Source: a virus. From it: DNA of 31,129 nt. The notes below the pieces were generated by a model. That model did no database searches and was not told where the DNA came from. It saw only the letters and a program-made list of their open reading frames with translations. This document shows, in pieces, positions 1 to 31,129 of the stretch (within the stretch, counting starts at the first letter, position 1; each line of letters begins with the position of its first letter). The position numbers and the translations under genes are program-made. The stretch covers positions 1 to 31,129 of IMG/VR virus record IMGVR_UViG_3300042892_001799; one strand, given 5' to 3'.

Positions 1-329
1 ATCTCATACAAGTGGGGAGGATCGTAGGAACCGTATACATCTTTGCGTAGCATTGACAAGCGTTGTTTGCCTGCCACATATTGATAGTTGGTGTGCCCAA
101 CATCAGGATTGGATTCCACGTCGATTAAGTCCACAATGGCACGTAGAGTAATACCGTCGATCTCTTTGGTGGTAATACCATCATAAAAGTGCAACTGTGC
201 TTTGATCTCTACCATGCTTTGGCTAACGTCTGCTATGCCTGCACATACTTTGGCAATTTGGGTCTGCCATTTTTCCAAGGCGAGCGGTTCTCTATGCCCA
301 CTACGCTTTACAACTGTGATGCTTTTCAT
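1..329 (-). CDS. nrdA: Ribonucleoside-diphosphate reductase large subunit, N-terminal part (runs off window)
   Basis: Reading the minus strand from the ATG at 329 gives about 109 residues that match the start of class Ia NrdA. It begins MKSITVVKRSGHREPLALEK and contains QLHFYDGITTKEID, a NYQYVAGK segment and LRKDVYGSYDPPHLYE. E. coli NrdA, as I recall it, has the same landmarks: VTKRDG, IQFYDGI, DYQYLAAR, LRKKAYG and PPALYDH. This stretch is the ATP-cone allosteric domain and the beginning of the catalytic domain; the radical-site cysteines lie outside the window. The enzyme reduces ribonucleotides to deoxyribonucleotides for phage DNA synthesis and needs an NrdB partner. An AGGA sits four bases before the ATG and overlaps the stop of the preceding gene, so translation is probably coupled. 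Identity is confident; the gene is cut only by the window edge. Confidence 0.9.
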   Translation of the reverse strand, partial: MKSITVVKRSGHREPLALEKWQTQIAKVCAGIADVSQSMVEIKAQLHFYDGITTKEIDGITLRAIVDLIDVESNPDVGHTNYQYVAGKQRLSMLRKDVYGSYDPPHLYE

Positions 330-335
330 TTTATC

Positions 336-761
336 CTAACGAATTTTTTGTTTTACTTGTTCTTGACTGACTTGCCGCCGGGGTTTTGACCGCCCCAGGC
401 TGATATTTACGACTTGATCAGGATCCCAATTCAGTATATATTTCTCTTGAGCGACTAGGACTAAATTGTCGCTTTGATACTCAATCATGCAGGCATCTTG
501 CATGTCTTCACGGTCTAGCATGCTGATAGTATACATGATTCCCAGGCCTCTTGCAACCGGACAATACTGGTTGTCGCTCAACAACTGCCAGGGATCAGGC
601 CAATCTTGTTGGTCGTCCCAGTGCAAATGATAAGCGGTCCATGGAGTCTGAAACCACCATTGATTGATTTTGGTTAAAGCAGGCTCTGAGTCCAGTGTCT
701 GACATTGCTGTCTTAACTGTGCCCAACTCTCCAGCCGCTCACTGAAGTCTCTAGGCCACAT
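336..761 (-). CDS. Conserved T4-like phage hypothetical protein, 141 aa
   Basis: A 141-residue soluble protein, unusually rich in tryptophan (nine) and glutamine, with no signal peptide or membrane segment. It starts MWPRDFSERLESWAQLR and has an acidic, aromatic middle (HWDDQQDWPDPW) and a basic C-terminus. It resembles uncharacterised proteins next to structural or nrd genes in T4-like marine phages, but I cannot give it a function. It lies six bases after the tailspike and its stop codon is seven bases before nrdA, so it is probably on the same transcript. Coding status is supported by tight packing and lack of an alternative gene in the interval. Confidence 0.7.
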   Translation of the reverse strand: MWPRDFSERLESWAQLRQQCQTLDSEPALTKINQWWFQTPWTAYHLHWDDQQDWPDPWQLLSDNQYCPVARGLGIMYTISMLDREDMQDACMIEYQSDNLVLVAQEKYILNWDPDQVVNISLGRSKPRRQVSQEQVKQKIR

Positions 762-766
762 TGCGT

Positions 767-2518
767 TTAATAACTACGACCCAAGTGTGTCAAACTGTAA
801 TAGATTTTACCAGCAGCTCTAACGGCATCAGTAGTGTATTTTACACTCATTGTACTGCCTACGTCAGTAACTTCTAATATTACATCAGTGTCTGAATTTT
901 GCACAAAATCGTCAGTGTAACTCAGTCCATCTCCTGCACTATCATCAGCATCATTGACCACTGTTATAGTACCTGTTCTCACTGATGTTTCTCTAGTGAT
1001 TGTGTATTCCATTTGAAATGCTTTGATCTGTACTGAACTCACTGTGAACAATGTGGTAGCAGTAGCACCAGCACTGAGAGTTGCTTGTGTGCCAGTCTCT
1101 CTTACGAAACTGCCCATTTGAATTTGAGCAGCACTGTCAATGCCAATGCTGGCAGGCACAGTTTGTGTGGCACCATTAAAGATTTTAATTCTAGGATAGG
1201 TACCACTGAAGGCTGTGGCACGTTGGAACATGTCGCCAACACTGATGTTGTTGATGGCATCAATAGTAATCACTGCCGATGCTGGCAGTGCTGTACCATT
1301 GAAGTGGTTGCCCACATCATAGAATATATTGTAACCTGAGGCATTCAAACTCACACCATTGATCAAAATGCCTTCTTCGTAGATGTTGTCAAAAACATTG
1401 CCAATGAATTTTACACCAGTGGGACCGCCATTGCTGGGAGTGGCACCACCTAGTATAGCCCCTTGGTACAATGTGTCAAATTGGCCATTGCTGACCACAC
1501 ATCCTTGTATTTGTTGTTCAGTATTCGTGCCGTAAGTAAATCCCGAAAATTTACAGTTATCAAAATTTACTTGTTTGCATGGCAAACTCACAGTGCTGGC
1601 CCAGTCAACTGCACGAGTATCATCCACGGATGTGGTCAAATCAGCAGTGGTCAATGGACCAGTGAAATCCATGCTGCTGAAAGAACACTGTTGTGCATTT
1701 TCAATCAATAGACCATTGTTCATTTGATTTGTCACAATGGCCATGCTAGATACTTCAATGTTTGTTGGCGGAGTGGCACCGTTGGTAGCAATGTTTACAC
1801 CTGTTTGTTGCAAACTGTCAGCGGTTTGTACCACGTAACTGGGCAATGATTCAGCAGCCCAGTACAACGCATTTGAAATCACAATGCCTGTGGCAGGCAC
1901 AGGGGCAATGCTTCTATAGTATGTGCTGTTGGGAACATAGTATACCAATGTACTTTCAGCATACGCTGTATTGGCTGCCCAGTTTTGCACCAAGAAGTTG
2001 ATGACACTGCTGTTGGCACCTTCGCCGTAGAGTTTGGCATAAGGAGGGATTTTTATTGTGTTTGTGACTATGTAGTTGCCAGCAGGGAAAAACAGACTGC
2101 GTCGAATAGCTGTGTTGTTTTGCACACAGAACAATTGGAATAATGCACGATTGATAGCCGCTGTGTCATCAGTCACTCCGTCGCCCACTGCACCAAAGTC
2201 TGTGATCACTGCATAACTGTCCAGTCGACTTTGTATGCTTTGTGAAATTGGACTACTGGGTGTGGCACCTGTTTGTGCAGTGTATCCAGCAGCTTCGCCT
2301 TTGAAAGTGTACTGTCCAGCAAAACTTAAGATATCTGAGAATTCAGTTAAGATCTCTGTGTTGCCAACTACAGGGGCACCTTCTTCTAGGGCACCATTGC
2401 CAATGAACAGCCTACGATCGTCAACTGCCCAGCCTAGTTCAGCACCTGCCAGGGGTTGAGGTAAATCTTCTTGCAGACCTTTGCGGGCGGTAATTCTTGA
2501 TATTTGTACGATTGCCAC
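767..2518 (-). CDS. Tailspike / tail fibre protein with pectin-lyase-type beta-helix
   Basis: The 583-residue protein opens with a typical phage fibre attachment region (MAIVQISRITARKGLQEDLP, then GAELGWAVDDRRLFIGNG), as found in proteins that dock on the baseplate or on another fibre. From about residue 103 comes VITDFGAVGDGVTDDTAAIN, the signature of the pectate_lyase_3 right-handed beta-helix, followed by FFPAGNYIV and YGEGANSSVI. The rest is a long Asn/Gly/Ser/Thr-rich beta-solenoid region ending in a compact beta domain. Such proteins bind and often cut surface polysaccharide at adsorption. No catalytic residues can be assigned from sequence alone. The start is GTG at 2518, with AAGGA eight bases upstream and a GCTAAATA late-type motif about 25 bases upstream, inside the end of the exonuclease gene. 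Function as a receptor-binding spike is inferred. Confidence 0.85.
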   Translation of the reverse strand: MAIVQISRITARKGLQEDLPQPLAGAELGWAVDDRRLFIGNGALEEGAPVVGNTEILTEFSDILSFAGQYTFKGEAAGYTAQTGATPSSPISQSIQSRLDSYAVITDFGAVGDGVTDDTAAINRALFQLFCVQNNTAIRRSLFFPAGNYIVTNTIKIPPYAKLYGEGANSSVINFLVQNWAANTAYAESTLVYYVPNSTYYRSIAPVPATGIVISNALYWAAESLPSYVVQTADSLQQTGVNIATNGATPPTNIEVSSMAIVTNQMNNGLLIENAQQCSFSSMDFTGPLTTADLTTSVDDTRAVDWASTVSLPCKQVNFDNCKFSGFTYGTNTEQQIQGCVVSNGQFDTLYQGAILGGATPSNGGPTGVKFIGNVFDNIYEEGILINGVSLNASGYNIFYDVGNHFNGTALPASAVITIDAINNISVGDMFQRATAFSGTYPRIKIFNGATQTVPASIGIDSAAQIQMGSFVRETGTQATLSAGATATTLFTVSSVQIKAFQMEYTITRETSVRTGTITVVNDADDSAGDGLSYTDDFVQNSDTDVILEVTDVGSTMSVKYTTDAVRAAGKIYYSLTHLGRSY

Positions 2519-2537
2519 AGTGTGATTCCTTCGGGTA

Positions 2538-3254
2538 TCACATATTTAGCAAGTAATACTGTTCAACCTTTTTCCACCACAGGTCACGATATTTTTCAAA
2601 TTCCTGCCCCTCCAGCACAAATTCCTGATATTCTGGCTGGGTGATCATGTTCATTTGTTCATCCAGCTGGGGTTTGACACACATCAAAACTACGCCTTTT
2701 TTGATTCGTGTTCCATGCAGTTCATTGTGTGCTTCAGCATAGGCACACAACTGCACAAAATAATCATCAATCCATTCGCGTTTTTTGGGCTTGTTGGTTT
2801 GCTTGTAATCTAATATGGCTTCTTCATTTAAATGTATGCCTGCACCATCAGTTGTTCCTGCGTACACTTTGGGAAAATACAGCGGAACCTCAATGCCCCA
2901 AAATTCACTCACATTCTTCAAACCGTATTCCACAACCTTGTGTGCCATAGCATGACTGGCCCATGAGAACGGATTCGTACCACGATCTTTGATCACGCCT
3001 TCTTTGACATATTGTTCAAGATAGGTATGCATACGGGTGCCACGGTTGGCTGCTTCTGTGGTAATGGCCTGTGCCGCTTCTGTACCCACTCTGGCTCGCC
3101 AGTTCTGCAAAGCCCGTTTGCTTTCCTCACTTTTGGTTTTGTCAAGTATGGTTGTGACACTGGGTAACTTGTTTCCGTCAGGTGTGGCATAGTAGCGTTT
3201 GCCTTCAATTGTGACACGTGGTACTGGTTGGTAATCAAATCTGGGATTTAACAA
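2538..3254 (-). CDS. PD-(D/E)XK family exonuclease (MGME1/RecB-like)
   Basis: The protein has the layout of the PD-(D/E)XK nucleases found in T4-like marine phages: PRVTIEGKRYYATPDG, then KLPSVTTILDKTK, a helical GTRMHTYLEQYV segment, a GTTDGAG acidic site, the core AILDYKQTNKPKK (D-x-K) and a following DDYFVQLCAYAEAH helix. These are the metal-binding and QxxxY-type elements of Cas4/RecB/MGME1-like 5' or single-strand exonucleases, so a role in DNA processing or recombination is likely. I chose the TTG at 3254, one base after the iscA stop, because the protein then begins directly with MLNPRFDYQPVPRVT. In-frame ATGs at 3299 and 3344 would overlap iscA by 44-89 bases and lack a Shine-Dalgarno. 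It is the last probable gene of the isc/radical SAM transcript before the tailspike. Confidence 0.8.
   Translation of the reverse strand: MLNPRFDYQPVPRVTIEGKRYYATPDGNKLPSVTTILDKTKSEESKRALQNWRARVGTEAAQAITTEAANRGTRMHTYLEQYVKEGVIKDRGTNPFSWASHAMAHKVVEYGLKNVSEFWGIEVPLYFPKVYAGTTDGAGIHLNEEAILDYKQTNKPKKREWIDDYFVQLCAYAEAHNELHGTRIKKGVVLMCVKPQLDEQMNMITQPEYQEFVLEGQEFEKYRDLWWKKVEQYYLLNM
2543..2550 (-). promoter_or_regulatory. Putative late promoter (GCTAAATA) for the tailspike gene
   Basis: GCTAAATA on the minus strand, inside the last codons of the exonuclease gene and about 25 bases before the GTG of the tailspike. It resembles the T4 gp55-dependent late element TATAAATA with two changes. The same octamer occurs at 8790-8797 in front of another late-region gene. 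Such a motif can occur by chance, so the call is moderate. Confidence 0.4.
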
Positions 3255-3255
3255 A

Positions 3256-3579
3256 TTAAACTCTAAAACTTTCTCCGCAACCGCAGCGGTCACGTTCATT
3301 GGGATTGGTAAATTCAAAGCCTTCATTGAGGCCTTGGCGTACATAGTCTACTTGTGTGCCACGCAGGTATACATCATGTTTTTTGTCAACTAACACACAG
3401 AAATCATTTTGAGCATAATTTATGTTGCCAGCGTCAGGTTCGTATTCTTTAACATATTCTAACACATAAGCAAGCCCTGAGCAACCGGTAGTTTTAACCC
3501 CCAGACGTATGCCAGCATAGCCCTTGGTTTGAACCAATTTTTGGATTTTGTTTCGTGCTTGATCAGTTATGGTTATCAT
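3256..3579 (-). CDS. iscA: A-type Fe-S cluster carrier, IscA
   Basis: A full-length 107-residue A-type carrier. The three cluster-binding cysteines are present: Cys33 in TTGCSGLAYVLEY, and Cys99 and Cys101 in the C-terminal RCGCGESFRV. Other IscA landmarks are IRLGVKTTGCSG, LRGTQVDYVRQGLNEGFEF and TNPN. E. coli IscA, as I recall it, is the same length with the same C-terminal CGCGESF. These proteins accept [2Fe-2S] units, and with partners help form and deliver [4Fe-4S] clusters to apo-proteins such as radical SAM enzymes. The gene starts 11 bases after rsam-2 and is the fourth gene of the iscU operon. An AGTAAATA motif (3585-3592) lies just upstream and may give extra late transcription. ErpA or SufA are alternatives, but the overall pattern is closest to IscA. 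Confidence 0.93.
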   Translation of the reverse strand: MITITDQARNKIQKLVQTKGYAGIRLGVKTTGCSGLAYVLEYVKEYEPDAGNINYAQNDFCVLVDKKHDVYLRGTQVDYVRQGLNEGFEFTNPNERDRCGCGESFRV

Positions 3580-3590
3580 AATAGTATTTA

Positions 3591-5309
3591 CTAGTCAATC
3601 TCGTTGCATAGCTCGTTGGCAATTTGTTTGAAGTCGCTTTTTACAGTCAATTGAAAAAGTTTTTTTGATACGTCTCTAGGCAATACCTTTAACACCTGTA
3701 AAATAAAACGGTCATCAACTGTTAACGACCCACCAAATGACATAGGCTCACAAGATTTTAGTATAGGGTTTCCTAAAAAATCCTGAGTAAAATAAAATTT
3801 TTGTTCGTTGATCCAGTTGGTATAGAGGTTGTTGCATAGTATACTGTATCCGCTGCTGTTTAACAAATTATCAATAATTGGTTCAATGTCTATGTGCATT
3901 CCAGTGTGTCGTATCGTAATAAATTTTATCACACTTAGAGCATTATAGAACCCAGACAACACTGTCATTTTTGCCAAATCTTGCTGATCAAACGAAATAC
4001 ATTTTTTGGGAATTTCGCTTACATAAAAATCAAAATTTGGATTAATCCTTGTGGATTTTACGTATTCAAATTGAAATTTGCGTTGATACTCAGGATCATA
4101 CACCGCAGGACTGGCTGGCAATGGTTCATTTAAAAATACAATGGGTAGTATATTTTTTTGAGTTATTTGTCGCAGAGTTTCCCGCCAGGTCAACGGCGTT
4201 TGTCCAGGTAATCCATAAATTAATTGTGCTTTCACAATCAACTGCGGATGTCGTGTGGTCAGTTCATCTGCCATGGCTGCATGAGTTTCCCAGCCCACAT
4301 CGGGCCGATCAATGTTTTTCAATATTTCCTCATTGGTGTCTTGTATAGAAAAGTTCAGCGTCTTTTGCACTAGACCACTTTCGGCCATGATGTTGAAAAT
4401 TTTCAAGTTGACGTCTTTGCGTAGTTTGCTGTAGTTGCCACTGATTTTAAATCCAGCATTGTGTTGCAGATTTTTTTGTGCAAAGTATTCAATCATGTCA
4501 ACATCTTCGTCATACTGTCCAACATTGGCATCTGACAGATAAATTTGTCTGATTCCCAGTTCATAAAATAGATCAATTTCTTCCCGGTAGGTATTCTTGC
4601 GTCGAGATATCTTGTTTCCTAATCCGCTGTTCCAATCACAAAATGTACAAGAATACGGACATCCCCTGGTCAATGTGTATGGCAAATACAGTGTTCCGTT
4701 ACGGTCTAAAATTGTGCGGGTCATCTCAGCAAACAATTCTCGATTGTGTGTAAAAGGACTGGTACTGATCATTTTTACAAATTTATAATCTGCTACAATA
4801 GGCAAATCAGTATGGTGATTTACCCAGCCACAGTTGGATGTGTTGAATGCAATCAGTGGAGTTTCAGTAACTAGACTTTTAATAATGTCTGCAAATGCCT
4901 GTTCTCCTGCACCGTACACTGCATAGTCAATGTAAGGGTGCTTGATAAAAAAGTCAGGGTCAAGATTGACATTGATGCTGGGACCACCTGCAATGACTTT
5001 GACATGGGCAGGCAACTGTGATCTAATTTGAACCAGTTGATTTATCAAGTATTCGTGATTCCAGATATAATGACTGGTGCAAAGAACGTTTGGTTGATAT
5101 TGATCAATGTATATCAACAATTCATCATTGGTCATTGTTTGTTGAACAGGCACTAGCCATTCTAGTTGCTTGGCAATTTCTGGATATGTTATATCAACAT
5201 AGGTTTTTAGATGCAACACAGCCGGATATAACCAAGACTTTGTTCCACCAGCGTGATACAGCAATATTTTTAACTTTTTATTATTTACAGATATCATAGT
5301 GGTATTCAT
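3591..5309 (-). CDS. B12-binding-domain radical SAM enzyme, paralogue 2
   Basis: A 572-residue enzyme with an N-terminal Rossmann-like cobalamin-binding type domain (residues about 12-150, with VLCTSHYIWNHEYL, VIAGGPS and YAVYGAGEQAF) and a radical SAM core opening with TRGCPYSCTFCDWNSGLG. The CxxxCxxC binds the [4Fe-4S] cluster that cleaves S-adenosylmethionine. Later landmarks shared with the upstream copy are LSDANVGQYDEDVDM, NFSIQDTNEEILKNIDRPDV, IYGLPGQT and EPLPASPAVYDPEY, then a helical C-terminal region. The classic B12 DxHxxG motif is absent, which is common in this class, so cobalamin binding is probable but not shown. Substrate unknown. The start is ATG 5309, overlapping the previous stop as TGATG; a TTG at 5312 is a less likely start. 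This is the second copy of a tandem duplication between iscU and iscA. Confidence 0.88.
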   Translation of the reverse strand: MNTTMISVNNKKLKILLYHAGGTKSWLYPAVLHLKTYVDITYPEIAKQLEWLVPVQQTMTNDELLIYIDQYQPNVLCTSHYIWNHEYLINQLVQIRSQLPAHVKVIAGGPSINVNLDPDFFIKHPYIDYAVYGAGEQAFADIIKSLVTETPLIAFNTSNCGWVNHHTDLPIVADYKFVKMISTSPFTHNRELFAEMTRTILDRNGTLYLPYTLTRGCPYSCTFCDWNSGLGNKISRRKNTYREEIDLFYELGIRQIYLSDANVGQYDEDVDMIEYFAQKNLQHNAGFKISGNYSKLRKDVNLKIFNIMAESGLVQKTLNFSIQDTNEEILKNIDRPDVGWETHAAMADELTTRHPQLIVKAQLIYGLPGQTPLTWRETLRQITQKNILPIVFLNEPLPASPAVYDPEYQRKFQFEYVKSTRINPNFDFYVSEIPKKCISFDQQDLAKMTVLSGFYNALSVIKFITIRHTGMHIDIEPIIDNLLNSSGYSILCNNLYTNWINEQKFYFTQDFLGNPILKSCEPMSFGGSLTVDDRFILQVLKVLPRDVSKKLFQLTVKSDFKQIANELCNEID

Positions 5310-7033
5310 CAAGCCAATTCAGCATATAGTTTCATAACGTAATGAAATAAGATTTTTTCTCTGGCCAAATGAGATAACTGTTCTTTTTGATCATCTGGTA
5401 ACAAGTTTTGAACTTGCAAAAGAAATTTCTCGTGGTTAATCAACTCTACACCATGGTACCCAACTTCACAAGAATAATTTGCAACATTTCCTGAAAAATC
5501 TTGAGTGAGATAAAAAATTTGTTCGTTGGACCAATTTTTATAAAGATTGTCACATAAAATACGATATCCTTCGCTGAGCAACAAATTATCAATTATAAAT
5601 TCAGTGTCTATTCGCGATCCAACATGTTGTATCATGGTTAAATTTATTAGACTAATTGCCTCGCATATCCCTGATAATATAAACATTTCTACTAGATCAT
5701 GTTGGCTAAATGAAACACACTTTTTAGGAATTATACCTACATAATAATTTTGTTGAAAATCTTTACGTACAGCCTTGTCGTATTCAAATTCCCATTTCTT
5801 TTGGTATTCTGGATCATACATGGCAGGACTGGCTGGCAATGGTTCATTTACAAACCAAATTGGTAACATATTTTTTGCAAGAATTTGTTGCATGGTCTGT
5901 CGCCACGATTCAACTGTTTGTCCAGGCAATCCACAAATCAACTGAGTTTTGACAATCAAGTGAGGATATTTCCCTCGCAATTCGTCAGCCATGGCTACAT
6001 GTGTCTCCCACCCCACATCCGGACGATCAATGTTTTTTAATACTTGTTCATTGATGTCCTGTATGGAGAAGTTCAAAGTCTTTTGCACAAGACCACTTTC
6101 GGCCATAATGCTAAACATTTTCAAATTGTTTTTTTTGTTTAACTTGCTATAATTTCCTGATATACGAAAACCTGCATTTTCTTGCAGATTTTTTTGAGCA
6201 AAGTATTCGACCATGTCAACATCTTCATCATATTGTCCAACATTGGCGTCAGACAAATAAATGTTTTTAACTCCTAATTTGTGGAACAAATCAATTTCTT
6301 GTTGATAGGTGTTTTTGCGCCGAGACACTTTGTTTCCAAGTCCGCTGTTCCAATCACAGAATGTACATGCATACGGGCAACCTCTTGTGAGAGTGTACGG
6401 GACCCACTCAGCTACGTTAGTCACATTTTTTTTCTTGGCATTTGCAACCATACGCCCAAATAGTTCTGCATTGTGTACAAAAGGACTGGTCTCTAACATC
6501 TTTACAAACTTGTAATTGGCCACATTTGTTTTTCCAGTTTGATTGTTTTTCCAGGCACAGTTGGATGTGTTGAATGCAATCATGGGCGTTTCTAATACCA
6601 AATGACTGACAATGTCTGCAAATGCCTGTTCGCCTGCACCGTACACTGCATAGTCAATGTAGGGGTGTTGATCAAAAAAATATTTGTTGTTGTTGACATC
6701 AATGCTGGGACCACCTGCAATTACTGCTTGAATATGCAGTTTAGGCTTGATACGAGCTAACTGATTGATTAAAAAATCATGGTTCCAAAGATAATGACTG
6801 GTGCATAAAATATCAACATTGTTTTGTTTAATATGTTGTAGTAACTCATCGTCAGTCATTGCATCTTGTATAGGCAACAACCATTCTAATTTTTCTGCTA
6901 GTTCTGGATACAGCGTATCAATATATGTTTTAAACACCAAAACATTAACTTTGATCCAACCTTGCATTCCAGTTTGATAAAATAATATCCTAGTTTTTTT
7001 TTGTGAAAAAAAACTGCTTGGGCTACGCGACAT
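5309..7033 (-). CDS. B12-binding-domain radical SAM enzyme, paralogue 1
   Basis: A 574-residue protein closely similar along its whole length to the downstream copy. A cobalamin-binding-like domain spans about residues 14-150 (ILCTSHYLWNHDFL, VIAGGPSIDV, YAVYGAGEQAF). The radical SAM core starts at TRGCPYACTFCDWNSGLG with Cys219, Cys223 and Cys226, followed by YLSDANVGQYDEDVDMVEYF, FSIQDINEQVLKNIDRPDVG and ICGLPGQTVESW. The two copies differ mainly at the N-terminus, in an insert near residues 198-210, and in the C-terminal third. Enzymes of this architecture methylate or rearrange unactivated carbons in lipids, peptides or antibiotics; the phage substrate cannot be inferred. The gene begins six bases after the iscU stop, which strongly suggests co-expression with the cluster scaffold. 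Confidence 0.88.
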   Translation of the reverse strand: MSRSPSSFFSQKKTRILFYQTGMQGWIKVNVLVFKTYIDTLYPELAEKLEWLLPIQDAMTDDELLQHIKQNNVDILCTSHYLWNHDFLINQLARIKPKLHIQAVIAGGPSIDVNNNKYFFDQHPYIDYAVYGAGEQAFADIVSHLVLETPMIAFNTSNCAWKNNQTGKTNVANYKFVKMLETSPFVHNAELFGRMVANAKKKNVTNVAEWVPYTLTRGCPYACTFCDWNSGLGNKVSRRKNTYQQEIDLFHKLGVKNIYLSDANVGQYDEDVDMVEYFAQKNLQENAGFRISGNYSKLNKKNNLKMFSIMAESGLVQKTLNFSIQDINEQVLKNIDRPDVGWETHVAMADELRGKYPHLIVKTQLICGLPGQTVESWRQTMQQILAKNMLPIWFVNEPLPASPAMYDPEYQKKWEFEYDKAVRKDFQQNYYVGIIPKKCVSFSQHDLVEMFILSGICEAISLINLTMIQHVGSRIDTEFIIDNLLLSEGYRILCDNLYKNWSNEQIFYLTQDFSGNVANYSCEVGYHGVELINHEKFLLQVQNLLPDDQKEQLSHLAREKILFHYVMKLYAELA

Positions 7034-7039
7034 GTTGTG

Positions 7040-7411
7040 TTAATGTTTTTTCTTGTAATCTTCTACAGCAGCCTTTATAGCATCTTCAGCAAGAATAGAA
7101 CAATGAATCTTGACTGGTGGCAATGCGAGTTCTTGAGCAATCTCTGAATTTTTAAGAGCTGCGGCCTCGTCAAGCGTTCGTCCTTTAACCCACTCGGTAA
7201 CAAGAGAGGATGAGGCAATCGCACTTCCGCATCCGTACGTTTTGAATCTGGCATCTGTTATAATTCCGTTTTCAACTTTGATTTGCAGTTTCATCACATC
7301 ACCGCAAGCAGGTGCACCTACCATGCCTGTACCAACAGTGTCGTCAATTTCAAACTTGCCCACATTGCGTGGATTTTCATAATGATCAATTACTTTTTCT
7401 GAATAAGCCAT
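7040..7411 (-). CDS. iscU: Fe-S cluster assembly scaffold IscU
   Basis: A complete 123-residue IscU. It starts MAYSEKVIDHYENPRNVG and keeps every functional residue: Cys36 and Asp38 in GAPACGDVMK, Cys61 in YGCGSAIASSS, and His103-Cys104 in KIHCSILAEDAIKAA. It also has the LPPVK loop (97-101) that the chaperone HscA recognises, so it looks able to use a host Isc machine. Long runs are the same as beta/gammaproteobacterial IscU as I remember it, which points to acquisition from such a host. The role is to assemble [2Fe-2S]/[4Fe-4S] clusters with sulfur from IscS and hand them on. No iscS, hscA, hscB or fdx is present here. It is first in its operon, with GAAGGA before the ATG and a consensus sigma70 promoter just upstream. 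Confidence 0.96.
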   Translation of the reverse strand: MAYSEKVIDHYENPRNVGKFEIDDTVGTGMVGAPACGDVMKLQIKVENGIITDARFKTYGCGSAIASSSLVTEWVKGRTLDEAAALKNSEIAQELALPPVKIHCSILAEDAIKAAVEDYKKKH

Positions 7412-7428
7412 GTGATATTCCTTCGCTG

Positions 7429-7457
7429 ATTATAGCGTATTTACTGATAAATGTCAA
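7429..7457 (-). promoter_or_regulatory. Perfect-consensus sigma70 promoter of the iscU operon
   Basis: On the minus strand TTGACA (7457-7452) and TATAAT (7434-7429) are separated by exactly 17 bases, all twelve bases at consensus. The start point would fall about 10 bases before the iscU ATG region, followed by GAAGGA. The spacer also holds AGTAAATA (7438-7445), a late-type motif. Such strength suggests immediate early transcription by host polymerase. Confidence 0.9.
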
Positions 7458-7467
7458 CCGGAATGGG

Positions 7468-7824
7468 TTACTTGTTCATTCCGCGTTGCATGGCGGATTT
7501 GGCCGAGGCGGCCACAATGTCTTGTGCTTTGTTTACGGGCATTTTGGGTGCTACGTCGGGAGCCGCACCTTTGTATTTGATCACTCGGGGATTGTTAGGA
7601 TCCATGGGTTCTAGCACACTGTCCAAGGGAGGCTGACTCACAATGCTCACAATGTTTTTTTCACTAACAGGAAAACCTAAACTGCGAGCGGCTGATATAA
7701 ATGCATCTGTGCTGATTTGTTTTTGTGCATTTTCATCGTCAGCACGACCTGAAAGAAAATCCACTAGACCTTGCAGTTTGGCTGGATCTAGTGGTTTGCT
7801 GTTTTCGACTTCGTCGATTCTCAT
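7468..7824 (-). CDS. Conserved phage hypothetical protein, 118 aa
   Basis: A 118-residue soluble protein starting MRIDEVENSKPLDPAKLQGL, with a predicted helical N-terminal half and a proline-rich LEPMDPNNPRVIKYKG segment, ending in a basic tail. No known motif. Its ATG overlaps the last base of the preceding gene's stop (TGATG-type junction at 7824), so it is translationally coupled to the Ala/Gly-rich protein upstream and probably belongs to the same late structural or assembly group. It ends just before the iscU promoter, with no clear terminator between them. Confidence 0.65.
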   Translation of the reverse strand: MRIDEVENSKPLDPAKLQGLVDFLSGRADDENAQKQISTDAFISAARSLGFPVSEKNIVSIVSQPPLDSVLEPMDPNNPRVIKYKGAAPDVAPKMPVNKAQDIVAASAKSAMQRGMNK

Positions 7825-8765
7825 TATCTACGTGCTCGGCCCAATGCTGCTTTGGGTGCTGGTGCACCAGTTTCAAGGTCAGCACCTATATCGGCTCCAA
7901 CATCAGCACCTATATCAGCACCTATATCAGCACCTATATCGGCACCCATTTCGGCACCAGGTACTGGTGGAGGTGTCGCACCTGGCATACCGCTGGCGGC
8001 CATGCTGGTGTCTAGTGCGGCAGGTTGTCCTGTGACCACACCCAATGCTGTCTCCAGTTGTTGCTTGGCACCTTGTAAGTTTTGCACAAGTCCTTGCAAT
8101 GCACCAGTGACGTCAGTGTTGAACTGTGTGGCTTGTTCCATGCCAATTTGATTGCGAATTGAATCAACTAATGCAGGCAATTCTTTGAATTGCATTTCAG
8201 TGGTGTCTTCCAACATGCTTTGCATTTTGTCAACCATGTCTTGTGCAGCCAACACAACTTGTGCTTGTTGAACTTCTGATTCTTTCAAGAACTGGTATGC
8301 TCTACGCAGACGACTTTCGGCAGCCATCATTGCCTGACCAGCCACCATTTTTTGTTCGTCTGGAGTGAGAGTTTGTCCTGCTGCGCTTTTCTTCAATGCC
8401 TGAGCCATTTTAGGATCTTTGATATCCACAGTGTTCTGACTGCCCGATGGTGGAGGTGTAGTAGCAGTACTAGTGCTGGGATTAGTGCTGGATGAAGTAG
8501 GCGGAATTGGAACTTGTTCTTCTCGGATACGACTTGTCAATGCTTGTTCCATCATCACCAGTTTTAAGTACGCAGGGTTGCGTTCACTGGTATGACGGCT
8601 GGGGCTACGCTGATGTTCAGCAATGACTCCACGCACACGTTTCAGCATGGCCTGTGCTTCACGCACTGTGAGACGGTTCACAGGCATCTTGGTACCGAAG
8701 TAACTTTCAAATACTTTGGCTACTTGGCGGCTCTTTTTTGGTGTGGCCAGTTCGGTTAATTTCAT
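7824..8765 (-). CDS. Probable virion or assembly protein with GADI repeat, 313 aa
   Basis: A 313-residue protein of unknown function. Residues about 1-85 are basic and helical (MKLTELATPKKSRQVAKVFE, then RLTVREAQAMLKRVRGV). A Ser/Thr/Pro linker (PPTSSSTNPSTSTATTPPPS) follows, then a long helical region with MAAESRLRRAYQFLKESEVQQAQ, then a Pro/Gly/Ala tail with six tandem GADI/GADV/GADL units near residues 274-297. The modular make-up suits a head, scaffold or tail-assembly protein, but this is inference. A GCTAAATA late-type motif lies upstream with GAGGA before the ATG. It overlaps its upstream neighbour by four bases (ATGA). Confidence 0.7.
   Translation of the reverse strand: MKLTELATPKKSRQVAKVFESYFGTKMPVNRLTVREAQAMLKRVRGVIAEHQRSPSRHTSERNPAYLKLVMMEQALTSRIREEQVPIPPTSSSTNPSTSTATTPPPSGSQNTVDIKDPKMAQALKKSAAGQTLTPDEQKMVAGQAMMAAESRLRRAYQFLKESEVQQAQVVLAAQDMVDKMQSMLEDTTEMQFKELPALVDSIRNQIGMEQATQFNTDVTGALQGLVQNLQGAKQQLETALGVVTGQPAALDTSMAASGMPGATPPPVPGAEMGADIGADIGADIGADVGADIGADLETGAPAPKAALGRARR
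7879..7958. repeat. 12-bp in-frame tandem repeat (GADI units)
   Basis: About six and a half copies of a 12-base unit, plus-strand form atcagcacctat with single-base variants (tcggctccaac, atcggcacccat), inside the 313-residue protein gene. Each unit encodes Gly-Ala-Asp-Ile on the minus strand. Copy number is likely to vary by slippage, changing tail length without shifting frame. Confidence 0.85.
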
Positions 8766-9214
8766 TTGGCAAATCCTCTTAGTTGTAGATATTTAGCCGA
8801 ATTTAAACATTTTTCAAGTTCTTGATTCAGCAGGGTAAGGTTTTCAATTTTGGGTGCAAGTTTGGTACGCACCATTTCACGGAATTCGGGTCTGTTGCTA
8901 CAATCCGCTTGTCCACGGCGGCAATGGATGTCAGCTGTCAGCGTTTGTTTTTTGTTGTCTAGTATGCGGATGTTTTGTGCTAGTCGATACTGTTGCAAGT
9001 GATCTGCTACACACCAGCTCATGGCAGTTTTTTTACTGCTGAATGTGCTCACAAGATCGTCGCTGTGATACACTGCAAAGCCGGCTGATTCAGGTCGTAA
9101 ATGATACCTCCCAAATGCGACATATCCACCATGTTCGTCATCAATGATGAGTTCAGTGTACACACGCTTGAGTTCACGCTCGGCAAAGCGTTCTAATTTT
9201 TGTTCACGGGTCAT
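8762..9214 (-). CDS. Hypothetical protein, 150 aa
   Basis: A 150-residue protein with no family I recognise. It starts MTREQKLERFAERELKRVYT, a charged helix, followed by a mixed alpha/beta part (ELIIDDEHGGYVAFGRYHL and FAVYHSDDLVSTFSSKKTAM) and a C-terminal helical region (IENLTLLNQELEKCLNSAKY). Three cysteines (in SWCVAD, DIHCRRGQADC) are not in a clear zinc pattern. It overlaps both neighbours by four bases (ATGA at each end), so it is a coding gene in a coupled late-region operon. Confidence 0.65.
   Translation of the reverse strand: MTREQKLERFAERELKRVYTELIIDDEHGGYVAFGRYHLRPESAGFAVYHSDDLVSTFSSKKTAMSWCVADHLQQYRLAQNIRILDNKKQTLTADIHCRRGQADCSNRPEFREMVRTKLAPKIENLTLLNQELEKCLNSAKYLQLRGFAK
8790..8797 (-). 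promoter_or_regulatory. Putative late promoter (GCTAAATA)
   Basis: GCTAAATA on the minus strand, inside the end of the 150-residue protein gene and about 24 bases before the ATG of the 313-residue protein gene, with AGAGGA between. It is the same octamer as upstream of the tailspike. T4 late promoters read TATAAATA, so this is a degenerate match. Confidence 0.4.
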
Positions 9215-9477
9215 AAGGTACGAACGTAATGTGTGGCCAGCCAGCCTACTGCACCCAATAAAACACCAATGATACCTATGCCCCAGGCAATCAGTTGGTC
9301 ATTGCGTTTTTCGCCCATTTTGCGCACAATGCCATGCACTTCTGTGACCATGTGTTTGACTTCACTGACTTCTTTTTCCACTGTCTCTACTTTGAGTTCC
9401 AGCATGCGGTAACGTTCTGCACACAATTCAACATGTGCTTCGAGACTTTTCTTTTCGATGTCAGTGGTATCAACCAT
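9211..9477 (-). CDS. Small coiled-coil membrane protein (XhlA-like layout)
   Basis: 88 residues. Residues 1-60 form an amphipathic, charged helix with heptad character (YRMLELKVETVEKEVSEVKH), and residues about 64-85 form a single hydrophobic transmembrane segment (LIAWGIGIIGVLLGAVGWLA). The layout, a coiled coil followed by one C-terminal membrane anchor, is that of the XhlA/haemolysin-like phage proteins associated with holins. That makes a lysis or membrane-anchoring role possible, but no endolysin is visible nearby. GGAGC lies before the ATG, and GGTAAATA at 9496-9503 may be a late promoter. The gene overlaps the next (9211-9214) and the previous (9470-9477). Confidence 0.7.
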   Translation of the reverse strand: MVDTTDIEKKSLEAHVELCAERYRMLELKVETVEKEVSEVKHMVTEVHGIVRKMGEKRNDQLIAWGIGIIGVLLGAVGWLATHYVRTL

Positions 9478-9913
9478 GGTCGGGCTCCAATGAGTTATTT
9501 ACCGTTTGAAACCAAATGTTTTGATTGACGCCTTGTGCATGCAAAGTAGCAGTGACTACTTCTGCTTCGTCTAGGCCTGTGACCATGGGCACACCTTCGC
9601 AGTCGCCAACAAGTCCGTCTAAATCATCGCTGCCAAAATTGCTGCCAAGTACACCTTCGGATTCTACGTCAAATTCAAAGTGCCATCCATCAGTGTGTTT
9701 TGTAGGTGGCACCACATTCATAGGCTGTGTTCGCAGACTCATTATTTGCAGCAAACTCTCCCAGTTGCGTTGCTGATTACGACTGCGATTCCATTGTTCG
9801 GGAGTGTCGATTACTAGGCCTGTTTTGGTAGTAAACGGCAATTGCTGTGGGCGGAGATGTCCTGTGACACCAGTGAAGGTACAATCAAAAAGGGTGCGGC
9901 ACAAGACTTTCAT
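9470..9913 (-). CDS. Conserved phage hypothetical protein, 147 aa
   Basis: From the ATG at 9913 the protein begins MKVLCRTLFDCTFTGVTGHL and contains NRSRNQQRNWESLLQIMSLR, a pattern I recall from uncharacterised proteins of T4-like marine phages. The C-terminal half is acidic (DSDD-type stretch GSNFGSDDLDGLVGDCEG). Cys11 and two other cysteines are present but form no clear motif. An ATG at 9922 and a TTG further up are alternative starts, none with a good ribosome site. A GTTAAATA motif (9922-9929) lies immediately upstream. The gene begins right after the terminator of the neighbouring monocistronic unit, so it must be transcribed from its own start or by read-through. Confidence 0.7.
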   Translation of the reverse strand: MKVLCRTLFDCTFTGVTGHLRPQQLPFTTKTGLVIDTPEQWNRSRNQQRNWESLLQIMSLRTQPMNVVPPTKHTDGWHFEFDVESEGVLGSNFGSDDLDGLVGDCEGVPMVTGLDEAEVVTATLHAQGVNQNIWFQTVNNSLEPDHG

Positions 9914-9931
9914 TATGTGCATATTTAACGC

Positions 9932-9966
9932 CAAAAAGAAACCCTGGATTTTTTACGTCCAGGGTT
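9932..9966 (-). terminator. Rho-independent terminator of the 142-aa protein gene
   Basis: On the minus strand, AACCCTGGA pairs perfectly with TCCAGGGTT across a nine-base loop (stem arms 9958-9966 and 9940-9948), followed by TCTTTTTG. It begins about 20 bases after the stop codon of the 142-residue protein gene and is one of only two clear intrinsic terminators I found. Confidence 0.88.
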
Positions 9967-9984
9967 GCATTGGAACTAAACTGA

Positions 9985-10413
9985 TTACAGGTTAGTGAAT
10001 GTTGCACTAGCAGCAACGTTGGCAGTTGGAATACCAATGTTCAAGCCGCCTGTGGCGTTGGCTGTTTGAGCAGCAGCAACCAACTGAGCAGTTGTGTAAC
10101 CACCAGCTGGGTACAATGCCAGGTTGATAGTACCGGCTGTTGCACCTGCTTGATAGAAAGCAATGGTACTGCCAGGAACTGTCAATCCAGCACCTGATTG
10201 AACTGCTTGCAACACATTGTTCAAGTAACCGTTGACGTTACCAGCATTGGTAAGTGCAGCGTTTGCTGTCAATGTGAAGAATTGCAGTTGTGGTCCAGAC
10301 AACATCACTGGGCCTTGGGCCGCAACGTTTGCTGTTCCAGAGATTGAACCGTTGGCTACGTCCAGTGCAAATACTGGTTGTGTGGTTCCGTTTGTTTTTG
10401 TAAACTGTGCCAT
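9985..10413 (-). CDS. Nearly uncharged Ala/Gly/Thr-rich virion protein candidate, 142 aa
   Basis: The protein is made almost wholly of small and polar uncharged residues. In 142 residues I find only Lys6 and Asp18 as charged side chains, with no Arg, Glu, His, Cys or Trp. Representative stretches are VANGSISGTANVAAQGPVML and YPAGGYTTAQLVAAAQTANA. It has no signal peptide and no long hydrophobic helix, so it is more likely a packed beta-rich structural protein (decoration, tube or fibre component) than a membrane protein. The transcription unit is self-contained: a canonical TATAAATA late promoter 45 bases upstream, a strong AAAGGA ribosome site, and an intrinsic terminator downstream. Together these suggest abundant late expression. 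I do not recognise the family. Confidence 0.78.
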   Translation of the reverse strand: MAQFTKTNGTTQPVFALDVANGSISGTANVAAQGPVMLSGPQLQFFTLTANAALTNAGNVNGYLNNVLQAVQSGAGLTVPGSTIAFYQAGATAGTINLALYPAGGYTTAQLVAAAQTANATGGLNIGIPTANVAASATFTNL

Positions 10414-10457
10414 AATAAATTTCCTTTAAAGTTAAGTGGTCTCGGTGGACCTGCTTT

Positions 10458-10465
10458 TATTTATA
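10458..10465 (-). promoter_or_regulatory. Canonical T4-type late promoter (TATAAATA)
   Basis: An exact TATAAATA on the minus strand, 45 bases before the ATG of the 142-residue protein gene and just after the end of the 638-residue protein gene. This is the gp55/gp33-dependent late element of T4. The 5' leader contains GGTC and GACC arms flanking CACCGA, which could form a small hairpin, followed by AAAGGA. Confidence 0.75.
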
Positions 10466-10478
10466 CAATCGGTAAAAA

Positions 10479-12395
10479 TTAGCCCTGTTGCGGATTATTT
10501 CTTGCTTGATTTCTTGCAGAGAAATCAAACCTATTTACTGCTTTGCTGTAGCCTGCAGGGGTGGCCATGACCCAACCTTCGTGTCCAGGATCTTTCAAAT
10601 CCAGTTGACGCAGTACATCCAACTTCAAGTCGTGCAACAACAAGAACAAGGTAAATGCTGCGGCCATGCCCTCTGTGTTTGAAGTAGGGCTTTGTAGGTA
10701 TTCTACAATGTTGGCAAATTTACGTGGGGTTACCTTGGTCTGCAGCCAATCACCAAACCCTGCCAACAAGTTGTCAAAGTTGCCCCCAGGTTGTTTGATT
10801 CTAAAGTTGATGTAGTCCACACACAGTTTTGCTAGATCTGTGAGTTGTTGTCTTTTTAGTTCAGCAGGGTTGAACAAGATGTCAACAGCAGCACCTTTGT
10901 CTCGCACCAGTGCTTTGATTTGTTTTGCAAGATCTGTGTTTGGCATCATTTCTTTGGCAAAGATAGGTTCGATCAACAACAGGCCCGGAACATCATTGAA
11001 CTTTACACGCCGCAATGGTTGCTTGGGGTCACCTGCATCCGAGTACATGGTGTGCATGGCAACACCAACTGTGCTGTTGCCTATACGCTGACCCAATGCA
11101 CTTTTTGCAGGAATACGATACTGCACTGTGTTGGGTTTGAACACATAGTTGCCGGCTTCTAGTGGCGGGGTGTTCATGTACAACAAGTCACCTTGTACAT
11201 AACCACGAAAGTTAGTGGGCAGAGATGCTTCTAACATAGGCCACAATGTGGCATAAGTTTGAATAAGTCCAGATCTGTCACCTGAGCGTGTGTTTTGTAT
11301 ATTAGCCATCATTCGGGGACTGGTGGCCAGGCCGTCATAGCCCTTGGCTTCGAACCCAGATCCATCTGTGAGCACAAACTCACCAGTGTCAGGTTTACGA
11401 CCAAAGTACACAGCAGGCATACCGTCCCACTTTACACTGGTAGTGGTTCCTGGACTGGCAGCGGCCTGGTCAAGTATGTTCAATGCTTCTGCAGCACCAC
11501 GGCTGCCTTTGCGAAACACTAGATCTTCTAGGTGTTCAATACCCTTGGCTCTGCCGCCCACATTGCCTTCATCGGCTTCGTAGATGCGATATGGATTGAC
11601 CGCTTCACGTTCTACCAAGGGCTGCATGCCTTGGTTGACAATTCTATCACGCAGTCGTGCCAGGAAATAAGTGTCAGCATCTTCTGTCACTGCATCAGGT
11701 TGTTGTAGACCTTCCTTGGTCAAGTACTCACGGAAATCTTTGATCTTGGCTTCCCGATCCTTGTCCTTGGCCAAGGCAGCAAATATGGTTTCCACTGTGC
11801 TGAGGTTTTCTCTTGTGGCTTTTGGACCAAGAATCATACGTGCTGCTTCGTCAGGATCCATGGTCAGCAGTTGATTGCTGGTTCTACTGAACACCCCATT
11901 GGCACCCAGTTTGAGTCCATAGTGTTTGGCCAGGCTTGACATCAACACAGCACGATTCATGCCTTTGTAGGCCGATCCTGCACCTTGGTTGTAGTAAAAT
12001 GTGCCCCAGTCCAAGTTGGGAAAGAACATGAAGTCAGTTTGCACATAGCCCAAGTCAGGACGTCCTTGTATGGGTGTACGCAGGTGTACTTCTCCGCCCT
12101 TTTTGATCCATTCAGCAGGCGGCAGTTTGTGTCCCACAATCCATTGTGTTAGTTTGGCAGCCAATTGTTCTTTTGACACTTGGTTGGCATCCACAGCAAG
12201 ATCCATGTCTCCTGACGTAGGTGCTTTACCAGTGCTGCCCAACCAACGCTCACGTGGAAACTCTATGCCTGTGAGTTGTTCAAGCCAGGCCACTGTGGCA
12301 GGCACATCGCTTTGATTGATGCGACCTGTGAGTGGCTGACCTTCTGCATCCTTGAATACGTTGCCGCCTTCTAATAGTGTGCGTAGGCTTTTCAT
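10479..12395 (-). CDS. DUF6267-like protein with two nucleotidyltransferase-like regions, 638 aa
   Basis: A large protein conserved in T4-like marine phages, which I associate with DUF6267. The N-terminal third shows a Pol-beta-type nucleotidyltransferase pattern: WLGSTGKAPTSGDMDLAVD near residues 52-70 (GS followed by D-x-D), then a third acidic strand GYVQTDFMFF near 116-125. The central part has SVKWDGMPAVYFG near residues 323-335, resembling the KxDG motif I of covalent nucleotidyltransferases (DNA/RNA ligases, capping enzymes), followed by GYVQGDLLY and a NYVFKPN segment that could be motifs III and IV. No zinc finger or membrane segment is seen. A nucleotidyl-transfer role (end repair, tRNA or DNA modification) is therefore plausible but unproven. 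It overlaps its upstream neighbour by four bases and has a start with no distinct ribosome site. Confidence 0.75.
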   Translation of the reverse strand: MKSLRTLLEGGNVFKDAEGQPLTGRINQSDVPATVAWLEQLTGIEFPRERWLGSTGKAPTSGDMDLAVDANQVSKEQLAAKLTQWIVGHKLPPAEWIKKGGEVHLRTPIQGRPDLGYVQTDFMFFPNLDWGTFYYNQGAGSAYKGMNRAVLMSSLAKHYGLKLGANGVFSRTSNQLLTMDPDEAARMILGPKATRENLSTVETIFAALAKDKDREAKIKDFREYLTKEGLQQPDAVTEDADTYFLARLRDRIVNQGMQPLVEREAVNPYRIYEADEGNVGGRAKGIEHLEDLVFRKGSRGAAEALNILDQAAASPGTTTSVKWDGMPAVYFGRKPDTGEFVLTDGSGFEAKGYDGLATSPRMMANIQNTRSGDRSGLIQTYATLWPMLEASLPTNFRGYVQGDLLYMNTPPLEAGNYVFKPNTVQYRIPAKSALGQRIGNSTVGVAMHTMYSDAGDPKQPLRRVKFNDVPGLLLIEPIFAKEMMPNTDLAKQIKALVRDKGAAVDILFNPAELKRQQLTDLAKLCVDYINFRIKQPGGNFDNLLAGFGDWLQTKVTPRKFANIVEYLQSPTSNTEGMAAAFTLFLLLHDLKLDVLRQLDLKDPGHEGWVMATPAGYSKAVNRFDFSARNQARNNPQQG

Positions 12396-13243
12396 GGGTT
12401 TAACTTTTTAATTTCTGCAGTAATAATTTTTACTAATTCGCCTTCGACTGGGTCTCGAGGATCTAATAGATGTCCATCTAATAGTACATCTCCCGACGGA
12501 GACATAGTAATTGTTGGTTCTGAACTGGCTGGAGTTGGCATCATGCTCATGATCAATGAATGTACGTTAGTACTCACCGGGCTTCGGTAGTTTAATTTAG
12601 TGCTGCCAATTTTGAATTTTCCAGCAGGATCCAACATGATAATTGGCATTTTATTTGCGGCAGCTGGCGCACGATTTTTAGCAGAGTTAAACTGCATCAA
12701 TGACCGCATGTCGTATGTGGCTTTGGAAAGATTTCGCCATTGCTGGAACTGTCCTTGCGGAGTAGATGGGGGTGAGTTATAATTCAGAATAGACTGAATG
12801 CTGCTTCGCAATTCAGATAATAAAATACTGGCTTCAGATTGAGATTTGTTATCTACATAACGAGGAAACTGAGAAAAATCATTACCTAACTGATTGTCTA
12901 AAAAGAACCCATAAACACGATTCATAAAACTGTTTGATAGTCCTTGCTTGACTCTCGGAGGTAATGCGCCTGGTGATTTTGCACCTGTGGATTGCATGGC
13001 ATTACTCAGACTCTGATTCCAGTTGGCTAGTTCGTCTGCAGCCATTTGATCGATAAGTGGATCGGCGGCTGCCGCGGCTTTGGCTCTCATATCTCCGTAA
13101 GCACTAGCCGAATCGCCCGGTCTGGTTAACCCAGCTTGGGCAAAATTATAAGCATCTAATTTGTCGCCTAATGCACCAATCACAGCACCGGGATTGATGG
13201 CTTCTTGTATGGGTTTTTTAGCAGTGATTTCAAAGATCTGCAT
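12392..13243 (-). CDS. Conserved phage hypothetical protein, 283 aa
   Basis: A 283-residue soluble protein beginning MQIFEITAKKPIQEAINPGA, the same sort of short N-terminal peptide (M-x-I-x-E-I/V) seen on other uncharacterised late genes here. An Ala-rich helical N-terminal half (RAKAAAAADPLIDQMAADEL) is followed by a Ser/Asn/Gln-rich middle and a C-terminal beta part (GDVLLDGHLLDPRDPVEGEL). No catalytic motif is visible. It is translationally coupled by ATGA to the 638-residue protein gene, and overlaps the preceding small gene by 14 bases. Function unknown; virion or assembly role guessed from position only. Confidence 0.65.
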   Translation of the reverse strand: MQIFEITAKKPIQEAINPGAVIGALGDKLDAYNFAQAGLTRPGDSASAYGDMRAKAAAAADPLIDQMAADELANWNQSLSNAMQSTGAKSPGALPPRVKQGLSNSFMNRVYGFFLDNQLGNDFSQFPRYVDNKSQSEASILLSELRSSIQSILNYNSPPSTPQGQFQQWRNLSKATYDMRSLMQFNSAKNRAPAAANKMPIIMLDPAGKFKIGSTKLNYRSPVSTNVHSLIMSMMPTPASSEPTITMSPSGDVLLDGHLLDPRDPVEGELVKIITAEIKKLNP

Positions 13244-13517
13244 TGGTTCTCCTTACGGACCGTGAGAACTTGCTGGTGTCTCTGTGACGTATTGCATTCA
13301 GCAGTTTGCGTTGAAGATTCTCTGCTTGATCTGGCGAGAATTCAGCGTCGATTTGTTCCAGCAAACGAATGGCTGTTTCTATTAGGTTGCTGGCGCGAGT
13401 TTCTATGATGGCTCTGCGATCACGTTCTATGTACAAACTGTCCAGTTCTTCTAATATGCTTTTAGTTTTCTTTTGCATTTGCTCAAGGGCCTTTGGATTA
13501 TTTAGTGGAAACGTCAT
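13230..13517 (-). CDS. Small helical conserved protein, 95 aa
   Basis: 95 residues, nearly all predicted helical and highly charged: KTKSILEELDSLYIERDRRA, then AIIETRASNLIETAIRLLEQ, then a basic tail RHRDTSKFSRSVRRT. This resembles a small coiled-coil protein common next to structural genes of T4-like marine phages, function unknown. It is the first gene of the minus-strand run and lies head to head with the plus-strand fibre gene, 30 bases apart. No Shine-Dalgarno stands out before the ATG. Confidence 0.7.
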   Translation of the reverse strand: MTFPLNNPKALEQMQKKTKSILEELDSLYIERDRRAIIETRASNLIETAIRLLEQIDAEFSPDQAENLQRKLLNAIRHRDTSKFSRSVRRTNADL

Positions 13518-13520
13518 TGC

Positions 13521-13528
13521 AATAAATA
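13521..13528 (+). promoter_or_regulatory. Putative late promoter (AATAAATA) for the repetitive fibre gene
   Basis: AATAAATA on the plus strand about 20 bases before the ATG at 13548, with AAGGA between. It differs from the T4 late consensus by one base. It lies in the 30-base gap between divergent genes, so it may be the sole signal for the only long plus-strand structural gene. Confidence 0.6.
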
Positions 13529-13547
13529 TCTAATACAAGGAACCAGT

Positions 13548-15221
13548 ATGACTAGTCAGATCAATCCCAACGATATAAACGGTGATTACCCCGTGGCAGG
13601 TGTCAGTAACAACACGCAGGGCATGCGTGACAATTTTACTAACATCAAGACAAATTTTCAATATGCAGAGGACGAAATAAATGATCTGCAGTCAAAAGGT
13701 GTGTTCAAAGCAGCATTAACTGGCACCACTTTGGACAACAACATGGCCAACAACGTGATCTACAATGCACAAGTACGCGGCATAGCAGGCACTGTTGTAA
13801 CCATTGCAGCCACTTCGGGCACTGTGAACATAGACTGCAATGCTGGTCCTTATCAAACCATATCAATAACTGGCAACATTACTCTAGCATTTAACAGCGC
13901 AACTTGGCCACCTTCGGGCACATTTGGCATGATACGATTGCGAGTCACTGTAGATGCCGCAGGACGTACCATGACCTTGCCTGCCAGTGTGTCGCAGGGC
14001 ACAAATACCATACAAGGACTGTTATCTAATGTGTTGACGTTTGCCGCTGCTGGCACATTTGAATTTGGATTTAGCACAATCAATGCTGGTGCTACCATTG
14101 CCATGTATGATTTTGTTAGACCGTTAGATTATTACACTGACACAGTGACCATTGCAAACACTGCTGTCAGCACCAATGCAGGCACAGGTGCGCTGATTGT
14201 GGCTGGTGGTGTGGGTGTTAGTGGCAATCTATATGTGACCGGCGATATTGTGGGCAACATTGTGGTCATTGGTTCTACATTTGTTGGCAACGTTACCGCT
14301 GGCAACTTGCTTACTGGTGGACTGGTCAGTGCCACGGGCAATGTCACCGGCAGTAATTTACGCACAGGCGGATTGGTATCTGCAACTGGTAACGTCACTG
14401 GTGGTAACTTGCTTTCTACCACACTAAGTTTGAGTGGTAATATACTCAGTGCTATCAATACCACGGCCAATATCACAACCACAGCCAATATTTCTGTGGG
14501 CAATGTGTTGATCAACGGCATTACTAACAGCACAGGCAACGTCACTGGTGGTAACTTACGCACCACTGGGCAGATGTCGGCTTCAGGTAACGTCACTGGA
14601 GGCAATGTCAGCACAGCAGGGTTGATCACTGCTGTAGGTAACGTCACTGGAGGCAATCTCAATACTGGTGCTCAAGTGATAGCCACTGGCAACATCACTG
14701 GTGGCAATGTGATTTCAGTGGCTCTTGTGGAAGGAGCAATAGTAAGTGCTACAGGAAACGTCATTGGTGGCAATGTCAGCAGTGGTGCTCAAATAGTAGC
14801 CACAGGCAACATCACTGGTGGTAACGTACTCACTGCAGGTCTTGTAAGTGTCACAGGCAACATCACAGGCGGTAATGTGCTGGGCGGTGCCAACGTCAAT
14901 GCCACCCTGTTTACAGGCACTACCATATCAGTTGCAGCCAACATTTCTGGTGGTAATATATTGAGCGGTGCTGTGGTATCTGCTGTGGGCAACGCTAGAA
15001 TACTTTCTGGTACCGCTGTACCAGCAGGTGGTACAGCAGGTGCAGGTTACAGAATGTCCAGCACCACCAACTTTGGTATATTCTTTGGGTCAGGTGCACC
15101 TACCTTGAGTGCTGCCCAAGGATCGTTGTACATGCGTACAGACGGTAGTGCTACCAGTGACAGGATGTATGTCAACACTGACGGTGCCACTGCCTGGACT
15201 CCTGTGATCACAGCGTCTTAA
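13548..15221 (+). CDS. Repetitive tail-fibre-like structural protein, 557 aa
   Basis: The N-terminus (MTSQINPNDINGDYPVAGVS, then NNTQGMRDNFTNIKTNF) resembles attachment domains of fibre or tail proteins. Residues about 70-190 form a Gly/Thr/Ala beta-rich domain. Residues about 225-485 are built from roughly a dozen 17-residue units of the type GNVTGGNLLTGGLVSAT, suggesting a repeated beta-solenoid shaft. The C-terminus (FFGSGAPTLSAAQGSLYMRT, then DRMYVNTDGATAWTPV) looks like a compact trimerisation or tip module often found at the end of phage fibres. Charged residues are rare throughout. It is on the plus strand with AAGGA before the ATG and a late-type promoter. Its stop overlaps that of the convergent radical SAM gene by four bases, with no terminator between. 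Confidence 0.8.
   Translation: MTSQINPNDINGDYPVAGVSNNTQGMRDNFTNIKTNFQYAEDEINDLQSKGVFKAALTGTTLDNNMANNVIYNAQVRGIAGTVVTIAATSGTVNIDCNAGPYQTISITGNITLAFNSATWPPSGTFGMIRLRVTVDAAGRTMTLPASVSQGTNTIQGLLSNVLTFAAAGTFEFGFSTINAGATIAMYDFVRPLDYYTDTVTIANTAVSTNAGTGALIVAGGVGVSGNLYVTGDIVGNIVVIGSTFVGNVTAGNLLTGGLVSATGNVTGSNLRTGGLVSATGNVTGGNLLSTTLSLSGNILSAINTTANITTTANISVGNVLINGITNSTGNVTGGNLRTTGQMSASGNVTGGNVSTAGLITAVGNVTGGNLNTGAQVIATGNITGGNVISVALVEGAIVSATGNVIGGNVSSGAQIVATGNITGGNVLTAGLVSVTGNITGGNVLGGANVNATLFTGTTISVAANISGGNILSGAVVSAVGNARILSGTAVPAGGTAGAGYRMSSTTNFGIFFGSGAPTLSAAQGSLYMRTDGSATSDRMYVNTDGATAWTPVITAS
14286..14960 (+). repeat. 51-bp coding repeat array (17-residue GNVTGGN units)
   Basis: Degenerate 51-base units with a core such as ggcaacgtcactggtggtaac, seen near 14337, 14389, 14537, 14588, 14637, 14688, 14754, 14806, 14857 and 14938. 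Adjacent cores are usually 51 bases apart, with a few longer insertions. Each encodes G-N-V/I-T-G-G-N plus a variable 10-residue stretch. The array can recombine to lengthen or shorten the shaft. Confidence 0.85.
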
Positions 15222-16357
15222 TCTAACAACTCAGCCCACTCAGGGCATACAGATCTAAAACTGTTGCCTCTAATAGAATCAATTTGGTTGATTTTTTCCC
15301 AGAAAAAACTATTACTTTCTGCACTTGTTGTTAAAGAATTAACCAATTCTATTAATCGTGGGCGATTGCTAAACTTGTTTAGCAAAACCTCTTTAGTTGG
15401 CTTAGACACATGATTAATACTAAAATCACCTATTACTTTTTGATATATTAAATTTACAGTATCGCCGTATCGATTTTTTGTTAAATTATTTTGATACCAG
15501 TCTTCAATTTCGTCAAGGTAATATAAATTTAAATATCCCCATGCACAATTTATGTTGAACATGTGATTGTGTGGCATGTTGTTCACAAACCATTTGATAT
15601 TTTGAATTACTTGATTCCAATTTGCGCCTGTGCGTTGGTAATTGAAGCGATCGCCAATATCATCAATACTAAAATATAATTCTACCAGTTTACATTCTTC
15701 CCACAAATCAAGAACTGACTGAGATACGGTTTGTGTGCCATTGGTATTGTAAAATACTCTAACATCACTGAGTCCTTTTGCTTCTTTTATACTTTTTAAC
15801 ATTGTTACATGATTGTTAGACATCAATGGTTCACCACCACCGTGAAAATGTATATTTTTTACATTCATCAACAATGCAAGATCAAGTGTTTCAATTTGAT
15901 TGTGCTTGTCGTATTTGAATTTGTTTATGTCTGTTAGAGGATATTTTTTTTGATAATCAGGCAGCCACGAAGAACTATTCTCTGGACCGCAAATTAAACA
16001 TTTTAAATTGCATAAATTTCCCACGCTGTAATCAATACTTTGTGGACTGGTTAGATCTATATTTGTATCTTGGTGAAAATCCTCATACAGTTGTTTAGAT
16101 GACTTCCAACGACTTGCAAGACCGTGTGATTCTTCACGATAACATTGATGACATCCAGGTATTGGTTGATCATTTTCTATTAACAATTTTAACTGATTAT
16201 GTTCTGGGCTATGCCAGGCTTTAGATAAATCAAAATCAGTGGTAATTTTTATAACTCCGTCATAATATGAGCAGGGACTATATCCAATTTGCCCATTTAA
16301 AGACCTTATTGCAAGATTTTTATATATTTCATAACAAAAATATTTTTTATCTTTCAT
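15218..16357 (-). CDS. Radical SAM protein with twitch/SPASM-like extra cysteines, 379 aa
   Basis: A radical SAM core is marked by GNLCNLKCLICGPENSSSW (Cys116, Cys120, Cys123), followed by NIHFHGGGEPLMSNNH, matching the GGGEP motif, and by FYNTNGT and YFSIDDIGDRFNYQR. Upstream lie additional cysteines (Cys29 in SPCSYYDG, and Cys69 and Cys72 in PGCHQCYREE), and the C-terminus has SVCPEW. This arrangement corresponds to the twitch-domain radical SAM proteins common in T4-like marine phages. The substrate is unknown; peptide or nucleotide-sugar modification has been proposed for relatives. It has no cobalamin domain and is not a paralogue of the two enzymes near 3.6-7.0 kb. It lies between the fibre gene and an SDR-like gene, with a GAGAAATAGAG-type weak ribosome site. 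Confidence 0.85.
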   Translation of the reverse strand: MKDKKYFCYEIYKNLAIRSLNGQIGYSPCSYYDGVIKITTDFDLSKAWHSPEHNQLKLLIENDQPIPGCHQCYREESHGLASRWKSSKQLYEDFHQDTNIDLTSPQSIDYSVGNLCNLKCLICGPENSSSWLPDYQKKYPLTDINKFKYDKHNQIETLDLALLMNVKNIHFHGGGEPLMSNNHVTMLKSIKEAKGLSDVRVFYNTNGTQTVSQSVLDLWEECKLVELYFSIDDIGDRFNYQRTGANWNQVIQNIKWFVNNMPHNHMFNINCAWGYLNLYYLDEIEDWYQNNLTKNRYGDTVNLIYQKVIGDFSINHVSKPTKEVLLNKFSNRPRLIELVNSLTTSAESNSFFWEKINQIDSIRGNSFRSVCPEWAELLD

Positions 16358-16403
16358 GATACTCTATTTCTCACAGTGATTGTGTATAGCACGTGGTTTT
16401 GTA

Positions 16404-16910
16404 TTAATAAGGAATATATGAATTTCTTGCCAGGGACCAGATAAGATTTTTATTAGGTGGGTCGCCCATCAACTGCAAAAAATTATTGACTGTATTTGCG
16501 TATTCTTCAACTGTGCTCATATGGCCTGGGTGAATTATTTTTATGTTATGGGTTGTGTGATTTTTTTTAAATGCAACGAAATTTAACAGCATTTTTTCTG
16601 TACTGTAATAAACATTCTCATAATTTTTACTGCCACTAAACGTACCGAGTCCACTAGTAAAAATCCATGCTGTATTGTATTTGACTATGTCTAATAATTT
16701 AAAAACACTGTCGCAATTTTTTCCAACTTGTTGAAAACTACTGGCGTTGCTTGCTGTCAAAAAAATTATGTTATCCACTGTTAGTGTGTTAAATTGATCA
16801 AAATTAGGATTTGATAAATCAAACTCTTGACGAGTCAAATATGTTCCTGGCAAATAATTTTTTAATATCTTGCCAAATCTACTGTTAGCACCTAAAATTA
16901 AATTAGTCAT
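16404..16910 (-). CDS. Short SDR/epimerase-like Rossmann protein, 168 aa
   Basis: 168 residues with an N-terminal nucleotide-binding turn LILGANSRFGK (residues 4-14), a strand IIFLTASNAS (48-57), a serine in WIFTSGLG (82-89), and the catalytic pair Tyr102 and Lys106 in YYSTEK (YxxxK). These are the landmarks of the short-chain dehydrogenase/NAD-dependent epimerase superfamily. At 168 residues it is shorter than usual (about 230-330), lacking most of the substrate-binding region, so it may be a minimal or remodelled enzyme. Its ATG overlaps the gp41 stop (ATGA), tying expression to replication genes. It precedes a radical SAM gene, so the two may act on one substrate, for example a sugar. That is inference. 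Confidence 0.7.
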   Translation of the reverse strand: MTNLILGANSRFGKILKNYLPGTYLTRQEFDLSNPNFDQFNTLTVDNIIFLTASNASSFQQVGKNCDSVFKLLDIVKYNTAWIFTSGLGTFSGSKNYENVYYSTEKMLLNFVAFKKNHTTHNIKIIHPGHMSTVEEYANTVNNFLQLMGDPPNKNLIWSLARNSYIPY

Positions 16911-18328
16911 GATGTTTTGATCTTTCCTAATAGTTGTTTTAGTTTGGCACTTTGAACGTCTGCTGTGATTTTTGGTGCGTCACCACCACTGTCCCATGGA
17001 GGGCTGTCTTTGTCATCTCCAGCCGGGCTAACTTGGCTGCGGGCTTTGATCGAGTCCATGATTGATGCAGATGGTTTCTTTGAATAAGTGTCCCCATCTT
17101 CTCCGCCTTCGTCAGTAATGCGCATTGTTTCAATGTTGTACTCCAAATCAATTTTTTGACCAACGCCGGTCGAGCTTCGAGACTTCATACACTGTATCTG
17201 ATACTTGCCACGCTCTTTCATGGCACGACTTGTAAAGATACCAAACACGTTGTCTGCTGTGTTGATCTTTGAAATACCACCTGAAATATGGCTGTGATCA
17301 AACTCAATTTCTTCCACAGCCGATCGATTCAACTGACTTGCTGTGACCATCAAGAAGCCCAATTCTTTGGCCAAGTTACGTAGTTCTTCTGAAACATACT
17401 TGTCTTTCACAAACAAGTCGTTGGGACTGACTTTTGCACTCACAGGCATCAACAAATCCAAGTAATCAATCATCACAAAGTCCACACGCTTGCCTGTTTG
17501 TATTTGATACTCTTTCAAGTATGCACGTATGTCATTGATGTTGCTTTGTGCTGGCAAGCCTTTGACTTGATAGTTGCCTGACTTCTTAGCCACTAACTTG
17601 ACTTTGAGTTCTGTGGTGTCAATATCTTTGCGAATGTCCTTGGTGCTCATGTTGGTCAACATAGCATCTGTTCGCAAACTTGTTAGTTCTTCACTCAGTT
17701 CCAGTGTGATGTACACACCACTAAGTCCTTGTTGCAACCAATTTAGCGCAATGTTCATCATCACAAGACTCTTACCTGAACCGGATCCACCAGCAAAGAT
17801 GTTGAGTTCGCCACGACTGAATCCACCATACAACAATCTGTCCAGTTGTGGCCAACCTGTTGACACTTGCCCACCCGAGTTGAAATACTTCTCAATACGT
17901 GCCTTGGGATCACTGAAATAGTCTGTGCCCATGTCCTTGGTCAGTGATATTTGTACAGCATCTTTGATCAGTTTTTCTACAGGTTCAAAGTCACCCTTTT
18001 CCAGCATGTCTGCGGCTTTTAAAATAGCACGTTCTAATTCTTGCCGCTTGGTAAACTGTTCAAACTCGCCCATAAACCAATCAAAGTGGCCTTCGTTCAA
18101 GTCAGGCACTGCTTGCAGTTTAATACCCGTGGTGGCAGAGATTTGTGTACGGTCGGGCAAGGTCTTGTGCTTGTCTGAATGTTCTTTGATAAACTCAGCC
18201 GCGGCTCGCAGACTCTTGTCAAAGTTCTGCGGGTTATAAATGTTCTGCACACGCACGTAACTTTGTGCGTCTTCCAACATCATTTCTAAAAATAATCGTT
18301 GGACGTCAAGTCCGTATTCTTTTAACAA
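16907..18328 (-). CDS. 41: Replicative DNA helicase, T4 gp41-like (DnaB family)
   Basis: The 473-residue protein has a helical N-terminal domain (MLKEYGLDVQRLFLEMMLED, then VRVQNIYNPQNFDKSLR) and a RecA-like C-terminal domain. The linker leads into STGWPQLDRLLYGGFSRGEL, then Walker A GGSGSGKS at residues 180-187, Walker B-like FVMIDYLDLL, and the H4-type TASQLNRSAVE. These match phage T4 gp41, the hexameric 5'-3' helicase that unwinds at the fork and binds the primase. The C-terminal 60 residues are acidic and Ser/Pro-rich and probably disordered. The start is TTG at 18328, overlapping the primase by 23 bases; an ATG pair at residues 16-17 would cut the conserved N-terminus. It is downstream of the primase in one operon. 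Confidence 0.93.
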   Translation of the reverse strand: MLKEYGLDVQRLFLEMMLEDAQSYVRVQNIYNPQNFDKSLRAAAEFIKEHSDKHKTLPDRTQISATTGIKLQAVPDLNEGHFDWFMGEFEQFTKRQELERAILKAADMLEKGDFEPVEKLIKDAVQISLTKDMGTDYFSDPKARIEKYFNSGGQVSTGWPQLDRLLYGGFSRGELNIFAGGSGSGKSLVMMNIALNWLQQGLSGVYITLELSEELTSLRTDAMLTNMSTKDIRKDIDTTELKVKLVAKKSGNYQVKGLPAQSNINDIRAYLKEYQIQTGKRVDFVMIDYLDLLMPVSAKVSPNDLFVKDKYVSEELRNLAKELGFLMVTASQLNRSAVEEIEFDHSHISGGISKINTADNVFGIFTSRAMKERGKYQIQCMKSRSSTGVGQKIDLEYNIETMRITDEGGEDGDTYSKKPSASIMDSIKARSQVSPAGDDKDSPPWDSGGDAPKITADVQSAKLKQLLGKIKTS

Positions 18329-19292
18329 GTGCTTTTTTCCTTAGTTCTATCTTGATTCTACTAGTTTCTCTTGCTTGCATTATAGTTAGCAAGGCACCTA
18401 ATCGGCCCAACTTTATTACTGCATCGTTGACATCTTTACAGCCCGCGGGCCAGTCAGGTATGCTCACAGCCCAGCCCAGTTCTACTGCACGGTCAACGAG
18501 TTCAATACCTGCCTTGTCTTGATCTGGTACCACTGTTATCTGTTTGTCTAAACTGCGTATCAATCTAACTTGTGCATCACTCACAGTGTTGTGCATCACT
18601 GCCACACCACCTATGCTGAGTGCATCAAAGATGCCTTCTGTGACTATGACATGTTGCCAATCCGAGTGCTGTAAGTCTGTGCCAAACACATAACCAGGTT
18701 GACTGTCACTGATGAACTTGGGCTGTTTGTCATCTAAAAATCTGCAAGTGTATCCCACAATCTTGTTGTCATGGGTAAATGGTATTACCACATGCAATCT
18801 TGTCCAGTGGATGCCGTCGTTTTGTATCTGCACCATGACAGGAAAGTCTTCGGGCACATGTCTGCCACGCACGTAGTCCCAATAAAATTTGTGTTCAGGT
18901 GTCAGCAGTTCAGCAAACGGTGGCAAGTCTCGTTCTTCAAATGACACACCACTCAGTGTGTTCCACATTTGTTGTCGATCTTCTAAGATGCCATTGATGC
19001 TTCGATGCCGCAGACTTTCAAGATTCAACATCTCTATTTCTACTTCAGGAACATTCATCCAGCCCAGGAGTTTTCGAGCTTTGTAACTTACAGTACGACC
19101 CAAGATAAAACTGGCTGTGTAACTACAGTTGAAACAGTGATAACTCCAACCAGCCTCAGTGGCTTTGAGTCCACCACGTCCTCTTCGATCCTGTGTTGAC
19201 CCATTGTGCTGACAGCACACTGCATTGAAACTCAACCACCCACTGGGCGTCTGTTTCTTTTTTGCAGGTAGGTAAGCAAGGATATCAAGCAT
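18306..19292 (-). CDS. 61: DNA primase, T4 gp61-like (zinc-ribbon plus Toprim)
   Basis: A 328-residue primase. The N-terminal zinc-binding region contains CCQH (Cys26, Cys27, His29) and HCFNC (Cys53, Cys56). The Toprim domain has the conserved glutamate in VIVTEGIFDAL (Glu219) and the acidic cluster VVPDQDKAG (Asp257, Asp259), with GYVFG before it. This is the plan of phage gp61/DnaG-type primases, which make RNA primers on the lagging strand together with gp41. The two genes overlap by 23 bases in the order primase then helicase, as a primosome operon. The ATG at 19292 has no Shine-Dalgarno and is directly preceded by two palindromes, an unusual start region. Confidence 0.92.
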   Translation of the reverse strand: MLDILAYLPAKKKQTPSGWLSFNAVCCQHNGSTQDRRGRGGLKATEAGWSYHCFNCSYTASFILGRTVSYKARKLLGWMNVPEVEIEMLNLESLRHRSINGILEDRQQMWNTLSGVSFEERDLPPFAELLTPEHKFYWDYVRGRHVPEDFPVMVQIQNDGIHWTRLHVVIPFTHDNKIVGYTCRFLDDKQPKFISDSQPGYVFGTDLQHSDWQHVIVTEGIFDALSIGGVAVMHNTVSDAQVRLIRSLDKQITVVPDQDKAGIELVDRAVELGWAVSIPDWPAGCKDVNDAVIKLGRLGALLTIMQARETSRIKIELRKKALVKRIRT

Positions 19293-19317
19293 CTGTACAG
19301 TGTAACAGATCTGTTAC
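19293..19317. promoter_or_regulatory. Adjacent palindromes before the primase start
   Basis: CTGTACAG (19293-19300) abuts the primase ATG, and one base further out is a perfect 16-base palindrome GTAACAGATCTGTTAC (19302-19317). No T-run follows, so a terminator is unlikely. The dyads look like an operator for a dimeric DNA-binding protein, or could fold in the mRNA and hide the start codon. Confidence 0.5.
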
Positions 19318-19330
19318 GCAAATGCAATGC

Positions 19331-20410
19331 TTAACGATAAAAGATATTGGTAACGTAGCCAGTTGTGATCAGCACAGTAACCGCTTGATCCTCAGTGCCA
19401 CCAAAATTCAATGGCAAATAGCCCGAACCACCATTGGTCACAGTGATTGCACCAATTCCGCTGGGACCTGTGAATGGTGCACCAACAGCAGTTGCGCCGG
19501 CACCATTGCCCAAGATTTGAACACAAGGTGCTGCCATGTATCCCATGCCAGCATTGTTTACAGCAATACCAGTGACCACACCATCAACCACTGTGGCAGT
19601 TGCCGACGCACCGTACCCTTGACTGTTGTTAATACCCAGTCGCAACAACGGGTGGAAACCCACCACATTGATGTAAAAGGTACCAGACTCGTCAAAGTAT
19701 TCGCGGCTTTCAGTAACGTCTACCCATACGGCTTCGTAATCCTGTGCGGCTTGTACTTTGACTGTGCCAGTATAATGCACAAGATCATACTTGATTGTGG
19801 TCAAACTAGCACCAGTGGTATTGATATGACTTGAATAATATTCAGTAAGATAGTTATTAGATCGAGGTTGTGGATTCAATGCCCAATCTGGCCATGATTG
19901 TGGTCCAGGTTGTGGCCACGAATTTTTGCCATTTATCGTGGGAATTGTCACTGGTTGGCTGGCCATGAACTCGGGCAATACACTGTCTACAATATCGCAA
20001 TCTGCTCTGGCACCAGCATTGTCGTCTGTGAATGCTGCCTGTACATAGTTGCCCTGTGTGCGTTCAATGCTGTAACTGCCAGGTTGTGCTACTATGTTGA
20101 TGGTGTCTGCTGTGTCCAGCACAACTTTGACTCGTCCCAACGTGGCACTAAGTACAGTCATGTCTTTTTCAATTAGCAATTCGTCGCCAGTTTGGTTCAG
20201 TAATCTAAAGCGGAATGTGCTGCCTGTGATATTCACAGGTTTTTGGTCTTGGTTGATGAATTCAAACAACAAAACGTTGTCTACACCTTTGTTGACGGTT
20301 AAAGTTTTTGCGTACACTGGGTCGTACCTCGCAGTAAAGTATCCACCACTGGTGTCAATCAATAATACCCGAATGATTTGTTGATATAAGTAAATGGTGG
20401 TTGAATACAT
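19331..20410 (-). CDS. Virion structural protein, BppU-like N-terminal and GxGY repeats, 359 aa
   Basis: The N-terminal 110 residues (KTLTVNKGVDNVLLFEFINQ, then KPVNITGSTFRFRLLNQTGD) resemble the beta-sandwich BppU_N-type domain of baseplate upper proteins. A middle Pro/Trp-rich linker (WPQPGPQSWPDWALNPQPRS) leads to a second beta-rich part with two units of the kind AVNNAGMGYMAAP and TVTNGGSGYLPLN, a repeat common in marine phage structural proteins. No enzyme motif. A baseplate or fibre-attachment role is likely but not proven. TGAGGA lies just before the ATG and CATAAATA, a late-type promoter, 16 bases upstream. It lies between replication genes, so it is probably a separate late unit reading toward the primase. 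Confidence 0.75.
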   Translation of the reverse strand: MYSTTIYLYQQIIRVLLIDTSGGYFTARYDPVYAKTLTVNKGVDNVLLFEFINQDQKPVNITGSTFRFRLLNQTGDELLIEKDMTVLSATLGRVKVVLDTADTINIVAQPGSYSIERTQGNYVQAAFTDDNAGARADCDIVDSVLPEFMASQPVTIPTINGKNSWPQPGPQSWPDWALNPQPRSNNYLTEYYSSHINTTGASLTTIKYDLVHYTGTVKVQAAQDYEAVWVDVTESREYFDESGTFYINVVGFHPLLRLGINNSQGYGASATATVVDGVVTGIAVNNAGMGYMAAPCVQILGNGAGATAVGAPFTGPSGIGAITVTNGGSGYLPLNFGGTEDQAVTVLITTGYVTNIFYR

Positions 20411-20425
20411 AGGATCCTCAAAACG

Positions 20426-20433
20426 TATTTATG
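20426..20433 (-). promoter_or_regulatory. Putative late promoter (CATAAATA)
   Basis: CATAAATA on the minus strand, one base off the T4 late consensus, 16 bases before the ATG of the 359-residue virion protein. The promoter overlaps the ATG of the divergent plus-strand gene (20431), so the two transcripts or their start sites compete. Confidence 0.6.
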
Positions 20434-20808
20434 GGTAATAACATCTTTGAAAAACTGGCGGAAAAATATCCCTTTATAACTCTTTGCGTTTATGCCAGCA
20501 ACGAGTACATTGGAGTAGTTCAAAACAGAGACGATGCTGTTACAACCATCTACGACTTTGGTGCTGTTCTTACACAAGATGACAAACTGGAATTCTTAGA
20601 TTTGGCCAACACTTGGTGGTGGGAAAGCAATAGGAGCATACCCATCAACATATTCTTGCGTGGGGATTGGGAAAAGTTTCGTTTTACCCTGCGTACATTC
20701 AGCAACAAAGACTTGGAAATCTTACACGGGCCTGTGTGCAGCCTGGTAGATATTGCTCGCAAAAAGAGCAAACGCAAATCAATTACCCTAGTTCGTCGTA
20801 TTGAGTAA
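20431..20808 (+). CDS. Conserved phage hypothetical protein, 125 aa (plus strand)
   Basis: 125 residues, beginning MGNNIFEKLAEKYPFITLCV. It has a distinct pattern, LEFLDLANTWWWESNRSIPI, then INIFLRGDWEKFRFTLRTFS and NKDLEILHGPVCSL, which I recall from uncharacterised proteins in T4-like marine phages. The protein looks soluble with a mixed alpha/beta fold and a basic tail (ARKKSKRKSITLVRRIE). No function known. It is one of the few plus-strand genes here; its start lies inside the late promoter of the divergent gene and it lacks a clear ribosome site. Its 3' end overlaps the 3' end of the miniature DnaE-like gene by 21 bases, so the two are convergent. Confidence 0.72.
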   Translation: MGNNIFEKLAEKYPFITLCVYASNEYIGVVQNRDDAVTTIYDFGAVLTQDDKLEFLDLANTWWWESNRSIPINIFLRGDWEKFRFTLRTFSNKDLEILHGPVCSLVDIARKKSKRKSITLVRRIE

Positions 20809-21357
20809 GTTCATGTGCAAGGCCACCAAGGCAGCATAACTCACAGCGTGTGACTTTTTAAAAGTATATCCACGCGATTCATCCCCGTCCCACACACTCG
20901 CAAACACTTCATCCCAGGGCCGACGTTGTAAATGTGCTTTGCCCGGTCTAATGATTGAAATAAAAGCAGCCATCCTGGGTATCGAGTCAGGTTGCATAGC
21001 CACCATTAAATCCACGTAGTTGCCCACGTGAACCAACTGAGAGGCCCAGGGTTGGTCTGTCCATAGTCTTGACCATGGAGGTGCAGCTGACAACATGGTT
21101 TCATAGTGTGAGGGATCTTGGATCAACTGATACACACTCATGTTCAACAGGTCAATTTTGAAGTAGCCACGCTGTTCTGCTGTCTCATAATCAATAGCAG
21201 CACAACCGTGTTCAGGATCTTGCGGAATGTCTGTGATGTAGATACCAGAGTTATGTTTACGCGGTTTGCCGTCCACTACCTGTCTAGCAGGGGTGTGCTG
21301 GATCAGTTCTAGTATCTTAGATCGATCCGGAACGTCAATATCAATGTCTGCACTCAT
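20788..21357 (-). CDS. Miniature DnaE-like (family C polymerase-derived) protein, 189 aa
   Basis: The 189-residue protein follows the order of conserved blocks of the bacterial replicative polymerase DnaE, with most of the sequence between them removed. MSADIDIDVPDRSKILEL resembles DnaE PDFDVDF followed by a helix. RKHNSGIYI resembles the KHAGGVVI block. GYFKIDLLNMS (Asp69) resembles VKFDFLGLR. LMVAMQPDSIPRMAAFISII followed by RPG resembles LQPD...DMIALVALFRPG. GYTFKKSHAVSYAAL resembles GYGFNKSHSAAYAL. The three aspartates that form the DnaE active site (401, 403 and 555 in E. coli) have counterparts at Asp6, Asp8 and Asp69. DnaE is about 1,160 residues, so this is a drastic reduction lacking PHP, most of the fingers, beta-clamp and OB parts. 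Whether it polymerises, regulates or mimics is unknown. It is coupled by ATGA to the gene before it. Confidence 0.75.
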   Translation of the reverse strand: MSADIDIDVPDRSKILELIQHTPARQVVDGKPRKHNSGIYITDIPQDPEHGCAAIDYETAEQRGYFKIDLLNMSVYQLIQDPSHYETMLSAAPPWSRLWTDQPWASQLVHVGNYVDLMVAMQPDSIPRMAAFISIIRPGKAHLQRRPWDEVFASVWDGDESRGYTFKKSHAVSYAALVALHMNLLNTTN

Positions 21358-21713
21358 ACTCTACACAATGCCACAACCATTTTCAATTGCTGTTCAGCCT
21401 CACGAACAGCACCCATGGCATCAGCCACAGCAGGATACTGTTCGGCCATGGCACGTGCTTCCTTTTCTTCTTCCATCTTTTTCATCGCCCAGTCAATGGC
21501 TGTTTCGGCTGGACCAGTGAGTCCCACAGTGGCCTGTGCCATAGTAAATGTTTGCCAAGTCTGGCCGTTGTAGAATTCAATCTGTTGAGTGCTGGTGTTG
21601 AATCGTAGGTCGCCCACTCCCATCATGCCGCTACCGTTATTGATGTAGTTGCTGGCACTGTTGCCACCACCCACTATTACGTGCTTGCCCATTGACATTA
21701 TTGATTTGATCAT
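21354..21713 (-). CDS. Small conserved protein with structural-type N-terminus, 119 aa
   Basis: Residues 8-60 (GKHVIVGGGNSASNYINNGS, then GVGDLRFNTSTQQIEFYNGQ, TWQTF) look like the short beta motif found at the C-terminus or attachment site of phage fibre proteins. The C-terminal half is a charged helix (AIDWAMKKMEEEKEARAMAE). A chaperone-like or fibre-associated role is a guess. ATG 21713 directly follows the previous stop (TAA-C-ATG); Met6 or Met8 could also be the start. It overlaps the DnaE-like gene by four bases. Confidence 0.68.
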   Translation of the reverse strand: MIKSIMSMGKHVIVGGGNSASNYINNGSGMMGVGDLRFNTSTQQIEFYNGQTWQTFTMAQATVGLTGPAETAIDWAMKKMEEEKEARAMAEQYPAVADAMGAVREAEQQLKMVVALCRV

Positions 21714-21714
21714 G

Positions 21715-22404
21715 TTACCATCCTGCTTGTTTCAATATTAGTTTTGCGTATTCAGCATCTGCGGCATAGTCTGAAAACTTCTTTTGCCATATGTCTGAGT
21801 CTATGTAAGGCCATATCATTGAGACTTGGTCTGCTGTGAGTTCACCTAGGAACTTTTGTCCTGACTCACAGTTGTAAATCACCCAAGGACTGATGCGTCC
21901 TGTTGTGACAGCATAGCACATGGCATGTGTGCTGCCATAACGCAAACAATCATTGGCGGGTGCTGAATGTTTTTCACTCCAGTCTATACCAAACTCCACT
22001 GCTCGTGCCAAGGCATCTGCCACTGCTTCCACTTTCAAATAGTCCAACAAATACTCAGTGTAGATTTTGTCCGAACCCCAGTTGTCAATTTTTTTGTTGT
22101 GCTTTAACAACCAGGCTGTGAACTGTGCAGGATTGATTGCTTTTGTAGCCACACAGTATCTGCCAAACTTTACAAAGGCCTTGTAATAAGGGCTGTCTGC
22201 AAAGTCATCGAATGTTTTTAGTTTTGCCGAACCTTGTGCAATTTCATAGAACCGCAAGTAGGATTGAAAGCCCAATTCAACGCCACGTTCACTGCGTTCT
22301 TGACGTCGTCGTTTGGGTTCGCACAAATGCACCACAAGACTTTCGGCACGCCTGAATGTTTTCTTGCAGTAGCCGCAAGTGAGTTCACTTAGTGTCTCGA
22401 CCAT
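21715..22404 (-). CDS. Zinc-finger-containing conserved phage protein, 229 aa
   Basis: The N-terminus has a classic C2H2-like motif: LTCGYCKKTFRRAESLVVHL followed by CEP (Cys10-x2-Cys13 ... His26 with Cys28), then a strongly basic KRRRQERSERG. Residues 45-229 are helical with several aromatic positions (FYEIAQGSAKLKTFDDF, WVIYNCESGQKFLGEL, MIWPYIDSDIWQKKF). Proteins with this zinc-knuckle plus helical body sit next to gp62 in T4-like marine phages. DNA or RNA binding is likely, exact role unknown. Its ATG lies 20 bases inside the end of the gp62 gene, so it is translationally linked to clamp-loader expression. Confidence 0.72.
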   Translation of the reverse strand: MVETLSELTCGYCKKTFRRAESLVVHLCEPKRRRQERSERGVELGFQSYLRFYEIAQGSAKLKTFDDFADSPYYKAFVKFGRYCVATKAINPAQFTAWLLKHNKKIDNWGSDKIYTEYLLDYLKVEAVADALARAVEFGIDWSEKHSAPANDCLRYGSTHAMCYAVTTGRISPWVIYNCESGQKFLGELTADQVSMIWPYIDSDIWQKKFSDYAADAEYAKLILKQAGW

Positions 22405-22837
22405 GGTCTCTAATGTATTGATCTAGTTCTTTCTTTGTGGTCATTGTGGCCAGCATGGCTATTTCATCTTCTTTGTATGTGGGAAACAGTTCTGCCAACT
22501 GCTTTCTAATAGCACTTGCGCCAGTACCTGTTTCTTTTTTCTTGGGTGAGATCCAGTTGTGTCTGGGTGTGCCCATGTCTGGACTCACTGTGGTGGCACA
22601 CAACCATTGTAGTTCAGGATGCCGGTTAATATTAAAGAAGTGTTTGTTCAATCGTTCATTGGTGGAGATCAAATAGAACTCTTGCATTTCTCGGCTGCCT
22701 TCAACACAACTTGCCCAACGAATCATGAGATAGTTAGAGAATTTCTTGCGTTCCTCGTCTGTGAGTTCGCGATAGAAGTTTCTGTTTTTGCGATCCAGTT
22801 GTCGCATCTCGTTGGCAATGTTTAGTTTATCGCTCAC
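22385..22837 (-). CDS. 62: DNA polymerase clamp-loader subunit, T4 gp62-like
   Basis: With the GTG at 22837 the protein begins MSDKLNIANEMRQLDRKNRN and continues FYRELTDEERKKFSNYLMIR, WASCVEGSREMQEFYLIST, NERLNKHFFNINRHPELQW, LCATTVSP and HNWISPKKKE. This matches gp62 of T4-like phages, the non-ATPase subunit that with gp44 loads the gp45 sliding clamp. The length, 150 residues, suits the marine members of the family. The GTG start overlaps the previous stop as GTGA and excludes 32 extra residues that the longer reading would add without support. The gp44 partner is not recognisable in this window. Confidence 0.9.
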   Translation of the reverse strand: MSDKLNIANEMRQLDRKNRNFYRELTDEERKKFSNYLMIRWASCVEGSREMQEFYLISTNERLNKHFFNINRHPELQWLCATTVSPDMGTPRHNWISPKKKETGTGASAIRKQLAELFPTYKEDEIAMLATMTTKKELDQYIRDHGRDTK

Positions 22838-23145
22838 TTCTCTACCTTGATTAACTTGTATATCATTATAGCACGTTCCAAGGCATCTTGTAAAGCAGGA
22901 TTGGTCTTGGCCAGCTGCCGAATTTCGCCCCACATCTTACTTTCCTGGAGGTGATCAAACAAGGGCCTGCCATCTGATGTTCTGCTGTCGTAATCAACAT
23001 GATGTCCAGTTACTGGATCATATGCATAGCCCATTAGTTGTCTGGTGCTAGGGTCAGCACCAGACTCACGAGCATACACTTCATTGCCGTTTCGTTCGTA
23101 GATGTAAGTGGCACCGGGTTTAAGAGTTCCCATACTTGTAGCCAT
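22834..23145 (-). CDS. Conserved phage hypothetical protein, 103 aa
   Basis: 103 residues. The N-terminus MGTLKPGATYIYERNGNEVY is beta-like, followed by ARESGADPSTRQLMGYAYDP and a helical tail (WGEIRQLAKTNPALQDALER, then AIMIYKLIKVEK). This is a widely conserved small gene in T4-like marine phages near gp62; I know of no function for it. ATG 23145 or the in-frame ATG at 23133 (giving MGTLKPG) may start it; the first overlaps the upstream small gene by 26 bases, the second by 14. It overlaps gp62 by four bases. Confidence 0.75.
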   Translation of the reverse strand: MATSMGTLKPGATYIYERNGNEVYARESGADPSTRQLMGYAYDPVTGHHVDYDSRTSDGRPLFDHLQESKMWGEIRQLAKTNPALQDALERAIMIYKLIKVEK

Positions 23146-23266
23146 ATTGAAAATGTGCCCAGCGTAGGAATCGTTCTAGTCCTTCTTTATCCTCTGGATA
23201 ACTTTCCAAGTAAATCTTGGACAAGCGATTGACGATTTCAAATATTTGGGGTTCAGTATAAGGCAT
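23120..23266 (-). CDS. 48-residue conserved small protein
   Basis: A short gene on the minus strand starting ATG 23266 and ending TAA 23120. It reads MPYTEPQIFEIVNRLSKIYL, then ESYPEDKEGLERFLRWAHFQ and YGYKYGNS. The ATG comes three bases after the preceding stop (TGA at 23272-23270), and the 3' end overlaps the next gene. The amphipathic helical sequence and position match a short protein I recall between gp62-region genes of T4-like marine phages. Function unknown. The tight spacing on both sides argues that it is real. Confidence 0.7.
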   Translation of the reverse strand: MPYTEPQIFEIVNRLSKIYLESYPEDKEGLERFLRWAHFQYGYKYGNS

Positions 23267-23269
23267 GTG

Positions 23270-23770
23270 TCACCATGATTTGTTGTAGTCTACTATCTCA
23301 CAGTTGCGACTGATGTCTTTGACAAAGTACACGCAGTCTGGATCAGGATCATCGTTTAATGGCACAGCAAGCAACTGTCCATTCTTTAGCTTGGGTGCAT
23401 ACCAAGATACCTCATGATATACATCCAAGATTTCAATGTCTGGAAAACTGGGACGAAAACTTGTGAGTGGGTTGAATTGAAACACTCTAAAGCCACGGTC
23501 ATTGATTGATGTCAACGGCAGCACTTCTAGATCACCTATCTCAGGCTCACCAATGAGTATTTGCCAGTCCATAGGCATCTTTATGGTGTTCTCGCCAATG
23601 CGTAGCACCAGTGCAGGTGCATTGAAACTTTCCAAAAAGATCAGCGGAATGAAATGATAGTCTGGCTCTTGTGGGTTTGAGTTGTCTAGTATGGCAAATC
23701 GCATGTCATCTACTTCTTCAGGCAAATGATCTAGGTCGTAATGAATGTTGTCTAAGGTTAAAATTCGCAT
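23270..23770 (-). CDS. Conserved T4-like phage protein near clamp-loader genes, 166 aa
   Basis: 166 residues. Conserved-looking blocks are DHLPEEVDDMRFAILDNSNP, then DYHFIPLIFLESFNAPALVL and IGEPEIGDLEVLPLTSINDR, GFRVFQFNPLTSFRP. The pattern matches an uncharacterised protein repeatedly found beside replication genes in marine T4-like phages. It is acidic and soluble, with no transmembrane segment. Function unknown. It heads a compact group (this gene, the 48-residue protein, the 103-residue protein, gp62) with 3-26 base spacings or overlaps, so shared expression with the clamp loader is likely. Confidence 0.75.
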   Translation of the reverse strand: MRILTLDNIHYDLDHLPEEVDDMRFAILDNSNPQEPDYHFIPLIFLESFNAPALVLRIGENTIKMPMDWQILIGEPEIGDLEVLPLTSINDRGFRVFQFNPLTSFRPSFPDIEILDVYHEVSWYAPKLKNGQLLAVPLNDDPDPDCVYFVKDISRNCEIVDYNKSW

Positions 23771-23793
23771 GTGTTTAGTTTACAGTGTTTGTG

Positions 23794-24693
23794 TCAATAA
23801 GTCAACCGCCAGTTGCGTATCTGAGGATCATAACGAAACACAATATCGTTTGTGGCTCCCATGATGTGTTTGGCGACGTTACCAAACCAAACATCTCTGC
23901 AATTCATTGTCACTGGGCCATATTCAGCTTGCCAAAACAACACCACATACATGCTTTGTCGAAATCGTCTAATGTCATTGAAAGGAATTGTAACAGTGAG
24001 ATCTGAATCATTGTTTAGTTGATTCAAGTCAACTGTGATTGGTTGAGTTTGGTGATATTTTGTCAGTTTCAGATCAGTGAACTCTGGCAGCATTTTAAAA
24101 AATCTATTGAGTTGATTGGCTTGGTAACGTGTGTCCGCAAGGCTGTACTGTTGCTGAAAATCTTGATTGATAATGCTGGCAAATGCAGGATCAACATCAA
24201 TGTCAGGCTGATATTCAAATGCTTCTGACCCCGATTGATCGACCACAAATATTGGGTGCATTTGATACACTTCTGCGTGAATTTTAAATTGACCAGGTAT
24301 AAACTCTCCACCGTGTCGCTGTGCATGGTTGGATAATTTTATTATATCTTCACCAAATATTTGTGTGTTGATAGTTTCTGACACATACACATCTGCCTTG
24401 ATGTCAAGGTTGAGAAAGTCCCCATGTATCAATTCAATGCGATCAGTCATCTGCAATTTTTCAATGATTGATTTGGTATATTGATACCTTTGCAAATCTC
24501 TTTCAACTGCAATCACATGTTTTGCTCCAGCATGCACTGCCAGCACACTTAAGAAACCTGTGCCGGTGCCGATGTCACAAATTACTTTTCCTGGTGCAGC
24601 TAACTCTAATGCAGTTTTGTAAAAAATATTACGTCCAGTATCATTCAACATGGGCATGAAGACCCCGTCGTCTTTCATAAAATCTAAGCTCAT
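23794..24693 (-). CDS. Protein-arginine-methyltransferase-like class I SAM methyltransferase, 299 aa
   Basis: A class I methyltransferase. MPMLNDTGRNIFYKTAL resembles the MLKDxxRTxxY pre-motif of PRMTs. Motif I is VICDIGTGTGFLSVLAVHAG (residues 37-56), the adenosine-binding acidic residue is Glu64 in VIAVE, and the motif after strand 4 is VYVSETINTQIFGED. The last has two glutamates, 106 and 115, nine residues apart, as in the PRMT double-E loop that holds the arginine guanidinium. A C-terminal beta region contains VVLFWQAEYGPVTM, loosely like the THW-loop area. PRMTs methylate arginine in proteins; a phage target is unknown. Alternatives are a ribosomal-protein or small-molecule methyltransferase. 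It overlaps the SGNH hydrolase gene by four bases. Confidence 0.72.
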   Translation of the reverse strand: MSLDFMKDDGVFMPMLNDTGRNIFYKTALELAAPGKVICDIGTGTGFLSVLAVHAGAKHVIAVERDLQRYQYTKSIIEKLQMTDRIELIHGDFLNLDIKADVYVSETINTQIFGEDIIKLSNHAQRHGGEFIPGQFKIHAEVYQMHPIFVVDQSGSEAFEYQPDIDVDPAFASIINQDFQQQYSLADTRYQANQLNRFFKMLPEFTDLKLTKYHQTQPITVDLNQLNNDSDLTVTIPFNDIRRFRQSMYVVLFWQAEYGPVTMNCRDVWFGNVAKHIMGATNDIVFRYDPQIRNWRLTY

Positions 24694-25412
24694 TGTTTTA
24701 TTTCTAAAATAATTTGATTTATTCTTTGTGCCATTAGTACCTGAGTTTCTGTGTCAGTATGATATGGATCATTTTCTGGCTTTCCTGTTTTGTAGTAGTT
24801 GAACATAGGTTCAGCAAAATTTGTGTCAGTGAGCTCAATTGGAGTTATTCCAGCATTGAGTATTTTTTGGTGCCAGTGTTGAAACATCCACGAATCAACT
24901 TCATCTTGTAGTCCTTCGTGAAACAAATGCTTCAGATATGCATCTATGGCTTGCAATTGATCTTTTGATATATTCACTGTGGAATTTTTATCAAGTCCTT
25001 GCCACACTGTGGAAAAAATTCCTGCGTTGTTGTCTGGTGTTCCAACGCCTCGATCTGTAACTATTTTACTATTGTGACCAACATATTTACAATAAGTGCT
25101 TTCGTCTCCAGAAAATGGGTATATAAAATTTTTTAATCCATTCTCAACATTAAATGTCTGATTAACTATTAAATTTATTCTACCAGACCATGTTTTATGA
25201 TATGTCACGTAACGGCATCCAATACTAATTGCCTCCCTTATTTGAAAACAAATACCCAGGTTACTCATACTACCACGAGCTAGATTTAATACTTTATAGC
25301 CAAATTGATCTTGTAAAATTTGACTGTAATGATCTCGTTCTCCAGTCTTGGGATTACCATTTTTTGGGGCACAACTAAAACTATCGCCACATACTATAAT
25401 ATCGTATTTCAT
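24690..25412 (-). CDS. SGNH/GDSL-type hydrolase-like protein, 240 aa
   Basis: From ATG 25412 the protein opens MKYDIIVCGDSFSCAPKNG, with the block I GDSFS (residues 9-13) of SGNH hydrolases. The block V pair DPYH (Asp215, His218) lies near the C-terminus, and LNLARGSMSNLGICFQI may supply the block II glycine and GN-type positions. The family removes acyl groups from lipids, sugars or peptidoglycan-linked substrates. The target here is unknown; a cell-surface or glycan ester is a reasonable guess given the glycosyltransferases nearby. No signal peptide is visible, so it would act in the cytoplasm or virion. The start overlaps the uvsW stop as ATGA. The upstream in-frame codons would enter uvsW and lack support. 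Confidence 0.72.
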   Translation of the reverse strand: MKYDIIVCGDSFSCAPKNGNPKTGERDHYSQILQDQFGYKVLNLARGSMSNLGICFQIREAISIGCRYVTYHKTWSGRINLIVNQTFNVENGLKNFIYPFSGDESTYCKYVGHNSKIVTDRGVGTPDNNAGIFSTVWQGLDKNSTVNISKDQLQAIDAYLKHLFHEGLQDEVDSWMFQHWHQKILNAGITPIELTDTNFAEPMFNYYKTGKPENDPYHTDTETQVLMAQRINQIILEIKQ

Positions 25413-26878
25413 AATATCTTCATCCAATCAAGTTTTTCTTGTGTAAAGGGATAGTTGGCTTCCTTGTAGAATTGTTTACGTTTGGTCAAGTGACGCTTGG
25501 CAAATTTACATGTGGAAGTTATGTCCCAGATTTGAACATGGTCTTTGTCTTCTGCTTTGCGTATTCCACGACCGATGCTTTGGATAACACGTACAAAACT
25601 TTTGCCAGGCTCCACCAATACAAGATTAAAAATACGGGGAATATTGATGCCCACAGCAGCCACGCCATAGGTTGCCACAATAATTTTATCTGTTGCTTCA
25701 GCCACTTCGTCATATTCTGCCTGCCTCTTTGATCCCTTGGTTGCACCCGACACAAACACTGCTTTGTCACCCAACCTTGCAACCAGTTGTCTACCACACT
25801 CAGTACGGTCTACCAGCACTAGAGTGTTGCCTGTTTCGTTTACTTGACGCACCAAGTCTGCCATGGTGTCCAGTCTTCCAGACTCTTCCAGCAAGTATTT
25901 GAGCTCGCTTTGATAGTCCTTGTACTCCACGTGATCAATCAACTGCACAATGTTCACATGGCAGTTGGCCAACACACCTTGTTGTTGCAGTTCACTGGCA
26001 CTGAGCTTGCCAATAACAGGGCCAAGACTGACCAGCAGTGCTTGGCTTTCAAACTTTTCTTTGGGCACAGTTCCAGTCAAACCCCAGCGAATTGGCACTC
26101 TAGCCATTACGCCTGTTAACAAGGTTTTGAGTGCATCTGCCTTGGCCATGTGTACTTCGTCCACAATCACGCACACCACATCTTCAAGAAACTCACCTAT
26201 GGTACAGTCGCCTACTCCAGCCTTGGTATTCTTCAACAAGTTGTTTAGACTCTGCCAAGTGCATATTGTGTGTGTGCGTCCGTATTCTTTTCTGTCGCCA
26301 AAGTACACGCCAACATCTTGTTGCATGTTGATGTAGTCTGCTTCAGTTTGTGTTACTAAACTCTTGTTGGGCACAATAACAATACTGCGTCCATAAGGTG
26401 CCACAGCATTGCTCAAGGCTGCTGTCATAATGGTTTTGCCTGCACCTGTGGCCACTTCTTGTATGCACTGTGGGTTGGCCAAGAAGTTGTTGATGATTTC
26501 CACTTGGTAGTCACGCAACATGATAGGCTCACCTGCGGCCGGGTGTGTCTTAGGCCACTTCACATGTTCAAAACTTGTTTCAGTTACTGATTCAAAGTTA
26601 AATGTGTTCGAATAGTCACGCTGGTCATCCAGTTCAACATCATAGTCAAACTTTTCCAATATGGGCATGATCTCTGGCAACAGGTTCACATAGGTGCTGC
26701 CACCTAGTTGGAAGTATGCTACCTTGCCATCCCATCGTCCTAAACGAACTGCTGGCAAATAACGTGCGGCAGGGTTTTCATATTTGAAAGCATTGACCAA
26801 GGCCTTGCGAGCATCCAAGTCCAGTCCTTCAATCTTGATGTTTACTTCGTCACGTATTTGTATTGTGCATCTTTTCAT
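25409..26878 (-). CDS. uvsW: UvsW-type DNA/RNA helicase
   Basis: Starting at ATG 26878 the protein has 489 residues. The N-terminal region RLGRWDGKVAYFQLGG resembles the UvsW domain that precedes the helicase core. Core motifs are LRDYQVEIINNF, Walker A ATGAGKT (143-149), VDEVH (Walker B, 239-243), GLTGTVPK (motif III-like), VATYGVAAVGINIPR (motif V) and VIQSIGRGIRK (motif VI). T4 UvsW is an SF2 helicase that resolves branched DNA and R-loops and helps switch origin use to recombination-dependent replication. Early/late timing here may differ because a sigma70-type promoter sits directly before the ATG. It is followed by an SGNH hydrolase gene and a methyltransferase gene in one operon. Confidence 0.92.
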   Translation of the reverse strand: MKRCTIQIRDEVNIKIEGLDLDARKALVNAFKYENPAARYLPAVRLGRWDGKVAYFQLGGSTYVNLLPEIMPILEKFDYDVELDDQRDYSNTFNFESVTETSFEHVKWPKTHPAAGEPIMLRDYQVEIINNFLANPQCIQEVATGAGKTIMTAALSNAVAPYGRSIVIVPNKSLVTQTEADYINMQQDVGVYFGDRKEYGRTHTICTWQSLNNLLKNTKAGVGDCTIGEFLEDVVCVIVDEVHMAKADALKTLLTGVMARVPIRWGLTGTVPKEKFESQALLVSLGPVIGKLSASELQQQGVLANCHVNIVQLIDHVEYKDYQSELKYLLEESGRLDTMADLVRQVNETGNTLVLVDRTECGRQLVARLGDKAVFVSGATKGSKRQAEYDEVAEATDKIIVATYGVAAVGINIPRIFNLVLVEPGKSFVRVIQSIGRGIRKAEDKDHVQIWDITSTCKFAKRHLTKRKQFYKEANYPFTQEKLDWMKIL

Positions 26879-26885
26879 GTAGTAT

Positions 26886-26914
26886 ATAGTAACACATGCA
26901 CAAACAAAAGTCAA
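26886..26914 (-). promoter_or_regulatory. sigma70-type promoter of uvsW, overlapping a terminator U-tract
   Basis: On the minus strand TTGACT (26914-26909), 17 bases, then TACTAT (26891-26886). The -35 box uses the last T of the upstream terminator's T-run. The predicted start lies at about 26879, directly before the uvsW ATG (26878), so the mRNA could be leaderless. Confidence 0.65.
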
Positions 26915-26939
26915 AAAAACAGGGACCGAAGTCCCTGTT
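26913..26939 (-). terminator. UUCG-loop intrinsic terminator
   Basis: On the minus strand AACAGGGAC pairs with GTCCCTGTT around a TTCG tetraloop (arms 26931-26939 and 26918-26926), followed by TTTTT. Nine perfect pairs closed by the very stable UUCG loop make a strong terminator for the AAA+ ATPase unit. Confidence 0.9.
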
Positions 26940-26945
26940 GTAAAG

Positions 26946-26973
26946 CCCGGGGCGGAGCCAACCAATCCCCGGG
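26946..26973 (-). other. GC-rich hairpin before the UUCG terminator
   Basis: CCCGGGG and CCCCGGG arms (26967-26973 and 26946-26952) enclose a 14-base loop, six bases before the intrinsic terminator. No T-run follows, so it is probably an mRNA 3'-end stabiliser or a second part of a tandem terminator rather than a terminator by itself. Confidence 0.6.
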
Positions 26974-26982
26974 AAACTCCAC

Positions 26983-27075
26983 TCACTCACCAATCATCAA
27001 AATCACAAATGCCAACAATACTCCTAACACGGGGTGGCCAAAAAACACTAGCATTAATACGGCCACCCAAGCCAT
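26983..27075 (-). CDS. 30-residue single-span membrane microprotein
   Basis: Minus strand, ATG 27075 to TGA 26983. The product reads MAWVAVLMLVFFGHPVLGVL then LAFVILMIGE, almost entirely hydrophobic with one His and one Glu. It begins one base after the AAA+ ATPase stop (TAA-C-ATG), which suggests coupled translation, and ends before the paired hairpins. It would form a single membrane helix, perhaps acting as an anchor or a lysis-associated peptide. No family recognised; evidence is position, start spacing and composition only. Confidence 0.5.
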   Translation of the reverse strand: MAWVAVLMLVFFGHPVLGVLLAFVILMIGE

Positions 27076-27076
27076 G

Positions 27077-28105
27077 TTAGGCACTCTTCATACATGTTGT
27101 CTCTGCAAGACGCTTCCAGTTGCCTGAAAAACTCTTACGCAAGTCTGCAATCTTCAATGCCATACGCAAGCTCATCTCACGCAAACGGTTCTGATTTGCT
27201 TCCATAAACTCAATGATCTCGTCCTGCACACAGGGTTCAAAATCATAGTCTGCAAACAACACACCGTCTTTGGCAATTTGTTTGATACGCAACACTTTGT
27301 CACGCATGGTGTCAAGTGTCAAGTCCAAGTAGTGACAGCGACTTTGCAGTGCATCTAAGTGATCACGCAATTTTTGCGACTTCATCTGATCAAACTTCAA
27401 GTTGGTAATAAAAATTACACTGCCCTTGAACTCGAAACGATCTGGGATGCCTTCGCGACGCAGAGTGCTGGACTCACTCAACCATGAAATGGTACGCTTC
27501 TTGCCTGAGTCTAATGCACCCTTCAGCAAGTTCAGTGCCACGTCATCCAACAAAATGCTGTCACAGTCATCAAACACCAACACACAATTATCGTCTGAAT
27601 ATTTGTACAGTGCTTGATACAAGCCAATGGGTGTTGCACTACCTTTGACAACTTCTGCACGAAGTCGCTTGCCTGCCAGTTTGTCAAACAGGGTGGCTTT
27701 TTCAATCTCTTGCTCAACACCAAACGATTTGCCAACTCCAGGAGGACCTGACACAATCATAGCACGGATGTCGCCGTTGACACAGGCCTTTGTCATCTCA
27801 TGCAAGATGTCAAAACGCTCACGAATACGTGTCATGATTTGTTCTTCTGTCTCTGCCTCCGCTTGGGGCTTGGCAAATGCCACTGTATTTTCTTTGCTCA
27901 CTGCATCTCCATTGACATACTCGATGTCGCTAATGTTGTTGACTTTGATACGGATGGTGTCGGGGCAGTTGGGAAATGCACCGTTGTTTTCTACTGTCAC
28001 AAAATTACCTTTGGCACCAGATTGAAAACCTGACACAAGATTGAAAGCGATATTGCGAACGGGTTTGTTGCGATACACACCTTTAATAACACGAATTGCA
28101 CTCAT
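27077..28105 (-). CDS. AAA+ ATPase, 342 aa
   Basis: Residues 1-75 are a small beta-rich domain (MSAIRVIKGVYRNKPVRNIA, FVTVENNGAFPNCPD). The ATPase domain follows: Walker A VSGPPGVGKS (118-127), Walker B VLVFDDCDS (175-183), sensor-1 VIFITNL (230-236) and a candidate arginine finger near LQSRCHYL (Arg257). It is not the clamp loader gp44, which has a different Walker A context and zinc-free organisation, but a distinct phage AAA+ group found in aquatic T4-like phages; its substrate is unknown. Regulation is unusual: a consensus-like sigma70 promoter with a long leader and AAAGGAGCC ribosome site, and a UUCG terminator shortly downstream. Confidence 0.85.
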   Translation of the reverse strand: MSAIRVIKGVYRNKPVRNIAFNLVSGFQSGAKGNFVTVENNGAFPNCPDTIRIKVNNISDIEYVNGDAVSKENTVAFAKPQAEAETEEQIMTRIRERFDILHEMTKACVNGDIRAMIVSGPPGVGKSFGVEQEIEKATLFDKLAGKRLRAEVVKGSATPIGLYQALYKYSDDNCVLVFDDCDSILLDDVALNLLKGALDSGKKRTISWLSESSTLRREGIPDRFEFKGSVIFITNLKFDQMKSQKLRDHLDALQSRCHYLDLTLDTMRDKVLRIKQIAKDGVLFADYDFEPCVQDEIIEFMEANQNRLREMSLRMALKIADLRKSFSGNWKRLAETTCMKSA

Positions 28106-28148
28106 TGTTGGCTCCTTTGAAATGCGGTTGTTTACTGTTTATGTCTCT

Positions 28149-28177
28149 ATTATAGCAAAAGATGGATTATTGGTCAA
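28149..28177 (-). promoter_or_regulatory. sigma70 promoter of the AAA+ ATPase gene
   Basis: TTGACC (28177-28172), 17 bases, TATAAT (28154-28149) on the minus strand. The -35 box lies within the final codons (Val-Asp-Gln) of the upstream 60-residue gene. The spacer ends in TTTTGC before TATAAT, like its two sister promoters. The leader ends in AAAGGAGCCAAC before ATG. Confidence 0.85.
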
Positions 28178-28349
28178 CCGGGGCAAACATCTCTTGGCCT
28201 AGTTGCATAAAAACAACAAACGCCTTCATTGTGTTTTCGCCGTACATCATGCGACCATGTTTTTGAATGTCTTGCAGTGTTTCCAACAGGCCCATGCCCT
28301 GAAAGTCTGCTTCATTTTGAATTTGTTTGATTGCTGTTTCAATTTTCAT
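28167..28349 (-). CDS. Small conserved phage protein, 60 aa
   Basis: 60 residues, MKIETAIKQIQNEADFQGMG then LLETLQDIQKHGRMMYGENT, and a hydrophobic helix MKAFVVFMQLGQEMF. It is almost all helical, soluble and unrecognised. It has its own sigma70 promoter and a very strong ribosome site (AAAAAGGAGCCAGC before ATG), so it is probably expressed early and highly. Small early phage proteins of this kind often bind host proteins, but no target can be named. Confidence 0.72.
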   Translation of the reverse strand: MKIETAIKQIQNEADFQGMGLLETLQDIQKHGRMMYGENTMKAFVVFMQLGQEMFAPVDQ

Positions 28350-28353
28350 TGCT

Positions 28354-28427
28354 GGCTCCTTTTTGCTTTGTATGCCATTATTATAGCATTTTGGGAATTA
28401 TCGGTCAAGTACTACCAAAGTATTACT
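28354..28427 (-). repeat. Promoter-module direct repeat, copy 1
   Basis: A 74-base block that recurs at 28636-28709, 282 bases away. The two copies share the ribosome site and leader (28354-28385 matches 28636-28667), the -10 and -35 boxes and the 3' flank ggtcaagtactaccaaag. They differ only in the 17-base promoter spacer. They bracket the 69-residue gene exactly. Confidence 0.9.
28380..28408 (-). promoter_or_regulatory. sigma70 promoter of the 60-residue protein gene
   Basis: TTGACC (28408-28403), 17 bases, TATAAT (28385-28380) on the minus strand, one mismatch from consensus. The following leader contains AAAAAGGAGCC. Confidence 0.9.
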
Positions 28428-28632
28428 TTTTGAACTGTTCAAAGAAGCGGGTGTTGATAATGTCCATTTCGTCCTGCTCCACGTAGAAGTCAGTAGTAGG
28501 ATCGTAGTACTGGCCCTGTTTGTTGTCATAATACAACACACGACCTGAGAAGTTGAACGGGCCTTCCAGTCCCTTGCGAGCACTGTATTTGTCACGCATG
28601 ATGTCTATGGTGTCAACTACACGATATCCCAT
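28423..28632 (-). CDS. Small conserved phage protein, 69 aa
   Basis: 69 residues: MGYRVVDTIDIMRDKYSARK, then GLEGPFNFSGRVLYYDNKQG, then QYYDPTTDFYVEQDEMD and a short C-terminal helix. It resembles a short uncharacterised protein found in marine T4-like phages. Aromatic and acidic, likely folded around a beta sheet; function unknown. It lies exactly between two copies of a 74-base promoter repeat, with an AAAAAGGAGCCGC ribosome site before the ATG. Confidence 0.75.
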   Translation of the reverse strand: MGYRVVDTIDIMRDKYSARKGLEGPFNFSGRVLYYDNKQGQYYDPTTDFYVEQDEMDIINTRFFEQFKK

Positions 28633-28635
28633 TGC

Positions 28636-28709
28636 GGCTCCTTTTTGCTTTGTATGCCATTATTATAGCAAAAAGGGTATTTCTGGTCAAGTACTACCAA
28701 AGTATTACT
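28636..28709 (-). repeat. Promoter-module direct repeat, copy 2
   Basis: Second copy of the 74-base module, differing from copy 1 only within the 17-base spacer of the promoter. It supplies the promoter and ribosome site of the 69-residue gene, and its far edge overlaps the stop region of the glycosyltransferase gene (tandem TAG TAA). Confidence 0.9.
28662..28690 (-). promoter_or_regulatory. sigma70 promoter of the 69-residue protein gene
   Basis: TTGACC (28690-28685), 17 bases, TATAAT (28667-28662) on the minus strand. Same boxes and spacing as the two neighbouring promoters. Confidence 0.9.
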
Positions 28710-29451
28710 ATTGCCAATGCCCTGCTATAATAGGATCCGCAGTACATTCATGCGGCTTGGGACGTCCGTGGAACACCAATATGCTGGTGTTGTCACCAAT
28801 GTGTGCGCCTGAACCAGGTTTCTTGGGTCGTCTGCTGGCAAAGTCATAGCCTCCATCGGCCACTTGCCAGCGCCAACTTTTTACATGATGTGGTTCAAAA
28901 TATCTACGTTGTGTCGGATCAATCACTACACCTAAGTAGTCCTGGTCACCAGGATACTGTATCACAACTTTGTTGATATCTAACTTGTTAAATGCTTCCC
29001 ATACATGCGCATACTGGGCCACGTTCCACCACATCACGCTGGAGTTCATGCCTGAATAACTTTGACGTTGCAGATATCTAAAGTCTCTTATGGTCCAAAA
29101 ACATTCTGTGCTTAATACTGGTATCCATTCTAAGTCGCTGATAATTACACAGTCGAGATCAAAATAAAGTAAGTTACCCGAATGATGTTCAGGGTTGAAC
29201 AACTGCATTTTGTACCACCACTCACGTTTAGGTCCTCCAATACCTGGCCACTCTTTTAATGCATGTTTGATCATGTGTGACGGCACGGGCCTGTCTGCTT
29301 CGGTATACACATGAAAACGTATGCCTTGTGGCAAGTTGCGTTTTAACATGTTGTAAAGTTTTTCTACGTATACCCATTCATAGCCAGTGCCATGGATCAC
29401 ACAGGCACAGTCAGTTATGCCGTCAGGGCGGGCTCGATTCTTTTTAGCCAT
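28708..29451 (-). CDS. Glycosyltransferase-like protein with DxD motif, 247 aa
   Basis: 247 residues. VYTEADRPVPSHMIKHALKE and KREWWYKMQLFNPEHHSGNL precede the metal-binding DxD, LLYFDLDCVIISDL (Asp98, Asp100), as in GT-A glycosyltransferases (family 8-like) that use nucleotide sugars. Later blocks are GMNSSVMWWNVAQ, YPGDQDYLG and ILVFHGRPKPHE, typical of this group in phages. It would transfer sugar to DNA, virion proteins or the host surface; the acceptor is unknown. A good GAGAAGGACT ribosome site precedes the ATG, and the gene overlaps the next one upstream by 37 bases. Confidence 0.83.
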   Translation of the reverse strand: MAKKNRARPDGITDCACVIHGTGYEWVYVEKLYNMLKRNLPQGIRFHVYTEADRPVPSHMIKHALKEWPGIGGPKREWWYKMQLFNPEHHSGNLLYFDLDCVIISDLEWIPVLSTECFWTIRDFRYLQRQSYSGMNSSVMWWNVAQYAHVWEAFNKLDINKVVIQYPGDQDYLGVVIDPTQRRYFEPHHVKSWRWQVADGGYDFASRRPKKPGSGAHIGDNTSILVFHGRPKPHECTADPIIAGHWQ

Positions 29452-30266
29452 AGTCCTTCTCTTAGTTCTTCAACAGTGTATTCAGTGTGGCATATCTTGG
29501 CCAGCCACAGTTCTCTATCTATCGTGTAAGGTTGTTCAATGTCAGGCATGCCCACTGCCACAGGATATGCCAAACTGCTGTGTGCCACAATGGGTCTGCA
29601 ACCTGCAATGCCTGCTTGTATGCCTGGTCCTGAATTGTGATTTACCACAGCATGACAGTTGAAGTGCATGTCAAAACTGTCGTAGGTGTTGGCCACGGGT
29701 CTAGCAATTTCCATCATGGTATTTTCTGGCATGTATGGCATACGTAGTGGGCTTCGTGGATGTGCTCGTATGCGTATGGGGCGGTCAGTTGAGTTGCGTA
29801 ACAGTTGAACTTGCATCAACACCCAGGATTCCATGCTGCCTATGCCAGCAACTTGCAGGCTGTTCTTGTGCTGTGCGGCAATGATGATTTCTGGTCCAGG
29901 ATTGACTTGTGTGGCCAAACTTATTTGCAGTTTTCTAGGACGACCCAGATCCAAATCGTGCTCATGTCCGTAATAGCCATCCCTGGTGATGTGATTTACT
30001 GCCAGTTTCCAAGTTTGCCCGCGATACAACGCACCAATGTCTATCACAATCACTGGTTTGTTCTGACTGCGATAGTGTTCGTATACCCCTTGATTGGGTC
30101 GCATTCTGCCATGCCACAGCACTGACCAAATCACCGCGGCATCAGCAGTCATTGAGTTCTCTTGTGTTTGTATGCCTGCGGCTTGGCAGCAGTCCAGGAA
30201 TGCACTCATTACAGGCCGGCTGTTCAATGCACATTGGGCAGGAAAATAGGCTATGCTTTTGATCAC
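29415..30266 (-). CDS. GT-B/KpsS-like polysaccharide-related protein, 283 aa
   Basis: From GTG 30266 the protein has 283 residues. Recognisable parts are VIWSVLWHGRMRPNQGVYEH, VIVIDIGALYRGQTWKLAVN and, near the C-terminus, HFNCHAVVNHNSGPGIQAGI followed by AGCRPIVAHSSLAYPVAV. The last resembles the donor-binding half of GT-B enzymes and of capsule Kdo-transferase (KpsC/KpsS-like) proteins. Function is therefore probably in carbohydrate synthesis or modification, but the substrate is unknown. A longer start would run into the divergent plus-strand glycosyltransferase gene. An internal ATG (30209) is possible. There is no clear ribosome site at the GTG. Confidence 0.68.
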   Translation of the reverse strand: MIKSIAYFPAQCALNSRPVMSAFLDCCQAAGIQTQENSMTADAAVIWSVLWHGRMRPNQGVYEHYRSQNKPVIVIDIGALYRGQTWKLAVNHITRDGYYGHEHDLDLGRPRKLQISLATQVNPGPEIIIAAQHKNSLQVAGIGSMESWVLMQVQLLRNSTDRPIRIRAHPRSPLRMPYMPENTMMEIARPVANTYDSFDMHFNCHAVVNHNSGPGIQAGIAGCRPIVAHSSLAYPVAVGMPDIEQPYTIDRELWLAKICHTEYTVEELREGLWLKRIEPALTA

Positions 30267-30279
30267 TGTAAATACGCTT

Positions 30280-31083
30280 ATGAAATACACTGTAGTTACC
30301 ACTTTTAACGCCGAAGGTTACAACTCTTATGGTCGGCGAATGATTCAAACGTTTTTGCAAACCTGGCCCAAAGATGTGCTACTCAAAGTGTATGCTGAAA
30401 ATTGTCGTGTAACTGAGACTGCACCAAATTTACAAGTGTTAAATTTAGAAGAGTCAAGTCCTGAGTTGGTTGCATTTAAAAAAACCTGGTGCAATGTGCC
30501 CAAGGCCAATGGTGATGTTACCGCAGATCCTGTTAGATCAAAAAGAAAAGACGCAGGCAAAGGATTCAAATGGCATGCTGTGAGATTTGCTCACAAGGTA
30601 TATGCTATATTTCATGCTACTCAGCATGCCACAACAGATTGGGTAATTTGGATGGATGCTGATATGGTTTGCCATTCTCCCGTGAGTATGGAAAAACTAT
30701 CACAGTTCTTTCCTACTTCTGCAGATCTTTGTTTTGCTGGGCGCAGTAAAAAATTTACCGAATGTGGACTGTATGGCATGCACGTAACTGAGCCAGCAGT
30801 GCAATCCTGGCTAGCAGAGTTTCAACACATGTATGATGATGCCGAGCAAGGTATATTCACCCTGGATGAATGGCACGACAGTTTTGTGTTTGATGCTGTG
30901 AGAAAACGTCATAGTTTACGCGAACAAAATTGGACCGCACATTTACAAATGGGCGAAGGACACCCTCTGATTAATTCTGAGTGGGGTGCATACATTGATC
31001 ACCTCAAAGGCGAAAGAAAAGGACTAGGCCGAAGTCGATCATCAGATTTAAAAGTACGCAGGAATGAAAGTTACTGGAGATGA
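30280..31083 (+). CDS. Glycosyltransferase-like protein with DxD motif, 267 aa (plus strand)
   Basis: From ATG 30280 the protein reads MKYTVVTTFNAEGYNSYGRR then MIQTFLQTWPKDVLLKVYAE, a GT-A-like N-terminal fold. KGFKWHAVRFAHKVYAI is followed by TTDWVIWMDADMVCHSPVSM with the DxD at Asp126/Asp128, then ADLCFAGRSKKFTECGLYGM and QGIFTLDEWHDSFVFDAV. These match phage-encoded glycosyltransferases. It is divergent from the neighbouring carbohydrate gene with only 13 bases between their starts. A TGTAAATA late-type motif lies six bases before the ATG, with no obvious ribosome site. Its stop overlaps the next gene's start (ATGA). Confidence 0.82.
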   Translation: MKYTVVTTFNAEGYNSYGRRMIQTFLQTWPKDVLLKVYAENCRVTETAPNLQVLNLEESSPELVAFKKTWCNVPKANGDVTADPVRSKRKDAGKGFKWHAVRFAHKVYAIFHATQHATTDWVIWMDADMVCHSPVSMEKLSQFFPTSADLCFAGRSKKFTECGLYGMHVTEPAVQSWLAEFQHMYDDAEQGIFTLDEWHDSFVFDAVRKRHSLREQNWTAHLQMGEGHPLINSEWGAYIDHLKGERKGLGRSRSSDLKVRRNESYWR

Positions 31084-31129
31084 TATTTCTCAGCAAAAAT
31101 GGCGACGACGAGTACATTGATATGTATGC
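31080..31129 (+). CDS. Start of an unidentified gene (partial, runs off window)
   Basis: ATG 31080 overlaps the stop of the preceding glycosyltransferase gene as ATGA. It opens MIFLSKNGDDEYIDMYA before the window ends. Only 16 complete codons are visible, so no function can be given. The overlap argues that it is coding and co-expressed with the glycosyltransferase. Confidence 0.55.
   Translation, partial: MIFLSKNGDDEYIDMY

Follow-up and report, generated by a model that had tools for sequence, protein, structure and literature searches.

Radical SAM genes nested between iscU and iscA in a phage genome: a candidate cassette slot

The window analysed here is a 31,129-nt stretch of viral DNA (IMG/VR record IMGVR_UViG_3300042892_001799). 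Its minus strand carries a tight run of four genes: iscU (7040..7411), encoding an Fe–S scaffold; rSAM1 (5309..7033) and rSAM2 (3591..5312), encoding cobalamin-type radical SAM (rSAM) enzymes; and iscA (3256..3579), encoding an A-type Fe–S carrier. Order, strand and junctions are those given in an earlier note on this DNA, with 6 bases between iscU and rSAM1, a one-base overlap of rSAM1 and rSAM2, and 11 bases between rSAM2 and iscA. The one-base overlap assumes that rSAM2 starts at the ATG at 5309, as is likely; the listed reading frame starts one codon earlier, with TTG. The interval between iscU and iscA (slot S2; 3580..7039, minus strand) is filled by the two rSAM genes. A third radical SAM gene, of the twitch-domain type, lies outside the operon (15218..16357, minus strand; NF033640, 218.3 against a cut-off of 170).

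A sigma70-like promoter, TTGACA-N17-TATAAT, stands upstream of iscU (7429..7457, minus strand) and has no mismatches, as had been noted. Of 136 relatives, some of them nearly identical to the window, 60 have a perfect copy in the 100 nt upstream of their iscU, compared with 19 of 5000 random 100-nt windows from the same loci; a further 16 relatives have a site with one mismatch, 7 a site with two, and 53 none. The gene run continues past iscA, the end of which is overlapped by an exonuclease reading frame (2538..3254, minus strand; phrog_298 exonuclease, 2.1e-54) whose start is probably the TTG at 3254. A spike-like gene, p336 and nrdA come next, with gaps of 19, 5 and 6 bases. The earlier note predicted strong early expression, unlike that of flanking late genes; the genes downstream of iscA follow without a real gap.

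Both assembly proteins appear intact, as the earlier note had proposed, and all the residues that it named are present. IscU scores above the TIGR01999 equivalog cut-off (211.5 against 192.4 bits). The iscA product exceeds the subfamily model TIGR00049 (101.9 against 58.8) and falls below the IscA equivalog TIGR02011 (119.5 against 150.6), and for this reason it is filed as an A-type carrier, IscA-like. Y3, C36, D38, C61, PPVK (98–101) and C104 of IscU are invariant in all 135 full-length relatives, and His103 was seen in the window sequence. We take the cysteines and the aspartate to be cluster ligands, and likewise assume a role for the PPVK loop. C33, C99 and C101 of IscA, presumably functional, are kept in 130 of 130 relatives. 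Rates of change are low at non-synonymous sites, both in iscU (dN 0.007–0.036, dS 0.21–0.43; seven comparisons with the window) and in iscA (dN 0.04–0.08, dS 0.47–0.83; comparisons with the window).

The window IscU is 83–91% identical to the best 80 bacterial copies. In a tree, 36 of 38 phage IscU sequences fall into one group beside mainly Comamonadaceae (support 90, not starred), which looks like a single capture from near that family. The absence of iscS that had been noted in the window recurs across the phage records searched: an IscS-type gene (PF00266) was found in 0 of 43 phage records, most of them fragments, and in 14 of 14 control genomes. Glutaredoxin is encoded in 17 of 18 records, and 4 of 16 have a further A-type carrier. 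Two phage records (LR756504 and LR756511) have A-type carrier matches, at 34–39% identity, with no IscU match. The IscU/IscA matches in the phage collection include mislabelled bacterial DNA, such as the whole isc operon in CAKLQH020000011; this record served solely to illustrate the bacterial arrangement.

The two slot enzymes have the CxxxCxxC motif and pass the Radical_SAM domain model (63.0 for rSAM1 and 54.7 for rSAM2; cut-off 29.5), and their Pfam B12-binding scores of 27.9 and 31.1 are just under the cut-off of 32.1. Their best profile matches are the cobalamin-dependent methylases TokK (7kdx; 2e-38) and CysS (9n1b; 7e-24), which are also their best fold matches (TM to query 0.75–0.76 and 0.69, respectively). 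An invariant tryptophan, Trp83 (23 of 23), aligns with Trp76 of TokK, described in the available text of PMC13331322 as the residue under the cobalt. The fold and the TokK alignment speak for a putative cobalamin domain. Unlike TokK and CysS, the window enzymes are some 50–110 residues shorter, and identity is 15–18%; they are far below the KedN5 family of methylases (NF033712; 100.6 and 96.4 against a cut-off of 700). Their most likely activity would be methylation of an unactivated carbon. The rSAM cassettes are under purifying selection (dN 0.06–0.27, dS 0.7–2.0; seven pairs).

Two origins for the pair were considered and set aside. A scan of 84,980 species genomes with alignment A1, which relied on two short motifs and could miss distant homologues, gave 27 pattern matches and no relatives, so a bacterial source was not found. 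Local duplication is contradicted by the placement of the two copies in different subclades in each of three independent arrays with full-length pairs (window/L003/L004, L013 and L028; L013_a is a long branch, and L002 and L005, whose pairs are incomplete, are not among these arrays).

Related contigs were pooled from an rSAM scan and from IscU and IscA scans (best 80 each). Before counting, 23 locus identifiers were dropped (20 repeats, plus L001, L024 and L025), and 16 of 148 contigs with one or both isc genes missing were left out, giving 132. These contigs are related, some near-identically, so that slot counts are not independent events, and the many B12 cassettes represent one family. 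In 70 of the 132 listed contigs iscU runs directly into iscA, overlapping it in 69 of the 70 (by 17 bases in 56); an insert separates them in 58, and the order is reversed in 4. Slot rSAMs were identified by the CxxxCxxC motif or by similarity to the window rSAMs. Among the 58 filled slots listed, 53 hold an rSAM gene (50 of 55 without the three contigs that the rSAM scan alone had yielded), of the B12 family in 49; other rSAM families also occupy the slot, and the inserts of L061, L063, L097, L167 and L168 contain none. Neighbouring slots hold rSAM genes in 4 of 26 cases upstream and 8 of 40 downstream, an excess for the iscU/iscA slot of Fisher 2e-17 among contigs that are non-independent. 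With the B12 family left out the excess is weak (4 of 9 against 11 of 65, p = 0.08).

The nesting recurs among relatives, but adjoining isc genes are common. A fixed four-gene unit was accordingly rejected, since empty junctions are frequent and close sisters differ (L110 filled, L139 empty). A B12-rSAM relative is present at 22 loci, and at 6 of these, with rSAMs 46–48% identical to those of the window, the flanks examined contain no isc gene; one of the six, L021, lies on a 128-kb contig that encodes iscU and iscA elsewhere.

A tree of three neighbour proteins was built from 104 contigs, excluding those in reversed order and those with fewer than 200 neighbour-protein residues. It requires 12 changes in the presence of a B12-rSAM, at least 9 of them forced by supported branches. 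The same state changes 9 times on the iscU tree and 3 times on the iscA tree, both weakly resolved (2 and 1 forced changes, respectively). Among 41 representatives, from which near-copies of equal state had been removed, the concordance of state between nearest neighbours, 0.54 by chance, is 0.98 at iscA codons 1–20 and drops to 0.56 at codons 41–60; in iscU it is 0.73 at codons 101–120 and 0.47–0.57 before them. Linkage to the B12-rSAM genes is thus strongest at the 5' end of iscA, weaker at the 3' end of iscU and largely gone elsewhere. The cassette therefore looks to have been exchanged through recombination within the two isc genes. Co-adaptation of the whole IscA with the rSAM enzymes is not favoured, because strong association stays within the first 40–50 codons. 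Association with state returns at exo 140–169, p336 1–30 and spike 1–30 (p 0.0005–0.0035) and, weakly, at p7468, iscA 71–90 and exo 180–209, a pattern not predicted by simple decay.

Phages with iscU are also rich in rSAM genes. Five iscU contigs of at least 100 kb, found by IscU or IscA and not by rSAM, have 4–12 rSAM matches each, 42 in total in 1.098 Mb; 12 phages without iscU, a non-random set made up of T4, HTVC008M and phages picked from matches to two window proteins, have 11 in 3.317 Mb. The iscU contigs are therefore 11.5-fold denser, or 14-fold if only matches above the family cut-off are counted (33 against 7). Contig G041 (128 kb), which had entered through the rSAM scan, is not part of these figures, and no more than four of the long iscU contigs share the neighbour genes of the window. 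Phage C48C1 has iscU, yet one rSAM in 156 kb, and no rSAM was found in 6 of the 43 phage records (37–75 kb, possibly fragments).

The gene set, its conservation, the slot turnover, the localised linkage and the rSAM richness lead us to favour, by a little, a phage Fe–S supply operon that serves many phage rSAM enzymes and has the iscU/iscA junction as a cassette slot. A phage T4-like in the wide sense, its host perhaps a freshwater Burkholderiales, would keep iscU–iscA as a two-gene supply module, making scaffold and carrier itself and relying on the host for cysteine desulfurase, chaperones and ferredoxin. The phage's own radical SAM enzymes would receive [4Fe–4S] clusters in infection. Homologous exchange at the junction, breaking within the 5' end of iscA on one side and close to the 3' end of iscU on the other, would insert or remove rSAM cassettes, which would come under the iscU promoter and probably be co-translated with the carriers. 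The window slot would hold two stacked cassettes from a phage family of cobalamin-dependent enzymes. More tentatively, iscU and iscA may double as Fe–S supply and recombination arms, an incoming [4Fe–4S] enzyme being matured at once.

It is rather unlikely that phage IscU and IscA mainly sustain host Fe–S proteins, the junction being only a handy place for recombination where rSAM genes are found because they are numerous in these phages. The 70 contigs with no insert, the five inserts without rSAM, the non-significant excess once the B12 family is removed and the carrier matches of LR756504 and LR756511 all fit such a role; an rSAM density 11–14 times that of the 12 non-iscU phages, and rSAM genes in 53 of 58 filled slots as well as in flanking slots (4/26 and 8/40), do not. 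The tie between Fe–S assembly and rSAM genes that the earlier note had drawn is supported. Its stricter suggestion, a scaffold and carrier dedicated to maturing the two B12 enzymes, is improbable and weakened by the empty junctions, the other rSAM families in the slot, the five non-rSAM inserts and the B12-rSAM loci with no isc gene in the flanks examined. The nesting is conserved where present, and the iscA allele follows the B12-rSAM state better than the neighbours do (3 against 12 changes), but the isc genes adjoin in 47 of the best 80 contigs of the IscU scan, with B12-rSAM in only 17, and in 30 of the best 80 of the IscA scan, with B12-rSAM in 47; the iscA association is limited to the 5' end, as physical linkage predicts. 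That the isc genes are passengers, left over from the capture of host genes and of no use under selection, as the 83–91% identity of IscU might suggest, is very improbable and refuted in the main by purifying selection (low dN against dS), besides residues invariant in 135 IscU and 130 IscA relatives and, in 83 of 136, a promoter-like site with at most two mismatches.

Co-occurrence of Fe–S assembly and rSAM genes in T4-like phages is already known. Nishimura et al. (2017; PMC5332604) described T4-like marine viral genomes with A-type carrier/IscU genes, up to 12 rSAM genes, Grx and other Fe–S genes, and suggested that viral proteins, too, are served by the assembly proteins. The available text of that report gives no iscU–rSAM–iscA nesting, slot, recombination pattern or B12 class, and places the marine IscU in a clade with gammaproteobacteria, whereas the window IscU stands beside mainly Comamonadaceae. 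In pelagimyophages (PMC7029224), rSAM genes are likewise gain/loss cassettes of T4-like phages, in the host-recognition cluster; unlike here, IscU, Fe–S and iron–sulfur have no occurrence in the available text. The bacterial isc operon (IscS–IscU–IscA–HscB–HscA–Fdx, as in L025, with IscU 78% and IscA 52% identical to those of the window) shares the order iscU then iscA, but the window has rSAM genes between them and the 43 phage records yielded no IscS-type gene. Our literature search found no published report of an iscU/iscA cassette slot.

The slot would offer a reason for phages to carry Fe–S assembly genes without a sulfur donor, and its contents point to cobalamin radical SAM enzymes that form a phage family, with no bacterial relative in the scan used. 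Close relatives that differ naturally in having the slot filled or empty make testable the 2017 proposal that viral assembly proteins serve viral Fe–S enzymes. If the double role of iscU and iscA is true, one cassette swap would put a new enzyme into the very operon that provides the scaffold and carrier for its cluster.

In the window, a virus record of 31,129 bases, the minus strand carries a closely packed run of iscU, the two radical SAM (rSAM) genes rSAM1 and rSAM2, and iscA, in this order. Six bases separate iscU from rSAM1, the two rSAM genes overlap by 1 base, and 11 bases lie between rSAM2 and iscA, so the coordinates bear out the arrangement described in the earlier note. Downstream of iscA, genes for an exonuclease (exo), a spike-like protein, p336 and nrdA join the run with small gaps only. 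By family models, IscU is over the TIGR01999 cut-off, and the carrier is A-type, being over the TIGR00049 cut-off and under the strict IscA model. Both rSAM1 and rSAM2 are radical SAM proteins by the same means, with a cobalamin-type N-terminus just below the Pfam B12-binding cut-off. The third rSAM gene of the window, at 15218-16357, differs from them in type.

Scans of viral_contigs with rSAM1 (22 loci), IscU (best 80 of 588) and IscA (best 80 of 179) were pooled to give 148 distinct contigs, 132 of them with both isc genes. The gene order, whose conservation in viral metagenomes the earlier note proposed to check, is kept in part: an rSAM is nested between the isc genes in 53 contigs, but iscU and iscA adjoin in 70/132 (overlapping in 69, by 17 bases in 56) and are reversed in 4, with iscA directly upstream of iscU in L075, L081, L099 and L101. 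An insert is present in 58/132, or 58 of the 128 forward-order junctions. The window's B12 family accounts for 49 of the 53 junctions with an rSAM; four (L049, L072, L093, L146) hold other rSAM types only, and five (L061, L063, L097, L167, L168) are filled without any rSAM. An ORF inside one of the latter (L061:6393-7160) resembles, by eye, an HNH-type homing endonuclease. Neighbouring slots contain rSAM genes more rarely (4/26 and 8/40 filled). The IscU and IscA scans, which were not aimed at rSAM, recovered a B12-rSAM at the junction in 17/80 and 47/80 contigs and adjoining isc genes in 47/80 and 30/80, respectively. No isc gene was found within the available flanks of 6/22 loci of the rSAM1 scan (L017-L021, L023).

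The promoter TTGACA-N17-TATAAT is an exact match in the window, as first noticed. Up to 100 nt upstream of iscU in 136 relatives it is perfect in 60, with one mismatch in 16, two in 7 and none found in 53; the corresponding numbers for 5000 random windows are 19, 19, 83 and 4879. Three TTGACC-N17-TATAAT sites that lie in the window within ~500 bases of one another (28690, 28408 and 28177, minus strand) are possibly a phage promoter family.

The contents of the slot have turned over repeatedly. Mapped on a tree built from three neighbour proteins encoded upstream in 104 contigs (44 B12, 53 empty, 7 other), B12-rSAM presence changes 12 times, at least 9 of these forced by supported branches, and the 7 other inserts require 7 changes. 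The iscU and iscA trees, both short and weakly resolved, give 9 (2 forced) and 3 (1 forced) changes. Among 41 representatives, agreement in state between nearest neighbours (chance level 0.54) falls along iscA from 0.98 at codons 1-20 through 0.93 (11-30), 0.81 (21-40) and 0.69 (31-50) to 0.56 (41-60); in iscU it is 0.73 at 101-120 (p = 0.0055) and 0.47-0.57 elsewhere. Since agreement peaks at the 5' codons of iscA and at iscU 101-120, we infer from these sequences that the rSAM cassette moves by homologous exchange, with breakpoints within both isc genes. However, state is also associated with exo 140-169, p336 1-30 and spike 1-30, and weakly with the neighbour protein p7468, iscA 71-90 and exo 180-209, which counts against a simple exchange picture. 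The rSAM pairs of the window, L013 and L028 each have members from different subclades; the pairs thus seem to have arisen by stacking of cassettes and not by duplication.

Among proteins of solved structure, a profile built from 23 members of the phage family matches TokK (2e-38) and CysS (7e-24). For rSAM1, the AlphaFold2 model (mean pLDDT 86.3) likewise finds TokK (E 5e-30, TM 0.76) and CysS (5e-25, 0.69), then OxsB and TsrM. All 23 share Trp83, whose counterpart in the alignment is TokK Trp76, a residue placed beneath the cobalt (PMC13331322). The most probable reaction of the family is methyl transfer to an unactivated carbon. The two proteins nearest to rSAM1 in BFVD are from uncultured phages, and a scan of genome_contigs on two short motifs gave no relatives of the phage rSAM family.

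Bacterial IscU matches (best 80 of at least 589), 83-91% identical, are mostly titled Comamonadaceae, other Burkholderiales or betaproteobacteria. In a tree of 66 rows (38 phage, 27 of the 80 bacterial matches and one Acinetobacter), 36/38 phage sequences cluster together, next to mainly Comamonadaceae (support 90, not starred, few columns); the other two, from L015 and phage C48C1, fall outside this cluster. A source near Comamonadaceae is suggested within the bacteria included, other sources being possible, and a Burkholderiales host is plausible for the window phage. Its helicase has its closest match in PA5oct-like phages (47%) and its protein p10479 is weakly related to cyanophage proteins, on which grounds the phage may be called T4-like in a wide sense. 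CAKLQH020000011.1 (L025) carries an entire bacterial isc operon under the title Acinetobacter phage, apparently a wrong label. Glycosyltransferase-like and SGNH-hydrolase-like window ORFs (by eye; 28708-29451, 30253-31083, 24690-25427) could fit phage surface or glycan modification, and an ARAGORN tRNA-Tyr at 19499-19597 (minus strand), inside ORF 19331-20410, is probably a false call.

Co-occurrence of these functions is already known: the T4-like genomes of Nishimura et al. 2017 (PMC5332604) encode an A-type carrier or IscU along with up to 12 rSAM genes, and the authors suggested that viral proteins are among the partners of the assembly proteins. Sections of PMC7029224 describe rSAM cassettes in pelagimyophages, and those of PMC7678222 and PMC9301287 mention viral rSAM or Fe-S genes without the iscU-rSAM-iscA arrangement. 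No report of that slot was found in the open-access literature searched, in keeping with the earlier suggestion that it may be undescribed; the arrangement and the proposed mode of exchange are what is new.

The earlier note also held that the isc genes might be dedicated to the bracketed rSAM pair. This is disfavoured, as long iscU contigs carry many rSAM genes: six iscU records of at least 100 kb have 4, 10, 7, 9, 12 and 11 matches. The record with 11, G041, entered via the rSAM scan and was set aside from the main comparison, in which five iscU records have 42 matches in 1.098 Mb versus 11 in 3.317 Mb for twelve phages without iscU, an 11.5-fold higher density (14-fold for matches above cut-off, 13-fold with G041; Mann-Whitney by genome, p = 0.001). 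Four of the five (L097, L120, L124, L041) share the window's neighbour genes; L089 has only nrdA of these in the stretch seen. One further iscU phage, C48C1, has a single rSAM. Across 43 records, the majority selected for carrying iscU, NifU_N is found in 42; 37 have rSAM matches at E values up to 0.001, 34 of them above cut-off; an IscS-type aminotransferase is found in none, in line with the absence of iscS first noticed. Islands with 5-8 CxxxCxxC ORFs per 14.5-19.5 kb occur in L264, L265 and L266. Glutaredoxin is present in 17/18 records, and glutaredoxin-like ORFs upstream of iscU (L040:1363-1686, L046:5703-5999, L168:4449-4844, L169:4237-4575) are a possible further Fe-S carrier; that of L040 has a CGFS motif, as in the monothiol type. 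A second A-type carrier is matched in 4/16 records (G004 96469, G016 73428 and 74135, G020 78534, G021 158681), and in G016 iscU is flanked by both carriers. Given that no IscS was found, the richness in rSAM genes and the additional carriers, the likeliest role of phage IscU and IscA would be to deliver clusters to many phage rSAM enzymes, beyond the bracketed pair, using the sulfur donor of the host.
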